Positions 1 through 64,000 of a stretch of 64,000 nt of DNA are shown here, piece by piece (position 1 is the first letter of the stretch; each line of letters opens with the position of its first letter). Position numbers and translations under genes: made by a program. This DNA comes from Syntrophomonadaceae bacterium (GTDB taxonomy: Bacteria > Bacillota > PH28-bin88). The stretch lies in the NCBI GenBank assembly GCA_018333865.1, contig JAGXSE010000056.1, positions 1 through 64,000 on the forward strand. The letters are read 5' to 3'. The notes beneath the pieces are model-generated. The model did not search any database. It saw nothing but the letters and a program-made list of their open reading frames with translations, and was not told the DNA's origin.

Positions 1-25
1 AGAAATATGCCAGTGGAGGTCTGTG

Positions 26-1771
26 ATGTTCCTCAAACGAGCTACCAAAACCTTTAAAGGCAAGGTCTACGAAAGCTATGCCTTGACTGAATCTTATCGG
101 GAAGACGGCAAAGTTAAACACCGTAACATCTGGAATTTGGGGTCTTTAACCGGGGAACAGGCCCATCGTATCAGGCTAATCCTAACGGCCACTCAGAACG
201 AAGATATGTTTGTTGGCAGGTTATCAGATGTAGTAGCCAAAACTCATTATCGGTTTTTGGATATAGCGCTGTTGCATCATTTCTGGCAGTACTGGGGACT
301 GGACGACTTTTTTGCTGACCAACCCTTAGCAGAGGTAATGTCTATCAATCGTTGCCTGGATCCCAAAAGTAAGTTTCAGGTGAATGCTTGGGTTTTAGAG
401 ACGGTTCTTCCACGCCTTCTCCATTTGGACCCGGAAAGTGATGAATACGCGATTTATCGAGCCTTGGACCAGATCGCTATAGCAGAAGGAGATCTGCAGT
501 CTTTCCTGTACCGTAAGCTACAAGAATTAGGCTTGGATGGCGGCCAGGCTGTCTTTTACGATATCACCTCCACCTATTTCGAAGGAACCAAGTGCATCCT
601 GGCCCGTTTTGGTTACTCCCGGGATAAAAGACCAGACCGGGTCCAGGTGACTATCGCTTTAGTGGTTACTCCAAACGGTTATCCCTTTTACTGGCGGGTG
701 ATGGAAGGGAATACCCCGGATATGGCAACTGTGTCCGAACTGTTAAAGGACTTACGGCAAAGGTTCGGGATTACCGAGTGTCTTTTGGTTTTTGACCGGG
801 GGATGGTATCTGAAGACAATCTTTTAGCCATCAGCGGGCAAGAACTCAAATTTGTTACCGCCATCTCTAGAGATGAGATACCGGGGCTTAATATTTTGGA
901 TCCCGATCTCGCCCTGTGTCTTACCTTGGACAACTGGCGGCGAGAACTTTCCTTAGCTGGGTTCATACCTTACGACCAAAACCTTTTGTACCGGGAACAT
1001 AAGTTAGGTGACCGGCGCTACATCCTGGCTTTCAACCCGGAGTTGTTTTTAGAGCAGCAGGAAACCTGCCAGCAACATTATCAGAAAGCCGAGGAATTTA
1101 TTACCCAACTGAATACCGAACTACATCTGGCTAAAAAGAGTAGGGACCCCGAAAATGTGCAAAAACAGATCGAGGTAAGGCTTAAGAAACTAAAGATGCA
1201 TAAGGTTTTTGCCTGGCAATTGCTGCCTGTTAATCTTTCTTGCAAAACCAAGTCGGGGAAAGAAAAAACGGTACAAAGCTTTAAGATTGAATATCAGATC
1301 GATCAAGAGGCCCTAAATTGGCAAAACTGGCTGAATGGCTTTTTATGCTTCGTCACCAATCAGCCGGCCGAAAACTTAAGTCCTGGGGAAGTAATCAGCT
1401 ACTACCGGCGCAAAAATAAAATCGAGGAAGCTTTTCGGGAAATCAAGCACTACCTTAAACTACGTCCAGTCTTTGTAACCCGGGAGAAGCGGGTCAAGGC
1501 TCATGTAGTCATCTGCGTCCTTGGTTACCTGTTGCTTAACACCCTGGACGAAAAATTAAATGACTGTAGTGACACCAGGAGTGCGGTACAGGTACTGGAG
1601 CTGATGGGGAAATGCCTTTTGAACCGCATTGGATTGAAGGGGGACGCTAAATACTCGGAGAGCATCACTTTAGTTACCGAAAATCAACGTGAAACATTGG
1701 CAGCATTGGGTTGCAGTTATCTTGTTGCGAAGAAATTCCTCGAACCGTTACTGGCAAACTCTAACATGTAG
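26..1771 (+). mobile_element. IS1634/IS4-like DDE transposase
   Basis: Cut-and-paste transposase of about 581 residues. The acidic catalytic residues are readable: a first Asp in VFYDITSTYFEG (around residue 178), a second in LLVFDRGMVSEDN (around 258), and the C-terminal YYRRKNKIEEAFREIK signature (Y-2-R-3-E-6-K, around 465) that marks the IS4 superfamily. The long insertion between the second Asp and the Glu and the length near 580 residues fit the IS1634 group. I take the ATG at 26 as the start because GGAGG at 15-19 lies 6 bases upstream. The left end of the element is outside the window. The right end must lie close to 1771-1790, because the coding sequence of the disrupted permease begins there on the other strand. 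The frame is intact, so the enzyme could be active. Family assignment is from motifs only. Confidence 0.85.
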
Positions 1772-2615
1772 TAGCGAAAATCACTTTTTCAGAAGCGGGA
1801 ACCCTTGTCACTGTTGATATGGAAATATTTGTCGCCAAACTCGGGATATACCAAAGGGCTGCTAATACGATTGAAAATAATAAGATTACCCCAATGGAAC
1901 GATAAGGGATTTTTGTCTCCTCTGCCGCTTGGGGCAAGACATCAAAGCCGACATACATAAAAGGAGTCATTAAAAGCACAGCAACTATGCCAGATATTCC
2001 AACCCCGATGAAAGGTTGCAAGAAAAGAGGCTCCATGTTTTGCACATTACCAGCAAACCAGCTCCCTACAATAAAAACAACACCTATCAACGCCAATCCC
2101 CCTACCAGAACAGCCTGGAGTACTGCCGCTGGCCTGATGCCAAGATAATTAACTCCAGCCATAATCAAAGAGGTGACCATGCCTACCAATACCCAGGTAG
2201 CATAAACATCCCAGCCAGCCACAGTCCATAAATAGCCAATTTCGGTAACGCCAGGAACAAGAAATCTGATGATCGTTGGGAATGCCACCGTCTGGAAAGC
2301 AACCACCGATACATATCCCAGGGTAATTGCCCAAGCAGCGACAAAGGCTGCCTTTATTCCTAATCCACGCCAGCTAAAAAACAACTCTCCACCGGCTTTA
2401 GGCATAGCTGAGATTAACTCGGCATAGGTTAAGCCAACAAAATATACCATTAAACCACCAATTATAAAGGCTAGTATTGCTCCCAGAGCTCCCCCGCTAT
2501 TAACCCAATCCCCAGCTAAGACAACCCATCCCCAGCCGATCATGGCCCCAAAAGACAGAGCCAACACATCTCCTCGGCTCAGCACCCTTACCAGGCTATT
2601 GTTTTCACTCGACAA
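1761..2615 (-). pseudogene. APC-family amino acid permease, 3' end removed by IS
   Basis: N-terminal 280 or so residues of an amino acid-polyamine-organocation permease. The first membrane segment carries the family's glycine-rich GAMIGWGWVV stretch, followed by about seven more hydrophobic segments; full-length relatives have 12 segments and 450-500 residues. The frame ends at 1761 inside the right end of the transposon, with its last few residues probably read from transposon DNA. It starts at ATG 2615 behind a GGGGAAG ribosome site. A sigma-54 promoter lies 130 bases upstream and the next gene upstream on the same strand is a GABA-type aminotransferase, so the intact protein probably imported the aminotransferase substrate (GABA, 5-aminovalerate or similar). 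The fragment is unlikely to transport anything. The rest of the gene may lie left of the window. Confidence 0.85.
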
Positions 2616-2747
2616 CTACTTCCCCTCCTTTTTTTTGTATCACCATCCCAAATTATTCCTCTCACCATCCTATGTTTTTCAATCACCCCCAAGTGCTTAT
2701 TTTGGATTGCCCTAAGGCGTAATCACACTAGTGTAATCATACATCAC

Positions 2748-2764
2748 TGCAAGATTAATGCCAA
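2748..2764 (-). promoter_or_regulatory. sigma-54 (-24/-12) promoter of the permease
   Basis: On the minus strand the sequence reads TTGGCATTAATCTTGCA, matching TGGCAYRN4TTGCW with the GG and GC dinucleotides correctly spaced. It points to the permease, whose start is about 130 bases downstream. An ACACTAGTGT palindrome at 2726-2735 sits near the expected transcription start. Confidence 0.8.
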
Positions 2765-2910
2765 AGATAGAAGATTATTTTCGCACTTAACTAAAAACAG
2801 TTACATTTTAGAATTTTCCAAATTATTGTAAAACTTAGGCAATGCAAAAACAACTCAAAGGTCCTCGGGATTACCCTGGTCAGACCTTCTAGACATAATG
2901 GCTTTAAAAA

Positions 2911-2945
2911 TGCAAAAATGCCAGAATAAATGCATCAATGCATGG
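2911..2945. promoter_or_regulatory. probable activator-binding site (TGCA/ATGCAT repeats)
   Basis: Contains TGCAAAAATG followed by two ATGCAT boxes at 2930-2935 and 2938-2943, about 150-190 bases upstream of the sigma-54 promoter, the usual distance of an enhancer for a bacterial enhancer-binding protein. The same AATGCA/TGCATT words recur upstream of the other sigma-54 promoters in the window. The binding protein is inferred to be one of the two activators at 4514 and 15982. Confidence 0.5.
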
Positions 2946-2951
2946 AATATC

Positions 2952-2993
2952 AAAAAGGCGGCCTTAAATCGCTACCGGTAGCGGTTTAAGGCC
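2952..2993 (-). terminator. intrinsic terminator of the aminotransferase gene
   Basis: A 34-base inverted repeat (2960-2993, arms GGCCTTAAA and TTTAAGGCC enclosing CGCTACCGGTAGCG) is followed on the minus strand by a T run (2956-2952). It lies about 105 bases past the stop of the gene at 3099. Confidence 0.8.
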
Positions 2994-3098
2994 TAATATA
3001 TTTTCATGAGGATGGTAGATTGCTAAGTTGGCCACAGGAATTTCTGCTTGGCTCCACTTAAGGGCCATTGTTCTCTGTCCTAGGATCGCTTGCGGATG

Positions 3099-4445
3099 TT
3101 AATTAAAAGATGCAGCCTCCAAGGCCCGATCAACAACGTCAAGTCCCATAGACAACTGCTCCTCGGTAATGACAAGAGGAACCAGGAACCGGATCACATT
3201 GCTGAATACGCCGGCACTTAAGGCTAAAACACCGCTGTTAACACAGAATCTGACAACTTTCAAGGCTGCCTCTTTAGCTGGTTCTTTTGTCTGGCGGTCT
3301 TTAACCAGTTCAATAGCAACCATGGCCCCTATACCACGGACATCGCCAATCAACGGGTATTTGTCCTGCATATGTTTAAGCCGCTTAATCATAATTTCTC
3401 CCAATTGATAAGACCGGTCAGCAAGAGAGTCCCGCTCAAGCAGTTCGATTGACTTTAAAGCAGCAACACAAGATACTGGGTTGCCACCAAAAGTGCTCCC
3501 AATTTCGCCCGGGCTAGCTGCATCCATGATCTCGGCCCTGCCCACTACAGCGCTGACAGGCATCCCAGCCGCTAATGACTTGGAGAGAGTCATCATGTCA
3601 GGTTCAATGCCAAAGTGTTCAACGGCAAACATCCTTCCGGTACGGCCAAAGCCCGATTGGACCTCATCGGCAATCAGCAAAATGCCGTACTTCTCACATA
3701 CTGCCTTGAGACCCTTAAGATACTCCGGCGGCGGAGCGATGAACCCCCCCTCGCCCTGAACGGGCTCCATGATTATTGCAGCAACATTTTCATGGGGGCA
3801 TTCTGACAGGAAAAAACGCTCCAGGTAACTAACGCACTGCAGGTCACAGCCCGGATACTGCCGACCGAAAATACAGCGGTAGCAATAAGCTGAAGGGATT
3901 TTGTAAATCTCTGGGGCAAAGGGGCCAAACCCGAACTTATAAGGCTTAACCTTGCTGGTCAGGGTCATAGCCATCAAGGTTCTGCCGTGGAATGCGCATT
4001 CCAACGAAATGATCCCCGTCCGCTTGCTATGCTTTCTGGCCAGCTTGACAGCATTTTCAACTGCTTCGGCCCCGGAATTGGCCAACATCACTTTTTTAGG
4101 AAAGGATCCCGGGGTGATCTGGGTTAGCTTTTCTGCCAGCCGCACATAGGGTTCGTACATAGCCACATGAAAACAGGTATGCAAGAATTTCTCCGCCTGT
4201 TCTTTAACAGCGTCTACAATTTCTTTGGGACTGTGACCCACATTTACAACGCCAATACCAGCCGCAAAATCAATAAAAATATTGCCGTCCACATCTCGCA
4301 CCAAGGCCCCTTTAGCTTCTTCGACAAAAATCGGGGCGTTATTCGCCAGTCCCCGGGACACATACTTCTCTCTTAATGCCAAGAGTTCCTTGGATTTGGG
4401 ACCCGGGATTTCTGTCAGTAACTGCGGCTTCCACTCAAAGTCCAT
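3099..4445 (-). CDS. gabT: class III aminotransferase, GABA/5-aminovalerate type
   Basis: PLP-dependent omega-aminotransferase of 448 residues that moves the amino group of a terminal amino acid such as 4-aminobutyrate or 5-aminovalerate to 2-oxoglutarate, leaving a semialdehyde. The PLP lysine is in MMTLSKSLAAG (Lys289), and LIADEVQSGFGRTG gives the cofactor-contacting Asp and the substrate-side Arg region. Four cysteines in YCYRCIFGRQYPGCDLQC (188, 191, 200, 204) form a cluster typical of prokaryotic GABA/ornithine-type enzymes; GABA transaminases of animals hold an Fe-S cluster at a comparable CxxC, so a metal site is possible. The gene lies between a sigma-54 promoter (4486-4501) and a strong terminator, with the disrupted permease downstream. 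The exact substrate cannot be read from sequence; the glutarate-type genes nearby favour a C5 amino acid. Confidence 0.85.
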   Translation of the reverse strand: MDFEWKPQLLTEIPGPKSKELLALREKYVSRGLANNAPIFVEEAKGALVRDVDGNIFIDFAAGIGVVNVGHSPKEIVDAVKEQAEKFLHTCFHVAMYEPYVRLAEKLTQITPGSFPKKVMLANSGAEAVENAVKLARKHSKRTGIISLECAFHGRTLMAMTLTSKVKPYKFGFGPFAPEIYKIPSAYCYRCIFGRQYPGCDLQCVSYLERFFLSECPHENVAAIIMEPVQGEGGFIAPPPEYLKGLKAVCEKYGILLIADEVQSGFGRTGRMFAVEHFGIEPDMMTLSKSLAAGMPVSAVVGRAEIMDAASPGEIGSTFGGNPVSCVAALKSIELLERDSLADRSYQLGEIMIKRLKHMQDKYPLIGDVRGIGAMVAIELVKDRQTKEPAKEAALKVVRFCVNSGVLALSAGVFSNVIRFLVPLVITEEQLSMGLDVVDRALEAASFN

Positions 4446-4485
4446 TTTTGCCGCCTCCTTGCTTTTGTTTTACTAAATGTTTGTA

Positions 4486-4501
4486 TGCAAGAAGCATGCC
4501 A
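4486..4501 (-). promoter_or_regulatory. sigma-54 promoter of the aminotransferase gene
   Basis: Minus strand TGGCATGCTTCTTGCA is an exact fit to TGGCAYRN4TTGCW. It lies about 40 bases upstream of the aminotransferase start and just past the stop codon of the activator gene at 4514, so the aminotransferase is controlled apart from its activator. Confidence 0.85.
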
Positions 4502-4513
4502 TTATCGCTTTTA

Positions 4514-6004
4514 TTATAATTGTTCGCTGCAAGAGGTATTTTTATTGGGTTTGCGGCGCCTGACGGACAAATATTTGTTAATTTTCCGTACAGCTGTGGA
4601 TTGATTGATACCTAGAACTTCCGCTATCCGGTAAGTATTCCCGAACTGGTGATAGGCCCTGGCAATCAGCTGTTTTTCCAGCTCTTCGATGGCCCTGCTC
4701 AATGTACAAAGCCCCTGCACAATTACCACCGGCTCTTTTCGTCCGGCTGCCCTGGACAGAAACAGCTCCGGCAAATGGCTAACAGCAATTTCTTTCCGGT
4801 CACTGGTAACCACCAGCCGTTCGATCACATTTTCTAACTCCCGCACATTTCCAGGCCAATCATAATTAATGAAAAGATCCAACACCTCGGGGGCTAATTT
4901 TTTTGTGATGCCGTATTTCTCCTTAAAGCGGCCCAAACACACCTCAATTAAAAAGGGAATGTCTTCTCTCCGGCACCTGAGGGGAGGAACGGTGATGGGC
5001 ACCACATTGAGCCGGTAGTACAGGTCTTCGCGGAACCCGCCCGTAGCTACCATTCTTTGGATATCCTGATTGGTAGCAGCCAGAATCCGCACATTGACAG
5101 GCCGTTCTTTATAGCCCCCTACCCTGACCACCCGCTTCTCCTGAATAACTTGTAATAATTTAGCCTGGAGCGCTAAAGGCAGTTCGGCTATCTCATCCAG
5201 GAACAATGTGCCCTGGTCAGCCATCTCAATGGTGCCCTTTTTTCCTTCTTTTCTAGCGCCGGTAAAAGCTCCCGTCTCATAGCCAAACAGCTCGGACTCC
5301 AGCAGGCTGGCCGGGATAGCGGCGCAATTGACACTGATAAACGGGCCCCGGCACCTGGGACTGTTTTGGTGGATGTGAGCTGCCAGCAAGCCCTTGCCAA
5401 CTCCCGTTTCGCCTAATAAGAGGATTGTCGAGTCAACTTTAGCCACCCGTCTGGCCAGGTCAACCACCTCCCGCATAGCAGGACTCTCGGCGACCATTTG
5501 ACATTTAGCCTGCTGAAGGCTTATTTGGTTTAACCGGGCGATCTGCTGCCGGTAGCTGTCTGCCAATGCCTCCGTGTCAGCCAATCTTTCCTTTAGCACA
5601 TTGATTTCAGTGATATCTCTGGAGTTGATCACTATTCTTTCGATGACCCCATCCCCGTTAAACACAGGATTGCCGGTAACAACCACCTGTCGGCCGCTGC
5701 GGGTATGCTGCAATATGGTCACCCGGCGCTTTTCTTTTAATACCACCTCTGTGCAGGAAGGGAAAAAAAGACCTGCCTTAACTAATTCATCTACCGGTTT
5801 CCCGACCAACTCCTCGGGTTTAACGCCATACAGCCGCTCACAGGCAGCACTTACCCTAAGAGTAACCCTGTTTCCATCGGTAAGGTAGATCTCGTCAAAA
5901 GAAGAATCGAGCATAACCTCTAACTCTTTATTGACCTGCTGAATTTTTTTCAGCTCTTCCTGCAATGCCAAAACCTGCTGCAAGAGGCCTGGCGAATTCG
6001 ACAT
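4514..6004 (-). CDS. PAS-domain sigma-54 enhancer-binding activator 1
   Basis: Cytoplasmic transcription activator of 496 residues that remodels sigma-54 RNA polymerase. Order: short N-terminal coiled coil (7-30), one PAS sensor domain (about 26-135), a linking helix (135-165), an AAA+ domain with Walker A GETGVGKG (198-205), the sigma-54-contacting loop GAFTGA (245-250) and Walker B GTLFLDE (265-271), then a C-terminal helix-turn-helix around HQFGNTYRIAEVLGINQST of the TyrR/Fis kind. There is no receiver domain, so control is through a ligand or redox cue at the PAS domain and not a kinase. Four sigma-54 promoters in the surrounding 13 kb are its natural targets. It closely resembles the activator at 15982 in the AAA+ and DNA-binding parts, so the two may bind the same AATGCA/TGCATT sites while sensing different things. 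Confidence 0.92.
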   Translation of the reverse strand: MSNSPGLLQQVLALQEELKKIQQVNKELEVMLDSSFDEIYLTDGNRVTLRVSAACERLYGVKPEELVGKPVDELVKAGLFFPSCTEVVLKEKRRVTILQHTRSGRQVVVTGNPVFNGDGVIERIVINSRDITEINVLKERLADTEALADSYRQQIARLNQISLQQAKCQMVAESPAMREVVDLARRVAKVDSTILLLGETGVGKGLLAAHIHQNSPRCRGPFISVNCAAIPASLLESELFGYETGAFTGARKEGKKGTIEMADQGTLFLDEIAELPLALQAKLLQVIQEKRVVRVGGYKERPVNVRILAATNQDIQRMVATGGFREDLYYRLNVVPITVPPLRCRREDIPFLIEVCLGRFKEKYGITKKLAPEVLDLFINYDWPGNVRELENVIERLVVTSDRKEIAVSHLPELFLSRAAGRKEPVVIVQGLCTLSRAIEELEKQLIARAYHQFGNTYRIAEVLGINQSTAVRKINKYLSVRRRKPNKNTSCSEQL

Positions 6005-6027
6005 GAATATTACCCCCAGTCCCCGGA

Positions 6028-6311
6028 TTCAACTGGGTCTTGGCTTCAGAGGGGGATTGCTACCCCCACTGAAGCTTAGAGCCAGTTAATATAGTAGCGT
6101 AGCCGCTCTTATCCCGCCGCCTTAATTGGGGACATTCCTGTCCCGTTCAAGAAGCAGGAGGCAAGAGGCAGGAGGCAGGATGAATAAGCGGCTTTTAGTC
6201 CCTAAGCATCTGGCTCTTGCTCTTGCCTCTTGCCTCCTGCATCCTGCGTCTTGAATGGTGTGTCCCCTTTCCTTAGAAGCGGGGGTATTAGAGCGGGTAG
6301 CTATCTATGAT
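6028..6311. repeat. composite palindromic repeat, copy 1 (with nested insert)
   Basis: Fills most of the 330-base gap between the activator and the acyl-CoA synthetase. The left part (6028-6120) and the right end (6270-6311) match, with a few differences, the 138-base copy at 41665-41802. It begins with a hairpin whose arms are CTTCAG+GGGGG and CCCCC+CTGAAG. The outer arms near AGTTAATATAGTAGCG and GGGTAGCTATCTATGATAAT are imperfect inverted repeats of each other. Between them lies about 140 bases absent from copy 2 (described separately). No coding capacity is seen. It resembles a MITE or REP-type element. Confidence 0.75.
6128..6267. repeat. nested inverted repeat inside copy 1
   Basis: A second palindromic unit bounded by GGGGACA and TGTCCCC, then TTCAAGA and TCTTGAA, then purine-rich arms (GCAGGAGGCAAGAGGCAGG against GCCTCTTGCCTCCTGC). 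The copy at 41665 lacks it, so it looks like a later insertion into the outer repeat. GGGGACATTCCTGTCCC-type words are common in Clostridia intergenic repeats. Confidence 0.7.
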
Positions 6312-6334
6312 AATAACTGAGCCGAAAAAGAACC

Positions 6335-8488
6335 TTAACCCTGCTTTTTTGCAATGATCAGGGCATCGGCCAGTTTAACTCCCTGGCCAGCCGGCAACAC
6401 AATCAGCGGATTGATGTCGAGCTCGGCCAGGTCGTCTTTCAGGTCAACAGCCAGGTGGGATACAGCAATCAGGACTTCAGCCAAAGCAGCAGTATCTCCC
6501 TTTTCCCGTCCCCTGAAACCAGTCAGCAAGGGATACCCTTTGATTTCCCTGATCATTGCCATGGCATCCGCTTCGGAAAGAGGTGCCGGCCGCATGGCCA
6601 CATCTTTAAATACTTCCACAAAAATTCCGCCCAGGCCGAACATGATCACCGGGCCAAACACAGGGTCATTATTCACGCCGACAATTACCTCAACCCCTTT
6701 GCCGATCATCTCCTGCACCAGGACCCCCTTTATTTCCGCATCAGGGTTATAGCTTCCGGCATTTTTAACGATGTTGCGGAAAGCCTCCCGCACCTCTTCT
6801 GGAGACGATAGATTAAGCACGACGCCTTTAGCTTCCGTCTTGTGCAATATTTGCGGAGATTCTATCTTCATGACCACCGGGTAGCCAATGCTTTGGGCAA
6901 GGCCTACAGCTTCTTCCTCACTTGCAGCCAGGCCCTCTTCTGGCATCGGCAGCCCGTAGCGCCGTAACACCTTTTTTGCCTCATGCTCGGACAGGGTACC
7001 ACCGGCAGCCAATAGTTCACGAACTCCTTGCAGTTCTTGCTCGCATAGAACCCGCGCCTTTATTTGCCCCTCAAGCGAATTATTCCTGAAGGTTTCTGCG
7101 AAGGAGGCATAGTCCACCAGGGCCTTAATCGCGCGCACTCCCCTGCCTGGAGCTTTAAAATAGGGAACGCCGCCTTCTTTTAAAATCTGGAAACACCGCT
7201 GGTTGGTAATATCCCCGGCTGTCCAGACAATAACTACCGGTTTTATGCTGGTACAGAGCACTTCGACAATATCTCTGGCCACCTGTTCCCCTGCCGGACC
7301 CGTAATCATGGTCTGCACGATCATCAGGCAGTCCACGTTGGGGTCAGCCAGGACAATCTCGACACACCGGCGGAAACCAGTGGGGTCATTAATGACCTGG
7401 GCTGTAATATCAATGGGGTTCCTGGCCGAACCGTAAGCAGGAATAAACTCTTTGATCTGGTTATAACTCTCTTCCAGGAGATCCGGCAGTTCCAGACCCA
7501 GGTCCGCACAGGTATCCGCCGCAATAATTCCGGCACCGCCGGAAGTGCTGATCACGCAAAGACGGTTTCCCTGCGGAAGTTTGCCGGGAGCAAAGACTTT
7601 TGCCATATCCAGCAGTTCTTCAATATCGTTCACCCGGACAATCCCTTTTTGCCGGCAAATAGCCTGGAACGCCGCGTCAGAGCCGGTCAGGGCCGCCGTG
7701 TGGGAAGAAGCAGCCCGGCTGCCGATGGCTGAACGCCCTGCCTTTAACAGAATCATTGGTTTTCCCAACTTCAAAGCCCGGGCCGCTACGGCCTTAAACT
7801 GCCCAGGATTGGGCACTCCCTCTAAATAACCAAGAATAACCCTGGTTGACTCATCTTCCAGCATAAATTCCATGGCATCCAGGGTAGTCAGATCCGCCTC
7901 GTTGCCGGTATTCACGATATATGTAAAGCCAATGCCTGCTTCCTGGGCCTGGTTAAAAGTGGAATACCCCAAGGCACCGCTTTGGGTAGCAAATCCTACC
8001 GGGCCGCAGAGCAGCTTTCCGCTTTCTAAAGCAGCGCTAAAACTGGCGGCTATACTATCTGGCAGGTTTACCATGCCCTGGCAGTTAGGGCCGCAAACCC
8101 TGATTCCACTTGTCCTGGCCAGTTCCTTGATCTGGTTTTGCAGCCGGGCGCCTTCAGCACCTGTTTCGGCAAACCCGGAACTGAAAATAATCACGTTTTT
8201 GATCCCTTTTTCCGCACACTCCGCCAGAGCAGGCAGAACCCGGTGATAGGCTACCGCAAAAAGGGCCAGATCCGGTTGGCCGGGAATAGCCATAATGGAA
8301 GGATAACAGGCCAAGCCGTGCATCTCGCTGTACTTGGGGTTGACTAAATAGACATTGCCCTTGTAGCCATATTCCTTTAAGAACTTCAGCGGCTTGCCGC
8401 TAATACTGGTTAAATCCAAAGAGGCGCCCACGATCGCAATAGAGTCTGGTCGAAAGAATGAAATCAGCTCGTGCTTTTGGTCGTTCAT
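6335..8488 (-). CDS. acyl-CoA synthetase (ADP-forming), fused alpha-beta
   Basis: NDP-forming acid-CoA ligase of about 717 residues: acid + CoA + ATP to acyl-CoA + ADP + phosphate, reversible, in the cytoplasm. The N-terminal CoA-binding Rossmann domain starts with FRPDSIAIVGAS; the succinyl-CoA-synthetase-like domains follow with the phosphohistidine loop in AASSHTAALTGSDAAF; the C-terminal third is an ATP-grasp domain (GYPVVMKIESPQILHKTEAKGV, then a metal-binding LDINPLIV). I place the start at ATG 8488, where GGAGGAACAAGGC precedes it, not at the longer open frame reaching 8590. It is the last gene of the TAXI-TRAP transporter operon, which implies activation of the imported acid. In anaerobes this enzyme family also runs backwards to make ATP. 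Substrate not readable; glutarate is the favoured guess from context. Confidence 0.88.
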   Translation of the reverse strand: MNDQKHELISFFRPDSIAIVGASLDLTSISGKPLKFLKEYGYKGNVYLVNPKYSEMHGLACYPSIMAIPGQPDLALFAVAYHRVLPALAECAEKGIKNVIIFSSGFAETGAEGARLQNQIKELARTSGIRVCGPNCQGMVNLPDSIAASFSAALESGKLLCGPVGFATQSGALGYSTFNQAQEAGIGFTYIVNTGNEADLTTLDAMEFMLEDESTRVILGYLEGVPNPGQFKAVAARALKLGKPMILLKAGRSAIGSRAASSHTAALTGSDAAFQAICRQKGIVRVNDIEELLDMAKVFAPGKLPQGNRLCVISTSGGAGIIAADTCADLGLELPDLLEESYNQIKEFIPAYGSARNPIDITAQVINDPTGFRRCVEIVLADPNVDCLMIVQTMITGPAGEQVARDIVEVLCTSIKPVVIVWTAGDITNQRCFQILKEGGVPYFKAPGRGVRAIKALVDYASFAETFRNNSLEGQIKARVLCEQELQGVRELLAAGGTLSEHEAKKVLRRYGLPMPEEGLAASEEEAVGLAQSIGYPVVMKIESPQILHKTEAKGVVLNLSSPEEVREAFRNIVKNAGSYNPDAEIKGVLVQEMIGKGVEVIVGVNNDPVFGPVIMFGLGGIFVEVFKDVAMRPAPLSEADAMAMIREIKGYPLLTGFRGREKGDTAALAEVLIAVSHLAVDLKDDLAELDINPLIVLPAGQGVKLADALIIAKKQG

Positions 8489-8623
8489 GCCTTGTTCCTC
8501 CATATTCAGCATAGGGCAGCAATCCACCGCAAAAAGCCTAGACCCAGGTGAACTGATTATTGTCCATGCAAGTTTGATTCCAGGGGCCAAATTGCTTTCC
8601 TTTACGCCTTTAATTTATGTTTT

Positions 8624-10618
8624 TCAGGAAGATGACGGGAGTTTGCCTGATTTTGTTGCAAAACCCTTTTTCATCTCCGACCTGATCCCGACCCTCTGCC
8701 GCAGATAAATCAGGGCAAAGACCCCTACACCAACAATATCGGTATAAAGGCCTGGTTTAATCAGGGCTAATGCTCCCGCACCCAGGAACAAAGTCTCGGG
8801 CCAAGTCAGGGGTTTCAATAAGTAGCGGGCACAGGCGGCCCCCAGTCCAATCACTCCAATGCTTGCAGTTACTGCGGCGCCAAAAATTTGAATTGCTGTA
8901 CCCTGCTGCATCACCAGTTGGGGAGCATAGACGAACATAAACGGCACAATAAAGGCAGCAATTCCTAACCGCACAGCCGTAAATCCAACCCGGTTCGGAT
9001 CTGCGCCGGCGATCCCTGCTCCGGCAAAGGCAGCCAGGGCCACTGGCGGGGTGATCGCAGACAGCACACCGAAATAGAAGGTAAAGAGGTGGGCAGCAAT
9101 TGGTTCAATTCCCAACCTCACCAGGGCCGGCGCAGCCATGGTAGCCGCCACAATATACACTGCTGTTGTAGGCATGCCCATGCCCAAGATTAAACAGGCG
9201 ATGGCCGCCAACACCAAGGTTAAGAACAGGTTCCCACCCGCCATGCTAACAATAATATCTCCCAGCTTGAGGCCAAACCCGGTCAAGGCGCTTACCCCAA
9301 CAATAAAGCCAACCACCGCACAGGCAATAACCACCGGAATAGCCCCGCGGGCGCCGTTTTCCAGTGCTGCCAAAAGACCGCGCAAGTTTAACCGGGTGGC
9401 AGGGCGCAAATAGCTTGTCAAAACCGTAGCCACGATCCCGTAAAAGGCAGCAAAGGTAGGAGTAAATCCCTGTACCAACAGATATACAATTAATAGCAGC
9501 GGTAACACCATATGGCCCCGCTCCAGGAGGACCTGTCTGACGTTTGGCAATTCTTCCTGAGTCAGGCCCCGAAGGCCGGTTTTAACCGCCTCCAGGTGCA
9601 CGCCAGCATAACAGGCCAGGTAAAAGAGGAGAGCCGGGATCAAAGCGGCAAACATAATGTCCCGATAAGGCACATTGAGGATCTCGGCCATGATAAAGGC
9701 GGCCGCCCCCATTACCGGCGGCATGATCTGCCCGCCAGTAGAGGCAACGGCCTCTGTCGCCCCGGCAAAATGAGGACGATAGCCAACGCTTTTCATCAGT
9801 GGAATTGTAAAGGCTCCCGTTGTGACAACATTGGCAACGGCACTGCCGCTAATAGTACCCATCAGACCGCTGGCAACTACAGCCACCTTGGCTGGTCCAC
9901 CCGGGGAACGTCCAGCTGCGGCCATAGAAATTTCATTAATAAATCTGGACATCCCGGTCTGACCAAGAAAAGCTCCAAATAAAATAAACAAAAAGATAAA
10001 GGTGGTCGAAACCCCGATAGCTACACCATAGATACCATCCAGTGAAAGGTAAAACACTTCCAGCATTCGGGGTATGCTGTAGCCAGTATGACCCAGATCA
10101 CCAGGGATATACTTGCCAAGATAGGCGTAGGCCACGAAGACCAAAGCCAGGCAGGGCAGAATGGGACCAATGCTGCGCCTGCCGCCTTCTAAAACCAAAA
10201 GACAGGCCAGAACAGCAAAAAAGTAGTCGATATTATTGGGCAAGGTGCCGCCTCCCATTAAACCGGTGTATCGCCACAACAAATAGCCTGTAACAGCAAT
10301 GCTGCCAAAGACGAGCAGGAGATCTCCGGTGCTTGGCCGGTCTAATCGGGAGGAAAGGCCGGCGGGATAAAGAAGAAAGATCAGGACGAGGATAAAAGAT
10401 AAATGAAAAGCACGTGCCGATATTTCCGGCAGAACGCCGACACTGGCCAACCAGAGGTGGAAGACCGACATGCAGATTGCTACTGCTGCAACAAGCCTGC
10501 CCCAGACGGTGTTTGGCAGGTATTTGCGGAACCGGGATTCAACGTCGTATTTCTCAATCACCCTATCGATTTCAGGTGTCTTTTCTTCCGGGGCAGCGGC
10601 TGGACGATTGTCTTTCAT
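8624..10618 (-). CDS. TRAP transporter, fused 4TM/12TM permease (TAXI type)
   Basis: Integral membrane permease of 664 residues that uses an ion gradient to import a solute delivered by a TAXI binding protein. The small (DctQ-like) and large (DctM-like) subunits are fused, as is normal for TAXI systems. The large part carries GTISGSAVANVVTTGAFTIPLM and LGMGMPTTAVYIV, hallmark loops of the TRAP large subunit, and about 16 hydrophobic segments are visible. The start is ATG 10618 with AGGAGTGACCGT upstream; the upstream in-frame extension lacks support. It follows the binding-protein gene after a hairpin-rich gap and precedes the acyl-CoA synthetase. TAXI systems are known for dicarboxylates, glutamate and sialic acid-like acids. 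Confidence 0.92.
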   Translation of the reverse strand: MKDNRPAAAPEEKTPEIDRVIEKYDVESRFRKYLPNTVWGRLVAAVAICMSVFHLWLASVGVLPEISARAFHLSFILVLIFLLYPAGLSSRLDRPSTGDLLLVFGSIAVTGYLLWRYTGLMGGGTLPNNIDYFFAVLACLLVLEGGRRSIGPILPCLALVFVAYAYLGKYIPGDLGHTGYSIPRMLEVFYLSLDGIYGVAIGVSTTFIFLFILFGAFLGQTGMSRFINEISMAAAGRSPGGPAKVAVVASGLMGTISGSAVANVVTTGAFTIPLMKSVGYRPHFAGATEAVASTGGQIMPPVMGAAAFIMAEILNVPYRDIMFAALIPALLFYLACYAGVHLEAVKTGLRGLTQEELPNVRQVLLERGHMVLPLLLIVYLLVQGFTPTFAAFYGIVATVLTSYLRPATRLNLRGLLAALENGARGAIPVVIACAVVGFIVGVSALTGFGLKLGDIIVSMAGGNLFLTLVLAAIACLILGMGMPTTAVYIVAATMAAPALVRLGIEPIAAHLFTFYFGVLSAITPPVALAAFAGAGIAGADPNRVGFTAVRLGIAAFIVPFMFVYAPQLVMQQGTAIQIFGAAVTASIGVIGLGAACARYLLKPLTWPETLFLGAGALALIKPGLYTDIVGVGVFALIYLRQRVGIRSEMKKGFATKSGKLPSSS

Positions 10619-10679
10619 ACGGTCACTCCTCTTTGATGCAGATTGCTCGTAAAACAATTTGTATTGCGGACATTCCTTT

Positions 10680-10718
10680 AAAAAAAGGGGGCAGGCCAGG
10701 GACATTGGGCCCGCCCCC
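10680..10718 (-). terminator. attenuating terminator between binding protein and permease
   Basis: Inverted repeat 10687-10718 (GGGGGC...GCCCCC with inner GGCC pairs), followed on the minus strand by a run of seven T. It lies inside the operon, between the binding-protein stop (10869) and the permease start (10618), so partial read-through would give more binding protein than permease. Confidence 0.75.
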
Positions 10719-10752
10719 TATCTAATAATTAAATTTCAGGGCAGACCCCCAC

Positions 10753-10831
10753 GCCGCCTATGGCGGCACCATCAGAGGATGAAAAAGTCAGTGCAACAGA
10801 CTTTAATCAGGTACTGGCGTAGCCAGTACCT
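10753..10831. repeat. two further hairpins in the same gap
   Basis: Perfect inverted repeats GCCGCC-tat-GGCGGC (10753-10767) and AGGTACTGGC-gta-GCCAGTACCT (10809-10831). Both lie 3' to the binding-protein gene on its transcript and may protect it from 3' exonucleases. Confidence 0.7.
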
Positions 10832-10868
10832 ACGAGTTCATCTTACTTCTCACATCCCACCTCTATTT

Positions 10869-12194
10869 TCAGGGCAGCCTAAGGCCCCTTTCCGCAAAGT
10901 ATCTGGCCGCTCCGGGATGCAGGGGAATCCCCATGTGTCCGCGCAAGGCAGCCTGCAGGGTGATATCCCTGGCTGCGGAATGAACTGCCAACAAGTCTGC
11001 ATGATGCTCGAAAACGGCTCTGGTTAAGAAATAAGCTACGTCATCAGGCATATTAGCTGTGGTCAATAACAGGTTAGCCTGGCCAACCGTCCGCACCGGG
11101 TCAGTCTGTCCCCTGTAGGTATTGGCCGGGATGGTAAATGGAAAATAATGATTGAATCTGCGTGTAAGCTCGTCGATCCTGCTCTGATCCAGCGAAATGA
11201 AGTTCACATCCGTTGTGGTAGCCAAATCTAACAAGGCGCTAACAGGGATACCGGCATTAATCAAGAGGCCGTCGCTCTGTCCGTTTCTGATTAACTCTGC
11301 CGCCGCAGTAAAGCCAACATAGTCCATTCTGACATGCTGGCGATCCCGGTAATCAATCCCGTGAACCCCAAAAACCTCGCGGGTATTCAGTTCTGTGCCG
11401 CTGCCCGCCGCTCCGGGCGCAAACCGCTTACCGAAGAAGTCGTTAACGTTTCTCACCCCAGACCCGGCCCGGGCCACAATTTGGACTACGTTGGGGTAAA
11501 GGGCCGTCAAGACGCGCAGGTCTTTATTAGGATTGCCGGCAAAACGGTCTGTACCGTTATAAGCATGAGCTGCCACCTGGTTCATGGTAAAGGCAACATT
11601 GACATCGCCACGCCTTAGTAACAGCATGTTCTGGGCACTTCCCTCAGTTGCCTGGGCAGAAGCGCGGATATTGGGAACCCTGTTTTGAAACATGCTGGCC
11701 ATGCCATTGCCCAGAATAAAATACACGCCGCCAGTTGTAGCTGTGGCGATATTGACATCAAACCGCCTGGCCAGCGGCGGAACAGGAGCCAGAGCCGGTG
11801 CTGGTGCTGGCGCCGGGGCTGGGGCCGGAGTCACAGCGACTGGGGCCGGTGCCGGAGCTGGTTTAGGAGCTGGCGCAGGTGCGGGAGCCGGTGCCGGTTT
11901 AGGAGCTGGCGCCGGGGCTGGTGCAGGCGCCGGAGCCGGTGCCGGAGCCGGTGCCGGAGCCGGTGCCGGTGCCGGAGCTGGTGCCGGAGCTGGTGCCGGA
12001 GCTGGTGCCGGAGCTGGTGCCGGAGTTGGGGCCGGTGCCGGAGTTGGGGCAGGTGCCGGAGCAGGTGCCGGTGCCGGAGCCGGTTGGGGCGGCTGAGTTG
12101 CCTGTTGCGTGCCACAGCCACCAAGGACCATTGTGAATGCAATAATTACTGTTAACAGGAAAACGCCTAATTTATGCCGCCTGAATCTCAACAT
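10869..12194 (-). CDS. TAXI-family TRAP solute-binding lipoprotein with Pro/Ala linker
   Basis: Extracytoplasmic solute receptor of 441 residues. A lipoprotein signal peptide (residues 1-27, lipobox LGGC with Cys27) is followed by a Pro/Ala-rich tether from about 34 to 143 made almost wholly of PA dipeptides with rare Lys, Thr and Val. The binding domain starts at RRFDVNIATATTGGVYFILG, the TAXI signature, and runs to the C terminus. The tether would hold the receptor well away from the membrane surface; ordinary TAXI proteins have a short linker. It heads the operon with permease and acyl-CoA synthetase and has its own sigma-54 promoter (12336-12351). The tether is coded by GC-rich short repeats, so its length may vary between strains. 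Ligand unknown; an organic acid is inferred. Confidence 0.9.
   Translation of the reverse strand: MLRFRRHKLGVFLLTVIIAFTMVLGGCGTQQATQPPQPAPAPAPAPAPAPTPAPAPTPAPAPAPAPAPAPAPAPAPAPAPAPAPAPAPAPAPAPAPAPKPAPAPAPAPAPKPAPAPAPVAVTPAPAPAPAPAPALAPVPPLARRFDVNIATATTGGVYFILGNGMASMFQNRVPNIRASAQATEGSAQNMLLLRRGDVNVAFTMNQVAAHAYNGTDRFAGNPNKDLRVLTALYPNVVQIVARAGSGVRNVNDFFGKRFAPGAAGSGTELNTREVFGVHGIDYRDRQHVRMDYVGFTAAAELIRNGQSDGLLINAGIPVSALLDLATTTDVNFISLDQSRIDELTRRFNHYFPFTIPANTYRGQTDPVRTVGQANLLLTTANMPDDVAYFLTRAVFEHHADLLAVHSAARDITLQAALRGHMGIPLHPGAARYFAERGLRLP
11769..12095. repeat. in-frame GC-rich minisatellite coding the Pro/Ala tether
   Basis: Tandem 6- and 12-base units of the type GCCGGAGCTGGT on plus, read as PAPA on minus. 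Units are degenerate at the third base, so the repeat has been kept for its protein product. All units are multiples of 3, so slippage changes length without frameshift. Confidence 0.85.
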
Positions 12195-12335
12195 TGTTGG
12201 CCTCCTTTTATTAAGTTAATTTAGTCGCGCAGCCTTTTTCTAACTTCACCTGGCCATTTCTATGAAAGTGGATAGCAGCCCTTGACCACCTCCCTGAATT
12301 AAAATCGATAGCTCAGTGCATATTGAAAATACTTA

Positions 12336-12351
12336 TGCAATTTTCATGCCT
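12336..12351 (-). promoter_or_regulatory. sigma-54 promoter of the TRAP operon
   Basis: Minus strand AGGCATGAAAATTGCA fits the -24/-12 consensus apart from the first T. It lies about 140 bases upstream of the binding-protein start, leaving a long AT-rich leader. Confidence 0.75.
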
Positions 12352-12469
12352 TTTGAATATTTATAAATATTTAATTTATTTTAAATTTTTTGAAATAAAT
12401 AATGCATTCCCACATTATTCAGCCTTGGTGGCATAAAAAATCGGCAGCATGCCAACAAGATTAGTAAAC

Positions 12470-12500
12470 TGCATTTTTGCATTGGCAATGCTAAAATGCA
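12470..12500. promoter_or_regulatory. 31-base palindrome, probable activator-binding site
   Basis: Near-perfect inverted repeat: TGCATTTT then GCATTG, a central G, CAATGC and AAAATGCA. It lies about 120-150 bases upstream of the TRAP sigma-54 promoter and contains the AATGCA/TGCATT words found upstream of the other sigma-54 promoters. Its edge overlaps the terminator of the biotin-carrier gene. Confidence 0.6.
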
Positions 12501-12533
12501 GGGCAGAGAATGCACTCCACTCTCCGCCCTGCA
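12491..12533 (-). terminator. probable terminator after the biotin-carrier gene
   Basis: Arms TGCAGGGC (12497-12504) and GCCCTGCA (12526-12533), followed on minus by a short ATTTTA. The T run is weak. It separates the dehydrogenase/carboxyltransferase/biotin operon from the TRAP operon. Confidence 0.55.
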
Positions 12534-12568
12534 GCATTAAAGATAGCAATTAAGCCTATTGCATAAGA

Positions 12569-12781
12569 CTATTCCAATACCATCAACACATCGCCGGCCT
12601 TGACGACATCGCCTTCAGCGGCTTTCAGGGCTTTAACAACACCGGAATCATCCGCATAAATTTCAACGTGCATTTTCATTGCCTCCAAAATGGCAACTAC
12701 ATCGTCTACCTGGACAGTGTCGCCGACTCCAACTTCGAACTTAAGCAGCTTTCCCACCATTGGTGCAGTTATTTCTGGCAT
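12569..12781 (-). CDS. biotin carboxyl carrier protein (biotinyl domain only)
   Basis: Small acyl-free biotin carrier of 70 residues, just one lipoyl/biotinyl barrel. The biotin attachment site is EAMKM with Lys36, and conserved glycines (VGVGDTV, AEGDV, AGDVLMVLE) bracket it. It shuttles CO2 on biotin between a carboxyltransferase and either a biotin carboxylase or a membrane decarboxylase. It lacks the long Ala/Pro linker and N-terminal domain usual in decarboxylase gamma subunits. It lies 114 bases downstream of the carboxyltransferase gene in the same direction, so the two are very likely partners. The third partner (carboxylase or Na+-pumping beta subunit) is not in this window. Confidence 0.92.
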   Translation of the reverse strand: MPEITAPMVGKLLKFEVGVGDTVQVDDVVAILEAMKMHVEIYADDSGVVKALKAAEGDVVKAGDVLMVLE

Positions 12782-12895
12782 GAAAAAGAATCCTCCTTAC
12801 TTATTATTTTTTGCCATTGATTTTAATATGTCCCAAAGCTTTTCCCTAATTCTAGCACGGACAGGCAAATAGGTCAACTTTACCATCGGCTGACC

Positions 12896-14440
12896 TTACA
12901 GGTTAATATTGGAGAACTTCCGCCACGGCCTGGCCACATCTTTATTCTCAAGCATATCCAATGTCCTGTTAATCATCATCCTGGTGTCTTCCGGGAGAAT
13001 GATATCGTCGATATAGCCCCGCTCAGCCCCCCGGTAGGGGTTTTCATACAGATCCCGGTATTCCTGGATTCTGGCAGCCTTAACTTCTTCCGGATTCCCG
13101 GCATTCTTGATTTCTTTAGCAAAAATAACACTGGCAGCAGTTTCGGCACCCACAATGCTGACCTGTGCCTCCGGCCAGGCGTAGACGATATCAGCCCCGG
13201 TGTCCTTGCAGCACATGCCCAAATATGCCCCGGCAAATGATTTCCGGAGGATAACGGTTACCTTGGGGACAGTGGCGTCAATGTAAGCATAAAGCATTTT
13301 AGCACCATGGCGGAGAATGCCTTTCCACTCCTCATTGGAGCCAATCATGAAGGCCGGGGTATCATGCAGGTTGACCAGGGAGATATTGAACAGATCGCAG
13401 AAACGCACAAACCTGGCCACCTTATCGGCAGCGTCACAGGTGATTACAGCGCCTATCTTGTTGGGCTGGCTGGCTACAACCCCCGTCGGACGGCCGCCCA
13501 TCCGGGCAAAACCGATAATCACGTTCGGGGCAAAATCCTTCATGATTTCAAAAAAATACCCATTATCAACAATCTTATAAATCACCTGGCGCATATCATA
13601 GGGAATGTGGCCAGCCTCGGGGATCATCCGGTTAAGCTCGGGAACTTTCCGCCACGGGTCATCCCCTGTTTCAATTCTGGGGGGCTTTTGCTTGTTGTTG
13701 TCGGGCAGGAAGCTTAACAGCTCCTTGGTCTTATCCAGGCAGTCCTGGTCATCTTCTGTAACCACATGGGTGCAGCCGGATTTAACCGCATGGGCATTGA
13801 CTCCGCACAGCTTTTCCAGTGTAATCTCTTCTCCCAGCTGGGTCTTGACAAAAGCCGGTCCGGCAATGCCCATAAAACCGGTTTTTCTGTTTTGGAACAC
13901 AAAATCCTGCATCACCGGGTGATAGGCCTGGCCGCCAAGGCAGGGGCCCAGCAGCAAAGCGACTTGCGGAATGATGCCAGAGGCCAGAATCTGGGAGCGA
14001 AACAACCAGGCGTAAGCCTCCAGGGTATCCATACCCTCCTGCAACCTGGCGCCGCCAGAGTCGTTCATGCCCACAAAGGGGATCCCCATCTCTTTAGCCA
14101 TATCGATAGCCTGGGAGAATTTCTTACCATGGTACTCCCCAAAAGTTCCCGCCATGGCTGTATAGTCTTCTGCGCCAGCCATCACCAGCCGCCCGTTGAC
14201 CCGGCCATAACCAACCACTACGCCCTCAGCCGGCACTTCTCTTTTGTCCATGCCAAAAGCAGTGGTCCGGTGCTTGATGTGCATACCAATCTCCACAAAG
14301 GTGCCAGGATCAAAGAAGTATTCAATCCGTTCCCGGGCGGTCATCTTGCCGGCTTTATGCTGCTGCTCCACCGCCTGCGGGCCCCCCATCGCCCTGATCC
14401 GCTCCTTTTCTTTCAATAACTGTTCGTAACGATCCATCAA
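12896..14440 (-). CDS. acyl-CoA carboxyltransferase / decarboxylase alpha subunit
   Basis: Carboxyltransferase of 514 residues with both crotonase-like halves, moving a carboxyl group between an acyl-CoA and carrier-bound biotin. The N-terminal half shows TARERIEYFFDPGTFVEIG and MNDSGGARLQEGMD; the second half shows GRPTGVVASQP and the oxyanion-forming RKSFAGAYLGMCCK. Family members include propionyl-CoA carboxylase beta, methylmalonyl-CoA decarboxylase alpha and glutaconyl-CoA decarboxylase alpha. Its neighbours are a biotin carrier downstream and a glutaryl-CoA-dehydrogenase-like protein 49 bases upstream, which favours glutaconyl-CoA decarboxylation to crotonyl-CoA. The length matches methylmalonyl/propionyl-type proteins better than the roughly 580-residue glutaconyl enzyme of clostridia, so the substrate remains open. 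Confidence 0.85.
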   Translation of the reverse strand: MMDRYEQLLKEKERIRAMGGPQAVEQQHKAGKMTARERIEYFFDPGTFVEIGMHIKHRTTAFGMDKREVPAEGVVVGYGRVNGRLVMAGAEDYTAMAGTFGEYHGKKFSQAIDMAKEMGIPFVGMNDSGGARLQEGMDTLEAYAWLFRSQILASGIIPQVALLLGPCLGGQAYHPVMQDFVFQNRKTGFMGIAGPAFVKTQLGEEITLEKLCGVNAHAVKSGCTHVVTEDDQDCLDKTKELLSFLPDNNKQKPPRIETGDDPWRKVPELNRMIPEAGHIPYDMRQVIYKIVDNGYFFEIMKDFAPNVIIGFARMGGRPTGVVASQPNKIGAVITCDAADKVARFVRFCDLFNISLVNLHDTPAFMIGSNEEWKGILRHGAKMLYAYIDATVPKVTVILRKSFAGAYLGMCCKDTGADIVYAWPEAQVSIVGAETAASVIFAKEIKNAGNPEEVKAARIQEYRDLYENPYRGAERGYIDDIILPEDTRMMINRTLDMLENKDVARPWRKFSNINL

Positions 14441-14489
14441 AAGAAAACCTCCTTTTCAATCAATTTACAATGGTAAAATACAATGGCTG

Positions 14490-15641
14490 TTACCTGTTTG
14501 CCTTCCTGTAACCCAAGGCATCGTTAGCAATTATTAGCTTCTGGATAATTGAAGAACCCTCAACAATTTGATATGACTTGGCATCGCGGTAATACCTGGC
14601 CACCGGGTATTCCTCGGAATAGCCATAAGCACCAAGGATCTTCATGGCGAAGTCAGCGCATTTATTGGCTGTCTCAGCGACAAAGTATTTGCCGATGGAA
14701 GTTTCCCGGGTATTGTTCATGCCCTGGTCCTTTTGCCATGCTGCCCGGTAAACCAACATCCTGGCGGCCTCAATATCAACAACCATCTGGGCTATCATAT
14801 CCTGAATCATTTGGAACTTGCCGATTTCCTGCCCGAACTGCTTGCGCTGATTAGCATATTCCAATACCGCATCCAAACAGCCATGGGCCACACCCAAAGC
14901 ACCAGCGGCACAGCCCAGACGGGTGTCGTCTAGCTGAGACATGCAGATCTTAAAGCCTTCACCTTCTTTACCCAATAAGGCGTCTTTAGGTACGCGACAA
15001 TTATCAAAGGTCACTTCTCCGGTAGGCGCAGCCCATGTGCCCAGCTTCTCAGTAATAGGAGCGACACTAATCCCCGGCACATTCATTTCAACAATGAACG
15101 CCGATATACCCTTCACCTTCTGAGAAGGATCCGTATAAGCATAGACAAGGGCCAGGTCTGCCACCTGCGCATTGGAAATCCAGGTTTTGCAGCCGTTAAA
15201 CACGTAGTGGTCCCCATCCCGGATAGCCGTAGCCTTCATAGCAGCAACATCAGAGCCGGCATCTGGCTCAGTAATAGCAAAACAGCCCATCTGCTCACCG
15301 CTGCAAAGGCCAGGCAGGTATTTGCGCTTTTGTTCCTCGGAGCCATATTTATAGATAGCCAGGGCCGGCCCCATTTGCATGTTGAATGGCAACCGCATGC
15401 TGCTGTGTACCCTGGCCATCTGCTCAGCGATGACGGTAGCAGCTAAAAATCCCATTCCGCTTCCGCCATACTCTTCAGGAATCTGGCACCCCAAAAAGCC
15501 CAGCTCGCCCATCTTGTCCACGATATCCCTACGGAAACGGTGTTCCTTATCGTCCTTATCTACTGTAGGAGCAATCTCGTTCAGGGCAAAATCCCGGGCC
15601 AGTTTTTGAATGACAACCAGGTCTTCGCTTAATTCGAACAT
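14490..15641 (-). CDS. acyl-CoA dehydrogenase, glutaryl-CoA dehydrogenase-like
   Basis: FAD flavoprotein of 383 residues that introduces the alpha-beta double bond into an acyl-CoA. The FAD/substrate signatures CFAITEPDAGSDVAAM and the C-terminal RQFGQEIGKFQMIQDMIAQM are present; the catalytic base is Glu361 in YQIVEGSSIIQ. The ending ILGAYGYSEEYPVARYYRDA through LGYRKANR looks, from memory, very like the non-decarboxylating glutaryl-CoA dehydrogenase of Desulfococcus, which stops at glutaconyl-CoA and leaves decarboxylation to a biotin enzyme. That is exactly what the two genes downstream could do. It is first in its operon, driven by a perfect sigma-54 promoter at 15687-15702. Other short-chain or cyclic acyl-CoA substrates are possible. 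Confidence 0.88.
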   Translation of the reverse strand: MFELSEDLVVIQKLARDFALNEIAPTVDKDDKEHRFRRDIVDKMGELGFLGCQIPEEYGGSGMGFLAATVIAEQMARVHSSMRLPFNMQMGPALAIYKYGSEEQKRKYLPGLCSGEQMGCFAITEPDAGSDVAAMKATAIRDGDHYVFNGCKTWISNAQVADLALVYAYTDPSQKVKGISAFIVEMNVPGISVAPITEKLGTWAAPTGEVTFDNCRVPKDALLGKEGEGFKICMSQLDDTRLGCAAGALGVAHGCLDAVLEYANQRKQFGQEIGKFQMIQDMIAQMVVDIEAARMLVYRAAWQKDQGMNNTRETSIGKYFVAETANKCADFAMKILGAYGYSEEYPVARYYRDAKSYQIVEGSSIIQKLIIANDALGYRKANR

Positions 15642-15686
15642 TTTTCTCCCCCCTGTATAAAGTTAGACTTCCACGTCATCTACCTA

Positions 15687-15702
15687 AGCAATTTCTGTGC
15701 CA
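15687..15702 (-). promoter_or_regulatory. sigma-54 promoter of the dehydrogenase operon
   Basis: Minus strand TGGCACAGAAATTGCT matches TGGCAYRN4TTGCW exactly, 46 bases upstream of the dehydrogenase start. Confidence 0.88.
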
Positions 15703-15876
15703 AGCTTAAAGCCCCCAGGAAGAAGGCCAAAAAGCGTAAAGAAGGGCTAAAACAACCTGTTATCCTGGTATTATGGCCCATTCAACCCCAATTTAATGCA
15801 CAAATACATTGACCAGAAGCGGTTCCGGCTTATTCGCCATAAATCTTCAGGAACAAGAAGAAAGCCCCGACCAGCA

Positions 15877-15986
15877 CAATGCATTATTGCATTGTTAAGG
15901 CCAGGGCATATTGCCCAACAATGTAGTTATTTTAAGAGTAGCGCCATGCAATGAAAAAATGCATTACCTGATGCAATTGCATCAGG
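15877..15986. promoter_or_regulatory. cluster of AATGCA/TGCATT palindromes (probable enhancer)
   Basis: Contains CAATGCA-ttat-TGCATTG (15877-15894), a TGCAATG/TGCATT pair (about 15947-15965) and a perfect 20-base palindrome CCTGATGCAATTGCATCAGG (15967-15986) that overlaps the last codons of the activator gene. They lie 175-300 bases upstream of the dehydrogenase sigma-54 promoter. The last palindrome may also act in ending the activator transcript, though it has no T run. Confidence 0.6.
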
Positions 15987-17772
15987 TTCTTTTCATCTTC
16001 CGGACCACAGTAGACTGGTTAACACCCAAAACAGCCGCCGCCTTATAAGTACTGCCCAACTCGCTGACAGCACGGCTGATTAATTGACGCTCCAGTTCGG
16101 AAACCGCCTTTTTTAGAGGCAAAATCCCCCGCACAATCACCGAGGGGTTTTCGCTTTTTACAGGCCTTGGCAAGAGATTAGCGGGAACATGTTCAGATGT
16201 TACCATTGTATCAGGGGTGGTAACCATCAGCCGTTCGACGATATTTTCTAACTCCCTCACGTTTCCAGGCCAATCATAGTTAAGAAAAATATCAAATACT
16301 TCCGGCGCAAATTCTTTGGTGATGTTATAGGCTTTGCCATATTTAGCGATAAATGCATAAACCAACGGGATAATTTCCTCCCGCCGCATCCTCAGGGGCG
16401 GAATGAACAAGGGCACCACATTCAGCCTGAAATACAGGTCTTCGCGAAACAAGCCCCGATGGACCATTTCCTCCAAATTATGATTTGTCGCAGCCAAAAT
16501 GCGCACATTCACTGTTCGCGGCTTGTTACCCCCCACCCGCACAATTTCCCTGTCCTGGATGGCCCGCAAAAGTTTCACCTGCAAAGACAGGGGCAGGTCA
16601 CCAATTTCATCCAGGAAAAGGGTACCGTTATGGGCCAACTCGAACATGCCTAGCTTGCCTTCCTTGCTGGCGCCGGTAAAAGCCCCGGGTTCATAACCAA
16701 ACAGCTCCGACTCCAACAGGTTTTCCGGGATGGCTCCGCAATTTATCTTAATAAAGGGGCCTTCATTCCGCAAGCTCTCCGTATGGATCAACTTTGCCAC
16801 AACTTCCTTGCCTACACCAGATTCCCCCAAAATTAAAATGGTAGAATCCACTTGGGCCACCCGCATAACCATAACCAACAGGTCTTGCATCCGCGGGGAA
16901 TTAAACACGATTCCTCTTTGCTCGACCATCCGGCTGCGCATTTGCGTCAGTTCAGACCGGTAACGTTCGCTCAGTTCCCTGGTTTCCTCGAGCTGCTGGC
17001 GCAGATGGCTTAGCTCAGTCAGATCCCGGACATTGATCACAACCCTGGCGATGCCGTTTTTGGCATCCCGCACCGGGCTGCCAGTAACTAACAGGTACTT
17101 GGTATTGGTTACACCTCCCTTTACTCTTTCCATCAATGTCACGGCCTTGCCCTGCCGCAAGACCGCATCAACTACTGATTTGGAATAATGGCCTTCATCG
17201 ACAAGCTGCCGCATGGATTTACCTTGAATATTCTCAGATTTGATGCCGGTAATCCGTTCATGAGCATCGTTAACCCGAATCACCTGTCCTTCCGCATCGG
17301 TGATAATTATTCCGTCGTAAGAGGAATCGATGATGGCCTGCAGCTCGCGGTTCAGCTCTTTTACCACCTGAAGTTCTTCCGAGATAGATTCCAGTTCAGA
17401 AATATCCTGAAAAACACCGATGGCTCCAATCACTTCCCCGTTTTCAACAATGGGGCTGCGGTTAGTAATATAAACACGGTTACCAGATGTATAGCGGACA
17501 GAAAATTTGTACAGCTCACCTCGTCCAGTCGCCAGAACATCCAAAAGGCCCAGGGGAATAATCACCTGCGACAGGTGTTTGCCCAGGGCCTCGGATTTTT
17601 TGCGTCTGGTTATCTCTTCAGCCGCATGGTTAAAAATTGTTACTACTCCGTGTTTATCAATGGCTATAATACCATTATTGGCAGCATCCAAGATTACTTC
17701 CATGCGGTGCAGGAAATTGTCTATATTCCGTTGACAGGAGCAGGTAATTTCCTCCATTACGTCACGCACCAT
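15982..17772 (-). CDS. double-PAS sigma-54 enhancer-binding activator 2
   Basis: Sigma-54 activator with two PAS domains (about 25-127 and 140-250), a coiled linker, an AAA+ ATPase (Walker A GESGVGKE, loop GAFTGA, Walker B GTLFLDE) and a C-terminal helix-turn-helix (GSTYKAAAVLGVNQST) of TyrR/Fis type. The open frame extends to a GTG at 17784, but the ATG at 17772 has a GAGGTGAG ribosome site in front of it, so I use that start (596 residues). It has no receiver domain, so a small molecule or redox signal is the likely input. It lies directly upstream of the dehydrogenase/carboxyltransferase/biotin-carrier operon and the enhancer-like palindromes overlap its 3' end. It is paralogous to the activator at 4514. 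Confidence 0.92.
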   Translation of the reverse strand: MVRDVMEEITCSCQRNIDNFLHRMEVILDAANNGIIAIDKHGVVTIFNHAAEEITRRKKSEALGKHLSQVIIPLGLLDVLATGRGELYKFSVRYTSGNRVYITNRSPIVENGEVIGAIGVFQDISELESISEELQVVKELNRELQAIIDSSYDGIIITDAEGQVIRVNDAHERITGIKSENIQGKSMRQLVDEGHYSKSVVDAVLRQGKAVTLMERVKGGVTNTKYLLVTGSPVRDAKNGIARVVINVRDLTELSHLRQQLEETRELSERYRSELTQMRSRMVEQRGIVFNSPRMQDLLVMVMRVAQVDSTILILGESGVGKEVVAKLIHTESLRNEGPFIKINCGAIPENLLESELFGYEPGAFTGASKEGKLGMFELAHNGTLFLDEIGDLPLSLQVKLLRAIQDREIVRVGGNKPRTVNVRILAATNHNLEEMVHRGLFREDLYFRLNVVPLFIPPLRMRREEIIPLVYAFIAKYGKAYNITKEFAPEVFDIFLNYDWPGNVRELENIVERLMVTTPDTMVTSEHVPANLLPRPVKSENPSVIVRGILPLKKAVSELERQLISRAVSELGSTYKAAAVLGVNQSTVVRKMKRT

Positions 17773-17853
17773 CAGCCGTCTCACCTCTAAATACTTGCTA
17801 ATGCAATCTTACATTATTTCTGTGGTGTTGAAAAGAGGAAACCCAAGCGGTCA

Positions 17854-17888
17854 TAAAAAATAAGCTGCCCTGATCAATACAAGGCAGC
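17854..17888 (-). terminator. terminator after minE
   Basis: GCTGCC (17864-17869) pairs with GGCAGC (17883-17888), followed on minus by TTATTTTTT. It closes the mre-min transcript. Confidence 0.8.
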
Positions 17889-17916
17889 AAAACAAATTTG
17901 AATACACCAAAAGGTT

Positions 17917-18225
17917 TTAATCGCTGAATAAACGCTTTATTTTCAGTATCGGTATATTAGCAACAAGTGCCACCGAGTCGCTGGCGTGGCTTAATTTTAC
18001 CTCAAAACCTTCCTGGTCAATCTCCATATATTCAGAAATCACTTTAATCAGGTCTTCTCTTAACGCCTCAATTAATTTAGGGGACATTCCAGCCCGATCG
18101 TGCACCAGAACCAGCCGGAGTCTTTCTTTTGCGACCTGCTTCGTACCCATGGCCGGCTCTCTGCCGAAAACTCGCTGCAAGAAATCCAACATGCCATAAT
18201 CCCCCTTCTTTAGCTTATCTAGCAA
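17917..18225 (-). CDS. minE: cell division topological specificity factor MinE
   Basis: MinE of 102 residues, which stimulates the MinD ATPase and displaces MinC to restrict division to midcell. The N-terminal MLDFLQRVFG helix (membrane/MinD binding), the KERLRLVLVHDRAGMSP strand-helix switch and the dimerisation region up to the end are all present, with a slightly long N terminus; an internal ATG at residue 12 (MLDFLQ) may be the true start. It overlaps minD by 11 bases, implying coupled translation, and is the last gene of the block. Many Firmicutes use DivIVA/MinJ instead; MinE here points to a Clostridia-type oscillating system. Confidence 0.93.
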   Translation of the reverse strand: MLDKLKKGDYGMLDFLQRVFGREPAMGTKQVAKERLRLVLVHDRAGMSPKLIEALREDLIKVISEYMEIDQEGFEVKLSHASDSVALVANIPILKIKRLFSD

Positions 18226-19012
18226 GGCCTATAATACGACGCAGACGCCCCATCAAGCCCTCACCGGTTTCCAGGTTCATGAGAGGGACGTCTTCTCCAG
18301 TGATCCGGCGAGAGATATTGCGATAAGCCTCACCCGCCCTGGATGCTTTATCCAGCACCGCTGGCTCCCCCCGGTTGGTGGATATGACAATGTGCTCATC
18401 CTCCGGAACAACCCCCAAAAGGCCAATTGCCAGGATATCAATCATGTCATCAATATCCATCATGTCGCCTTTTTTCACCATGCTTAGCCGGATCCGGTTG
18501 ATAATCAATTTGGGGTCTCTTAGTTCAGCTGCCTCTAAAAGCCCGATCACCCTGTCAGCGTCTCTAACTGCTGCAACTTCTGGTGTTGTGACCACAATCG
18601 CCTTTTCTGCACCGGCAATGGCGTTTTTAAATCCCTGCTCAATTCCGGCAGGACAATCGATAATCACATAGTCAAAATCAGCTTTGAGCTGCTGACAAAG
18701 ATCGACCATCTGCTGAGGACTGACTGCAGTCTTATCTTTAGTTTGAGCGGCCGGCAGCAAATACAGGTCCTCAAAACGCTTATCCTTGATCAGGGCCTGC
18801 TTTAAGCGACAACTGCCGCTTGTTGCATCAACAATATCATACACGATCCTGTTTTCCAGACCCATGACTATATCCAAATTGCGCAGGCCAATATCAGTAT
18901 CGACCAAAACAACTTTATGACCTAATAGCGCCAGGCCTGTGCCGATGTTGGCCGTTGTGGTCGTCTTCCCTACACCGCCTTTACCTGAAGTGACGACTAT
19001 GACTTCGCCCAT
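18215..19012 (-). CDS. minD: septum site-determining ATPase MinD
   Basis: Peripheral membrane ATPase of 265 residues of the ParA/MinD group. The deviant Walker A motif KGGVGKTTTTANIG is at residues 11-24, the switch/Walker B strand VIIDCPAGIEQGF follows, and a C-terminal amphipathic helix (LMGRLRRIIGLAR) serves as membrane-targeting sequence. ATP-bound dimers recruit MinC; MinE releases them. Start at ATG 19012. The gene lies between minC and minE in the usual order. Confidence 0.95.
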   Translation of the reverse strand: MGEVIVVTSGKGGVGKTTTTANIGTGLALLGHKVVLVDTDIGLRNLDIVMGLENRIVYDIVDATSGSCRLKQALIKDKRFEDLYLLPAAQTKDKTAVSPQQMVDLCQQLKADFDYVIIDCPAGIEQGFKNAIAGAEKAIVVTTPEVAAVRDADRVIGLLEAAELRDPKLIINRIRLSMVKKGDMMDIDDMIDILAIGLLGVVPEDEHIVISTNRGEPAVLDKASRAGEAYRNISRRITGEDVPLMNLETGEGLMGRLRRIIGLAR

Positions 19013-19057
19013 TTACCTTCCTCCTCTTGCAAGAATTCCAAACATTGAATTTGCCAA

Positions 19058-19573
19058 TTAAAAAGCAGGAAATCGCAGCGAATTAGGTTGATACCGCTCA
19101 ATAACAACAAACCCGTCCTGTATCCGGGCAATCTCAGGCTGATTCGGCTTAACGGTTTCGCCGTCCGGAGCTCTGGTAATATGTTCTGCAATTCGCAGTT
19201 GAGTGGGCTTAAGGCGGAAAGCAACCACGACTGCATTTTGGTTGCCTGCGGCCCCAGCATGAGCCATTCCTCTTAGATTACCCATCACTATAATATTACC
19301 AGCAGCTATTATCTCCGCTCCGGGGTTTACATCTCCCATAACCACCACATTACCCGGGTAGCGAATGCTTTGACCGGACCTTACAGTTCGTTGGATGAGC
19401 ACGGTCCGGTAGTCCATCGCTACTCCGTTAGGCCCCTGCTCTTTCCTTTCCCGTCCCGTTCGCTCCGGCCGCAGTGGGTCCGGCTGGGTCCCTGAAAGAT
19501 GAAAGGAAGGGGAAAACTTCTCAGGAAGGCCCACCTGCCATGAAGGTTGTCCATTTTGTTGCGGTGAAATCAT
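19058..19573 (-). CDS. minC: MinC, C-terminal domain with short unusual N terminus
   Basis: The conserved C-terminal beta-helix of MinC is clear (VLIQRTVRSGQSIRYPGNVV, VNPGAEIIAAGNIIVMGNLRG, AHAG, PTQLRIAEHITRAPD). This half dimerises and binds MinD. The normal N-terminal FtsZ-antagonising domain of about 100 residues is missing: with the start at ATG 19573, chosen for its GGAGGAG ribosome site, only about 55 Pro/Gly/Ser-rich residues precede the beta-helix. The open frame extends to 19627, which adds only 18 more residues and does not restore the domain. Either FtsZ inhibition comes from the C-terminal domain alone or the N-domain was lost or replaced. Confidence 0.85.
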   Translation of the reverse strand: MISPQQNGQPSWQVGLPEKFSPSFHLSGTQPDPLRPERTGRERKEQGPNGVAMDYRTVLIQRTVRSGQSIRYPGNVVVMGDVNPGAEIIAAGNIIVMGNLRGMAHAGAAGNQNAVVVAFRLKPTQLRIAEHITRAPDGETVKPNQPEIARIQDGFVVIERYQPNSLRFPAF

Positions 19574-19661
19574 AATATCTCCTCCTGAGACGGCAGAACA
19601 ATTAACAAATGAATTTTCTTCGTTCAATTTCTACACAACTTGACCTGATTCCTTCCACAAG

Positions 19662-19692
19662 AAAAAAAACGAGGAATGCTTTTTTCCTCGTT
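19662..19692 (-). terminator. terminator downstream of mrdA
   Basis: Hairpin ACGAGGAA (19669-19676) with TTCCTCGT (19684-19691), followed on minus by eight T. A T run on the plus side makes it potentially bidirectional. It separates mrdA from minC, so minCDE may have its own promoter or depend on read-through. Confidence 0.8.
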
Positions 19693-19806
19693 TTTCCTTC
19701 ACATTTTGACAGGTGTCGAAATTCAGGAAGCAGGAACAAGAAGAAGCAAGAGGAAATGAGCGAGAGGAAGCTGCACCGGAAGGAACCCAAACGCAAGCCA
19801 CCAATC

Positions 19807-19832
19807 GGTTTTTAGAGTAGGGTAGTTATAAT
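19807..19832. repeat. possible end fragment of the TTAGAG...GGGTAG repeat family
   Basis: TTTAGAGTAGGGTAGTTATAAT resembles the right end of the repeats at 6028 and 41665. It supplies the stop region of mrdA on the opposite strand. The match is short and degenerate. Confidence 0.35.
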
Positions 19833-21988
19833 TGGGTTTCGGGAGACGCTGGCAGCGTCCCAGGGACTTCTGGGGAATCGATGGGACTTGCGCCACCTCC
19901 GGCCTGCACTCCGGTTGAGGGAGCCCCGGGTGCCGCAGTCCTCGGCGACCTTGCGGGAAGAGCAGGAGGCTCTATCCCAAAATACTTTTCAAAAACCGCT
20001 TTAGCTACCCGTCCCGCAGATCCGCCTCCAGACCTGGCGTACTCAATGACGCCGGCAAATGCGATTTGGGGATTGTCTGCCGGGGCATAGGCAACAAAAA
20101 CCCCAAAAAAATCCTTGGTTCTATCGTCACCCACTCTGCCCGTCTGTGCTGTCCCGGTCTTTGCAGCCACTCGGATTGTGGGGGGAAAATGCCTGAATGG
20201 TGACACCGCTGTGCCGCCAGGCTGGGTTACAGCCAGCATGGCCCGCTGCATGCTCGCCAGGGTAGTTGGATTAAGTTCTGCCTGCCCTAAAATCACCGGC
20301 TCAAATTGTTTAACTACCTGCCCATTTTGGTCATAAATTTTGTCCACCAGATAGGGCTGGTACCTGATTCCGTTATTGGCAATTGCAGCTACATAATTTG
20401 CCAGCTGAAGCATGGTATACTGGTTGGCCCCCTGGCCAATGGAGGTGTTAAATGTTTCAAAGGGCTGCCACCTGGTTTCCCATTCCAGATCGATTTTAAA
20501 TCTGGCTTCCAGCGCCCGCTTATCCTGATTTAGCTTTTTAATTAAGTCTTCCCGCTCGGCTGCCGACTGAGCCTTGGCCAACATTTCGTTATAGCGGGCG
20601 TCCAGTTCTGCCCTGCGCCTTTCGTAACGCCGGTTAACCAGGACCCGGTTCACCTCGCTCTTCCACTGGGGAGAAGGCATCAAACCGCTCACTTCACCAC
20701 CAATATCGGTCAGTCCGGTCCTTTGGCCTAATCCGAGAGATCTGGCTACCTCCACCATTCCATTGATACCAGCAAGCTCGCCGGCCCATTGAAAATAGGT
20801 ATTGCATGAAACTGCTAAGGCCCGATACAAATCTACCGCCCCATGGGCATCAGTACAGACAATTCCGCCTGGCCTCCAGTATCTGCCGGTACATATGATA
20901 GTATCGGTAGGCTTGATCCGGCCTGATTCCAGTGCCGCCATACCGGAAACCATTTTAAAAGTTGAACCTGGCGGATACAGTCCCTGGATGGCCCTGTTCA
21001 GACTGGGATTCAGATCATAATTGCTATAATAATCCCGCTTTTGGGCAAAAGAACCGTCCACAAAGTCATTCGGGTTAAGGTAGGGTCTGCTGGCCATGGC
21101 CAATATTGCTCCCGTTTTAATATCCAGCACAACAGCGGCTCCGGCTCCGGCTTTGGGGTTATCCTTTTTAACTCCCATGATTACTTCATCCATGGCCGTT
21201 TCTAAGGCCGACTGCAGGCCGGCGTCCAGGGTTAACTGCAAATTATGCCCTGGCAATGGAGGAACCGTACCCAATTCACCCACCAGACGGTTATTGGCAT
21301 TGACCACTACCTGGGAAAAACCCTTAACTCCCCTAAGGCCAATCTCTCTGCCGTCATCTGCAAACAAAAGCTCAAAGCCCCGCTCCAGACCTGTTTTTCC
21401 AATCCTGTCATTAAGCCCGTAGCCCCGTTCCTTAAACAGTTCCAGTTCTCTTCGGGTAATCTGTCCAATAAAACCCAGCAGATGGCCGGCCAGAGAGCCA
21501 TTGGGATAATAGCGCATGGGAGACTCCAGAATTACCACCCCCGGCAAATCCCGCCGGTTTTCCTGGATCCGGGTGACCAAAGCCAGAGTTTCTTCACTCC
21601 AAGGCAGGCTAATGACCTCCACAGGCTCAAACCTGCGCGGGTTAGTGCGCAGCTTTTTGGTGATAGACTCCCCGGTAATCCCTGGAATATCCAGGATTTC
21701 CGCAAGGCGTTGGTTGATTTCGGCCTGATTCTTGAGACCCAAATTACTTACACTGATGGAGAATACCGGCTTACTGGTTGCCAGGACCTCTTTATTCCGG
21801 TCCACTATATCTCCCCGCCTTGCTTCCAGACTAATTAAACGGGTTCTGTTTTGAGCCGATTGAGCCTGGAAATCAGCAGTATTAATTACTTGCAGGTAAA
21901 ACAACCGGGCAAGCAAGACTGTAAAAATAAATACAACAATCAAGAAATAAATCCGCAATTTCTGTTCGAATTTTTTTCTGTTTTCCAT
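19826..21988 (-). CDS. mrdA: penicillin-binding protein 2 (elongation transpeptidase)
   Basis: Class B PBP of 720 residues that cross-links lateral-wall peptidoglycan with the MreBCD elongasome. One N-terminal membrane helix (about 12-29) precedes the dimerisation domain and the transpeptidase domain. The active serine lies in PPGSTFKMVSG, the second motif is SCNTYF, and the third KTGTAQ. An insertion rich in charged residues (RVLVNRRYERRRAELDARYN to KALEARFKIDLE) between the SxN and KTG motifs forms a probable coiled coil, seen in Firmicute PBP2 proteins. The C-terminal 45 residues are Pro/Ala/Gly rich. It follows mreD by 46 bases in the usual order. Confidence 0.92.
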   Translation of the reverse strand: MENRKKFEQKLRIYFLIVVFIFTVLLARLFYLQVINTADFQAQSAQNRTRLISLEARRGDIVDRNKEVLATSKPVFSISVSNLGLKNQAEINQRLAEILDIPGITGESITKKLRTNPRRFEPVEVISLPWSEETLALVTRIQENRRDLPGVVILESPMRYYPNGSLAGHLLGFIGQITRRELELFKERGYGLNDRIGKTGLERGFELLFADDGREIGLRGVKGFSQVVVNANNRLVGELGTVPPLPGHNLQLTLDAGLQSALETAMDEVIMGVKKDNPKAGAGAAVVLDIKTGAILAMASRPYLNPNDFVDGSFAQKRDYYSNYDLNPSLNRAIQGLYPPGSTFKMVSGMAALESGRIKPTDTIICTGRYWRPGGIVCTDAHGAVDLYRALAVSCNTYFQWAGELAGINGMVEVARSLGLGQRTGLTDIGGEVSGLMPSPQWKSEVNRVLVNRRYERRRAELDARYNEMLAKAQSAAEREDLIKKLNQDKRALEARFKIDLEWETRWQPFETFNTSIGQGANQYTMLQLANYVAAIANNGIRYQPYLVDKIYDQNGQVVKQFEPVILGQAELNPTTLASMQRAMLAVTQPGGTAVSPFRHFPPTIRVAAKTGTAQTGRVGDDRTKDFFGVFVAYAPADNPQIAFAGVIEYARSGGGSAGRVAKAVFEKYFGIEPPALPARSPRTAAPGAPSTGVQAGGGASPIDSPEVPGTLPASPETQL

Positions 21989-22034
21989 TGCCTACCCCCT
22001 TTTATAAAAGGGCTCCCAAAAGTTGGTCTCACGG

Positions 22035-22556
22035 CTATCTTCGCCACAAGCGGTAAGGGTCATTTTTTTCTGGTATTTTCAGGTTAACTTTATTGGCCCA
22101 TGAAAACAGGGGATAATAAATGAGAATGGCGATTAAACCATGATAACCCGATTTTATTAAGGTATCCCGCACGAATATAAGCGGATCAATCGAAAGCCCT
22201 CCCAAACCGGCAAAAAGGTAATAGACTAACTGAAAAAAAGGTGTCGCCACTAACAGCCCTACTGCCGGCAAAAGCAGGTTTTCCTTGTAGAATCTACTTT
22301 CACCCCAGCCGGCCACATATCCTGCCAAAGCTTTGCTCAAAAGGTTTAATCCAATATATTTGCCAACAAAAAGGTCTTCGACCAGTCCGAAAAAAAAGCC
22401 AAGCTGGGCGCCTTCGCGGGAGCCCCGCAAGAGACCCCATAATACGATGATCACCAGCAAGAGGTCCGGCTTGGTTACCAGCACGGGGTGTTCCAGCAAG
22501 GTTGACTGCAGTATTAGAGAAATAATCAGAACCGCTGACCAAACCAAAAAGGCCAA
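22035..22556 (-). CDS. mreD: rod shape-determining protein MreD
   Basis: Small integral membrane protein of 173 residues with five or six hydrophobic segments and the family motif PDLLLVIIVLWGLLRGSREGAQLGFFFGLVEDL. It links MreC, MreB and PBP2/RodA in the elongation machinery. It begins directly after the mreC stop (one base gap), as expected for a coupled mreBCD operon. Confidence 0.92.
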   Translation of the reverse strand: MAFLVWSAVLIISLILQSTLLEHPVLVTKPDLLLVIIVLWGLLRGSREGAQLGFFFGLVEDLFVGKYIGLNLLSKALAGYVAGWGESRFYKENLLLPAVGLLVATPFFQLVYYLFAGLGGLSIDPLIFVRDTLIKSGYHGLIAILIYYPLFSWANKVNLKIPEKNDPYRLWRR

Positions 22557-22557
22557 C

Positions 22558-23394
22558 CTAATCTCCCTCCTCCGCCTTTAGAAGGACCATTACCTCCTCT
22601 AACCGGTTAAAATCAACAAAAGGCAGGATAATGGCTTTTTTCATCAGTCCATTGGCCTCCAAGACTGTATCCACAACGTATCCGATCCTGAGACCTTTGG
22701 GAAATACACTACCCATACCGGAGGTAATTACCACCTGGTCAGGGTGGACAGGGGTATCGTGCGGCAGATGAATCATCTGCAAAAGGGACTTTTTGCCTGG
22801 CATTACCTCTATTACTCCCGGAAAACGGGAGACCTGCAGGAGAGCGCCGACTGCACTGTCCTGATCAAGCAAGGTCAGTACTTCGGCAGTATTCGCAGTA
22901 ACTGCTATAACCCTCCCAACCAAACCCCGGTGGGTAATTACAGGCATATCAATCTTGACACCATCCCGGTTCCCTACGTCAAGGGTTAAGGTGGAAAATA
23001 CGCTTTTGGTATCCCTTCCAATTACTCTGGCAGGCAAAACCTGGTAGCGGTCTTGGTTTCTCTCGGCAAAATCCAACAGTTCTCTCAGCCTGACATTTTC
23101 CAGTCTGTATTCTTCCAGTTGGTGATTCACTGCAGACAGGTTGCTTACTTCTTTTCTTAGGGAGGCAATTTGTTCCAGCAATTCCTGCTGGGATTTGACA
23201 AGATGACTGAGCCCAATAATTTTATGGGTAATGACAGTAGCCCCGTTTTGCAACGGGGCGATTGCTTCGCGCAAGAAAGCCTCTACCGGGGTCAAGTTAG
23301 GGCGAACTGGAGCAGTATAACGCATTAGCCCTGTTCCTATCACCAATATAATAAAAAGGGCCACCAAGACTTTGGAAATGCGAAACCGCCTCAA
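22558..23394 (-). CDS. mreC: rod shape-determining protein MreC
   Basis: Bitopic membrane protein of 278 residues: cytoplasmic Arg/Lys-rich start, one membrane helix (about 8-25), a coiled coil (about 60-105, KSQQELLEQIASLRKEVSNL), then the extracytoplasmic double beta-barrel with LPARVIGRD, VITHRGLVGRV and the VDTVLEANGLMKKAIILPFVDF end. It scaffolds PBP2. It lies between mreB and mreD with normal spacing. Confidence 0.94.
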   Translation of the reverse strand: MRRFRISKVLVALFIILVIGTGLMRYTAPVRPNLTPVEAFLREAIAPLQNGATVITHKIIGLSHLVKSQQELLEQIASLRKEVSNLSAVNHQLEEYRLENVRLRELLDFAERNQDRYQVLPARVIGRDTKSVFSTLTLDVGNRDGVKIDMPVITHRGLVGRVIAVTANTAEVLTLLDQDSAVGALLQVSRFPGVIEVMPGKKSLLQMIHLPHDTPVHPDQVVITSGMGSVFPKGLRIGYVVDTVLEANGLMKKAIILPFVDFNRLEEVMVLLKAEEGD

Positions 23395-23477
23395 GTTAAT
23401 CCCACTCCTTGGCTCTGCGGCAGGTGATCACCCTGCCCCAGAGAATAACGATATGCTATCCTTCTCTAATTACTGAA

Positions 23478-23493
23478 TACTGAGTACTCAGTA
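23478..23493. repeat. palindrome in the mreB-mreC gap
   Basis: TACTGAGTACTCAGTA is a perfect 16-base palindrome, followed on plus by a CTTTTTC run. No terminator role for the minus-strand operon is evident; it may tune mRNA stability. Confidence 0.5.
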
Positions 23494-23508
23494 CTTTTTC
23501 GTTCCTCC

Positions 23509-24546
23509 CTATCCTATTCTTTTGGCTGGAATAAAGACCCGCTTATGGATATCAAGGTTCTCCAGCACCTTCCCCGTACCTATGGCTACGGCTGAAAGAG
23601 GGTTCTCGGCCATGTGGACCGGCATGCCTGTTTCTTCACTTACCAAAAGGTCCAGGCCAAACAGCAGGGAACCACCACCGGCCAGCATGATGCCGCGGTC
23701 CATGATATCGGCCGCCAATTCCGGCGGGGTTTTTTCCAGGCACACCTTAATTGCTTCCAGAATTGCGGTGACAGGCTCAGATAAAGCCTGCATCACTTCT
23801 TCTGCATTAATCTGGATTGTTTTTGGCAAGCCGCTAACCATATCCCGCCCGCGTACGTCATAAACCGTTTTCTGCCTTTTTTTCCCCTCAGGACCGGCAA
23901 AACTGGCGGATCCAACCTGTATTTTAATGTCCTCAGCAGTCCTTTCCCCAATCATCAAGTTGTATGACCGCTTGATATGAGCAACAATGGCTTCATCCAT
24001 CTCATCGCCGCCAACACGAATAGATTTGCTGGTTACAATGCCACCTAGAGAAATAATTGCTACTTCGGTGGTACCACCGCCAACATCCACGATCATATTG
24101 CCGGTTGGCTCATGCACAGGCAGATCGGCGCCGATAGCCGCCGCCATGGGCTCCTCGATTAAATAACACTCTTTGGCCCCGGCCTGTTGAGCTGCCTGCC
24201 GCACAGCCCGCTCCTCCACCGCCGTCACCCCCGAAGGTACCCCGACCACTACCCGGGGACGCACCAGAAAACCACGGCGGGAGGCTTTATTAATGAAATA
24301 ATGGAGCATACTTTGCGTCACATCAAAATCAGCGATCACGCCGTCTCTCATCGGCCTGATGGCCACAATATTGCCGGGAGTCCTGCCGATCATCCGCTTT
24401 GCTTCCTCGCCCACCGCCAATACTGTTCCTGTATCTTTTTGTATAGCAACAACAGAAGGTTCTTGCAGAATAACACCTTTACCTCTTGCATAAACAAGGG
24501 TATTCGCCGTGCCCAGATCTATGCCCAAATCTCTGGCAAAAAACAA
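23509..24546 (-). CDS. mreB: rod shape-determining actin homologue MreB
   Basis: Bacterial actin of about 345 residues that polymerises under the membrane and guides lateral wall synthesis. ATP-site motifs are present: phosphate 1 [14 protein letters not shown], phosphate 2 [17 protein letters not shown] and the adenosine motif [14 protein letters not shown]. The frame can open at a GTG (24553-24555), but that codon overlaps the AAGGAG ribosome site; the TTG at 24546 lies 8 bases from AAGGAG and gives the usual [13 protein letters not shown] start, so I prefer it. First gene of the mreBCD-mrdA block, with its own promoter. Confidence 0.95.
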
Positions 24547-24616
24547 GGGTCTCACTCCTTCCAGGAAAAAAGTTAACTTTACTGGAACACTTTTCGAACA
24601 TCAAGGATCACTGTCC

Positions 24617-24646
24617 ATTATATGATAGTTGTCCTGAAAGGAGCAA
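24617..24646 (-). promoter_or_regulatory. sigma-A promoter of the mreBCD operon
   Basis: Minus strand TTGCTC, 18-base spacer, TATAAT, about 65 bases upstream of mreB. Confidence 0.65.
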
Positions 24647-24682
24647 GGGAAAGATTTGCTAGCAAAGGTCCGCTCTCCAAAC

Positions 24683-25402
24683 TTAAATTATACCTCTTTC
24701 TTTCAAGCTGACATGCCGGTTATCTCCGATAATGACATGGTCTAACACATCAATACCAAGCAGCTTGCCGGCCTCCCACAGTCTTTTTGTTACTTCTGTA
24801 TCGTCCCGGCTGGGCGCCGGGTCGCCACTTGGATGGTTATGCGCCAAAATAACGGCAGCTGCGCTGCGCTTGATTGGATTCTTAAAGACTTCCCGCGGGT
24901 GCACCAACGAACCGCTCAGATGACCGATGGAAACAGTATCGACAGCCAGCAAGCGGTTTTTTGTGTTTAAACTTAGCACCTTAAAATACTCCCGGTCCAG
25001 CCACCGCAATTCTTCCATCAATAAAACCGCCACATCATCAGGAGATTTAATAAGCGGCTGTTCCCCATGGGAAGCGATGGCAATGCGGCGGCCAAGCTCA
25101 ACAGCCGCTTTGATTTGGGCTGCCTTAGCAAATCCCACTCCCTTGACAGATCTCAAGTCTTCACAAGAAGCCAGGGCTAAATAAGAGAGCCCGCCGGGGC
25201 GGCTGAGAATAGCAGCAGCCAAATCCAACGCGGTTTCCCCTGTTGTGCCGGTTCCTAACAATATCGCCAGCAGTTCCGGGCTAGACAGCCCTTGTGCGCC
25301 CACTGCCACCAGCCTTTCTCTGGGGCGCATATCTTCGGGGAGATCTTTCATGGTATAGCCATATTGCCCCACTTCCTGCCCTTCCTTAACTACCCTGACC
25401 AT
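24683..25402 (-). CDS. radC: RadC family JAB1/MPN protein
   Basis: RadC/YsxA protein of 239 residues. It has an N-terminal helix-hairpin-helix-like region (SPELLAILLGTGT, LRSVKGVGFAKAAQIKAAVELG) and a C-terminal JAMM metalloprotease-like domain with the metal ligands in VILAHNHPSGDPAPSRDD. The biochemical role is uncertain despite the historical DNA-repair name. It sits between maf and mreB, the standard maf-radC-mreBCD order of Firmicutes. Confidence 0.93.
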   Translation of the reverse strand: MVRVVKEGQEVGQYGYTMKDLPEDMRPRERLVAVGAQGLSSPELLAILLGTGTTGETALDLAAAILSRPGGLSYLALASCEDLRSVKGVGFAKAAQIKAAVELGRRIAIASHGEQPLIKSPDDVAVLLMEELRWLDREYFKVLSLNTKNRLLAVDTVSIGHLSGSLVHPREVFKNPIKRSAAAVILAHNHPSGDPAPSRDDTEVTKRLWEAGKLLGIDVLDHVIIGDNRHVSLKERGII

Positions 25403-25421
25403 TTGCCTGTCCCCTTTCTTT

Positions 25422-26003
25422 TTAAAGGACCCGGATGCCGAATTCCCGGAGCAGTACTGCCAGTTTTGTTAAAGGCAAACCAACCACGTTAAAATAACAG
25501 CCGTTTATTTTCTCCACCAAGAGCGCTCCCATGCCTTGAATGCCGTAAGCGCCAGCCTTATCCACCGGCTCACCGGTATTCACATATGCTTCAATTTCCG
25601 CCAAGGACAACTGCCGGAAAGAAACCTCGGTCTCTTGAAATGCCTGGCGGCATCGCCCTGATAACGCGTCCGCCAGAGCAATACCTGTAAACACGTGGTG
25701 GGATTGGCCGTTAAGACACGTCAGCATTTCTACCGCTTTGCCCCTGGAAACCGGCTTGCCCAGAATATCCCCGTTTTTACTGACCACGATCGTATCCGCA
25801 CCTATGACAAGGCCGCCAGATAGGTGTCTTGCAACGGCGGCAGCTTTTCTGAGGGCCAGTTCCTGCACCAAAGCCCCATGGTTTTGGGTCATTTCAGCCG
25901 GCACAGTTTCATCAACCTGACTCGGGATTACTTCAAAAGTCAGTCCGATTTGCCGCAGCAACTGTTCCCGTCTTGGCGAAGCCGAAGCAAGTATTAATCT
26001 CAT
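25422..26003 (-). CDS. maf: Maf-like nucleoside triphosphate pyrophosphatase
   Basis: Maf/HAM1-type house-cleaning pyrophosphatase of 193 residues that hydrolyses modified or non-canonical NTPs (dTTP/UTP class) to monophosphates. Conserved pieces are LILASASPRREQLLRQIG at the N terminus, the SQVDE motif, VIGADTIVV with the catalytic Asp, and EAYVNTGEPVDKAGAYGIQG. It lies 19 bases upstream of radC. Confidence 0.93.
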   Translation of the reverse strand: MRLILASASPRREQLLRQIGLTFEVIPSQVDETVPAEMTQNHGALVQELALRKAAAVARHLSGGLVIGADTIVVSKNGDILGKPVSRGKAVEMLTCLNGQSHHVFTGIALADALSGRCRQAFQETEVSFRQLSLAEIEAYVNTGEPVDKAGAYGIQGMGALLVEKINGCYFNVVGLPLTKLAVLLREFGIRVL

Positions 26004-26096
26004 ACCTGTACCCCTTCAATGACAAAAAGATAACGCCTTGGAAACATAAGCCCCAAAGACGTCTCGTGGATAATAGGACAAATTGGTTGTCCCCAT

Positions 26097-26735
26097 CTAG
26101 TATTTTCCTCTGCGATAGCCTAAGTTAAAGGTCAAAATTTCCAAGTTTACAGACAAATCCACATTGCGGAACTCAATTTCTTCAGGCAGCGTCAAAACCC
26201 GGGGAGCAAAGTTCAGGATAGCCTTTACTCCGGCTTTAACCAGCAAGTTGGCTGTTTCCTGGGCATACTCCGATGGAACAGCAATGATACCGATAACATT
26301 TCCCGCTTGAGAAATAACGTTTTCCATTTCGGAAAGGGGATGAATTTCGATCCCGTTTAACTTATAGCCAATCTTATGGGGGTCGTTGTCGAATATGGCC
26401 AGCACCCGGAACCCTCTGTTGCGGAAGCCGCCATACATTGAAAGAGCAGTCCCCAGATTGCCGGCTCCCACAATTACCACCGGCCAGGAATGGTTTAAAC
26501 CAAGGATTTTCATGATCTGCCGATGTAAATCTTTGGCATTGTACCCTACACCCCGGGTGCCGAATTCTCCGAAATAGGCCAAATCTTTTCGGACCTGGGC
26601 AGGGCTTACGCCAACACCCTCGGCAATCTCATCAGATGAAATAGTCACAACTCCCCTTCTATCCACTTGATCCAGGAAGCGTGAATAGACCGAAAGACGG
26701 ATAATGGTTGCCTCGGGAATCTTCATGGTCTTCAA
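26097..26735 (-). CDS. rex: redox-sensing transcriptional repressor Rex
   Basis: Rex of 212 residues: an N-terminal winged helix (PEATIIRLSVYSRFLDQ, ISSDEIAEGVGVSPAQVRKDLAYFGEFG) and a C-terminal Rossmann domain with the NADH motif VIVGAGNLGTALSMYGGF. It senses the NADH/NAD+ ratio and represses fermentation and energy genes in anaerobes. No candidate Rex site was spotted in front of the neighbouring genes. It lies between folC and maf. Confidence 0.95.
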   Translation of the reverse strand: MKTMKIPEATIIRLSVYSRFLDQVDRRGVVTISSDEIAEGVGVSPAQVRKDLAYFGEFGTRGVGYNAKDLHRQIMKILGLNHSWPVVIVGAGNLGTALSMYGGFRNRGFRVLAIFDNDPHKIGYKLNGIEIHPLSEMENVISQAGNVIGIIAVPSEYAQETANLLVKAGVKAILNFAPRVLTLPEEIEFRNVDLSVNLEILTFNLGYRRGKY

Positions 26736-26809
26736 GGTTTCTCATCCCCCCTTCTTTATCTAAAATACAAAAATCACATTACTATTTTACACTTTAAATT
26801 TAAAATATT

Positions 26810-28156
26810 CTATTTTGTTGCCAAAAAACCTTTTTTTCGCATATTTATTGAATGTTCCAGCTCTCTTTGGATCAGCAATGACCTGATCTCTGCTATGGTG
26901 TAGAAAGAACCGGTGGCACAAACAAGGTCATCAGGGCCAGCCAGGCTGATGGCTTTATTCAGGGCCAGATGGACATCTTCTTCCAAAAAAACAGAAGCAG
27001 TATATCTGCTGGCCATGCGCCCCATTTCCTGCCAATCGCCTGCCCTTGGGCTTAAGGGTTTTGTCACCACCACAAAACGAGCCAAAGGAGCCAAAAGACG
27101 CAAGACTTTTTCTCTTTCCTTGTCAGCCAGCATGCCGATCAACAAAACCAGTTCTTTATGCCGGAAAAACTCTTGCAAAGCCTTTTCTAAAGTTACGGCC
27201 CCGTCATAATTATGAGCAACATCGATAAGGATTGCAGGAGAATGGCCAAAGACCTCCAGTCTGGCGGGCCAGCTGGTATTCGCCAATCCCTCTTTTACTG
27301 CTCCCGCCAAGATGCGGACTCCCTTCCTTTCCAATACCTCAATTGTTAAAACGGCAGTAGCGGCATTGATCAGCTGATGCCTGCCCACCAGGGGCAAAAA
27401 CAGCTCCTGGTATAAACGAGTCGAACCCTTTAAATTAAATAAACAACCGGTGCTGTCAACCTTAATCTCTTCCCAGGCCATCAAGTCGTCAACATGGTAA
27501 AGAAAGGCAGCCTCCTCTTTACACTTTTCCTTGATCGCTGTTAAAGCCTCCGGATGGCGGGCAGCGGTAACTACTAAACCCTCGGACTTAATAATCCCGG
27601 CCTTTACCTGGGCAATTTCCCCGACGGTGTTGCCCAGGTATTCCATGTGGTCCATTCCAACATTGGTAATTACCGCCACCAGAGGGGCAGGGATAATATT
27701 GGTTGAATCGATTGCCCCGCCTAACCCCACCTCTAATACGGCAAAGTCCACCTCTTCCTCTGCAAAATATAATAGAGACAGGGCCGTATTTACCTCAAAC
27801 TCGGTAGGATGTTCGTGTCCTTCTCTTACCATCTGCTCCAGCAAAGGACGGAGCCTTTCAATCAGCGCGGCCACCCGGACTTCAGGAATATCCCGGCCAT
27901 TTATTTTCGTCCTTTCGGTATAGCTATGCAGGTGAGGCGAAGTGAATAGCCCTGTCTTGTAGCCTGCTGACTGCAGAATAGAGGCAATCATCACAGACGT
28001 GGAGCCTTTCCCATTGGTGCCGCCCACATGAATAAACCTTAGCCGGTGATGAGGGTTACCCAACAATCCCATCAGGTGCTCAATTCTGCCCAGGCCAAAA
28101 TTATAGCCGAACTTGGTCAAATCTGTCAGATACTGAATAGCTTCCCGGTAGTCCAC
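26810..28156 (-). CDS. folC: folylpolyglutamate / dihydrofolate synthase
   Basis: Mur-ligase-like enzyme of about 448 residues adding glutamates to folates in the cytoplasm. The ATP loop is HVGGTNGKGSTSVMIAS; later motifs EVGLGGAIDSTN and ILIDVAHNYDGA are typical of FolC. The open frame begins at a TTG (28174), but the GTG at 28156 has GGAAGGGG correctly placed upstream and gives MDYREAIQYL, the usual start. It follows valS closely in the same direction, the common valS-folC pair. Confidence 0.93.
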   Translation of the reverse strand: MDYREAIQYLTDLTKFGYNFGLGRIEHLMGLLGNPHHRLRFIHVGGTNGKGSTSVMIASILQSAGYKTGLFTSPHLHSYTERTKINGRDIPEVRVAALIERLRPLLEQMVREGHEHPTEFEVNTALSLLYFAEEEVDFAVLEVGLGGAIDSTNIIPAPLVAVITNVGMDHMEYLGNTVGEIAQVKAGIIKSEGLVVTAARHPEALTAIKEKCKEEAAFLYHVDDLMAWEEIKVDSTGCLFNLKGSTRLYQELFLPLVGRHQLINAATAVLTIEVLERKGVRILAGAVKEGLANTSWPARLEVFGHSPAILIDVAHNYDGAVTLEKALQEFFRHKELVLLIGMLADKEREKVLRLLAPLARFVVVTKPLSPRAGDWQEMGRMASRYTASVFLEEDVHLALNKAISLAGPDDLVCATGSFYTIAEIRSLLIQRELEHSINMRKKGFLATK

Positions 28157-28197
28157 ATCTATCCCCTTCCACAAAGCCTGGCTACTTACTTATCTCT

Positions 28198-30861
28198 TTA
28201 ATCAGTCGCTTGCAGCCTGGCAATCCGATCCAAAAGAGTTGCCTTTTTAGCCATGTACTCTTGTCTTTTAGCCTCCTCTTTTTCTACAACTTCCTGGGGG
28301 GCCTTGGCAAGGAAACCCTGGTTCTGCAGTTTTCCTTCCGTTCTCTCCAATTCCCTGGCCACCAGATCCAACTCCCTGGTCAGCCGCTTTATTTCTTTAT
28401 CCAGGTCAATTAATCCTACTAACGGCAGGTACACTTCTGCACCGGCCACAACAGCTGCCGCAGCCTGGCCTGGTTTCTCCGCCAGATCCCCAACCTCAAC
28501 CCTGACAGTATCTGCTCCGGCTAGCTGCTTGATATAGCTCATTCCAGCAATTAGCGTTTCTTTAACGGAGGCGTTTTTTGCAACCAAAACCAATTCTACC
28601 CTTTTGCCCGGCATAACACCCGATTCCGCCCGCATATTCCTGGCAGCCCTGATCACATCCATCACCAGTTCCATTTCCTTTTCCAGCACAGGGTCATCCC
28701 AGCTGGCATCTGCTTCTGGCCAGGCAGCAATAGAAATGCTTTCCCCGTCTACCCGCAGGTGATGCCAGATCTCCTCAGTGATAAACGGCATAAACGGATG
28801 CAAAAGCTGCATTGTCCCCGTCAGGATATGGCGCAAAACCATCTGGGCAGTATTTTTGCTCGCTAGAGTTTCCTTGCCATATAACCGCGGTTTAACCAGC
28901 TCTATGTACCAGTCGCAAAACTCGCTCCAGATAAAATCATAGAGGACCCTGGCCGCTTCCCCGATCTCATAGCGCTCCAGCAAAGACGTGGTGTCCCGCA
29001 CCGTCTTTTGATAACGGCAGAAGATCCACCTGTCAGCCAGGCTATACTCCTGCTCCTCTGCTTGAGGGACATACCCGTCCAGGTTCATGATCACAAAACG
29101 GGAAGCGTTCCAGATTTTATTGGTAAAGTTACGGGTACTCTCCAGGCGCTCAAACTGGAAACGCAGGTCATTTCCAGGAGTGTTGCCAGTTACCAGCATG
29201 AACCTTAAGGTGTCCGCCCCAAACTGGTCAATCACCTCAATGGGGTCCACCCCGTTGCCCAGTGATTTAGACATTTTCCGTCCCAGAGCATCCAGCACCA
29301 GACCGTGGATGAACACTTCCCGGAAAGGCACTCCTGGCATGAATTCCAGCCCCATAAAGATCATGCGGGCTACCCAGAAAAAGATGATATCCCGGCCGGT
29401 TACCAGCACGGATGTCGGGTAGAAGTGGCCCAAATCCTTTGTTTCTTCAGGCCATCCCATAGTAGAAAAGGGCCACAGGGCTGAACTAAACCAGGTATCC
29501 AGGACATCCGGGTCCTGCACCAGGTCACTGCTGCCGCAGCCTGCACATCTTTCCACTTCCCCTTCCGAGCAGATCTCCTCCTGGCATGACTGACAGTACC
29601 AAACGGGAATCCGGTGTCCCCACCATAGCTGGCGGGAAATGCACCAGTCTTTGATGTTTTCCAGCCATCCCAGGTATATTTTGGTGAAGCGCCCGGGGAC
29701 AAACTTGATCCGGCCGTCTTTAACGGCCACAATGGCAGGATCAGCCAGGGGGCGCATCCGCACAAACCATTGCTTGGAAACCAGTGGTTCAATTACAGAA
29801 TCACAGCGGTAACAATGACCGATCGAGTGACTTATTTCTTCAGTTAAAAGCAAAAGACCAGCGGCCTGCAAATCGGCCAATACGCGCTGCCTGGCCTCAT
29901 ACCTTTCAAGTCCGGCATACCTGCCGGCTTCTCCGGTCATCACGGCATCCTTGCCCACAACGGTCACATGAGGGAGGTGATGCCTGTTGCCGATTTCGAA
30001 GTCATTTGGATCATGGGCTGGGGTTATTTTCACCGCACCTGTTCCAAAAGCGGGATCCACATATGCATCAGCAATGACCGGGATCTCCCGTTCCATTAAA
30101 GGCAGAATTACTGTCTTGCCAACAAGATGTAGATACCTTTCGTCTTCGGGATGGACTGCAACGGCAGTATCCCCCAGCATAGTTTCCGGCCTCGTAGTCG
30201 CCACGGTAACAAACTGGCCGGGGTTATCCTTTACCGGATACCTGATATGATAGAGATGACTTTCCCGCTCCCGGTGTTCAACTTCAATATCCGAAATTGT
30301 TGTCTGGCATTTGAGACACCAGTTTATGATATAGCTGCCCCGGTAAATTAACCCCTTCCGGTACAGGCGGATAAATACTTCCTTTACGGCCCGGGAACAG
30401 CCTTCATCCATGGTAAAGCGCTCCCTTTGCCAGTCGCAGGATGCCCCTAACAGCCGCAGCTGGCTGGTAATCTTATCTCCATACTGGTGTTTCCAATCCC
30501 ATACCCGTTCCAGGAATTTTTCCCGCCCCAAACTGTGCTTTGAAAGGCCCTCTTTAGCAAGCTGTTCTTCAACTCTGGCCTGGGTAGCTATCCCGGCATG
30601 ATCTGTCCCAGGCAACCACAGGGTATTGTAGCCCTGCATCCGCCGCCAGCGGGTTAAAATGTCCTGCAGGGTATTATCCAAAGCATGTCCCAGGTGCAAG
30701 GAACCGGTTACATTTGGGGGGGGCATGACAATGGAAAAAGGCCGTTTTATTGGATCCGGCAGCTGGTGGAAATAACCCCTTTCCTCCCAAACCCGGTACC
30801 ACTTATTCTCAACCTCTTTTGGATTGTAGGTTGCAGGTATGTCTGTTTTTGCACCAGTCAT
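28198..30861 (-). CDS. valS: valyl-tRNA synthetase
   Basis: Class I synthetase of 887 residues charging tRNA-Val. The HIGH-type motif is in [15 protein letters not shown], the KMSKS motif in [11 protein letters not shown], with the CP1 editing domain between them ([19 protein letters not shown]). Two CxxC pairs in CQSCQEEI and CAGCGSS suggest a zinc knuckle. The C-terminal arm is a coiled coil ([27 protein letters not shown]). The start is ATG 30861 with AGGAGGAAAACC upstream; the longer frame to 30900 is not supported. No T-box leader fits in the 98-base gap upstream. Confidence 0.96.
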
Positions 30862-30959
30862 GGTTTTCCTCCTGTTCGTTTCAAAATACAGCTTCTCCAC
30901 AATTAAAGCCTTTCCGGAAATAGCCCCCCACCATTTGCCTCGCCGCGAGTATCAACTCT

Positions 30960-31934
30960 TCAATCATAGTCTGCAGCCTCCTTGTCCTCTTTAACAATAA
31001 ACTTGCAGATTTGTTTGATCATAAGAGCTGCTGCCTGATCAGGAGGAAGACTTCTCTTCCTGACCTTGTTTAATGTGGCCTGGTAAAAAACCTCCTCTTT
31101 TTTGATCAATCCTTTTATTCCGGCAGCTACCAGATCTAAGACCTCGGCTTCGGCCCTGTTTTTGCGCAAGACCTCTAAACTGCCAGTTTCCATCAAATAG
31201 CGGCGATGCTTTTCTATTGCTTCCCACAGCTCGGGAGCGCCTTGCCCTGAAACAGATACAGTTGGAATTACAGGCGGGCTCCACTGGCGCTGCCGGGTAA
31301 AATCCAACATGGTTTTTACCTCCCGGATCACCTTTTCCGCCCCATCCAAATCAGCCTTATTCACTGCAAAAACATCTGCTATCTCCATGATTCCCGCTTT
31401 CATGGTTTGAATGATATCACCCAGACCAGGTGTAAGTACGACGACCGTGGTATCAGCCGTATGCATAATCTCCAGCTCAGTTTGTCCGACACCAACTGTT
31501 TCTACCAAGATCAGGTCAAAACCAGCGGCATCCATAAGCTTGACAACCTCTTTGGTTGCCAAAGAGAGGCCTCCCAAACCACCCCTGGACCCCATGCTGC
31601 GGATAAAAACCCCCTCATCCAGCACATGGTCTTGCATCCGGATCCTGTCTCCTAAAAGGGCACCGCCGCTGAAAGGGCTGGTTGGATCAACGGCGATAAT
31701 ACCAACTCGCTTGCCTTGCCGCCTAACTACCTGGGTCAGCTTGTCCACTAAAGAACTCTTTCCTGCTCCAGGCGCACCGGTTATACCAACAACATAAGCC
31801 CTCCCGGTATGAACAAACAGCTCTTGCAAGAGGTCGGCTTTGGCCGCCAGGTTGTTTTCCACCAGGGAAATAGCCTGGGCAAGAGCGCGGCGATTGCCAT
31901 TTTTTACACCTTCTGCTAGCTTCAAAATCTTCAC
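30960..31934 (-). CDS. meaB: MeaB/ArgK-type G3E GTPase (B12 mutase chaperone)
   Basis: P-loop GTPase of 324 residues. Walker [15 protein letters not shown], switch/Walker B DLILVETVGVGQTELEI and the base-specificity NKAD are all visible. The family guards and reloads adenosylcobalamin-dependent mutases such as methylmalonyl-CoA mutase. No mutase is adjacent; the only B12-mutase part in the window is the glutamate mutase E subunit at 57860. It lies upstream of valS in the same direction. Confidence 0.9.
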   Translation of the reverse strand: MKILKLAEGVKNGNRRALAQAISLVENNLAAKADLLQELFVHTGRAYVVGITGAPGAGKSSLVDKLTQVVRRQGKRVGIIAVDPTSPFSGGALLGDRIRMQDHVLDEGVFIRSMGSRGGLGGLSLATKEVVKLMDAAGFDLILVETVGVGQTELEIMHTADTTVVVLTPGLGDIIQTMKAGIMEIADVFAVNKADLDGAEKVIREVKTMLDFTRQRQWSPPVIPTVSVSGQGAPELWEAIEKHRRYLMETGSLEVLRKNRAEAEVLDLVAAGIKGLIKKEEVFYQATLNKVRKRSLPPDQAAALMIKQICKFIVKEDKEAADYD

Positions 31935-32018
31935 TGCTCCTGTTTAAGGATTGATCCGGATATGATTCATTTCGCCTGAAACAAGGCTATTTCCTGGTGT
32001 ATTTTAATTTTTTTATTG

Positions 32019-32196
32019 GCATAGGAAATTATGTTTCTATGGATAATTTCCTATGCCTGGGGGGTTGTAGGGGGGTGTGCCCCCCTACTCTTGCGGGGTG
32101 CTCAGGCCGAAGGCCGCCGAAGGGGCGGCAGCCCCTAGCGGACAAGAAAGGCGACTTCCGATAAATCGCCGAAGGCGATAAAGTCGCCTTTCTTGT
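32019..32196. repeat. three strong hairpins in the meaB/membrane-protein gap
   Basis: The 284-base gap holds GCATAGGAAATTAT paired with ATAATTTCCTATGC (32019-32056), GTAGGGGGG-tgtg-CCCCCCTAC (32067-32088) and a large double hairpin (ACAAGAAAGGCGACTT / AAGTCGCCTTTCTTGT, 32142-32196, enclosing ATCGCC-gaa-GGCGAT). None has a clean T run, so they look like intergenic palindromic repeats more than terminators. Confidence 0.65.
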
Positions 32197-32218
32197 GGCG
32201 TAGAGTCAAACTTCTCCC

Positions 32219-32608
32219 CTAAAAAGCGTCTTTGCGGACAGCATGATAAAGGTTAACCCCGCAAACCCCGGCTGCAGCTGAAAGGCCTGGTGCCATCAAG
32301 AAAACCCGGGTCTCCGGCGGGGGCCATGACTGAGGAGCAGAAACCATCATAAAACCAAGCCAGGCAATCCCCCAAAAACATCCCGTCAGACCACCGTACC
32401 AGGCGCCTTGGCGGCGGGCTGACCAGCCGGCCATAAATCCGCCTACCAAAACAGCCATCCAACCAATGAGTTTTAAATAGCCGGACAGATCTATAAACCT
32501 CTTCTCAGCCGTGACGGCGAGCAAAACCCCAAAACCGCTGCCCAACAGCCAAAACAAAAAACTCCGCCAGATTGCTTTTTTAACCGGTACGGCCATAATC
32601 TTCCCCAT
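32219..32608 (-). CDS. small membrane protein, TIGR04086-like
   Basis: Protein of up to 129 residues with four hydrophobic segments: AIWRSFLFWLLGSGFGVLLAV, LIGWMAVLVGGFMAGWSA, GGLTGCFWGIAWLGFMMV and the last around VFLMAPGLSAAAGVCGVNLY. The GGFMAGWSARRQGAWYGGLTG stretch is typical of small uncharacterised Firmicute membrane proteins of the TIGR04086 kind; this is from memory. The likely start is the internal ATG giving MAVPVKK. Function unknown. It lies alone between structured gaps. Confidence 0.7.
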   Translation of the reverse strand: MGKIMAVPVKKAIWRSFLFWLLGSGFGVLLAVTAEKRFIDLSGYLKLIGWMAVLVGGFMAGWSARRQGAWYGGLTGCFWGIAWLGFMMVSAPQSWPPPETRVFLMAPGLSAAAGVCGVNLYHAVRKDAF

Positions 32609-32732
32609 GTTAAACGCCTCCGCCTCTAAGCATTAAAAACCCATTTAATCCATACGCAAAGGACTGGGAAATATGCTTTGAGAAAGAAGCATGGAAGCTA
32701 TGGCGATCAACACAGGAAAAACGCAAGAAGAT

Positions 32733-33347
32733 CTAGCTTCCGGACACAGTAGCCAATCCTCTGGCAATGAGCATTTCCTCCATAACATCAAGGATGTGCT
32801 CTCTCCCCTGGCCTGTAACGGCCGAGAAGGGTATGCACCGGGCCCCCTCATCAAGTCCTAATCCCTGTCTGATCTGCCGCAAATGGCTAAGCTGTTTCCC
32901 TTTGCTTATTTTGTCAGCTTTGGCTGCAACTACTGTCACCATAAGCCCTTTTTCCCGCATCCACCTGTGGACCAAAAAGTCGTGTTCCATAGGCGGGTGC
33001 CTGATATCTATTAATTGAAAAATGCCGATCAGAAGTCCCCCGGACAAGAGGTAAGTTTGGCTCATCCTACCCAAGGCTTCCCGCTCGGTTTTTGAAACGT
33101 TGGCATACCCATAGCCGGGGAGATCAACCAGATACCAGGCATGGTTAAACCGGTAATAATTGAGGGTCCTGGTCCGCCCCGGCTGGTTGCTGGTGCGGGC
33201 TAAGTTCCTTCTCCCGGCAATACAGTTTACAAATGACGATTTTCCCACATTAGAGCGGCCTACCAAGGCAAATTCCGGCAGGCCGTCAAGGAGGTATTGG
33301 TTTTGATTGACCGCGCTTGTTATGAACTCAGCGTGACAGACGTCCAT
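32733..33347 (-). CDS. engB: ribosome biogenesis GTPase EngB/YsxC
   Basis: TRAFAC GTPase of 204 residues for 50S subunit assembly. G1 is [13 protein letters not shown]3 is [10 protein letters not shown], and G4 is [10 protein letters not shown]. The N-terminal [30 protein letters not shown] is characteristic. It overlaps lon by 28 bases, the usual lon-engB order of Firmicutes. Confidence 0.95.
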
Positions 33348-35719
33348 TTTGATTCCTCCGGCTGGATCCCTTTTAATAACGGCTCATCGTCAAGCGGATG
33401 CAAGGCCAGGGACAAGACTTCATCCATGTGCTCCACCAGGAAGAACTTGAGCTTCCGTTTAACCTGGGCATCCACGTCTTCCAGATTCTTTTCATTTTCC
33501 TTGGGCAGGATTACTCTTTTTATTCCGGCCCGGTGGGCAGCCAGAACTTTTTCCTTAATGCCTCCTACCGGCAGTACCCGGCCGCGCAAAGTAATTTCCC
33601 CTGTCATTGCCACATCCCGGCGAATTGGGCGGTGGCTCAGAGCAGAAGCCATCGCCGTTGCGATGGTAATCCCGGCGGAAGGCCCATCCTTAGGGATTGC
33701 TCCCTCCGGGACGTGGATATGCATGTCGTTTTTTTCGTGAAAATCTTCCGGAATACCAAGGTCCTTAGCTCTTGCCCTGATGTAGCTGAAGCCGGCATAG
33801 GCTGACTCCTTCATCACATCTCCCAGTTTCCCGGTTAATGTCAGGGAGCCTTTTCCGCGCAATACTGTTGCTTCAACACTTAGTACATCTCCGCCAACTT
33901 CTGTCCAGGCTAACCCGGTGGACACGCCAATTTCATCGGCTGCCTCGGCAACGCCAAACCGAAAACGAGGAATGCCCAGGTATGTTTCTATGCTTTGGGC
34001 GGTGATTTTATTTTCCTTGGTTTTCCCAACTACGATCTCCCTGGCTGTTTTCCTGCAGACCGTTGCTAGCTGGCGTTCCAGGTTCCGCACACCCGATTCC
34101 CGTGTGTATTCCCGGGTAATACGGCGCAGGGCATTTTCCGATATACTTAGTTGCTCCGGCTTTAAGCCGTGCTCATCCAATTGTTTTGACAGCAAGTACC
34201 CGTGGGCAATCCGCACTTTTTCTTCTTCAGTATAGCCAGGGATGTAAATTACCTCCATCCTGTCCAAAAGCGCCCTGGGTATGCTGTACTGGACGTTAGC
34301 AGTGGTAATAAACATTACCTGGGAGAGATCGAAGGGCAGCTCAATGTAATGATCGCTAAAGGAGTTATTTTGTTCCGGGTCTAGCACCTCCAACAGGGCA
34401 GAGGACGGATCCCCGCGGAAATCTGTCCCCAGTTTATCAATCTCGTCCAGTAAAAACACCGGGTTCCGGGTTCCGGCTTGCTTCATCCCCTGGATTATCC
34501 GCCCGGGCATGGCCCCTACATAAGTACGACGGTGACCCCGGATTTCTGCTTCGTCCCGCATTCCCCCCAGGGAAATCCTGACAAATTTCCGCTCAAGTGC
34601 CCGGGCAATTGATTTGGCCAGGGAAGTCTTTCCGACCCCGGGAGGTCCCACAAAGCAAAGAATAGGCCCCTTCATCTTTTTGGCTAACTGCCGGATGGCC
34701 AGATACTCCAGGATTCTATCCTTTACTTCCTTCAAACCATAGTGGTCTTCATCCAGCACTTGTTCAGCTACGATAATATCGAGACGATCCTTGGTCTGTT
34801 TAGCCCAGGGCATGGCCAAAAGCCAGTCCAGGTAATTCCTAACAACTGTAGCCTCGGCTACCACAGGCGGCATTTTCTCTAGCCTCTCCAGCTCTTTTAA
34901 GGCTTTATCTTTAGCTTCCTTCGGCATCCTGGCCTTTTCAATTTTTTCCCGCAGTTCCTCCGTTTCCGCCAACCGTTCGTCTTTCTCGCCTAGTTCCTTT
35001 TGGATTGCTTTTAGCTGTTCCCGCAAGTAGTACTCCTTTTGCGTCTTTTCCATTTGCTTGCGGACTCGCATGTTAATCTTACGTTCAAGTTCGAGGATTT
35101 CCATCTCCTGGGCTAAAATCTTCAATAAAAGCTCTAACCTGACGTTTACTTCGATAGCTTCCAATACTGCTTGCCGGTCAGAAAGCTTGAGAGATAAATG
35201 GGCGGCAATTACATCGGCTAACCGCCCAGGCTCCTCCAGGGTGACAATAGATACCACCGTCTCCGGCGGGATTTTGCGGCTTAACTTTACATACCTTTCA
35301 AATTCATCCACCAGATTTCTGGTTAAGGCTTCGATCTCCACATCCTTTTTAACTGTGTCATGTTCTTCTTCGACCATTACCCTGAAATATGGCTCATGCT
35401 GAACAAAATTTATTACTTTCCCCCTGCGCAGCCCCTCCACAAGAATGCGAATGGTACCTCCCGGCAACTTTAATAGCTGCTTTATTTCTGCCACTGTCCC
35501 CGTATCGAAAATATCTTCTTCCTGGGGTTCGTCTGTTTGAGCTTCTTTTTGCATGGCTAGAAAAATCTCCCGGTTGGAGAGCATTGCCTCATCAATGGCA
35601 ACAACTGAACGCTCCCGGCCCACGTCTAAATGAATCACCATATATGGAAAAACCAAAACTCCTCTTAACGGAAGGAGGGGCAGTTCCCTATTTCTTGTGT
35701 CAGCTTTATTTTCAGTCAT
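33320..35719 (-). CDS. lon: ATP-dependent protease Lon (LonA)
   Basis: Cytoplasmic AAA+ serine protease of 799 residues: N-terminal substrate domain ([19 protein letters not shown]), coiled coil, AAA+ module with Walker [16 protein letters not shown] and Walker [12 protein letters not shown], and the C-terminal protease domain with the catalytic Ser in [17 protein letters not shown] and a Lys about 43 residues later ([16 protein letters not shown]). It is preceded by a sigma-A-like promoter and lies downstream of lonB. Confidence 0.96.
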
Positions 35720-35798
35720 TAACCCACCTCCAACAATTTATGTCGACATCTTATTGTCTTCCAGTATCCACCCAGATATTCTTTCATCACTACCCTTA

Positions 35799-35827
35799 AT
35801 TCTAAGGCAAATAGGATGCGCTCGCAA
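35799..35827 (-). promoter_or_regulatory. sigma-A promoter of lon
   Basis: Minus strand TTGCGA, 17-base spacer, TAGAAT, about 80 bases upstream of lon. No CIRCE or CtsR-type box was seen next to it. Confidence 0.6.
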
Positions 35828-35870
35828 CCTTCATTGCTGACAATTACCTGCTTTAGCCACCTTTTTGCAC

Positions 35871-35897
35871 AAAAAAACACCATGATAACCCACGGTG
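35871..35897 (-). terminator. terminator of lonB
   Basis: CACCGTG and CATGGTG arms (one G-T pair) followed on minus by seven T, about 20 bases past the lonB stop. Confidence 0.75.
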
Positions 35898-35918
35898 CCT
35901 GTATTTTTCGACTGGCCG

Positions 35919-37640
35919 CTAGTTATTGGACATGGACCTGGATGGAAGTGAAGCCGAAGCAGCCAGAATATCCACCTGGGGACTCCGGAAATCAAAGGCT
36001 GGACCAGGTTCTGAAGAAATAAGCGCTTTTTCAATTATCTCTTCTAATTTCTCAACGGGGATAACCTCGATCCCGGGGAGTTCTTTAAACATTTCCTGCC
36101 AGTTCTCTTTGGGAATATAGACCGATTTAGCTCCTGCCACCCTGGCAGCTTCCACCTTGGCCACAATCCCGCCGACTGGTTTGACATATCCCTGAATAGA
36201 AACTTCACCTGTCATAGCTATTTTGTTATCCACCGGCTTGCCCGTAATAGCCGAATACACAGCAGTGGCAATCGTTACCCCAGCCGAAGGACCATCGATT
36301 GGGACTCCGCCCGGGAAATTGATGTGAAGGTCGTAATCCCGGGGGTCAATTTTAAGGCACCTCCGGAGGACAGTCAGAACGTTTTCCACTGAGCTGCGAG
36401 CCATGCTTTTCCGGCGGATGCGACGCCCGCTGCCGCCCATTTCTTCCTCATCAACAACCCCGGTAACAATAACCTGACCCTTGCCCTTTGCTGACGGTAT
36501 TACACTAGCCTCCAGTTCCACCAGCATGCCAATATTAGGCCCTCCGACTGCCAAACCGTTTACCACCCCGACCTGGGGTTTGAGGGGGATCTTTTTATCC
36601 GGCCTGGGCGCATACTGCCCGCTGTTGACTACCCACTCGATATCTTCCGCGCGCATTTTGCTGCCGCCCGAGGTTGTCACCAACCCAGCTGCTATTTGTA
36701 CAATATTGACTGCTTCCCGTCCATTGGTAGCATACCTGGCTATTACTCCTACAGCCTCTTCTTCTATCTCCATATTGATTTTTTTGGCGGCATTTTTAGC
36801 GATAACCAAAATTTCATCCGCAGTCAGGGAACGGAAAAACACCTCCAGACATCGCGACCTGATAGCTGGCGGGATCTCTTCTGGCATCCGGGTGGTTGCG
36901 CCAACAAGGCGGAAGTCTGCCGGCAGCCCGTTTTGAAAGATGTCATGGATATGAGCGGGGATATTGGTATCCTCCGAACTGTAGTAAGTGCTTTCCATGA
37001 TGACCTTCCGGTCTTCCAGGACTTTTAATAATTTATTAATCTGAATGGGATGCAATTCCCCAATTTCATCAATAAACAATACCCCGCCGTGAGCTTTTGT
37101 CACTGCCCCCGGTTTGGGTTGTGGAATACCTGCCATTCCGAGGGGGCCTGCCCCCTGGTAAATAGGGTCATGGACAGAACCAATTAAAGGGTCTGCGATA
37201 CCCCGCTCGTCAAAGCGGGAGGTTGCTCCGTCTACCTCGACAAATTTAGCGTTTTCTTTGAAGGGAGATAACCTTGTCTTTTTGGCTTCCTCTAATACCA
37301 GCCTTGCTGCGGCAGTTTTCCCCACACCCGGCGGCCCATATACAATAACATGCTGGGGATTAGGCCCGCACAAGGCGGCTTTCAAAGCTTTAATCCCTTC
37401 TATTTGGCCAATTATTTCCTCAAATTTGCCAGGCCTTGTTTTTTCGGATAAGGGCTCGCTTAAAGAAATCTGCCTGAGCTTTTCCAACTTCTCCAGCTCC
37501 TTGCGAGATTCTCTTTCCACGGCTACCTTATTTCCCTGCTGGTTTCTGAGCAGGTTCCAAAAATACAATCCAATCACAATCGCAAAAAAGATTTGGACTG
37601 CACCTAAAACACTGCCAAAACCCAATCCAAGTTCCTGCAA
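35919..37640 (-). CDS. lonB: membrane-anchored Lon-like protease LonB
   Basis: Lon-like protease of 573 residues with one N-terminal membrane helix (VLGAVQIFFAIVIGLYFWNLL), an AAA+ domain (Walker [16 protein letters not shown], Walker B GVLFIDEIGELH) and a C-terminal Lon protease domain (Ser in DGPSAGVTIATAVYS, Lys in GGIVAKVEAARVAG). It lacks the Lon N-terminal substrate domain. In Bacillus LonB works in the forespore under sigma-F, so its presence fits a spore former. It lies between clpX and lon, the common Firmicute order clpP-clpX-lonB-lon-engB. Confidence 0.94.
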   Translation of the reverse strand: MQELGLGFGSVLGAVQIFFAIVIGLYFWNLLRNQQGNKVAVERESRKELEKLEKLRQISLSEPLSEKTRPGKFEEIIGQIEGIKALKAALCGPNPQHVIVYGPPGVGKTAAARLVLEEAKKTRLSPFKENAKFVEVDGATSRFDERGIADPLIGSVHDPIYQGAGPLGMAGIPQPKPGAVTKAHGGVLFIDEIGELHPIQINKLLKVLEDRKVIMESTYYSSEDTNIPAHIHDIFQNGLPADFRLVGATTRMPEEIPPAIRSRCLEVFFRSLTADEILVIAKNAAKKINMEIEEEAVGVIARYATNGREAVNIVQIAAGLVTTSGGSKMRAEDIEWVVNSGQYAPRPDKKIPLKPQVGVVNGLAVGGPNIGMLVELEASVIPSAKGKGQVIVTGVVDEEEMGGSGRRIRRKSMARSSVENVLTVLRRCLKIDPRDYDLHINFPGGVPIDGPSAGVTIATAVYSAITGKPVDNKIAMTGEVSIQGYVKPVGGIVAKVEAARVAGAKSVYIPKENWQEMFKELPGIEVIPVEKLEEIIEKALISSEPGPAFDFRSPQVDILAASASLPSRSMSNN

Positions 37641-37747
37641 AATTTGGCACCCCTTTTCAATAGGATGTTGGTCCAGGCCTATTCCGTTCCACTATTATTG
37701 CCATTCAACAGCTTTTTATTACAGATGGCTACCCGCTTGATATTGAA

Positions 37748-37776
37748 ATAAAAAAAACAGCGGGTGTGCCGCTGTT
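37748..37776 (-). terminator. terminator of the clpX transcript
   Basis: ACAGCGG-gtgtg-CCGCTGT hairpin followed on minus by a run of at least seven T. Confidence 0.85.
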
Positions 37777-37782
37777 ATCTTT

Positions 37783-39045
37783 TCAGGCTGATTCTTCTTT
37801 TTTCTTCTTTCGCTCCACCGTAACCAGCAAGGGGTCTTCTTTTTTCAGGATTACCTCTTTGGTTACAACACACTTGGTCACATCTCCCCGGGAGGGGATA
37901 TCGTACATGACATCCAGCATTACTTCTTCTAAAATGGCTCTCAGGCCCCTGGCGCCGGTACTGCGCTTGATTGCTTCCTTGGCAACCGCTTCCAAAGCCT
38001 CTTCCTTGAACTCCAGGTTAACCCCGTCAAGCTCAAACAGTTTTTGATACTGTTTAACCAGGGCGTTTTTAGGCTCAATCAAGATTCTGATCAGGGCTGG
38101 CTCATCCAGGGCATCCAGCGTAACAATAATCGGCAGCCGGCCGACAAACTCCGGAATTAAACCAAATTTCAAGAGGTCAACTGGCAGGATATTCTTTAAT
38201 ATCTCTCCCACCGGCTTATCCTTTTTGCCCTTAATATCGGCCCCAAAGCCCATAGCTTTCTGGCCAATCCGGTTTTGGATTATTTTTTCGATTCCATCAA
38301 AAGCTCCGCCGCAGATAAAGAGAATATTAGTGGTATCCAGCTGGATGAACTCCTGATGGGGATGCTTGCGACCTCCCTGGGGAGGTACGCTGGCAACGGT
38401 TCCCTCCAGGATTTTTAGAAGAGCCTGCTGCACTCCTTCGCCGGACACATCTCTGGTAATAGACGGGTTTTCCGATTTACGGGCAATTTTATCGATTTCA
38501 TCGATGTAAACAATGCCTTTTTCAGCCTTTTCCACGTCATAGTCTGCCGCCTGGATCAGCTTCAAGAGGATGTTCTCAACGTCTTCGCCCACGTAACCGG
38601 CTTCAGTTAAAGAAGTGGCATCTGCAATGGCAAAGGGCACATTAAGAATCCGGGCCAAGGTTTGGGCCAATAGGGTCTTCCCGCTGCCTGTAGGTCCCAG
38701 CATGACAATGTTTGATTTCTGCAGCTCCACATCATCAAACTTCATGCCGAGATTAATCCGTTTATAATGGTTATAAACAGCTACCGAGAGGGATTTTTTG
38801 GCTAACTCCTGTCCGATGACATACTGATCTAAAATTTCTCTGATCTCTTTAGGCTTTGGAATGTCCCCCAGTTCCAGCCCAAGATCTTCACTTAGCTCTT
38901 CTTCGATAATCTCGTTGCAGAGCTCAATACACTCATCACAGATATAAACCCCCGGACCAGCTACCAGCTTTTTGACTTGATCCTGCAACTTGCCGCAAAA
39001 AGAACATTTGAGCTGACCCTTATCATCCGAGTATTTATACATCAT
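37783..39045 (-). CDS. clpX: ClpX unfoldase of the ClpXP protease
   Basis: AAA+ unfoldase of 420 residues. The N-terminal zinc-binding domain has four cysteines (CSFCGK and CDECIELC), Walker A is [15 protein letters not shown], Walker [12 protein letters not shown], and the ClpP-docking IGF-type loop appears as [13 protein letters not shown]. It follows clpP by 13 bases and ends in a strong terminator. Confidence 0.96.
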
Positions 39046-39058
39046 TTACACCTCGCCT

Positions 39059-39661
39059 TCACAGTTTGGCAGGCAGGCTCCTTTGGGTAAGCACCGCATC
39101 AATAAGACCGTATTCCTTTGCCTCTCCCGGCTCCATAAAATAGTCCCGGTCTGTATCCCGGCGGATGCGTTCAATGGGCTGCCCGGTAACCTCCGCCAGG
39201 ATAGTATTCAGGGTATCCCGTACTTTAAGAATTCGTTTGGCATGGATTTCAATATCCACCGCCTGCCCCCTGGTACCACCCATTGGCTGGTGGATCATCA
39301 CTTCGCTATTGGGTAAGGCATAACGTTTACCTTTCTTTCCTGCCGCCAAGAGGAAAGCTCCCATGCTAGCTGCTAAACCAACACAAATGGTCGATACATC
39401 GGGCTTAATATACTGCATGGTATCAAAAATGGCCATTCCGGCAGTAATCGATCCCCCCGGACTGTTGATGTACAGATGAATGTCTTTGTCCGGGTCCTCG
39501 GCTTCTAAAAACAACATCTGGGCAATAACCAGGTTTGCCACATAATCATCTATGCCACTGCCTAAAAAAATGATCCGATCTTTTAAGAGGCGGGAATATA
39601 TATCATATGCCCTTTCCCCTCTATTACTTTGCTCCACGACCATCGGAACCAGCACCGACAC
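39059..39661 (-). CDS. clpP: ClpP proteolytic subunit
   Basis: Serine peptidase of about 200 residues forming the tetradecameric barrel with ClpX. Catalytic Ser in [14 protein letters not shown], His in VMIHQPMGG, Asp in RDTDRDYFM. The open frame begins at a TTG (39682); no start has a perfect ribosome site. I choose the GTG at 39661, 9 bases from GAGG, giving [15 protein letters not shown]; the GTG at 39655 (MLVPMVVEQ) is equally possible by family comparison. It is the middle gene of tig-clpP-clpX. Confidence 0.93.
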
Positions 39662-39723
39662 AAAAACCAACCTCACTCTCAATTAACATTCTACCCTTTT
39701 TGCCAGGGAATTGCACCATAAAC

Positions 39724-41064
39724 CTACGATTCAGATCCTGCCATTTCTTGCCCGGAATCCCTGGCAACTTCCTGAGAGATGATAACTGCCTGTGCAACCA
39801 GAAAATCAACAGTTTTATCGAGCTTAATACCATATCTTATGGATTCCAAGCCATCCTGTTCTTGCAGCATCTTTTTTAGGTTTTCAGCTGACTGCCGGTA
39901 CATCGGTGCCATATTTTCCAACTCTTGATCAACTTCTGCTTCTGCCACAAAAATACCTTCTTTTTTGGCAATAGTTTCCAGGACAAGGTCTTGCTTCGTG
40001 GCTTCTTCAGCCTGCTGACGGAAATTTTCCCGGCTCGCCTCTTCAGTGGTGTTAGTGTACTCTAAAAACTTGGCGTAGTCCAATCCCTTTATCGCAAGGC
40101 GGCGTTTAAAGTCATGCATAAGAGAATCCATCCGCCGTTCCACCATTACTGCGGGCAAATCCACAACTGCGTTTTCAACCGCCTTCGCTACAGCCTGATT
40201 ACGCAGATCATTATTCCGTTTGTTATCTGCTGCTTCTTTCAGTTTATTCGCAATGTCTTGGCGCAATTCCTCCAAAGTCTCAAATTCACTGACATCCTTG
40301 GCAAATTCGTCATCGATAGGAGAAATAACTTTCCGCTTAATGTTGTTAACCTTTACCTTAAAAACAACATCCTTGCCGGCCAAATCTTCTTTGTGATATT
40401 CTACCGGAAAAGTTACCTGGATATCTTTTTCTTCTTCCGGCCTGCTACCAACCAGTTGGGCCTCAAACCCGGGGATAAAGGTTCCCGAGCCAATTTCAAG
40501 GGAATAGTTTGTTCCTTTTCCTCCCTCAAATGGCTCACCATCCAAGAAACCTTCAAAATCTATGATTGCAATATTCCCTTCTTCCACCATGCCGTCTTCT
40601 ATCTCTTCCAGCCTGGCATAACGCTTCTGGAGACCTAGAAGATGGTTCTCAATATCCTGTTCCGAAACAAGCGGCTCTTCTGCTGTCAACTCAAGACCTA
40701 TGTACTGACCCAACTCAGCCTCGGGCTTTACTGCTACAGTAGCTTTAAAAATAACCAGCTGACCCTCTTCGGCTTGTACCAATTCTACCTCAGGGCGGTC
40801 GATTGGCTCGATTTTGGTTTCGGCGACCGCATTCTGGTATGCCTCTGGTATAACTACCTCCAAAGCTTCACTGAGCAATGCTCCCTTGCCAATATAGTTT
40901 TCCAGAATTTTTCGCGGAGCTTTACCCTTGCGGAAACCTGGAATAGCGTATTTACTCACTAATTTTTTGTAGGCTTTCACCAGGGCTTTTTCCAACTCTG
41001 GCGCATCAACTTGAACTTCCAGTTGAACACGATTGCTTTCTATTTTAGCCACGCTTGCCCTCAC
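39724..41064 (-). CDS. tig: trigger factor chaperone
   Basis: Ribosome-bound chaperone and peptidyl-prolyl isomerase of 446 residues. The ribosome-docking motif GFRKGKAPR is present in the N-terminal domain, the FKBP-like domain around EGNIAIIDFEGFLDGEPFEGGKGTNYSLEIGSG, and a helical C-terminal domain. Start is GTG 41064 after GGGGGAGCATAA. First gene of tig-clpP-clpX, downstream of the tRNA cluster terminator. Confidence 0.95.
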   Translation of the reverse strand: MRASVAKIESNRVQLEVQVDAPELEKALVKAYKKLVSKYAIPGFRKGKAPRKILENYIGKGALLSEALEVVIPEAYQNAVAETKIEPIDRPEVELVQAEEGQLVIFKATVAVKPEAELGQYIGLELTAEEPLVSEQDIENHLLGLQKRYARLEEIEDGMVEEGNIAIIDFEGFLDGEPFEGGKGTNYSLEIGSGTFIPGFEAQLVGSRPEEEKDIQVTFPVEYHKEDLAGKDVVFKVKVNNIKRKVISPIDDEFAKDVSEFETLEELRQDIANKLKEAADNKRNNDLRNQAVAKAVENAVVDLPAVMVERRMDSLMHDFKRRLAIKGLDYAKFLEYTNTTEEASRENFRQQAEEATKQDLVLETIAKKEGIFVAEAEVDQELENMAPMYRQSAENLKKMLQEQDGLESIRYGIKLDKTVDFLVAQAVIISQEVARDSGQEMAGSES

Positions 41065-41341
41065 TTATGCTCCCCCTGTCTTTGCTTTTTATTATGCTTA
41101 ACTCCCAAGACTAGTGATCGTGCAATGATGACACTGCTAAAGCCATGTCTGCTATGATATAGACTGTCCCATGTTTTGGAAATAGCTATCTGTATTAAAT
41201 GTATTATAACCTTATAGCAGCCGGAACTAGTCTATCGAAACTATAATTGTGTTATGTTTCGCTTGTAACCTTTTATTTCCTGCCAGGTTAAAATTTTAAC
41301 CTATTATTCTCTATCTGTAAATAGCCAAACAATATTAAAAC
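41065..41341. other. non-coding gap upstream of trigger factor
   Basis: AT-rich, no open frame of note. It must hold the tig promoter; a TATAAT at about 41210 (minus) lacks a good -35. A perfect 18-base palindrome AGGTTAAAATTTTAACCT lies at 41285-41302 and could be an operator. Confidence 0.4.
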
Positions 41342-41360
41342 AAAAAACGTCTTTCAGACG
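41342..41360 (-). terminator. terminator of the tRNA operon
   Basis: CGTCT-ttc-AGACG (41348-41360) followed on minus by six T, ten bases past the last tRNA. Confidence 0.85.
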
Positions 41361-41369
41361 CTTATTATT

Positions 41370-41444
41370 TGGAGCGGAAGACGGGATTTGAACCCGCGAC
41401 CCTCGCCTTGGCAAGGCGATGCTCTACCGCTGAGCTACTTCCGC
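41370..41444 (-). tRNA. tRNA-Gly (GCC)
   Basis: Acceptor GCGGAAG pairs with CTTCCGC; anticodon loop CTTGCCAAG reads GCC; T arm GGGTTCAAATCC; CCA encoded. Last gene of the tRNA operon. Confidence 0.96.
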
Positions 41445-41463
41445 ACATAATGTTTTTTTTGCT

Positions 41464-41549
41464 TGGTGCGGGTGAGAGGATTTGAACCTCCAAGGGAAAA
41501 ACCCACTGGATCCTAAGTCCAGCGCGTATGCCAGTTCCGCCACACCCGC
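41464..41549 (-). tRNA. tRNA-Leu (TAG)
   Basis: Class II tRNA with a long variable arm (GTGGGTTTTTCCCTT). Acceptor GCGGGTG/CACCCGC; anticodon loop CTTAGGA reads TAG; CCA encoded. Confidence 0.95.
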
Positions 41550-41569
41550 ATATTCAAAAAAAATAGAAA

Positions 41570-41644
41570 TGGCTGAGGCGGCTGGATTCGAACCAACACA
41601 TGGCGGATCCAAAGTCCGCTGCCTTACCATTTGGCTACGCCCCA
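41570..41644 (-). tRNA. tRNA-Gln (TTG)
   Basis: Acceptor TGGGGCG/CGCCTCA; anticodon stem-loop GGACTTTGGATCC reads TTG; T arm TGGTTCGAATCCA; CCA encoded. Confidence 0.95.
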
Positions 41645-41664
41645 GCGAAAACTAGTTTTGCATG

Positions 41665-41802
41665 TTCAACTGGGTCTTGGCTTCAGAGGGGGATTGCTAC
41701 CCCGACTGAAGCTTAGAGCCAGTTAATATAGTAGCGTATCCGCTCTTATACCGCCGCTTTTTTAAGAAGCAAAGGGTTTAGAGCGGGTAGCTATCTATGA
41801 TT
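41665..41802. repeat. palindromic repeat, copy 2, within the tRNA operon
   Basis: 138 bases nearly identical at both ends to copy 1 at 6028-6311 but without the nested insert. It lies between tRNA-His and tRNA-Gln, in the transcribed region of the tRNA operon, and would fold into a long imperfect hairpin in the precursor RNA. Confidence 0.8.
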
Positions 41803-41810
41803 AAGAATTT

Positions 41811-41887
41811 TGGGGTGGATGATGGGATTTGAACCCACGGCCCCCAGAGCCACAATCTGGTGCTCTAACCAACTGAGCTACACCCAC
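41811..41887 (-). tRNA. tRNA-His (GTG)
   Basis: Acceptor GTGGGTG/CATCCAC with a further G at 41888 as the -1 base; anticodon loop in CAGATTGTGGCTCTG reads GTG; CCA encoded. Confidence 0.95.
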
Positions 41888-41917
41888 CATATTACCTGAA
41901 AACCTGGTTTGCTTAAT

Positions 41918-41994
41918 TGGTGCGCCTGAAGGGATTCGAACCCCTGACCCACGGATTAGAAGTCCGTTGCTCTGTCCAACTGAGCTACAGGCGC
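41918..41994 (-). tRNA. tRNA-Arg (TCT)
   Basis: Acceptor GCGCCTG/CAGGCGC; anticodon stem-loop CGGACTTCTAATCCG reads TCT; CCA encoded. Confidence 0.95.
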
Positions 41995-42008
41995 ATACCC
42001 AAATAAAA

Positions 42009-42082
<74 letters not shown>

Positions 42083-42120
42083 ATCTTTCTTCCGGGCTCC
42101 TGATTTAACTTGCAAAATAT

Positions 42121-42149
42121 AGTATAGACAAAAATATTTCTTTTGTCAA
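42121..42149 (-). promoter_or_regulatory. sigma-A promoter of the tRNA operon
   Basis: Minus strand TTGACA, 17-base spacer, TATACT, about 40 bases before the first tRNA. Confidence 0.9.
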
Positions 42150-42213
42150 AAACATTTGTTGCCAGTTTTCATGGAAAACACCCGGATTTCTGCAGATCCT
42201 AAATATATTCACA

Positions 42214-42699
42214 TTATTGCTCAGATACCTGCATTATATGCGCATCTATATATCCGGACTGCAAAAAAATAACACCGTATGTTCCGCATTTACCTGCTCT
42301 TTGGCGGCTAATGCTGCCAGGGTTGAACAGGTGGACCCCTCCTTCGGGTTGATTTAAGGGAATATGGGTATGACCGAAAATGACCAAACCGGCCCGCACC
42401 TGCAGTGCCCGGTGCCTTAACTGCTCCCAGCCTTCTTTCACCCGCTGCTGATGGCCGTGGGTCAAAAGAATCCGGACTCCTGCAGCCTCCCAAACCTCTT
42501 CTTCAGGGCCGCCGCCTCCCCACCAATCACAGTTCCCCCTAACAGCTACAACCTTCAGACCTGCCTCAGCGGCCAGGGTAATTCCATCTCCGTAATAATC
42601 TCCCCCGTGTACTAACAGATCTCCCGGCTGTGCGTCCAAGAGCACTCGCCTGGCAAGAGAGAGATTCCGGTGCGTATCACTGAACACCCACAGTTTCAT
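42214..42699 (-). CDS. YfcE/MJ0936-type metallophosphoesterase
   Basis: Calcineurin-like phosphodiesterase of 161 residues. The metal-binding motifs are in order: FSDTHRN, VHGGDYYGD, GNCDWWG, LTHGH and FGHTHIP. Relatives hydrolyse simple phosphodiesters; the natural substrate is unknown. It lies 13 bases downstream of rdgB, a pairing common in Firmicutes. Confidence 0.92.
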   Translation of the reverse strand: MKLWVFSDTHRNLSLARRVLLDAQPGDLLVHGGDYYGDGITLAAEAGLKVVAVRGNCDWWGGGGPEEEVWEAAGVRILLTHGHQQRVKEGWEQLRHRALQVRAGLVIFGHTHIPLNQPEGGVHLFNPGSISRQRAGKCGTYGVIFLQSGYIDAHIMQVSEQ

Positions 42700-42712
42700 G
42701 CTATCCTCCGGG

Positions 42713-43309
42713 CTACTTGATCAGCATCGCCAAGACTTTTTTTACTGCCTGAAAGGCTTGTGCCCTGTGGCTGATCCTGTTTTTTATTTCCAGCTCCAGC
42801 TGAGCCATCGTCAGGCCGAATTCCGGCAAGAAGAACAGGGGATCGTAGCCAAAACCGCGATTACCGCAGGGAGCCAGTGCAATCATCCCTTCACAGGAGC
42901 CTTCGGCCAAAAACTCTTCCCCTTCCGGGGTAACTACTGCAAGCACACAGCGAAACCGGGCAGTCCGGCGTTCTTGGGATACATCGCCCAGCAGGCCCAG
43001 CAGTTTCTCATTGTTTCGCCGGTCGTTACCAGGCTCGCCCGCAAAACGTGCCGATAGGACACCAGGAGCACCATCAAGGCAATCCACCTCAAGCCCGGAA
43101 TCGTCTGCAACCACTAATAAACCGGTGGCTTTTGCCACAGCCCTGGCTTTAATCAAGGCATTTTCCGTAAAAGTAGACCCTGTTTCCTCTATTTCAGGGA
43201 TGCCGGGAAAATCTTCTAAGCTTAAGACATGAACAGAATAGTCTTTGACTAAATCCCTGAATTCAGCCAGCTTGCCGATGTTTCTGGTAGCTAATACTAA
43301 TGATCTCAC
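42713..43309 (-). CDS. rdgB: XTP/dITP pyrophosphatase RdgB
   Basis: Ham1/RdgB house-cleaning enzyme of 198 residues that converts ITP, dITP and XTP to monophosphates. The [11 protein letters not shown] start, [40 protein letters not shown] and [14 protein letters not shown] motifs are intact. It overlaps the rph stop by 4 bases. Confidence 0.95.
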
Positions 43310-44049
43310 AGCTTTTCACCTGTGTGGAAAGCCAACCCGCCCAAGGCCTCTTTCTGAATGGCAATCAGCCTGTCGATTGCAGAATGAGCCAGGTTAATCA
43401 TCCCATCCATTTCCTCTCTTGTAAAGGGGTAATCCTCAGCTGTACCTTGAACCTCCACAATTTTACCCTGGCCGGTCATTACCACATTCATATCAACCTG
43501 AGCCCGGCTGTCCTCCTCATAGCACAGGTCGATCATTAACTTGCCGTCTACCTTGCCGACGCTGACCGCAGCCAGATAATCAATCAGGGGCATTTGAGTC
43601 AAAGCGTCTCTTTCCCTTAACTTTAAAAAGGCCTCGGCAAGTGCGATAAAACTTCCGGTCACTGAAGCTGTACGGGTTCCCCCGTCAGCCTGAATAACAT
43701 CACAATCGATCCAAATGGTCCTCTCTCCCAGTTTGGCCAAATCAACCACAGCCCTCAGAGAGCGGCCGATTAACCTTTGTATTTCATGAGTACGGCCACC
43801 AATTTTTCCTTTGACAACCTCCCTGGGTGTCCTAACTTGGGTAGCCCTAGGCAACATAGCATATTCAGCTGTAATCCAACCCTTGCCTCCCCCCTTAAGA
43901 AAAGGAGGTACTTTTTCCTCTACTGAGGCAGTACAGATTACTTTTGTATTACCCATTTCGATCAGCACGGAGCCCTCTGCCTGCTTGATAAAACCCCTGG
44001 TTATCTGAACAGGCCTCAATTGTTCAGGCATTCTTTGATCCAAACGCAT
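43306..44049 (-). CDS. rph: ribonuclease PH
   Basis: Phosphorolytic 3' exoribonuclease of 247 residues that trims tRNA 3' ends. Motifs include [37 protein letters not shown] and [16 protein letters not shown]. The start is ATG 44049, with AGGAGTGAAAGAA upstream; the longer frame to 44085 is unsupported. Operon with rdgB and the phosphoesterase. Confidence 0.95.
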
Positions 44050-44105
44050 TTCTTTCACTCCTAACTGCTGGCCAATTTTATTCAACCTTGGTGTCTCCCA
44101 GTTCC

Positions 44106-44129
44106 TTAGAGCGGTTAGCTACCTGTGAT
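44106..44129. repeat. end fragment of the palindromic repeat family
   Basis: TTAGAGCGGTTAGCTACCTG followed by TGAT matches the right end of the copies at 6028 and 41665. On the minus strand it supplies the last codons and stop of the P-loop gene at 44119. Confidence 0.6.
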
Positions 44130-45030
44130 AGAAGGTTTGCTCTAATCCGGTTTCTCCTACCAGCCCGGCAATAGTATATAGTTTCTGAACCGGATCCCAG
44201 TGAAACTCCTTTAATAGCCGAAAGCCGGAGATTTCTCCGGTATTGGACAGGTGAATACGGGGTCCGGTACAGCGAACCAGCAGGCCGCCAATTTTTATAT
44301 GTTGCTCATCATGGTAGGATATCGGCAGACGCCGGTTGATGTAGTTTAACACCTGGTTTTCTACTTCATGCAGATCAATATCCGGCACTTCAGCAAACTC
44401 CATTAAAAAACCGTGACGGATGTCACTGTGCACCTTAGGTTTGGTGATGCCCTTCGACTCCAGTACCAATCCGGTTAAGTCCTCCGCACTGTGGGCCATT
44501 TTGCGGTACAGAATTGAATGAAACACAATCTTAGCAATTTCCTGGGGATCAGGTCCGAACACTCCTGGCCGGGTAACAATTACTTCTTCCCCAACACCAA
44601 TTAAAACATCGGGCTTGGTCTGCAGATACGGGTGCAATATGTCGTAGTGCTCGGCCACTACCCTTTTACCTTCCAGCAATGCCTTTTTCACCAGTTTAGC
44701 CAGTTCGCCAATCTGGTGAAACGCCATTTCAAACCTGACATCCAGATGATAGGTATGAAACCGGAAATGGTCCCTTTCACCATCTGCTAAGAGGGGTAAT
44801 GGGCGCACATTCACACCGTCGTCATCATTGGTAAGTTCTAGGCCGGGAAACATTCCCCTAATGAGCAGGGATTTCCCGGCACCGGCGTCGCCGATCAGCC
44901 CGATCAACCGGTCATCCGGGCTTAAATAGCGCTGGGCAATATTAGTTCCTAAGAGCAATAACCTTTTTTTGCCCCGGGGCGCAAAATAGACCGCATGCCT
45001 TAGATATTCATGCATTACGCTGACAGCCAA
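44119..45030 (-). CDS. P-loop protein with AlaRS second-additional-domain-like tail
   Basis: Uncharacterised 303-residue protein. The N-terminal half is a P-loop NTPase/kinase-like domain: Walker A GLIGDAGAGKSLLIRGMFPG near residues 45-60, and a hydrophobic strand VVAEHYDIL later. The C-terminal third (about 245-300) reads GGLLVRCTGPRIHLSNTGEISGFRLL, which resembles the tRNA_SAD domain of alanyl/threonyl-tRNA synthetases and AlaX editing proteins (CGGTHxxNTGEIG), with the Cys-His spacing changed from 3 to 5. This suggests a nucleotide-dependent protein related to uridine-kinase/SAD fusions. Reaction unknown. It stands alone downstream of the phosphonate block, and its stop codon falls in a repeat fragment. 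Confidence 0.75.
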   Translation of the reverse strand: MAVSVMHEYLRHAVYFAPRGKKRLLLLGTNIAQRYLSPDDRLIGLIGDAGAGKSLLIRGMFPGLELTNDDDGVNVRPLPLLADGERDHFRFHTYHLDVRFEMAFHQIGELAKLVKKALLEGKRVVAEHYDILHPYLQTKPDVLIGVGEEVIVTRPGVFGPDPQEIAKIVFHSILYRKMAHSAEDLTGLVLESKGITKPKVHSDIRHGFLMEFAEVPDIDLHEVENQVLNYINRRLPISYHDEQHIKIGGLLVRCTGPRIHLSNTGEISGFRLLKEFHWDPVQKLYTIAGLVGETGLEQTFYHR

Positions 45031-45103
45031 CTATACCTCTCCATTCTCAAAAAAAACCATTTGCTGGCATCATTATATTCTACAAATCACCTGGAATCAA
45101 GCA

Positions 45104-45127
45104 GCCGGAGAACACTTGTTCCCCGGC
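45104..45127. terminator. hairpin past the end of the phosphonate block
   Basis: GCCGGAGAACA-ct-TGTTCCCCGGC, stable with one G-T pair on the minus transcript. No T run follows, so termination is only a possibility. Confidence 0.4.
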
Positions 45128-45159
45128 GAAGGTCTGGGCAAACATACTTTTTTGCTATA

Positions 45160-45912
45160 TTAACCAGGAACATGGTAAGTCAAGCCTGCTTGAGCCAGTT
45201 CAAGGGAACTGCCGTATTCCGCCTCGGCTTCCCGCCGGATCAGGGCCAGGTCGTATTCCGGCCAGAAATGGGTCAATACACAACGGGAAACCCTGGCTTC
45301 CCGCGCAAGCCGCCCAGCCTCGCGGCTGGTTAGGTGACCTGTGGCTGCATACTCCCTGTGTTGGTCCGCAACGCTTGCTTCACATAACAAGAGGCCTGCG
45401 CCGGACGAGAAATCTACCAGATCCAGACTCCAGGCGGTATCGGAAGAAAAAACTACCTTTCCGGTGGCCGACGATATTTTTACAGCAAATGCAGGTATTT
45501 TATGCACAGTCAACATCCACTGCAGGCAAAATGGACCTGTGTTGACCTGGGGAGGCACAGGAGGTTCTAAAGGCTTCAGCTCAAAGGTATTGGTATAGCC
45601 GGCGAACCTGGCGAATAGATCTTCCGGTTGAGACGGAAGGTAAAGAGGCATTTTCCCGGTTCGGGAACCATCCATTAAACTGCCGGCCAAGGCATAGTGC
45701 AGAGCCGGCAGATCACTGGAGTGATCTGCATGAAGATGGGAAATTATAACCCCATTAAGACGACGGAAGTCCATCTTTTCCTGCAATTTTGACATTACAC
45801 CATGGCCACACTCTAATAGCAGCGTCCACTCCCCTTCCCTAATTAGATAACCGGAGCAGGCTCCGCCCGCCCGGGGATAAGGCGCCCAACAACCCAATAC
45901 TGTAACCTGCAT
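45160..45912 (-). CDS. metallo-beta-lactamase-fold hydrolase, possible PhnP substitute
   Basis: RNase Z/PhnP-like metallo-hydrolase of about 250 residues. Metal ligands are in VIISHLHADHSSDL (HxHxDH), a later Asp in VVFSSDTAWSLDL, and a His in CVLTHFWPEY. The start is ATG 45912, which has GGAGGTATCCC upstream. Its frame overlaps the phosphatase gene before it (45927) only through the unsupported upstream part, but the two are nearly contiguous. It is the last gene of the phosphonate run, which has no PhnP; PhnP opens the 1,2-cyclic phosphate of phosphoribosyl left by C-P lyase and is of this same fold. That role is inferred. A decayed second copy of its first codons lies at 57740-57820. Confidence 0.85.
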   Translation of the reverse strand: MQVTVLGCWAPYPRAGGACSGYLIREGEWTLLLECGHGVMSKLQEKMDFRRLNGVIISHLHADHSSDLPALHYALAGSLMDGSRTGKMPLYLPSQPEDLFARFAGYTNTFELKPLEPPVPPQVNTGPFCLQWMLTVHKIPAFAVKISSATGKVVFSSDTAWSLDLVDFSSGAGLLLCEASVADQHREYAATGHLTSREAGRLAREARVSRCVLTHFWPEYDLALIRREAEAEYGSSLELAQAGLTYHVPG

Positions 45913-45926
45913 GGGATACCTCCATT

Positions 45927-46697
45927 TCAATTAGATACGAGATCATATATTTCTTTGGAAGCACAAGCAATAAAAGCTATTTGCCTGCCGGTAAAATCTA
46001 CTTCTTCCGCAAATAAATCCCGGTAATATCCGCCAGCTTCACTGAGGATTATTGCTGCTGCAGCGAAATCCCATGCCTTCAATTTAGCAGAAATAAAAAT
46101 ATGAACTTCTCCCAAAGCTATTCTGCACATGATCAGCGAAGCAACCCCAGTGCACCGGTGTCCACGAATTTTTTTCGCCAAGTCAAATATTTTAATCCTG
46201 TTCGTGTTCATAAGCATCTCTATGGTATTCAGGCTTAGGTCCATTATGCAATCTTTCAGAGGAACAGGAGTAAGTTTGCATATTTTTACCCCGTTTAAAT
46301 AGGCCCCTTGCCCGGTTATTCCCAAATAAAAGTCCCGTTTCATTACATCGTAGACCATCCCGAAAACAGGACGGCTGTCTTGATAAAGGGCCAGGGAAAT
46401 AGCAAAATCTCTTTGCAAGCAGACAAAATTGGTTGTGCCGTCAATAGGGTCGAGAAACCAGACATGCCCAGACAAATCGGTACTGTTTTTTCTTTCTTCC
46501 GCAATAAACTTATGTCTGGGAAACCGTTTTTTAATGCTAGTAATGATATATTCTTCAACCATCCTGTCATATTCTGTCAATAACTCTTGATGGTCGTTAT
46601 TCTTGTAACTGCAACTAATTTTCTTGCTTAAAGCATTCCGCAACATATCGCCGGCTTCTAGAACAATTGTTTTAACATAAGCTATAGTTTCTTTCAT
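45927..46697 (-). CDS. inositol-monophosphatase-family sugar phosphatase
   Basis: Metal-dependent phosphatase of 256 residues. Motif A is FLDPIDGTTNFV and motif B AWDFAAAAIILSEAGG; the N-terminal EE of FIAEERKNS adds a metal ligand. Family substrates include inositol phosphates, fructose bisphosphates and nucleoside bisphosphates. It lies 43 bases downstream of phnL and directly before the PhnP-like hydrolase, where other operons carry phnN. It could dephosphorylate the ribose bisphosphate made at the end of the pathway, by-passing ribose-1,5-bisphosphokinase. This is context inference; ordinary inositol phosphatase activity is the alternative. Confidence 0.88.
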   Translation of the reverse strand: MKETIAYVKTIVLEAGDMLRNALSKKISCSYKNNDHQELLTEYDRMVEEYIITSIKKRFPRHKFIAEERKNSTDLSGHVWFLDPIDGTTNFVCLQRDFAISLALYQDSRPVFGMVYDVMKRDFYLGITGQGAYLNGVKICKLTPVPLKDCIMDLSLNTIEMLMNTNRIKIFDLAKKIRGHRCTGVASLIMCRIALGEVHIFISAKLKAWDFAAAAIILSEAGGYYRDLFAEEVDFTGRQIAFIACASKEIYDLVSN

Positions 46698-46740
46698 ACT
46701 ACCGCTCCCACCAGGTTAATAGTTAATATGGCAATCGAGG

Positions 46741-47469
46741 TCAGCTTTGATGAACAAAAACCCTCTCCTGGCAAGCAAGTAACCGGCCATTTTCAACACG
46801 ATATTCCCGATGGCAGAGCTTTTCCATGAAGTCCAGATCATGGAAAATTCCCAGCATGGTAGTTTTGGCCTGCATTAACTGCAAGATCAGCTCCCGCACC
46901 TTTAGTTTAGAACCCGGATCCAAACTGGCTGTAGGTTCATCTAACAGCAATAGCCGGGGCTGTTTGACCATGGCTTGCGCAATATTGAGTCTTAGCTTCT
47001 CACCACCGGAGAAGTTGCTGGGGTAGCTTTCCCACAGCTTTTGATCAAGTTCAAAGTGACTCAGTATTTTTTCCGCTTCCCTTTGCGCAGCCTTGCCGTT
47101 TAAGCCCTTTTCCAAAGCCGCATGTTTTACCGCATCTATCGCCGTAGTCCGGGGCATGATCCTGAGGAATTGGGAAACATAGCTGATCTCATATTTCCGC
47201 AAGTAAATAATCTGGCGCAAATCAGCCTGAGCCAGATCAAGGCACCCAAACTTTTCTGAATTATACCAGATTTCCCCTTCCTGGGGAAGATAGGTTTGAT
47301 AGATCAAGCGAAAGATGGTTGATTTGCCGCTGCCGCTTTTGCCTGTAATCCCGATGAACTCACCTTTTTTTACTGATAAACTTATCTCGTCGAGGGCCTT
47401 GATCTGTTTTTTTAACCCATGGATGGTAAATGACTTGGAAAGTCCATTTATCGTTAAGATTGTTTCCAT
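46741..47469 (-). CDS. phnL: C-P lyase ABC-type subunit PhnL
   Basis: ABC ATPase of 242 residues that associates with the PhnGHIJK core and not with a transporter. Walker A GKSGSGKSTIFRL, signature FSGGEKLRLNIAQAM and Walker B LLLLDEPTASLD are present, with H-loop GIFHD. It lies 12 bases after the acetyltransferase gene. Distinguished from PhnC and PhnK by position and by the RKYEISYVSQFLRIMPRTTAID stretch, which is typical of PhnL. Confidence 0.92.
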   Translation of the reverse strand: METILTINGLSKSFTIHGLKKQIKALDEISLSVKKGEFIGITGKSGSGKSTIFRLIYQTYLPQEGEIWYNSEKFGCLDLAQADLRQIIYLRKYEISYVSQFLRIMPRTTAIDAVKHAALEKGLNGKAAQREAEKILSHFELDQKLWESYPSNFSGGEKLRLNIAQAMVKQPRLLLLDEPTASLDPGSKLKVRELILQLMQAKTTMLGIFHDLDFMEKLCHREYRVENGRLLACQERVFVHQS

Positions 47470-47481
47470 TAAATCACCTGC

Positions 47482-48096
47482 TTATAGGGAGTACTTGCTG
47501 ACAAATTCTTCTGCCGGCAAGGAGAAGTCCGCTAGCCGCTCTTTGATCGTGTCATAGGGCCAATTCCACCACTTTATGGACTCCAGTTTGCCAATGATTT
47601 CTTGGGGAAACCTCTTGCGCACCGGTTTTGCCGGTACTCCCACCACAATGGCGTAAGGCTCCACATCTTTGGTGACGATGGCTCCGCTTCCTACTACCGC
47701 TCCATTGCCTACGGTTACTTTCGGCATGATGATGGCGCCATGGCCAATCCAGGTGTCGTGGCCTATAGTTGTTACCTGAGTGGTCCTCCATTGGAGAAAT
47801 GCCTCATCATCCTTGGTATCCAGGCCATACATGATCCGGCGATAGGTAAAATGATGCAGGGTCGGGCGCTCTATGGGATGTTCCGTGGGGCCAATGCGCA
47901 CCATAGCGGCAATATTAGCAAACTTGCCGACATGGACATTCTGTAAAAAACAAAACTGTCCCGTGTAGGAGTAATCCCCGAAGACGACATTTTCAAAGAA
48001 GTTGTAAGTGCCGACTTCAGTGTAATAGCCCAACTGACTGTTCACCAGCTGGCAATGCTCGGCGACAAGTGGTTTGGGGCTTAGGATTTTGCCCAT
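47482..48096 (-). CDS. phosphonate-associated hexapeptide acetyltransferase
   Basis: Left-handed beta-helix acyltransferase of 204 residues. Hexapeptide repeats run through DTWIGHGAIIMPKVTVGNGAVVGSGAIVTKDVEPYAIVVGVPAKPVRKRF, the chloramphenicol-acetyltransferase-like (XAT) pattern. Members of this subfamily are regularly found in phn operons and are thought to acetylate aminophosphonates, as PhnO does, but from an unrelated fold. The start is ATG 48096 after GGAAGAAGACG. It lies between phnM and phnL, 14 bases from phnM. Confidence 0.88.
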   Translation of the reverse strand: MGKILSPKPLVAEHCQLVNSQLGYYTEVGTYNFFENVVFGDYSYTGQFCFLQNVHVGKFANIAAMVRIGPTEHPIERPTLHHFTYRRIMYGLDTKDDEAFLQWRTTQVTTIGHDTWIGHGAIIMPKVTVGNGAVVGSGAIVTKDVEPYAIVVGVPAKPVRKRFPQEIIGKLESIKWWNWPYDTIKERLADFSLPAEEFVSKYSL

Positions 48097-48109
48097 CGTC
48101 TTCTTCCTT

Positions 48110-49288
48110 TCATAGGCGGTAATAGGTATTTTGCACCAGCTTCCCATCCACAAAGACCGAGGTAATGATCGGGAAATAGCCGTCGATGTTTTCGATGATC
48201 AGAACATCGGCCTTTTTCCCCGGTGCGAGAGAGCCATAGTGCCGATCCATTCTAACGGCCCTGGCCGGGTTTATGGTCACCAACTTCATCATCTCGACCA
48301 GATCCTGGCCCCGTTTATGCTGCATGGCAAAAATCGCATGAAGCAGGGAAGGGGGATAATAGTCGCTGCACAGAATATCCAGGGAATTTTGCATGATGGC
48401 CTCCGCGGCGGACATATTGCCGTTATGGGACCCCCCCAGGATCACATTTGGGGCGCCGGCGAGGGTGTACATCCCCTTTTCCTTAGCCTTTTTGGCCACT
48501 TCCAGGGTAATGGGGAACTCGCTGATGGTAGCTCCCAGGCTATGAACCAGATCAACCTTCTCCGGGGTATCGTCATCATGGGAGGCGATGGCAATCCTGT
48601 TTGCTTTGGCCAGCGCGGCAATCTCGCGGAGCTCCTCAATGGTGGCTTTGGCCTTATGCTGATGCTTATAAATGATGTCAGCAAACTCCTCATCGGCCAG
48701 ACTGCGGTAACCCTTGATAATCTGGCGGTAGGCCTCCAGATCCCGGTACTGGCCCTGCCCGGGGGAATGATCCATAAAGGAGAGGAGCTGAACCTTTCTT
48801 CCCTGAATGTAAGCCTTTAGATTTGCGATTTCCTCCAGATTATCAATCTCGAAACGCACATGAAAATTATGGCGGATTAAATACTGGCCCTGGCGGGTTT
48901 CGGCGATGCTATCCATGAGCTTTTGCACATTCTCCGGATCCCTGATCGGCTTCTGGCCAAGCTCCGAGGTTTTAAATAGGGACAGGGAATGGAAGATGGT
49001 GGTAATGCCGTGAGCAGCCAGTTGTTTCTCAGTTTCCCGGATGGCCATCTGGAAATCCATCACAGATGTAGGCCGAGGGGCCGCCATGAATTCGATGTAA
49101 TCCGAATGGATATCGATAAATCCCGGCGCCACAAAGCCATTACCAGCATCGATGAGGCGGATATTAGAATAGTTACGGTACTTACCCTGTGGAGCGATTT
49201 CCGCGATGAGGTCATTTTGGATAACCAGATCATAACCTGTGATGATGCTGTTTTCGGTGATGATCTGCCCGTTGGTAATAACATACAT
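48110..49288 (-). CDS. phnM: ribosyl-phosphonate triphosphate diphosphatase PhnM
   Basis: Amidohydrolase-superfamily enzyme of 392 residues that removes pyrophosphate from alpha-D-ribose 1-methylphosphonate 5-triphosphate. The metal ligands are in PGFIDIHSDYIE (HxD-like), IASHDDDTPEKV, and the late GSHNGNMSAAEA and SDYYPPSLLHAIF motifs characteristic of PhnM. Start ATG 49288 with GAGGGGGGAC upstream. It follows phnK by 28 bases. Confidence 0.95.
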   Translation of the reverse strand: MYVITNGQIITENSIITGYDLVIQNDLIAEIAPQGKYRNYSNIRLIDAGNGFVAPGFIDIHSDYIEFMAAPRPTSVMDFQMAIRETEKQLAAHGITTIFHSLSLFKTSELGQKPIRDPENVQKLMDSIAETRQGQYLIRHNFHVRFEIDNLEEIANLKAYIQGRKVQLLSFMDHSPGQGQYRDLEAYRQIIKGYRSLADEEFADIIYKHQHKAKATIEELREIAALAKANRIAIASHDDDTPEKVDLVHSLGATISEFPITLEVAKKAKEKGMYTLAGAPNVILGGSHNGNMSAAEAIMQNSLDILCSDYYPPSLLHAIFAMQHKRGQDLVEMMKLVTINPARAVRMDRHYGSLAPGKKADVLIIENIDGYFPIITSVFVDGKLVQNTYYRL

Positions 49289-49316
49289 TTAACGCGTCCC
49301 CCCTTTGAGGCTAGGT

Positions 49317-50183
49317 TTACAGGAGCGAGTATACCAGCTGTTGGGTATGCCAATGCTGCGGGTCTTCCAGGATCTGATCTGTTAAACCCTCTTCGACAAC
49401 CTTGCCGTCCAGCATGACCATGGTCCGGTCGGCCAACATGCGGATGACCCCCAGATCGTGGGAAACCACCAGGATGCTGATGGGCTCCTGCCTTTGGATA
49501 GTCTTGATCAGGTCCAGTACGCTGGCTTGCACTGATAAATCCAGACCGGTAGTGATCTCATCCAATAACAGGATGGGAGGATTGTTGGATAAGGCCTTGG
49601 CGATTTGGACCCGTTGCTGCATACCACCGGAAAAGTGCTTGGGCGCTTCCTTGATGCGGGAGACCGGAATGCTGACATGCCGCAAAAGCTCTTCACCGCG
49701 ACTCTCCATGCCGCCTACATGCCTGCCCCCGGCAGCGATGAGCTTTTCCGCAATATTGCCAATAGAAGTGAAATCCATCTTCAGCCCCATCAGGGGGTTT
49801 TGATAGACCATTCCCATAACATGGTTGCGGATGTAGCGTTTTTGTTGGGATGATGCCAAAAACAGGTTCTTTTCACCCTGATGATAAGTGCTGATATAGG
49901 CCTCCCCGCTGCTGACTTCCTGATCATAATAAAGACAGCGCATCAAGGTGGATTTGCCGCTGCCGCTCTCCCCAACAACCCCTAAAACTTCTCCGGGATA
50001 AAGGTCAAAAGAAACCTGAGAGCAGGCATAAACGGTGCCACAGTTTTGGCAATAATTCTTTTCGAGTCTTTCTCCTTGATCCGGCCGGCAGAACTTGCAG
50101 CCAGCCCCAAACTGCTTACTGAGATTTTTAACAGTTAAGATGGGCTTTTCCAATAAGTTGGGTTTTGTAAAGACATCCATCAT
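49317..50183 (-). CDS. phnK: C-P lyase ABC-type subunit PhnK with cysteine-rich insert
   Basis: ABC ATPase of 288 residues that docks on the PhnJ side of the C-P lyase core. Walker A GESGSGKS (71-78), signature FSGGMQQRVQIAKAL, Walker B LLLDEITTGLD. The first strand (ILTVKNLSKQFGAG) and the Walker A region are separated by an extra segment of about 28 residues with five cysteines (29, 32, 45, 48, 54; CxxC-x12-CxxC-x5-C), absent from the E. coli protein. It looks like a zinc or Fe-S knuckle. I use the ATG at 50183 with GAGGGATAAC upstream; the frame runs to a TTG at 50195. It overlaps or abuts the phnJ stop. Confidence 0.93.
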   Translation of the reverse strand: MMDVFTKPNLLEKPILTVKNLSKQFGAGCKFCRPDQGERLEKNYCQNCGTVYACSQVSFDLYPGEVLGVVGESGSGKSTLMRCLYYDQEVSSGEAYISTYHQGEKNLFLASSQQKRYIRNHVMGMVYQNPLMGLKMDFTSIGNIAEKLIAAGGRHVGGMESRGEELLRHVSIPVSRIKEAPKHFSGGMQQRVQIAKALSNNPPILLLDEITTGLDLSVQASVLDLIKTIQRQEPISILVVSHDLGVIRMLADRTMVMLDGKVVEEGLTDQILEDPQHWHTQQLVYSLL

Positions 50184-50191
50184 GTTATCCC

Positions 50192-51028
50192 TCAATCTTG
50201 TTTCTCGTTTTGCCGCTTCAGACAGTAGCTGGTGTCATTGCACTGGTAATAGGTTCTTTCTGCGTCAACCAGTTCATCAAGGAAGATCCCAGCCTGGCCG
50301 CACAGCCGGCAGGTCTGATGCTGAAAATTCTCCGGCTTGAAAGGATAGTCCTCAAAGGCTAAAGAAACTACCCGGGTAAAGGGAGGAACAGCATAGACCT
50401 TCTTCTCCCGTCCCGCTCCCAAGAGGATTAAGGCAGAGGAGCAGTTCATTTTAGGGTTGTCATAGCGGGGAATGGGACTGGGGGCCATCACATAACGATT
50501 ATGGACCAGTACCGGATGATCCGCCCCGGTAGCCATCTGGCCATAATTCATGATCTGTTCAAAAAGCAGCAGCCAGGCCCCGCTGTACTCCTGTTCGGCA
50601 TGGAGTTTTTTTGTGGCTAATTCGCTGGGTTCGAAATACCGTAAAGGCTCAGGAATAGGCACCTGTAAGACCAATATTTGGTTTTCCGTCAAGGGAATTT
50701 CCGGAATTCTGTGCCGTGATTGAATGATTGTGGCCTGAGCCGTATCCTCAGTGACACGAACGCCGGTAGTTTTGGTGACCAGTTTCTTGATGTTAACGGC
50801 ATTTACGGATTCATCGGAGCCTTGGTCGATTACTTTTAAAATATCGGGGCGACCAATCAATGCTAAGGTCAACTGCAAACCACCAGTTCCCCAGCCCCGG
50901 GCGATAGGCATTTCCCTGGAGGCAAAGGGAACCTGATAGCCGGGAATTGCAACGGCTTTTAAAATTGCCCGCCGGATTTCCCGTTTAGACCCCTCATCGA
51001 AAAAAGCGAAATTGTAGTGATTATTCAT
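50192..51028 (-). CDS. phnJ: C-P lyase radical-SAM subunit PhnJ
   Basis: Catalytic radical S-adenosylmethionine subunit of 278 residues that breaks the carbon-phosphorus bond. The Fe-S cysteines are CRLC plus a third 20 residues on, and the reactive Cys in CNDTSYC follows after five residues; the E. coli spacing to the third Cys is two longer. The N terminus YNFAFFDEGSKREIRRAILKAVAIPGYQVPF and RGWGTGGLQLTLALIG are strongly conserved PhnJ signatures. It overlaps the phnI stop by 4 bases, showing translational coupling. Confidence 0.96.
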   Translation of the reverse strand: MNNHYNFAFFDEGSKREIRRAILKAVAIPGYQVPFASREMPIARGWGTGGLQLTLALIGRPDILKVIDQGSDESVNAVNIKKLVTKTTGVRVTEDTAQATIIQSRHRIPEIPLTENQILVLQVPIPEPLRYFEPSELATKKLHAEQEYSGAWLLLFEQIMNYGQMATGADHPVLVHNRYVMAPSPIPRYDNPKMNCSSALILLGAGREKKVYAVPPFTRVVSLAFEDYPFKPENFQHQTCRLCGQAGIFLDELVDAERTYYQCNDTSYCLKRQNEKQD

Positions 51029-52152
51029 GGCTTTAACTCCCCGGTGACAGCAGTAATTTGTTCTTTTGTTTTCCTGATGCTGTCCAGTTTGGATTGGAAG
51101 GTAACGTAGTGGGGCAGCTTCAAGTGGGAGACAAAACCGGTGGCCTCTACGGAATCGATATGCATCAGGACAAATTCTTCATTATGGGTCGGATATTGCG
51201 GGTTTCCCGTTTCCAGACACTGGTCCAAAATGCTCATGGCAATGGCCTTGGTCTCATTCTGTCCAAAACAGATACCATAGCCGGGAACAAAAGCAAGTTC
51301 TTTCTTGCCGGCGTTTTTTTCGGTCCCCTGGGGAAAAAGGGTTTCCACTTCTGTCACCTTAATCTCCCCCAGATAATAAGCGTCTCCCTCGCCTGCGGCT
51401 TCCTGGAGGGGGTCAGCCACAAAAATTGGCAAATGCCCCACCCGCAGTTCGCCCACGGTAGGGTGCTGCGCGCCATACCCCCTCAGGGCTGCGTATGCCA
51501 GGGCGGTCATAGCACCGGTCTGTCCCCGGGTCAGCGTCTGCAGCCGCTGGCTGCGGGAGGCGGGAAATTGCACACTCTTTTTGGTGATGTCATCGGGGGG
51601 CGTATCGTTAACCGGACAAACAGGCAATAGCCCCTGGTCCCGCAAATATTGCATAACTTTAGGCAAGGCATGGAGTTTGGCCGTACCGGTAAAAGAAGCT
51701 TTTGTCTGGTTAAATTCCTGCAGCCACGCATCTACTTCCGCCTGGGATTCATCCAGTAAAGCAAAATCCAGCATCCGGTGGGTGTAATCCTGGGATGACC
51801 CCAGAATCTGTCCTCCGGGGAGATCCTTAAAGCTGGCCGAGATGCGGCGCTCTGCCTCCATGTCCTCTGGTTTTACTGTGTGCGAATAGTATTTGCGCGG
51901 GAGGGTGGAACGGTAAGCCCGCAGGATAAAGACCGCTTCTTCCGGGCTGCCCTCCGCCTGCTTGATGGCCATCGCTGCTAAAGGTTCACAATAGAGGCTA
52001 CTTTCCGACATCACCTGATCGATTAAACTGCGAAGTCCTGCCTCAACTTCCGGGATGCCTAAAACCCTGCCCTTCCGCAACCGTTCGTATTTAAGCCTGC
52101 GAATGGATTCCTCGATGGCATAAGCCCCGCCCTTAACAGCTACATAAGCCAT
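51025..52152 (-). CDS. phnI: C-P lyase core subunit PhnI
   Basis: Nucleosidase-like core subunit of 375 residues that with PhnG, PhnH and PhnL swaps adenine for phosphonate on ATP. The start MAYVAVKGGAYAIEESIRRLKYERL and the LPRKYYSHTVKPEDMEAERRISASFKDLPGGQILG region are diagnostic. Three bases separate it from phnH. Confidence 0.95.
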   Translation of the reverse strand: MAYVAVKGGAYAIEESIRRLKYERLRKGRVLGIPEVEAGLRSLIDQVMSESSLYCEPLAAMAIKQAEGSPEEAVFILRAYRSTLPRKYYSHTVKPEDMEAERRISASFKDLPGGQILGSSQDYTHRMLDFALLDESQAEVDAWLQEFNQTKASFTGTAKLHALPKVMQYLRDQGLLPVCPVNDTPPDDITKKSVQFPASRSQRLQTLTRGQTGAMTALAYAALRGYGAQHPTVGELRVGHLPIFVADPLQEAAGEGDAYYLGEIKVTEVETLFPQGTEKNAGKKELAFVPGYGICFGQNETKAIAMSILDQCLETGNPQYPTHNEEFVLMHIDSVEATGFVSHLKLPHYVTFQSKLDSIRKTKEQITAVTGELKP

Positions 52153-52155
52153 TTG

Positions 52156-52746
52156 TTACCATCGCTCCTCAATTGTTGTAGTCCTGGGAATGCAGATGAC
52201 CTGACCGCCGGCGTCGAGAAAAACCATATCAATCCCCAAAGGGTACTCCTTGATCTGCTCCTCCCTTTTTTTCAACCATTGTCCCGCGGCTTTTATCTCT
52301 ACCAAATGCTCATTTTCAATTCCGGGGCCGCTTAAGGCCAATCTCTGCCCGGAGGTAATCTCATACGCTTCGACTATAACTGTAGCGGAACAGTGGGGAT
52401 CGGTAAGTATCCCTGGTTTGGCCACTGCCAAAGCATCTTCCAGGTTTTGGCCGTCAGCATCTGCGAGGATAAAAATAAAGTCGGCTTCCTGGCATTTTAT
52501 TACCCTGGCATAGGTCAATTGGCTTAAGAGCCGGGTCAGGGACGCTTCTTGAGGTGAAACTACTTTGAAGCTGACCTCTGTGTCCAAAAGCATCAGTGCC
52601 AAAAGCAGTGTTCCCGGATAACAATGGGCATCCAGGTCCACTTTAGCCGCCTCTAAGTCCAGATTGCTCACAATTCCTGGCCGGGACATGGAAAAGAGTA
52701 CCTTGCGGTATGCGGATTGAAGATCATGCACCAGGTCCATTTTCAT
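52156..52746 (-). CDS. phnH: C-P lyase core subunit PhnH
   Basis: Core subunit of 196 residues, PLP-transferase-like fold without cofactor. FSMSRPGIVSNLDLE, VIVEAYEITSGQRLALSGPGIEN and FLDAGGQVICIPRTT match PhnH. The ATG at 52746 has AGGAGCAAAGAG upstream; the open frame to 52776 is not supported. The start lies within the end of phnG (stop at 52724), a 23-base overlap. Confidence 0.93.
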   Translation of the reverse strand: MKMDLVHDLQSAYRKVLFSMSRPGIVSNLDLEAAKVDLDAHCYPGTLLLALMLLDTEVSFKVVSPQEASLTRLLSQLTYARVIKCQEADFIFILADADGQNLEDALAVAKPGILTDPHCSATVIVEAYEITSGQRLALSGPGIENEHLVEIKAAGQWLKKREEQIKEYPLGIDMVFLDAGGQVICIPRTTTIEERW

Positions 52747-53179
52747 CTCTTTGCTCCTTAACGTCCATGGTCTCAAAATTTACTTGCGTTTTCAGAATAT
52801 GGGATGCTGTTTGTTCCTTAACCTTTGCGATAACAGCTTCTTCCAGCAAAAGCATCTCCTGCCAATCTACGGTCTCCGGCAGGCGGGAATTATAAGCAGC
52901 ATCGATAACTGCTAAATGGAAGGCTAACTCTGGCTCATCCCCTTTAACTATGCCGATACCTATAGCAGCGCCGATTTGCACCTTGCACTCAGTAACCAAG
53001 AGCTCCCCCAGATAAAAAAGGCTGTTTTTAGCCCCTTCCCGCATCTTGATCATCACCAGCCCATGATGGGGCTTTTCGATTACCTGTACCGGATAATTAT
53101 TAAGCACCTCTGTTGCCATTTGCAGGGAGAGATGGCGTGAGCCCTTGATCAGGACCTCAGTCCTTTGTTTCCGGTTCAT
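52724..53179 (-). CDS. phnG: C-P lyase core subunit PhnG
   Basis: Core subunit of 151 residues. Signatures: EVLIKGSRHLSLQMATEV, the VIEKPHHGLVMIKMREGA stretch, FYLGELLVTECKVQIG and GIGIVKGDEPELAFHLAVIDAAY. The C terminus extends past the usual end over the phnH start. First gene of the C-P lyase core, 24 bases after the transporter genes. Confidence 0.94.
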   Translation of the reverse strand: MNRKQRTEVLIKGSRHLSLQMATEVLNNYPVQVIEKPHHGLVMIKMREGAKNSLFYLGELLVTECKVQIGAAIGIGIVKGDEPELAFHLAVIDAAYNSRLPETVDWQEMLLLEEAVIAKVKEQTASHILKTQVNFETMDVKEQRDENGPGA

Positions 53180-53203
53180 GGTGATGAGTTTCCCTCCCTT
53201 TTG

Positions 53204-54034
53204 CTACTGCAGTACCTCTTGCCCGATGATCCTCCTGCGCAGGTAGTCGGATATTTTTTCGGCCAACCAGACCACAACCAGGGTCATCACGGTGATTGCT
53301 AACGCGTCAGCATATCTGAACAGGCTCATGGCCAGATGGAGTTCAAACCCGATGCCGCCGCCGCCGACCACACCCAAAAAAAGGGCTGCTCGCAGATTGA
53401 TATCAAACTTGTAGAGGGTGTTGGCGATTAGTGAAGGGGCGACCTGGGGCAGCACGGCATAACGGATGACCTGCAGCTTTGATGCACCTGTGGATACCAA
53501 CGACTCCAGTGGTTTGGGATCAACATTTTCCATAGCTTCGGCGAAAAGTTTTCCGAGCATGCCTACCGAACCTATGGCGAGGGCGATCATTCCGGCAAAC
53601 GGGCCAAGACCAACAACCACCACCAACAAAAGAATAATGATCAGAGTGGGAACGGCGCGCTCTGCAGCCATCAGCCATTTAGCAGCTGTGCGGACTAGCG
53701 GAGACGGCGTGAGATTGCCGGCCGCCAGCAAGGCCAGAAAGAAGGAAAATAAGGTACCAAGGAAGGTGCCGAGGAAAGCCATGGACAGCACCTCCAGAAT
53801 CGACCACAATACTTTTCCGCGAGTAAAGACAGCCCAGTTGGGCGGGAACATCTCGCTGACCAGACTAAAGAAGTGGGGTATGCCTTCCCAAAACTGCCGG
53901 GGGCTGATGTTTAACGCAAAAAGGCACCACACGAAAAGCAGCATAAAAAAACTCCCGGGCCAAAACCATCGCCGGTACCAGCGCTGGTAGTGCACTTCTT
54001 CATTTTGCTTTTGCTTTTTAGGGTGCTTATTCAT
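53204..54034 (-). CDS. phnE: phosphonate ABC transporter permease PhnE (second copy)
   Basis: Inner-membrane permease of 276 residues with about six membrane segments. The EAA-type cytoplasmic loop reads EAMENVDPKPLESLVSTGASKLQVIRYAVLPQVAP. It is paralogous to the permease at 54031 and overlaps it by 4 bases; Firmicute phn systems often carry such a pair, presumably a heterodimer. Confidence 0.93.
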   Translation of the reverse strand: MNKHPKKQKQNEEVHYQRWYRRWFWPGSFFMLLFVWCLFALNISPRQFWEGIPHFFSLVSEMFPPNWAVFTRGKVLWSILEVLSMAFLGTFLGTLFSFFLALLAAGNLTPSPLVRTAAKWLMAAERAVPTLIIILLLVVVVGLGPFAGMIALAIGSVGMLGKLFAEAMENVDPKPLESLVSTGASKLQVIRYAVLPQVAPSLIANTLYKFDINLRAALFLGVVGGGGIGFELHLAMSLFRYADALAITVMTLVVVWLAEKISDYLRRRIIGQEVLQ

Positions 54035-54840
54035 CTCAACACCTCTTGTCCGAAGAGCCTCGTTCTCAAGACATCAGAAAGTTTCTCACAGGCCAGAACT
54101 AAAATCAGGACGACAATGATGGCGGAGAAGGCGGTCTGGTAATCTAAGAGCCTGATGGACACCACCAGGTCAAACCCGATGCCTCCAGCTCCTACCGCAC
54201 CCAAGAAGATAGACATGCGGATGTTGGTATCGAAGCGGTACAAACTGTTGGCGATCAGCGACGGCATAACCTGGGGCAATACTGCGTAGCGGATGATCTG
54301 CCCCTTGGTAGCCCCGACGGCAACCAGCGCCTCCATCGGCCTGGGATCAACCTCTTCGATGGCATCGGCAAACAGCTTTCCCAGCATGCCTACCGAACTA
54401 ACGGCTAAAGCCATCACCCCCGGAAACGGCCCCAAGCCAACAATGGCAACGAAAAAGAGGAGGATAATCAAATCCGGCAAAGCTCTTTGTGCCGAGAGCA
54501 AACCCCGCATCGTCTCGCGGACGGCCCGGTTGGGGTTAATGTTGGCGGCTGCGAATAAGCTGACTACAAAGGCGGCCAGGATACCGAAAACAGTTCCTAC
54601 AAACGCAATTTGCAGTGTTTTTAGAGCCGGTGCCATCAACTGGGGGAAGGCCGCCCAGTCGGGCGGGAGCATGTGTCCCAGCAAATCGATGCCTCGCGGG
54701 ATTCCTGCCGCCAGCACCGCGGGGTCAACCCGGCTAACAACGGCTGCACCCCACAAGAGCAAGACCAGGATGCTGACCGGGAAAAGATAAGACCGGTATC
54801 TGCTCAGGGTCTTTATGGCAGTCAGTTTCATGGCGATCAA
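54031..54840 (-). CDS. phnE: phosphonate ABC transporter permease PhnE (first copy)
   Basis: Permease of 269 residues, six membrane segments, EAA loop DAIEEVDPRPMEALVAVGATKGQIIRYAVLPQVMP. The internal ATG giving MKLTAIKTL is an alternative start. It overlaps the phnC stop by a few bases. Confidence 0.93.
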   Translation of the reverse strand: MIAMKLTAIKTLSRYRSYLFPVSILVLLLWGAAVVSRVDPAVLAAGIPRGIDLLGHMLPPDWAAFPQLMAPALKTLQIAFVGTVFGILAAFVVSLFAAANINPNRAVRETMRGLLSAQRALPDLIILLFFVAIVGLGPFPGVMALAVSSVGMLGKLFADAIEEVDPRPMEALVAVGATKGQIIRYAVLPQVMPSLIANSLYRFDTNIRMSIFLGAVGAGGIGFDLVVSIRLLDYQTAFSAIIVVLILVLACEKLSDVLRTRLFGQEVLR

Positions 54841-55613
54841 GCTACCGCCACCTGACGTGCCGGCTGTTCCGGCAAATCAGTGCCATAGATCGCTATCAGC
54901 ATGCTGGGGGAGATATGGGGGCTGCCATCGTAAAGCACCACCCCGTCTTTGATGCCGATCGCCCTGGTGCAGTACTGGCTGACGAGCTTTGGCGAGTGGA
55001 AAACACCTACAATCGCCATTTGCCGGGTGAGGGGCTGCAAGTAATCCAGAACCATTTCCGTGTTTTTAGGGTCGAGGTTTGACACCGGTTCGTCGGCCAG
55101 CAGCAAATAAGGCTCCTGGAAAAGTGCCCGGGCAATGGCCACACGCTGCATTTCGCCCCCGCTCAGGGTCTGTGCCTGGCGATCGGCCAAGTGCCTGACA
55201 CCCACTTTTTCTAAAGCCTCCAAAGCAACCTCCACCTCGTCGTCTGTAAACCCGTAGACTAAACTGCGGATTGGGCTGATCCGGCCCAGTCTCCCGGTCA
55301 ATACATTTTCGAGTACGCTCAGTCTTTTGACCAGAATCGAGCCCTGGAAGATCATCCCGATGTGCCGTTGAATTTCTCTTAAGTCCTTGCCTTTCTTCCC
55401 GTTGATTTTTTGCGCATAATGACCCCCGTTGATGATCACCTCGCCGCTGTCCGGCGTGGTCAAACCGTTGATGCACCGCAGCAAAACCGTCTTCCCGACC
55501 CCGCTTTCGCCCAGAATCCCAACGAATTCGCCTTTTTTTACTTCAAAGCTGATATCCCTTAAGAGCAGCCGGCCGTCAGGCAGCTTTTTGGCGATATTTT
55601 TTACGGATAGCAT
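54837..55613 (-). CDS. phnC: phosphonate ABC transporter ATP-binding protein PhnC
   Basis: Transporter ATPase of 258 residues. Walker A GESGVGKTVLLRC, signature LSGGEMQRVAIARAL, Walker B LLADEPVSNLDP, and H-loop GVFHS, where the usual His is kept. IGMIFQGSILVKRLSVLENVLTGRLG is a PhnC signature. It lies between the binding protein and the two permeases. Confidence 0.94.
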   Translation of the reverse strand: MLSVKNIAKKLPDGRLLLRDISFEVKKGEFVGILGESGVGKTVLLRCINGLTTPDSGEVIINGGHYAQKINGKKGKDLREIQRHIGMIFQGSILVKRLSVLENVLTGRLGRISPIRSLVYGFTDDEVEVALEALEKVGVRHLADRQAQTLSGGEMQRVAIARALFQEPYLLLADEPVSNLDPKNTEMVLDYLQPLTRQMAIVGVFHSPKLVSQYCTRAIGIKDGVVLYDGSPHISPSMLIAIYGTDLPEQPARQVAVA

Positions 55614-55702
55614 TTGTGTGCGCCTCCTTTTTTAAATTCCGGCACTGAGCTTCTCAGTAGCCATCTTTGTGCCGGAGAAGCTCAGTGCTGTTAATGTTTT
55701 AG

Positions 55703-56659
55703 CTATTTAGCCTGCAGCTTACCCAGCCCGATGGCTACCTGCCGGATAAATTCGTATTCAGCACCGGTCACGGCGACATAACTTTTATTTTTTTCCCACA
55801 TGCCTTCCCACTGGGCAAAGGCTTCAGGAGCCTTTTTTGGCATATCCAAAAAGGCTTGCTGGATCCGCTTGATCAAGGCCGGATCCAGATCTCCCCTTAC
55901 GGCGACCGGCGACCGGGGAATGGGGTCCGACTTCCAAATTACCCGGACATCTTCCCCCTTGACCACTCCGCCCGCTATGGCCTTCTGGTATGGCCCTTCC
56001 CAGGTGGCGCCTAAGTCCACCTTGCGAGCGTGAACAGCCAGGATGGAGGCATCGTGTCCGCCGGCAAAAATGACTTCCTTAAAAGCTTGATCCACTTTGA
56101 TACCAATAGATTCCATATATCCCTTTGGAATTAGGTAGCCGGAGGTCGAGGCCGGATCGACAAAGGAAACGGTGAGACTGGCGGCCCGGGCTTTGACGTC
56201 ATCAATGTTTTGCAGCCCACTGTCCTTGTGGGTGATCAAAATACTGTGGTAAACACTGAGTTTTCCATCGGCATCCCCCCCGGCGACAATGGCCTGGGCG
56301 TTGGCCCTTTCTGCAGCCAACACGTAGGAAAAGGGACCAAAGTAGGCAATCTCCACTTTTTTGGCGCGCATGGCCTCAATCACTGCAGTGTAGTCAAGGG
56401 CCTTGAACATCTCGATCTTGATCCCAATCTCTTTTTCTAAATACTGCCTGGCCGGCTCAAATCTGTTCATCATCTCCACGATGTCTTCAGCCGGAATCAA
56501 GGCCAGCCTGAGGACCTGCGGGGCCGCTGCTTTAGGTGTTGCCTGTTCTTTTGGTGCGCAGCCGATGACCGAGAAGGAAGCAATCAGGATCAAAACTAAG
56601 CCGGTTAATACCAGTAACCTAATCTCTTTACCCAAGTTTACAAGCACAGAAAAACACAT
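55703..56659 (-). CDS. phnD: phosphonate-binding lipoprotein PhnD
   Basis: Substrate-binding protein of 318 residues, membrane-anchored by a lipobox (VIGC, Cys34). The PhnD/PtxB signatures VLRLALIPAEDI, IAYFGPFSYVLAAERANAQAIVAGG and DPASTSGYLIPKGYMES are present. It captures phosphonates outside the membrane for PhnCEE. It follows the GntR regulator by 26 bases. Confidence 0.94.
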   Translation of the reverse strand: MCFSVLVNLGKEIRLLVLTGLVLILIASFSVIGCAPKEQATPKAAAPQVLRLALIPAEDIVEMMNRFEPARQYLEKEIGIKIEMFKALDYTAVIEAMRAKKVEIAYFGPFSYVLAAERANAQAIVAGGDADGKLSVYHSILITHKDSGLQNIDDVKARAASLTVSFVDPASTSGYLIPKGYMESIGIKVDQAFKEVIFAGGHDASILAVHARKVDLGATWEGPYQKAIAGGVVKGEDVRVIWKSDPIPRSPVAVRGDLDPALIKRIQQAFLDMPKKAPEAFAQWEGMWEKNKSYVAVTGAEYEFIRQVAIGLGKLQAK

Positions 56660-56685
56660 CCTTTCTTTTTCTAAACCTTATTTCT

Positions 56686-57501
56686 TCAACTCCCCAAATC
56701 GTCGCGACAAAGATTTTCTGACTTTGTGCCGTCTTGGCCCGCTTCCCACCTCCCTCCAAAGAAGCTGTTCGTCCCGAATTCGACACAAAGCCGGCTCATA
56801 TCTCCGCGTGTCCGGGCAATGCCGTATTCAACCAGGTAGCCGGCGGGATGACACATCAGGCTTTCTGTTCGCAAGATGGGCACTTCGACCGGCATTTTCA
56901 GGTGACCGGCATCCTTCGCTCCGGCAAAGGCTGCCTGGAAGACCGTTCTTATTCGTACCGGCCGGAAGTGGTAATGATTTTCCAAAATAGCGTAAAGGGA
57001 ATAGAATCCTTCCAGGTAACGTTCCATACCGGGTACCGCTTCTTCCAGGATCACCGAGGTGGTGACTGAAACAGGGAAATCCTCCACATAGCGCAGGATT
57101 TCCAAGCGGTACACCAGTTCACCGGCAGTCAAGCGAAGATTCCGGCCTTCTTCTGCCGAGGGGATGCCTTTTTCCCACTCCAACAGCACACTCTGATGCC
57201 TCTGGCCCGCCTGCCGCATATTGTCTGTAAAGCGGGTGTTCCCTGAAACATAGTAGGAAACCACCGGCGGCCTGGGACGCACGTAAGAACCTTTACCCTG
57301 AAAAGTTGTGGTCCACCCCATTTTTTCGACTCGGCCGAGGGCTTGTCGCACCGCATGCCTGTTGATACCAAACTGCTTGATCAGCTCAGTCTCTGATGGG
57401 ATTTTATCCCCGGCGGCAAACTCGCCCCGCCTGATTTTTTCAATGATGTACTCAACTAACGGCAGGTAATTAAAGACGCACTTAGTTTTTGGCATCAGCA
57501 A
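56686..57501 (-). CDS. phnF: GntR/HutC-family regulator of the phn operon
   Basis: Transcription regulator of 271 residues: N-terminal winged helix (YIIEKIRRGEFAAGDKIPSETELIKQFGINRHAVRQALGRVEKMGW) and C-terminal UTRA ligand domain (GELVYRLEILRYVEDFPVSVTTSVI, ILRTESLMCHPAGYLVEYGIARTRGD). First gene of the phosphonate operon, so probably autoregulated. A candidate operator lies at 57562-57575. Confidence 0.9.
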   Translation of the reverse strand: MLMPKTKCVFNYLPLVEYIIEKIRRGEFAAGDKIPSETELIKQFGINRHAVRQALGRVEKMGWTTTFQGKGSYVRPRPPVVSYYVSGNTRFTDNMRQAGQRHQSVLLEWEKGIPSAEEGRNLRLTAGELVYRLEILRYVEDFPVSVTTSVILEEAVPGMERYLEGFYSLYAILENHYHFRPVRIRTVFQAAFAGAKDAGHLKMPVEVPILRTESLMCHPAGYLVEYGIARTRGDMSRLCVEFGTNSFFGGRWEAGQDGTKSENLCRDDLGS

Positions 57502-57561
57502 ACCGCCTTGCCCCCTATCTGGTCATCTTGGATGGTTCATTGTCCTATTAAGACCAAAATA

Positions 57562-57575
57562 ACTTATCAATAAGT
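57562..57575. promoter_or_regulatory. candidate PhnF operator
   Basis: ACTTAT-ca-ATAAGT, a perfect inverted repeat about 60 bases upstream of phnF, of the size and AT-rich style of GntR-family sites. No clear -35/-10 pair was fixed next to it. Confidence 0.45.
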
Positions 57576-57688
57576 GATCATGATTAAGGATAGTTAAGTT
57601 TCAGATTAAATTTCAGTTAAGGTTATCTTCAAGTCAGTCTTGGGGCGGTGTGGATGTAAAGATAAATGTGCAATTGATACTGAAAATG

Positions 57689-57724
57689 AAAAAAAGCCGG
57701 ATAAACCAAGAGGTTAAACCGGCT
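57689..57724 (-). terminator. terminator after the glutamate mutase E gene
   Basis: AGCCGG (57695-57700) pairs with CCGGCT (57719-57724), with further pairing inside, followed on minus by a run of seven T. Confidence 0.85.
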
Positions 57725-57739
57725 TCTTCTTTCAGACAT

Positions 57740-57820
57740 CTCCGCCAGCCCTGATTGAGATTAGGAACAGGCTCCGCCTGCCTTTGGATCAGGTACCCAA
57801 CAATCCAGTACTGCGACTAT
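57740..57820 (-). pseudogene. remnant of a second PhnP-like hydrolase gene (5' end)
   Basis: On minus the sequence reads VAVLDCWVPDPKAGGACS then a stop, against VTVLGCWAPYPRAGGACS at the start of the hydrolase at 45160-45912; the DNA is clearly similar over about 60 bases. No ATG or ribosome site is kept and nothing recognisable follows, so this is a decayed partial duplicate. Confidence 0.65.
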
Positions 57821-57859
57821 TAATGAATCCAATGCAATTAGCCTTTGTTGGCTGTGGAT

Positions 57860-59314
57860 TTACTTTCCTTTTAAGATACCCTTGCCGATAGCATAAATAT
57901 CGTCCAACACCATTTGATAGGACGGGGTCCGGTTCTCCTGCCGCCCCCGCTCATTTACCCGCGCTGCGTGGACAGCCAGGACTTCGGCAGGGAGAGGAAG
58001 ATTCCCCGGTTCCAGCAGCCTTACAGCACCTTCTATATCTCGAACTGGCAGGACCCTGCCGGCATTAATACGGCTGGTGGAAAAGGGGATATCGATTACA
58101 CCCCGGTTAAAGGCTTCAACCACTCCTGCCCCAACACTACCATCACCCAAATCAATCACCTTATCTAAGATGCTCCGGGTTTCCAATCGAAGCAGTTCCT
58201 TCTCCTCCTTCAGCCCAGGATAGTCCACAAAGGCTTGCCGTTGATGTTTGACCAAATTGATAGCCTGTCTGGCGGACTTTAGCCCGGCATTAATTCCATC
58301 CAAACCGGGAAAACCAGCTGCCTCTCTGGGCGAGCGTACCATTATTTTATTAGCATTTCCCATGGCTGCTGTTACCGCTCCCCATACAATAACAGCATAG
58401 GCCCTGCTCTCATCCTGAGGCATTCCACCCATCCACTGATGAAATACTGTTGTTAAGACAACCTGACCATAACCCATCCGGTGAAAGTATTCATGACCGA
58501 GTTCCATCAAGGTACTGACCCCCGCCAGGTCTTGAATCAAATTACCTGTTTGCATATACCCCAGGGACAAGTGTTCTACCCCTTGCTCTGCAGCCAATAG
58601 TCCTTCCAGAATACTTACGCTGTGGGAAAGACAAGGAGGTAGCAAAGCCCCTCCCATAAAACCGCCAAATGGCTCCCTATGGATAGGGATTCCCTTTTCC
58701 CCGATTAAGCCAGCCAGTCTGTCCACATACTGCCAAAGAGCTATTGATTTCTCTAATGGCATATCTTTGATATAAGGAACATTACTTGAGATTCCTCCGC
58801 CCTCAATGCCGGTAAAGCCGCCTGCAACAGCAGTTTCAGCAGCCAGCCTGGCATCAACAGCCACGTGGCGCACTTGAACCGGCAGGCCGACCTGAGAAGT
58901 TATATATCTTCCTGCCATAACTCCGTGATTAATAATGGGGAAACCTGTTGCCTGATCCGGTATCTCACCTGAAGAATGCAATTCTGCCTCTAATTCCTGA
59001 AAACGACCCATGCGAGTTCTATGATCAATGGTAGTCGGCAGGATATCCGCCCCTCCATCCTGCTCCAGGCCTTGCAGGAACCTAAGATGATCCTCCAACA
59101 AGAGCCTGCCCCCCCGCGGCTGAACCAAAGTCTCTCCTTTTTCCTTAGCATCCAACATGCGCAGGGCGAGGTTCCTGCGGCGGGGTTCATTTGCCAGGAA
59201 TTCAATAGTTTCTTCCAGATTCGAGGAAACACCGGCAGGCCAAACCTGCAAAACCTCAGCGCGCATATCTTCCAGCATATCCAGAGGGATTTTTTCCTTA
59301 AAATAATTATCCAT
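57860..59314 (-). CDS. glmE: glutamate mutase epsilon subunit (methylaspartate mutase E)
   Basis: Catalytic TIM-barrel subunit of 484 residues of the adenosylcobalamin enzyme that interconverts L-glutamate and 3-methylaspartate. Strong family signatures: QATGFPIINHGVMAGR, VRHVAVDARLAAE, GGFTGIEGGGISSNVPYIKD, PLEKSIALWQYVDRL, REPFGGF and LSLGYMQTGNLIQD. The B12-binding S subunit, the reactivating MutL protein and methylaspartate ammonia-lyase that normally surround it are missing here, so it must find its partner elsewhere or act in a variant role. It has its own promoter and terminator, a single-gene unit. A MeaB-type GTPase lies 26 kb away. Confidence 0.88.
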   Translation of the reverse strand: MDNYFKEKIPLDMLEDMRAEVLQVWPAGVSSNLEETIEFLANEPRRRNLALRMLDAKEKGETLVQPRGGRLLLEDHLRFLQGLEQDGGADILPTTIDHRTRMGRFQELEAELHSSGEIPDQATGFPIINHGVMAGRYITSQVGLPVQVRHVAVDARLAAETAVAGGFTGIEGGGISSNVPYIKDMPLEKSIALWQYVDRLAGLIGEKGIPIHREPFGGFMGGALLPPCLSHSVSILEGLLAAEQGVEHLSLGYMQTGNLIQDLAGVSTLMELGHEYFHRMGYGQVVLTTVFHQWMGGMPQDESRAYAVIVWGAVTAAMGNANKIMVRSPREAAGFPGLDGINAGLKSARQAINLVKHQRQAFVDYPGLKEEKELLRLETRSILDKVIDLGDGSVGAGVVEAFNRGVIDIPFSTSRINAGRVLPVRDIEGAVRLLEPGNLPLPAEVLAVHAARVNERGRQENRTPSYQMVLDDIYAIGKGILKGK

Positions 59315-59398
59315 GGCCTTCCCCCTACCCCAGTTTCATTAACAATCGTGCCACCAAGAATTCCCCCTGGATAATCGTTTTCTCTCCGCTGCGTTTAA

Positions 59399-59428
59399 AT
59401 TGTAGCACTTAAAGCCATGCTATTTCAA
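59399..59428 (-). promoter_or_regulatory. sigma-A promoter of glmE
   Basis: Minus strand TTGAAA, 18-base spacer, TACAAT, about 85 bases upstream. No cobalamin riboswitch was recognised in the gap. Confidence 0.65.
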
Positions 59429-59598
59429 TACAGATCAGTTAAAACAAATTGCCGCAACTGCCATCTGAACCCAAACCTAAATTAAAACCATAGCTCCCCC
59501 GACCGAAAAATAATACAGCCGCAGAACCAACTTCAGCCGTTAGTGGTGCCCGCGGCCGGAAAAAACAAAGAACTCTCCAGGGAAAAAGGCGTATTCTG

Positions 59599-60219
59599 TT
59601 ATCTGGTGCCGATAATATTATCCTTGCGAGTCATCACCGGAGCAACCGTAACAGCGCCAATCTTGGCGACATTTTGCCCTTCAACCCTGAATTGAACCCG
59701 GTCGACACCCGGGAACTGGGTTAGGGTATTTACAATAGAATATATAGTCAGCTCCTGGGCTGCCCTACCCCCAATATGATTAGCAACCAGCTCCTTACTA
59801 AAGTCAACAATTGCCAATCCATCCGGTTTGATATTGATATCTTTCAGTTGGGTTCCAAATGGGATTGTCGGCAGCAAGGCAGAACCCGGCTTGGGACCCA
59901 TGATCAGATGCTCAATGGTTGATCTGCCTATCCCTACAACTTTTGGGATTTCTCGCTCCTCGGCAACCAAAAATTGACCTCCGCCGTCAGCAAAATAAAG
60001 GACAACCTTTGTAGTTTCCACTGCCTTTGCCGGCTGCTCTGGCACCAGGTTAATGGGGGTCTCCCCAGGGGATTTCACATCCTGCACTTTTTGGCCGGCA
60101 AACCTGTCTCTCAAGCTGCTCAGGGCATCGGTAATACCACAGCCACTGTTAAACAGCATTATACCTGCCAAGATAAGCGCCAGGATCACCTTGTTCTTCC
60201 TGCCCGCTTCTGGCCGCAT
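59599..60219 (-). CDS. GerM-domain lipoprotein
   Basis: Secreted lipoprotein of 206 residues: signal peptide with lipobox NSGC (Cys27), a linker, then a GerMN domain (VVLYFADGGGQFLVAEEREIPK, LIMGPKPGSALLPTIPFGTQLKDI, LAIVDFSKELVANHIGG, AAQELTIYSIVNTLTQFPGVDRVQF). In Bacillus, GerM is needed for spore engulfment and germination. Single-domain forms are common in Clostridia. Transcribed away from the LytTR regulator. Confidence 0.88.
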   Translation of the reverse strand: MRPEAGRKNKVILALILAGIMLFNSGCGITDALSSLRDRFAGQKVQDVKSPGETPINLVPEQPAKAVETTKVVLYFADGGGQFLVAEEREIPKVVGIGRSTIEHLIMGPKPGSALLPTIPFGTQLKDINIKPDGLAIVDFSKELVANHIGGRAAQELTIYSIVNTLTQFPGVDRVQFRVEGQNVAKIGAVTVAPVMTRKDNIIGTR

Positions 60220-60433
60220 AAAAAAACTCCTCCTTTACCGTTTTTTACTACTAGAATTGTATAGAGAAGGAAATAAAAATATTACTGATTTTGATGCCCA
60301 TGCCATTTTTTTACGGAAACCGTCAACTCTACATATATCCATGCCCACAGAGCTTTTTTGCGAATTTTACACTCAATTAGAGGATTTAGACAATTAAATC
60401 AGAATATTATTTCAGGGAAAAGGAGGGTTAATT

Positions 60434-61183
60434 TTGTTTTTAAAAACTCTTATTGTCGATGACGAATATCCAGCCCGAAATGAGCTGCGGTTTCTTTTGG
60501 AAAAATACGATTATGTTCAGATTGTAGGAGAGGCTACCAACGCAAGGGAAGCAATGCTTTTAATCCACGCACTGGACTATTCGATTGTTTTCCTGGATAT
60601 TGCGATGCCTGGTTTAAGCGGCTTGGAATTAAGCAAGACTATTGCTGAGATGAATCGTCACCCGTTGATTGTTTTCGTGACGGCCCATGAGGAATACGCT
60701 ATTGAAGCTTTTGGGGTCAATGCCGTAGACTACCTCCTAAAACCGGTAGACACTCGCCGCCTTGATAAAACCATGGCAAAAGTGCTCCAGCTGACTCAAG
60801 CTAACCCTCCCGTAAAACCGGCGGAGCCAACTGAAGAAAAAAGAAAATCCATTGGATTAATCCCTGTTGAGCATAAGGGAAAAACCATCCTGGTAGATGA
60901 AAAGAATATCGTTTACCTTTTCGCCAGCAACGACTACACCTTTATCAAAACAAACAAGGAAAAGTACTTGACAAGGTTTACCTTGAAGGACCTGGAAAAG
61001 CGGCTCAATCCCAACCTGTTTTTCCGCTGCCATCGCTCCTATTTGGTCAACATTAAAAAAGCCAAGGAAGTTGTACCAATGGTTAACGGCACCCTGGTGC
61101 TGGTAGTGGATGACAACGAAAAAAGCGAGGTTCCGGTAAGCCGCTCCCAGTCCAAAACCATCCGCAGCCTATTAGGAATGTAG
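60434..61183 (+). CDS. LytR/AlgR-type response regulator
   Basis: Two-component regulator of 249 residues. The receiver domain has VDDEYPARNELR, the phospho-acceptor Asp in IVFLDIAMPGLSG and the switch Lys in VDYLLKPVD; a LytTR DNA-binding domain follows (KGKTILVDEKNIVYLFASNDYTFIKT, LEKRLNPNLFFRCHRSYLVNIKKAKEV). The start is a TTG (60434) with AGGAGG 7 bases upstream. No histidine kinase is adjacent, so it is an orphan in this window. Confidence 0.93.
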   Translation: MFLKTLIVDDEYPARNELRFLLEKYDYVQIVGEATNAREAMLLIHALDYSIVFLDIAMPGLSGLELSKTIAEMNRHPLIVFVTAHEEYAIEAFGVNAVDYLLKPVDTRRLDKTMAKVLQLTQANPPVKPAEPTEEKRKSIGLIPVEHKGKTILVDEKNIVYLFASNDYTFIKTNKEKYLTRFTLKDLEKRLNPNLFFRCHRSYLVNIKKAKEVVPMVNGTLVLVVDDNEKSEVPVSRSQSKTIRSLLGM

Positions 61184-61187
61184 CCAG

Positions 61188-61220
61188 GGGGCAAGTCAGG
61201 AACCGTCCCTAACTTGCCCC
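61188..61220. repeat. REP-like hairpin shared by two convergent gene ends
   Basis: GGGGCAAGT (61188-61196) and ACTTGCCCC (61212-61220) enclose the GGAACCGTCCC core common in Clostridia repeats. It acts as a plausible bidirectional terminator between the LytTR and MFS genes and also encodes the last residues and stop of the MFS protein. Confidence 0.7.
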
Positions 61221-62389
61221 AAAAAGTACCCGCATATTAAAGTTATTATAATCAGAGCAGCAGCAAGCATTAGGAATCCGGCACGGTAACCTAAAATTAC
61301 AGTAATCATCCCTAAAATGGGTGGCCCTGCCATATGACCTATATCCATCAAGGTACTCAGAACACCCAAAGAAGCGCCTAGCTGATTACTTTGGACAAGC
61401 TCGGCCGCAAAAGGACGCGTGCTTGAAGTGACTAAGGCAAATCCGATCCCAAATCCCACATTTAGCACTCCAAGGCCAATTAAACTATCCCAGAAGGAAA
61501 CGCCTCCCATTGTCAGAGCACATAGTACCAGTCCCAAAAGGATTACAGGGGCCCTGCCCACCCGATCGGATAACCTGCCAAAAATAGGCTTGAAGATAAT
61601 AACCCCTGCAAGTTGCAGGCCCATGATAATACCGATCTGCCATACGGCTATCCCCAGCCCCATTGCATAGAGGGGAAATATTATCTCAAAGGCACCGTAG
61701 GCAAAAAAAACCGCAGCCTCTAAAAAGCCCAACAACAGTAATTTCTTGTGGCGAAGAAGAGCCAATAAATTCTTAACTAAACCGCCGTTTTCGGCTTCTT
61801 TTTTTGTAATCTCAATAGCATCCCCCTGTTTTATCCGTCCCCAAAAACCTGCGCCTAATATTAGTGCAGCAGTGCCGGCAATTGCACAAACCAGAAATAA
61901 ACCGTTAAAGCCCCATGAAGCCAGTAAAAATCCCCCCACAAAGGGAGCCGCTGCCCTACCTATGATGGTGGAGGAAGAATATAGCGAGAGCATTTCACCC
62001 TTTCTTGCACCACTGACAGAAACAATGGCCGCCATTGCAACCGGTCCAAATATGGCGGTGGCAAAGCCGTGGTAAAAACGAATTCCCGCTAATTGATAAT
62101 AATTATCCAGCAATAGGTAAAAGATGGGGGCAGTTGAAAAGATAAATAGAGAGATTAATAATAGCCTTCTCCACCCGTATCTGTCAGACATGGCCCCTGC
62201 TATGTAACTTATTAAAATGCCAGGCAAAGTTGACGCAGCGGCTATCAAGCCTACCTGGACATCCGATGCGCCCAGATTGGAGGCAAATAGCGGTAAAACA
62301 GGGGTTTTGGAAAGTGTCGAACTAAAGATGGCCACTAGCCCGCACAAGCTAAAGGTCCAAATAAGTCTCCTATCAGACAGAATAGTCAT
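61196..62389 (-). CDS. MFS transporter
   Basis: Major facilitator of 397 residues with 12 predicted membrane segments. The loop 2-3 motif is GAMSDRYGWRRLLL and its repeat in the second half GRLSDRVGRAPVILLG, both matching the MFS A-motif, typical of drug or metabolite exporters. It starts 4 bases after the HD-protein stop and shares its transcript. The extreme C terminus (GQVRDGS) comes from a repeat. Substrate unknown; chromate or another toxic compound is a guess from the shared operator with the chrB genes. Confidence 0.9.
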   Translation of the reverse strand: MTILSDRRLIWTFSLCGLVAIFSSTLSKTPVLPLFASNLGASDVQVGLIAAASTLPGILISYIAGAMSDRYGWRRLLLISLFIFSTAPIFYLLLDNYYQLAGIRFYHGFATAIFGPVAMAAIVSVSGARKGEMLSLYSSSTIIGRAAAPFVGGFLLASWGFNGLFLVCAIAGTAALILGAGFWGRIKQGDAIEITKKEAENGGLVKNLLALLRHKKLLLLGFLEAAVFFAYGAFEIIFPLYAMGLGIAVWQIGIIMGLQLAGVIIFKPIFGRLSDRVGRAPVILLGLVLCALTMGGVSFWDSLIGLGVLNVGFGIGFALVTSSTRPFAAELVQSNQLGASLGVLSTLMDIGHMAGPPILGMITVILGYRAGFLMLAAALIIITLICGYFLGQVRDGS

Positions 62390-62393
62390 GCCC

Positions 62394-63137
62394 TTATCCC
62401 TTCATCCACTCATGTATTTCTTTGTGCAGCATCAGATAACGCTCTGTGGTCAGTTTATTCTTTCCGTATTTGATAAACTGCTTTAATATTTCCTCAAAAC
62501 AATCCTCCGCACCCTTCTCATCGGCCTTAACCAGCTCTTCAGTATAAATATCAACCATTCTATCAGCATAAATAACGATTTTTTCCTCTGGGGTCCTAAG
62601 TAGATAATCCCTTACGGGCAGAGCCAGCTCAATAGCCTCGGCTTCGGTTAAACCGCCGCGAATATGTTTTAGGATAATATTGATAATCTCATCACCCAGT
62701 CCAAATTCCCGGGCCTTTTCCGCGCCAATTTCGCCGTGTTGAAGTTCGTTAGTCACTGATTTACCTAAATCATGGTAGATGCCGCCAAGCACAATGAGCT
62801 TTCTATCCACGTCAATTTTTACCCGGCTGGAAATTTCCAGGGCCTTCCTGGCAACTTCGACACTGTGTTCAACAGCTTCCTCCGGACATCCGGCCCTACG
62901 CAGGTTATCAATGTCTTTCATGGCCAAATCCTCAACAACGTGCAGCAGGAACTCCGCAACAGCTTCATCACCCCAGCTTTCCCTCACATAATCAATGTTT
63001 TTGGGCAAAATATCAAGGCTATGACGCAAAGCTTTTACTTCCTTATCCGGGTCATTGTCCAACCAATTGTGAAGCTCATAGTATTCCTTTCTGGTTCTTA
63101 TCAGGCTAGTTTCCAAGTGGTTTTGGTATGGGGGCAT
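62394..63137 (-). CDS. HD-domain phosphohydrolase
   Basis: Protein of 247 residues with a central HD domain: HSVEVARKALEI, YHDLGKSVTNELQHGEIGAEKAREFG and IILKHI supply the metal-ligand histidines and aspartates. The N-terminal 95 residues are helical and unassigned. The start has AAGGAGTGGTAATTTT upstream. HD proteins cleave phosphate esters such as nucleotides; the substrate is unknown. It heads the HD-MFS operon behind an operator-bearing promoter. Confidence 0.85.
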   Translation of the reverse strand: MPPYQNHLETSLIRTRKEYYELHNWLDNDPDKEVKALRHSLDILPKNIDYVRESWGDEAVAEFLLHVVEDLAMKDIDNLRRAGCPEEAVEHSVEVARKALEISSRVKIDVDRKLIVLGGIYHDLGKSVTNELQHGEIGAEKAREFGLGDEIINIILKHIRGGLTEAEAIELALPVRDYLLRTPEEKIVIYADRMVDIYTEELVKADEKGAEDCFEEILKQFIKYGKNKLTTERYLMLHKEIHEWMKG

Positions 63138-63157
63138 AAAATTACCACTCCTTTAAA

Positions 63158-63175
63158 ATGTAACTCTGGTTACAT
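63158..63175. promoter_or_regulatory. operator ATGTAAC-N4-GTTACAT, copy 1
   Basis: Perfect 7-base arms around ctct/gg-type spacer, placed just downstream of the start point of the HD-MFS operon. Identical arms recur at 63355-63372. Confidence 0.75.
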
Positions 63176-63185
63176 TTTTGTTTTA

Positions 63186-63214
63186 ATGATATATAATCAC
63201 GTTTGCGCTGTCAA
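63186..63214 (-). promoter_or_regulatory. sigma-A promoter of the HD-MFS operon
   Basis: Minus strand TTGACA, 17-base spacer, TATCAT. Confidence 0.75.
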
Positions 63215-63327
63215 TAGCATCTATCAATCTTCTTTTATCGCGTACATGTTTTGACACTGCTCATATTGTTAATAATGCAATCCGGGGAAGACTATACGGC
63301 TTTAAAATCATAAGTCTTTTCTGACAC

Positions 63328-63356
63328 TTGACATCAAAAGAATCGTATTTTATTAT
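63328..63356 (+). promoter_or_regulatory. sigma-A promoter of the chrB genes
   Basis: TTGACA, 17-base spacer, TATTAT. The -10 box overlaps the second operator, so the bound protein should repress. Confidence 0.85.
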
Positions 63357-63372
63357 GTAACTAAAGTTACAT
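63355..63372. promoter_or_regulatory. operator ATGTAAC-N4-GTTACAT, copy 2
   Basis: Perfect 7-base arms identical to copy 1, overlapping the -10 box and start point of the chrB promoter. Confidence 0.75.
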
Positions 63373-63389
63373 GCAATTTTGCATGTTTT

Positions 63390-63875
63390 ATGTTATATGG
63401 TGTAGGGAAGGAGTTGTTAAATATCAAATGGTTAATGCTTGTATACAAACTTCCCAAATCTAAGACATCAGCTAATAAAGTATCCGTTTGGCGCAAGCTT
63501 AGAAGACTAAATGTCTTTCCCCTGCAGGATTCTCTTTGCATTCTTCCTTACTCCGAAAGAACACTAGAAGACTTCGAATGGCTTGCTGAAGAAATTAAGG
63601 AAATGGGCGGCGAAGCAAGCCTTTGGGAAACCGCGTGTCTCTCAAATAAAGAAGAAGAACGTATTAAAGAATATTTTTTAGAACAGGCTTGTAAACAATA
63701 TCAAGAAATAATTAACGCAGTTGATGATGTGGTCAGCGTTAAACAGCTTCAGTCCCTGTGGTCGCAAATGAACAGGGTAAAAGCACAGGATTATTTAAAA
63801 TCACCGCTTTGGATTCAAGTTAAAGGGGCCTTGGAAAGAAAAGCAGAGGAGTTTTCCAAAAAGGGAGAAGGATAA
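63390..63875 (+). CDS. ChrB N-terminal-domain protein
   Basis: Up to 161 residues matching the N-terminal half of ChrB, the chromate-responsive protein: WLMLVYKLPKSKTSANKVSVWRKLRRLNVFPLQDSLCILP, followed by a charged helical part. Here the two ChrB halves are separate genes. The start is uncertain: a strong GGAAGGAG lies at 63406-63413, inside the frame from ATG 63390, and the codon at proper spacing behind it is not a standard start (ATC at 63423); ATG 63435 is 21 bases away. Transcribed from a promoter with an overlapping operator. Confidence 0.8.
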   Translation: MLYGVGKELLNIKWLMLVYKLPKSKTSANKVSVWRKLRRLNVFPLQDSLCILPYSERTLEDFEWLAEEIKEMGGEASLWETACLSNKEEERIKEYFLEQACKQYQEIINAVDDVVSVKQLQSLWSQMNRVKAQDYLKSPLWIQVKGALERKAEEFSKKGEG

Positions 63876-63876
63876 C

Positions 63877-64000
63877 ATGAAATGGGTCACATGGGAAAAT
63901 GTGGGCATAGACAGGATCTCAAGTGCGTGGATAATTAAGAAATTCATCGATACCAACGCGGAATTTTTCTTTGTCAAAAAGGGTAGTGATTTAAAAGACT
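63877..64000 (+). CDS. ChrB C-terminal-domain protein, cut by window end
   Basis: ATG 63877 follows AGGGAGAAGGATAAC and starts MKWVTWENVGIDRISSAWII, the characteristic start of the ChrB C-terminal (chromate resistance) domain; only 41 residues are in the window. It begins one base after the stop of the preceding gene, so the two are co-translated. Confidence 0.8.
   Translation, partial: MKWVTWENVGIDRISSAWIIKKFIDTNAEFFFVKKGSDLKD

Follow-up and report, generated by a model that had tools for sequence, protein, structure and literature searches.

A sigma-54-controlled gene island with a probable role in glutarate breakdown in a probable sulfate-reducing Firmicute

Introduction

Anaerobic glutarate breakdown via glutaconyl-CoA is known biochemistry. 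The locus described here raises the question of whether the import, CoA activation, oxidation and decarboxylation of this acid are encoded together, and under which control. A first-pass annotation of the window (the whole 64-kb stretch of DNA that was analysed) had read the genes at 4486-17772 as such an island and had held that no described locus joins these parts. The combination of a TAXI transporter with an ADP-forming synthetase was indeed undescribed in the literature searched, but acd-gcd arrangements have been published, namely a gene pair in Geobacter bemidjiensis (PMC2996986) and an acd-gcdBC contig (PMC5852087). The same search gave no paper linking anaerobic glutarate breakdown to a specific transporter, activating enzyme and regulator, no description of 5-aminovalerate together with glutaryl-CoA in sulfate reducers, and nothing useful on glutarate growth of Desulfotomaculum or Desulfacinum.

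We consider it likely that the island forms a module for the use of glutarate under sigma-54 control, possibly also for that of 5-aminovalerate via an aminotransferase, comprising import, CoA attachment, oxidation and biotin-dependent decarboxylation, with predicted substrate, direction and Na+ pumping. The reactions are known; the gene arrangement is a new version of glutarate breakdown. Because dsrA was present in the genome, the host is probably a sulfate reducer, a Firmicute with an electron sink.

Results and discussion

Gene content and layout

The annotated gene content was confirmed: two PAS-sigma54 activators, a TAXI-TRAP transporter with an ADP-forming acyl-CoA synthetase, and a dehydrogenase (Acd), a carboxyltransferase and a biotin carrier (Table 1). 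All named island genes were located on the minus strand, and minE/minD formed the right border.

Table 1. Features of the island, with window positions and supporting matches
Feature	Position	Strand	Evidence
Amino-acid permease, 5' part only	1761..2615	-	broken at IS1634-type transposase, contig end
-24/-12 promoter of permease, TGGCATTAATCTTGCA	2748..2763	-	score 20.5
Palindrome TGCATCAATGCA, proposed activator site, permease promoter	2931..2942		
Class III aminotransferase, GABA/5-aminovalerate type	3099..4445	-	TIGR00700, 562 bits (cut-off 507)
-24/-12 promoter of aminotransferase, TGGCATGCTTCTTGCA	4486..4501	-	score 21.0
Activator B, PAS sigma-54	4514..6004	-	
ADP-forming (NDP-forming) acyl-CoA synthetase, alpha-beta fusion	6335..8590	-	Pfam
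Fused TRAP permease	8624..10705	-	TIGR02123, 719.3 bits (cut-off 320.65)
TAXI solute-binding protein	10869..12194	-	TIGR02122, 298.6 bits (cut-off 84.35)
-24/-12 promoter of TAXI operon, AGGCATGAAAATTGCA	12336..12351	-	score 20.0
Palindrome TGCATTTTTGCA, proposed activator site, TAXI promoter	12470..12481		
Biotin carrier, 70 aa, EAMKM	12569..12781	-	
Carboxyltransferase, MmdA/PccB-like	12896..14440	-	PF01039, 542 bits
Acd, predicted non-decarboxylating glutaryl-CoA dehydrogenase	14490..15641	-	NF045552, 3mpi, Val360/Glu361/Arg83, tree
-24/-12 promoter of Acd operon, TGGCACAGAAATTGCT	15687..15702	-	score 21.5, best in window
Palindrome TGCATTATTGCA, proposed activator site, Acd promoter	15880..15891		
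Activator A, PAS-PAS sigma-54	15982..17784	-	Pfam Sigma54_activat, PAS, HTH_50

Glutaryl-CoA dehydrogenase

Judged by its sequence, Acd is of the non-decarboxylating glutaryl-CoA dehydrogenase type, as had been claimed, and would have the corresponding activity. It scored 531.5 bits against NCBIfam NF045552, above the equivalog cut-off of 470, and its best PDB match was the Desulfococcus enzyme 3mpi (428.8 bits). In the alignment, the catalytic Glu361 was preceded by Val360 (VEG), as in 3mpi and in every clade ortholog listed, whereas YEG occupied the matching position in 1siq, 4w9u, 4l1f and 1jqi, Tyr preceding the catalytic Glu in the human and Brucella GCDH and in butyryl enzymes. According to the work on 3mpi, Val replacing Tyr at this position reportedly marks the non-decarboxylating type. 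Arg83, the contact to the distal carboxylate, corresponded to an Arg in both human GCDH and 3mpi, was absent in butyryl enzymes and was retained in most Acd orthologs. Clustering with butyryl-CoA enzymes, which the first-pass annotation had named as contrary evidence, was not observed: Acd fell into a 40-row clade including the Desulfococcus non-decarboxylating enzyme (support 100/99), apart from butyryl-CoA and decarboxylating glutaryl-CoA dehydrogenases. It thus shares family model, catalytic Glu, preceding Val and distal-carboxylate Arg with the Acd of Desulfococcus multivorans (GDH_Des, 3mpi/3mpj), but differs from it in lying beside a TAXI transporter and an ADP-forming synthetase, in its sigma-54 control, and in belonging to a genome without a BamA-type hydrolase above the cut-off.

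Gene neighbourhoods in relatives

The assignment of the island to a C5 dicarboxylate was backed by the neighbourhoods in relatives. Among 43 related loci, a carboxyltransferase was found in 23 (17 MmdA-like, 6 GcdA-like), a biotin carrier in 20, a PAS-sigma54 activator in 15, a beta subunit in 12, an enzyme for CoA activation, of one of three unrelated kinds, in 11, and TAXI plus TRAP in 6. The cassette of Acd, carboxyltransferase and biotin carrier recurred, often with the pump beta subunit; in locus L059 the carboxyltransferase slot held a true GcdA (779 bits to 1pix). The module was present at a single locus in Desulfacinum hydrothermale (L049), and L079 was near-complete. Two distant clades (L022, L078, L024, L079 and L041, L049) had TAXI and TRAP genes in the neighbourhood of Acd. 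The CoA-activating enzyme beside Acd was a class III transferase, a GctAB-like transferase or, as in the island, an ADP-forming synthetase; the class III transferases matched succinate-glutarate CoA-transferase best, at 510, 481 and 320 bits, none of which reached the cut-off of 750. Some Acd relatives had neither transporter nor activation genes.

It is unlikely, in our assessment, that glutaryl-CoA is instead derived from lysine, 2-oxoadipate or aromatics, and that the transporter and synthetase handle an unrelated, co-regulated acid. Benzoyl-CoA degradation is the setting in which Acd is best known (PMC5852087, PMC2996986), a BamA-type hydrolase occurs in two relatives (G001, G002), and the Acd relatives devoid of transporter and activation genes would fit such a source. 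This genome (G000), however, contained no BamA match above the cut-off, and the benzoyl-CoA pathway was therefore rejected as a likely supplier of glutaryl-CoA here. Moreover, TAXI-TRAP is associated with Acd in two distant clades, and the three ways of CoA activation found in the vicinity of Acd speak for a free acid as the substrate.

Transporter and CoA activation

The binding protein and the fused permease both exceeded their cut-offs, placing the system among TAXI-type TRAP transporters. The island TAXI protein shares the fold family and the equivalents of Tyr45 and Ser75 with the glutamate binders VcGluP and TtGluBP; these two residues were retained in Acd-linked TAXI proteins. In VcGluP, a Gln and a Glu hold the amino group of glutamate (PMC11574862). 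In contrast, all Acd-linked TAXI proteins examined, including that of the island, had Met for Gln93 and Asn for Glu125; the island protein departs in this from the glutamate-specific pattern. Only 54% of TAXI sequences conserve Gln93 (PMC11574862), so its loss is weak evidence on the ligand. Glutarate or a related C5 dicarboxylate would be the transported substrate.

The synthetase contained the domains CoA_binding_2, Succ_CoA_lig, Ligase_CoA_2 and ATP-grasp_5 and belongs to the ADP-forming superfamily. Its best PDB match was the ADP-forming 4-hydroxybutyrate-CoA ligase 8wzu (457 bits), and it scored below all named NCBIfam equivalog cut-offs (acetate, 4-hydroxybutyrate, 3-hydroxypropionate; 550/1300, 530/1200, 458/1300 and 432/567 bits). 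Its predicted product is glutaryl-CoA. ADP-forming acyl-CoA synthetases often operate in the ATP-forming direction, and in Syntrophus related steps proceed in reverse; both would suit a pathway that starts from crotonyl-CoA, forms glutaryl-CoA by carboxylation and reduction, and releases glutarate while the synthetase makes ATP. We regard this reverse direction as highly improbable: the synthetase lies in one operon with the TAXI-TRAP importer (33-bp gap), CoA transferases fill its slot in relatives, and the cell, as a probable sulfate reducer, would have an electron sink.

Biotin-dependent decarboxylase

The carboxyltransferase scored 547 bits to 1x0u versus 85-98 to the GcdA structures 1pix and 3gf3 (98 to 3gf3), and is not of the GcdA type. 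Because of this distance from GcdA, sequence alone does not fix its substrate. It grouped in an MmdA-like, Acd-linked clade, apart from GcdA and from MMD/PCC. Although methylmalonyl-CoA decarboxylase (MmdA) and propionyl-CoA carboxylase beta belong to the same superfamily, the Acd-linked carboxyltransferases form a separate, supported clade, with E91, A97, Q171, A193, I366, A403 and Y465 in common, which differ in the MMD/PCC rows compared. On the basis of clade and context, we propose that it is the alpha subunit of a glutaconyl-CoA decarboxylase. In the acd-gcdA pair of Geobacter bemidjiensis (Gbem_1452-1453, PMC2996986), likewise, the dehydrogenase adjoins the carboxyltransferase and the beta subunit is not adjacent; that pair, however, has a true GcdA, no other pump subunits found and a benzoate route, whereas the island has an MmdA-like carboxyltransferase and beta subunits on other contigs.

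Searching the genome for a beta subunit, as the first-pass annotation had suggested, returned two matches, both outside the island (C37:84076 and C71:26582). The first lay inside a methylmalonyl-CoA decarboxylase cluster without a carrier and was 58-61% identical to Acd-linked beta subunits; the second, at 46-49%, sat with a tricarboxylate-type transporter and had no palindrome-promoter pair, and was rejected as a dedicated partner. The reading of the island enzyme as a methylmalonyl-CoA decarboxylase was likewise rejected, since that enzyme is encoded separately, in a mutase-epimerase-succinyl-CoA synthetase cluster on C37; the carboxyltransferase of this copy is 47% identical to that of the island. 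The 70-aa protein was the only recognisable biotin carrier in the genome, no other AMKM motif lying inside a biotinyl domain. The parts of a biotin-dependent decarboxylase are present, and the predicted enzyme is split, with alpha subunit and carrier in the island and beta subunits scattered on other contigs; Na+ pumping would follow from this assignment.

The genome held one biotin carboxylase (contig C67), two carboxyltransferases and one carrier. With these totals, any acyl-CoA carboxylase must use these parts, and the island carboxyltransferase and carrier could form one (for malonyl- or methylmalonyl-CoA) with the C67 protein, being merely neighbours of Acd. This is very unlikely, as the carboxyltransferase falls among the Acd-linked ones and has the residues listed above in common with them, a beta subunit accompanies the cassette in relatives, and one genome (G039) has the cassette with no biotin carboxylase match. 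A further, tentative idea, which we hold to be rather doubtful, is that the single island-encoded carrier serves all biotin-dependent carboxyl transfer of the cell. It would then supply the proposed glutaconyl-CoA decarboxylase and the C37 methylmalonyl-CoA decarboxylase, possibly the single biotin carboxylase too, and the two decarboxylases would have their beta subunits in common.

Sigma-54 promoters, activators and palindrome

Sites of the -24/-12 type were scored with a hand-weighted consensus across the 64 kb. All four promoters annotated earlier were found, although that of the permease, ending at 2763, falls outside the interval then given to the island. They ranked first, second, third and tied fourth of all sites; seven sites scored at least 20, versus 1.8 in Markov-shuffled sequence. 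A -24/-12 site also preceded acd in L022, L078, L024, L027, L028, L060 and L045.

Upstream of three of the four island promoters, at 118-177 bp, lay a 12-bp palindrome, TGCAWNNWTGCA. Genome-wide pattern searches for promoter and palindrome gave 14 palindrome copies, of which only the three island ones pair with a strong sigma-54 site; no paired palindrome was found for the aminotransferase promoter in this genome. The pairing recurred in relatives. Two points temper this result: the motif had been derived from the present window before other sequences were tested, and seven loose pairings occurred in 1.04 Mb of other loci. Both activators contained GAFTGA and were 49% identical to each other; the nearest NCBIfam model of activator A was PrdR, below its cut-off. 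The island thus holds three complete sigma-54 regulon sets of promoter, upstream palindrome and enhancer-binding activator, in which the activator would bind the palindrome. The Acd, TAXI and permease promoters are probably controlled by activator A.

Aminotransferase and permease

The first-pass annotation had also drawn the aminotransferase and the permease into the pathway. For the aminotransferase this gained ground from one relative (L022), where its counterpart was preceded by a palindrome-promoter pair and followed by an aldehyde:ferredoxin oxidoreductase gene. The permease, in contrast, was broken: it comprised the first ~255 of ~478 residues, 62% identical to residues 4-255 of the 478-aa permease of L060. 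The remainder was not found elsewhere in the assembly, nor were terminal inverted repeats spanning the transposon.

Proposed pathway

In the proposed route, a C5 dicarboxylate would enter through TAXI-TRAP, and the ADP-forming synthetase would convert glutarate to glutaryl-CoA. Acd, by its enzyme type, would oxidize this to glutaconyl-CoA with CO2 retained. The MmdA-like carboxyltransferase, as its clade and context suggest, would then pass the carboxyl group on to the biotin of the small carrier protein, leaving crotonyl-CoA, and a beta subunit from elsewhere, most likely that of the methylmalonyl-CoA decarboxylase cluster on C37, would release CO2 and pump Na+. 5-Aminovalerate may be fed in through the aminotransferase. 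A PAS activator, responding to a presumed ligand, would switch the module on from the TGCAWNNWTGCA palindromes.

Implications

Both the set of genes and the binding-site signature lend themselves to tests in cultured relatives, among them Desulfacinum hydrothermale and Desulfotruncus alcoholivorax. The island also suggests a glutaconyl-CoA role for an MmdA-like carboxyltransferase clade, and points to three unrelated enzymes for CoA activation in the same slot. The biotin carrier and the pump may be shared between C5-acid and propionate metabolism, and, if our reading is true, the ADP-forming synthetase would be a cheap means of attaching CoA to glutarate.

Gene organization and genomic setting

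The genes named in the first-pass annotation (two PAS-type sigma-54 activators, dehydrogenase, carboxyltransferase, biotin carrier, TAXI-TRAP transporter and ADP-forming synthetase) were all identified on the minus strand.

Genes of the sigma-54-controlled island, listed in transcription order
Feature	Position	Strand	Order
Sigma-54 activator A (PAS)	15982-17784	minus	first
Non-decarboxylating glutaryl-CoA dehydrogenase (Acd)	14490-15641	minus	second
Carboxyltransferase	12896-14440	minus	after Acd
Biotin carrier, 70 aa	12569-12781	minus	after carboxyltransferase
TAXI binding protein	10869-12194	minus	after biotin carrier
Fused TRAP permease	8624-10705	minus	after TAXI
ADP-forming acyl-CoA synthetase	6335-8590	minus	after TRAP permease
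Sigma-54 activator B (PAS)	4514-6004	minus	after synthetase
Aminotransferase	3099-4445	minus	after activator B
Permease, broken	1761-2615	minus	last

The window spans contig C56 from its start to 64 kb, in a 3.2-Mb genome of 71 contigs (G000). Among named records, the closest were Desulfotomaculum-type Peptococcaceae and Clostridiales bacterium PH28_bin88, whose Acd is 80% identical to that of the window. Since dsrA lies on the same contig as the island, the host is probably a sulfate reducer. On the left, the island reaches an IS1634-type transposase and the end of the contig; on the right, its border is minE/minD. The transposase (1-1771) cuts the amino-acid permease short, and the other half of this gene was not found in the assembly. 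The minE gene, which adjoins the island start, belongs to an mreB-mreD-PBP-minCDE cluster (17917-24555), and in a relative (G001) a RodA/FtsW gene adjoins the island end (L078:2382-4929); the island may therefore sit inside a cell-shape gene cluster. A purine-rich imperfect inverted repeat (GCAGGAGGCAAGAGGCAAGA) was present between the synthetase and activator B (6140-6270).

Dehydrogenase and carboxyltransferase

The dehydrogenase exceeded the cut-off of the NCBIfam Acd model (531.5 against 470), and its best match among solved structures was the Desulfococcus Acd (3mpi; 428.8 bits, next 343). Non-decarboxylating enzymes reportedly carry Val beside the catalytic base, and decarboxylating ones Tyr. 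The first-pass annotation had proposed an alignment with both types, which gave the 3mpi pattern: Val360-Glu361 was found in the window Acd, with Val also in 3mpi and every clade ortholog listed, whereas Tyr occupied this position in human and Brucella glutaryl-CoA dehydrogenases and in butyryl/short-chain enzymes. Arg83, corresponding to the Arg of the human enzyme and 3mpi, was kept in most, not all, orthologs. Clustering with butyryl-CoA enzymes, which would have spoken against the earlier assignment, was not seen; a 40-row clade held the window Acd, its relatives and 3mpi (100/99 support), apart from other types, although the exact position of 3mpi within it is unsure because of its long branch. 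On these sequence features, the enzyme is assigned to the Acd type.

The carboxyltransferase scored 98 bits to 3gf3, a known glutaconyl-CoA decarboxylase alpha subunit (GcdA), versus 547 to the MmdA/PccB-like 1x0u, which ruled out a GcdA identity. In a 22-sequence tree, Acd-linked carboxyltransferases were separated (100/99 support) from methylmalonyl-CoA decarboxylase and propionyl-CoA carboxylase proteins, including the methylmalonyl-CoA decarboxylase of G000 itself, and E91, A97, Q171, A193, I366, A403 and Y465 were fixed in the former and different in the latter. Because of this split and these residues, we infer an MmdA-like clade acting on glutaconyl-CoA, which is probably the substrate of the window enzyme.

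Gene context in relatives

Of 43 related loci, some cut by contig ends, 23 carried a carboxyltransferase near acd, 20 a biotin carrier, 15 a PAS-sigma54 activator, 12 a Na+-pump beta subunit and six TAXI+TRAP. The CoA-activating enzymes found in 11 loci fell into three unrelated types, namely class III CoA transferase, GctAB-like transferase and ADP-forming synthetase. The synthetases of L059 and L080 were 53-54% identical to that of the window; the class III enzymes scored best against the succinate-glutarate CoA-transferase model, yet below its cut-off. Six of the 43 loci carried a GcdA-type carboxyltransferase (L059 copy, 779 bits to 1pix). A single locus of Desulfacinum hydrothermale (L049) combined IclR, class III transferase, beta subunit, carrier, Acd, carboxyltransferase, TAXI and TRAP. 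Since different activating enzymes and different carboxyltransferases occupy the same two slots, this swapping is the best evidence for a pathway from free acid through glutaryl-CoA to glutaconyl-CoA.

Decarboxylase subunits

Besides a single biotin carboxylase (C67:46041), the genome contained two PF01039 carboxyltransferases and two beta subunits, the component for which a genome search had been suggested. The island carrier was the one recognisable biotin carrier in G000 by both Pfam and AMKM motif searches; the remaining Biotin_lipoyl matches were membrane-fusion proteins of the efflux type and a lipoyl E2. G000 also showed no recognisable separate set of acetyl-CoA carboxylase genes. In the methylmalonyl-CoA cluster on contig C37 (L005:8071-11038), only a 53-aa gamma-like protein, and no carrier gene, lay between carboxyltransferase and beta subunit; in a relative (G002), the matching cluster encodes a 150-aa carrier at this position. 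The island thus lacks a pump subunit and the C37 cluster a carrier. Sharing of carrier and pump between the two loci is the simplest reading, although the assembly may have missed a carrier. The beta subunit on contig C71 (L006:5187-9892) and a small membrane protein directly follow a tricarboxylate-type transporter, with sugar kinase-like and S-Me-THD-like genes upstream and no carboxyltransferase nearby.

Promoters and regulation

With a simple weighted score, three of the first-pass annotation's four -24/-12 promoters took the top three places among sites in the 64 kb, and the other tied for fourth. The Acd, TAXI and permease promoters each had a 12-bp palindrome (TGCAWNNWTGCA) 118-177 bp upstream, and the window held three copies of a slightly narrower form, each at one of these promoters, versus 0.2 expected. 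As the motif was defined on the window, relatives and the whole-genome count served as the independent test. G000 contained 14 sites versus one for the reversed control pattern; three of the 14, only those of the island, were paired with a correctly oriented -24/-12 site scoring ≥19.5 at 60-320 bp. Such pairing preceded acd in five loci of relatives (L022, L078, L024, L028 and L060), each with a nearby PAS-sigma54 gene 59-73% identical to activator A; seven loose pairings occurred in 1.04 Mb of other loci. The promoter-palindrome pattern, the gene content and their recurrence in relatives can be read directly from the DNA.

No palindrome was found upstream of the aminotransferase promoter in the window. 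In L022 a pairing also precedes the aminotransferase, which is followed by an aldehyde:ferredoxin oxidoreductase that could convert glutarate semialdehyde to glutarate. Upstream of Acd in another relative (G004; L080:2463-8935) were an aldehyde:ferredoxin oxidoreductase match, ADP-forming synthetase and PAS-sigma54 activator, a second such case hinting that the acid is formed by aldehyde oxidation before CoA addition.

Transport and proposed pathway

In the TAXI glutamate-binding protein VcGluP, Gln93 and Glu125 bind the amino group of glutamate (PMC11574862). They are replaced by Met and Asn in the window TAXI and in each of the six Acd-linked TAXI proteins compared with it, and Tyr45, Ser75 and Gly156 are retained in the same set. 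These changes would be compatible with an acid lacking an amino group, of which glutarate is one candidate.

Acd with a Na+-pumping decarboxylase is standard in strict anaerobes. Acd-gcd gene pairs have already been described (PMC2996986, PMC5852087). Within the literature searched, no described locus joins Acd/decarboxylase to TAXI, ADP-forming synthetase and sigma-54 control. 5-Aminovalerate is a tentative second substrate, the permease being broken in the window. The imported acid would, more likely than not, be glutarate, the synthetase would run toward glutaryl-CoA, and an unlinked beta subunit would, with a likelihood similar to that for glutarate, pump Na+.

Follow-up and report, generated by a model that had tools for sequence, protein, structure and literature searches.

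The window analysed here, the whole stretch of 64,000 nucleotides from a Syntrophomonadaceae genome, contains a C-P lyase (phn) operon and a second gene cluster side by side on the reverse strand (Table 1). Family models and comparison with the operons of relatives gave the order phnF-D-C-E-E-G-H-I-J-K-M-hexapeptide transferase-L, upstream of a gene for an inositol-monophosphatase-family phosphatase (IMP). On one side the phn block is bordered by a methylaspartate mutase E-like gene, and on the other by the cluster MBL-kin-rph-rdgB-yfcE, where MBL is a metallo-beta-lactamase-fold predicted phosphodiesterase. The sequence-only reading had described two closely spaced hydrolase genes beside the operon on the same strand, and both ORFs were indeed found to be present and intact. 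The MBL ORF as listed spans 45160-45930 (-), but the sequence indicates a better start at the ATG at 45912, which is preceded by GGAGG and leaves a gap of 14 bp after the IMP stop codon. Given this short gap, IMP and MBL probably share a transcript.

Table 1. Genes at the phn locus of the window, and AP_endonuc_2 proteins in phn operons of relatives
Feature	Position	Strand	Evidence
Methylaspartate mutase E-like gene, borders phn block	57860..59314	-	TIGR01503
phnF-like regulator	56686..57501	-	TIGR02325 top match, 134 bits, under cut-off 156.8
phnD, binding protein	55703..56659	-	TIGR03431, over cut-off
phnE, phnE, phnC, transporter genes (3 ORFs)	53204..55613	-	Position and homologs in relatives' operons
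phnG	52724..53179	-	TIGR03293, over cut-off
phnH	52156..52776	-	TIGR03292, over cut-off
phnI	51025..52152	-	Position and orthologs in operons of relatives
phnJ, C-P lyase	50192..51028	-	PF06007, 456 bits
phnK	49317..50195	-	TIGR02323 top match, 217.5 bits, under cut-off
phnM	48110..49288	-	TIGR02318, over cut-off
phn-associated hexapeptide-repeat transferase	47482..48153	-	TIGR03308, 276 bits, over cut-off
phnL	46741..47469	-	TIGR02324 top match, 240.5 bits, slightly under cut-off 256.3
IMP, inositol-monophosphatase-family phosphatase, final gene of phn operon	45927..46697	-	PF00459, E 1e-53
MBL, YhfI/Rv1339-type predicted phosphodiesterase with metallo-beta-lactamase fold, first in its cluster	45160..45912	-	PF12706/PF00753
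kin, conserved protein between MBL and rph	44119..45030	-	Relatives 62-70% identical, same place
rph, RNase PH	43306..44085	-	TIGR01966
rdgB, XTP/dITP diphosphatase	42713..43309	-	NF011397
yfcE-type phosphodiesterase	42214..42699	-	TIGR00040
AP_endonuc_2 protein	L026:9576-10676		PF01261
AP_endonuc_2 protein	L028:8228-9166		PF01261
AP_endonuc_2 protein	L033:10205-11044		PF01261
AP_endonuc_2 protein	L038:11066-12157		PF01261
AP_endonuc_2 protein	L039:8197-9120		PF01261
AP_endonuc_2 protein	L042:10696-11685		PF01261

The operon thus runs from phnF to phnL without phnN or phnP, as had been noted before. Copies elsewhere in the genome, which the same reading had named as evidence against itself, were not found: the best genomic match of TIGR02322 (PhnN) was a guanylate kinase, with 56 of 156 bits, and TIGR03307 (PhnP) gave no match at E <= 0.001. 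The only genomic match of NF041661, the model of the PHP-family phosphoribosyl cyclic phosphate dihydrolase (PHP cPDH/PhnPP), was a CehA/McbA-like protein aligned over 62 positions with 24 bits, well short of full length. No protein of the AP_endonuc_2 type described below was found in this genome either. The searches for ring openers covered these families. As the draft assembly is rated 100% complete and consists of 71 contigs, the absence of phnN and phnP is likely, not certain.

IMP scored 183 bits against PF00459 (cut-off 27), which places it in the inositol monophosphatase superfamily. It carries the catalytic motifs AEE-66, DPIDGT-83 and WDFAAA-209, and scored under the cut-off of each NCBIfam model that it matched. 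Its relatives were searched in 399 genomes of the same phylum, only 20 of which contain PhnJ. The three closest (G387, G086 and G235, with 59%, 55% and 53% identity) are all located in phn clusters, and form with IMP a single clade with a support of 99/97. Three further phn-linked IMPs, less closely related (G354, G005 and G110, 30-39%), join this clade together with one phn-free sequence, with a support of only 86/82. The seven phn-linked sequences stand together in the tree, except for this one phn-free row, and none of 500 shufflings of the labels clustered them as well. The phn-free sequence closest to the IMP clade (L121, from G092) was considered as a hidden phn locus and rejected, as its surroundings contain no C-P lyase genes. 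A contig scan with IMP yielded just two SAR86 loci (26%), and a plasmid search generic IMPases alone, each with less than 60% identity. No paper linking an inositol monophosphatase to C-P lyase or phnJ was found in literature searches. IMP is therefore a member of a phn-linked subfamily that recurs in the phn operons of distant relatives; the location of its closest relatives and the support of the clade indicate that it belongs to the phn genes, and its recurrence makes it reasonable that it acts as a phosphatase at the pathway's end.

In three phn operons IMP lies directly 3' of a PHP gene (L035 of G387, L037 of G235 and the more distant operon L040), and in L029 a PHP gene comes just after IMP. 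The PHP genes of L035, L037 and L040 were best matched by NF041661, under its strict cut-off. In the window and in L027, IMP follows PhnL and neither genome contains an NF041661-type PHP dihydrolase; IMP occurs without any PHP cPDH in the window and G086, and five operons with a PHP gene lack an IMP beside it. A PHP cPDH/PhnPP-type enzyme, and not a metallo-beta-lactamase-fold enzyme, is the usual partner of IMP. Two other genes were observed in phn operons of relatives: a 259-codon ORF directly ahead of IMP in L029 (16833-17612), whose product has no Pfam or NCBIfam match, and a second PhnM-like gene past the transporter genes in two operons of one genus (L029:15096-16298 and L036:15378-16586).

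A TIM-barrel protein of the AP_endonuc_2 family is encoded close behind PhnM in six phn operons. In the nine genomes with a PHP dihydrolase in the operon no such protein was found, so that the two exclude each other in this sample, and IMP is absent from all six operons of this type. Alignment with E. coli endonuclease IV using hhalign matched the conserved H, E, DxxH, H and DxH positions, which we take to be the zinc ligands of that enzyme. The AP_endonuc_2 protein is a candidate new opener of the cyclic phosphate ring.

MBL carries HLHADH and the remaining invariant residues of its family. Its top matches among solved structures were 6kns (E 2.1e-40, residues 5-252) and 1zkp. The former is B. 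subtilis YhfI, the template for a model of Rv1339, and Rv1339 has been described as an atypical class-II cyclic-nucleotide phosphodiesterase (PMC9293780). The top NCBIfam match, NF041851 (E 1e-37, residues 7-253), reached 129.9 bits of a cut-off of 400; the YhfI/Rv1339 relation thus holds over the full length, but MBL is not an equivalog by this curated model. Identity to E. coli PhnP is ~20% over part of the protein, TIGR03307 does not match MBL, and the CxCxxC motif, presumably the zinc site of PhnP, is missing (WGCECAAC in E. coli PhnP, LGCWAPYPRAGGAC in MBL). The earlier proposal that MBL is a PhnP-fold cyclic-phosphate hydrolase of the phn pathway is not sustained by these data. MBL was also considered as a fast-evolving recruited copy, which was rejected because its divergence is in line with the rph-based expectation (mean residual -1.05, sd 4.5), as in an ordinary copy.

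The genomic context of MBL was compared in 20 ortholog loci fetched from the same phylum. Same-strand rph and rdgB genes lie within 6 kb of the MBL ortholog in every one of them, yfcE is mostly present and a kin homolog often. Eighteen of the 20 loci belong to PhnJ-less genomes, among them G002, which is of the same family as the window; in the two PhnJ-bearing genomes, G387 and G223, MBL is located at rph and the phn genes are on another contig. In G086, MBL is ~300 kb from phn. No MBL match was found in the fetched phn operon stretches of relatives (L026-L045), so that the phn-linked IMP-MBL pair that had been expected in relatives is not seen there. In mycobacteria Rv1339 presumably adjoins rph and rdgB homologs as well. 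The 303-residue kin product contains a P-loop-like stretch; profile searches with Pfam and NCBIfam gave no match to it.

MBL is thus the first gene of an older, separate cluster and by descent lies outside the phn system, so the standard enzymes are not replaced here by IMP and MBL as a matched pair. Of the proposed substitution for PhnN and PhnP, the IMP half, that of a recurrent phn-operon gene, is plausible and backed by linkage, whereas the MBL half lacks support. In phn-less relatives the mutase gene is also found near the MBL cluster (it was placed in L077, L079, L085, L090 and L091), and the order in the phn-free G002 is mutase, two dehydratase-type genes (the second named from its sequence alone), MBL, kin, rph, rdgB and yfcE. 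The phn block ending in IMP would thus have come to lie between the mutase gene and the MBL cluster, which would account for the present proximity of IMP and MBL.

C-P lyase yields 5-phosphoribosyl 1,2-cyclic phosphate, which in E. coli is processed by PhnP and then PhnN (PMC10574752). We propose that the cyclic product of PhnJ would be opened first and that IMP would then remove one phosphate from ribose 2,5- or 1,5-bisphosphate, so that ribose 5-phosphate and phosphate would form with no need of PhnN or ATP. In relatives the ring opener would be the PHP-family dihydrolase encoded beside IMP, a gene missing in this genome, and MBL most likely retains the family role of a cyclic-nucleotide-type phosphodiesterase. 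The overall explanation, in which the phn operon ends at IMP, MBL opens a different, older cluster and IMP is a ribose-bisphosphate phosphatase, is favoured with moderate confidence. Its gene-content part is held with high confidence; ribose bisphosphate as the IMP substrate, suggested by linkage and family chemistry only, is tentative, with slightly less than an even chance.

This explanation is compatible with an alternative in which the ring is opened by PhnPP or some other phosphodiesterase (for example a 2H enzyme) that is encoded elsewhere in the genome or lies in an assembly gap, IMP and MBL being uninvolved in ring opening. The number of contigs and the scope of the searches leave room for such an enzyme, the completeness rating and the CehA/McbA-like nature of the lone PHP match argue against it, and we regard it as a real though not the leading possibility.

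It is rather unlikely, but plausible enough to be weighed, that IMP acts as a general phosphatase on phosphate esters imported by PhnCDE, or on another by-product, with no role in the ribose steps. The IMP family has a broad substrate range and the PHP type of enzyme is known to need no partner, yet IMP co-occurs with it. Ghodge and co-workers reportedly found in 2013 that the PHP dihydrolase produces ribose 5-phosphate via ribose 2,5-bisphosphate. An ATP-free end of the pathway is therefore not new, and if the PHP enzyme already breaks both esters, a neighbouring IMP would be superfluous and could have another substrate. However, in three operons IMP immediately follows the PHP gene, and it is absent from the AP_endonuc_2-type operons, which suggests a link with one pathway branch.

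That MBL replaces PhnP as the opener and IMP removes the extra phosphate, MBL having been recruited once the phn block landed alongside and PHP was lost, is improbable: none of the four alternatives searched for was found in the genome, MBL has its own ribosome-binding site just behind IMP and its top-scoring family is a cyclic-nucleotide phosphodiesterase, but it belongs to another cluster by ancestry, diverges at the pace usual in its family, lacks CxCxxC, and in G086, also devoid of a PHP enzyme, is far from phn. From its position MBL could serve both roles, and as ring opener in this genome it is a possible, weak candidate. The full version, in which a YhfI/Rv1339-type MBL, acquired when the phn block inserted next to its gene, opens the ring after loss of PHP and a dedicated IMP-family ribose-bisphosphate phosphatase finishes the pathway, is if anything a shade less probable.

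Under the favoured explanation, in which the operon ends at IMP, the locus also cautions against adjacency as a guide to function, one of two neighbouring hydrolases being the first gene of the next cluster. C-P lyase operons without PhnN and PhnP are numerous and their finish is only partly known; the IMP subfamily offers a testable candidate for the final step. The known ATP-free finish, PHP cPDH/PhnPP, likewise makes PhnN unnecessary and neighbours IMP in related operons, but it is absent from the window and its genome, and its fold is unrelated to those of IMP and MBL. E. coli PhnP shares with MBL the metallo-beta-lactamase fold and phosphodiesterase type, and differs in the partial, low identity and the motif described above. 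The closest known relatives of MBL are B. subtilis YhfI and M. tuberculosis Rv1339, although its score remains far below the family cut-off. IMP has the fold and catalytic motifs of the inositol monophosphatase family (IMPase, HisN, CysQ and archaeal FBPase/IMPase), from which it is set apart by forming its own phn-linked clade.
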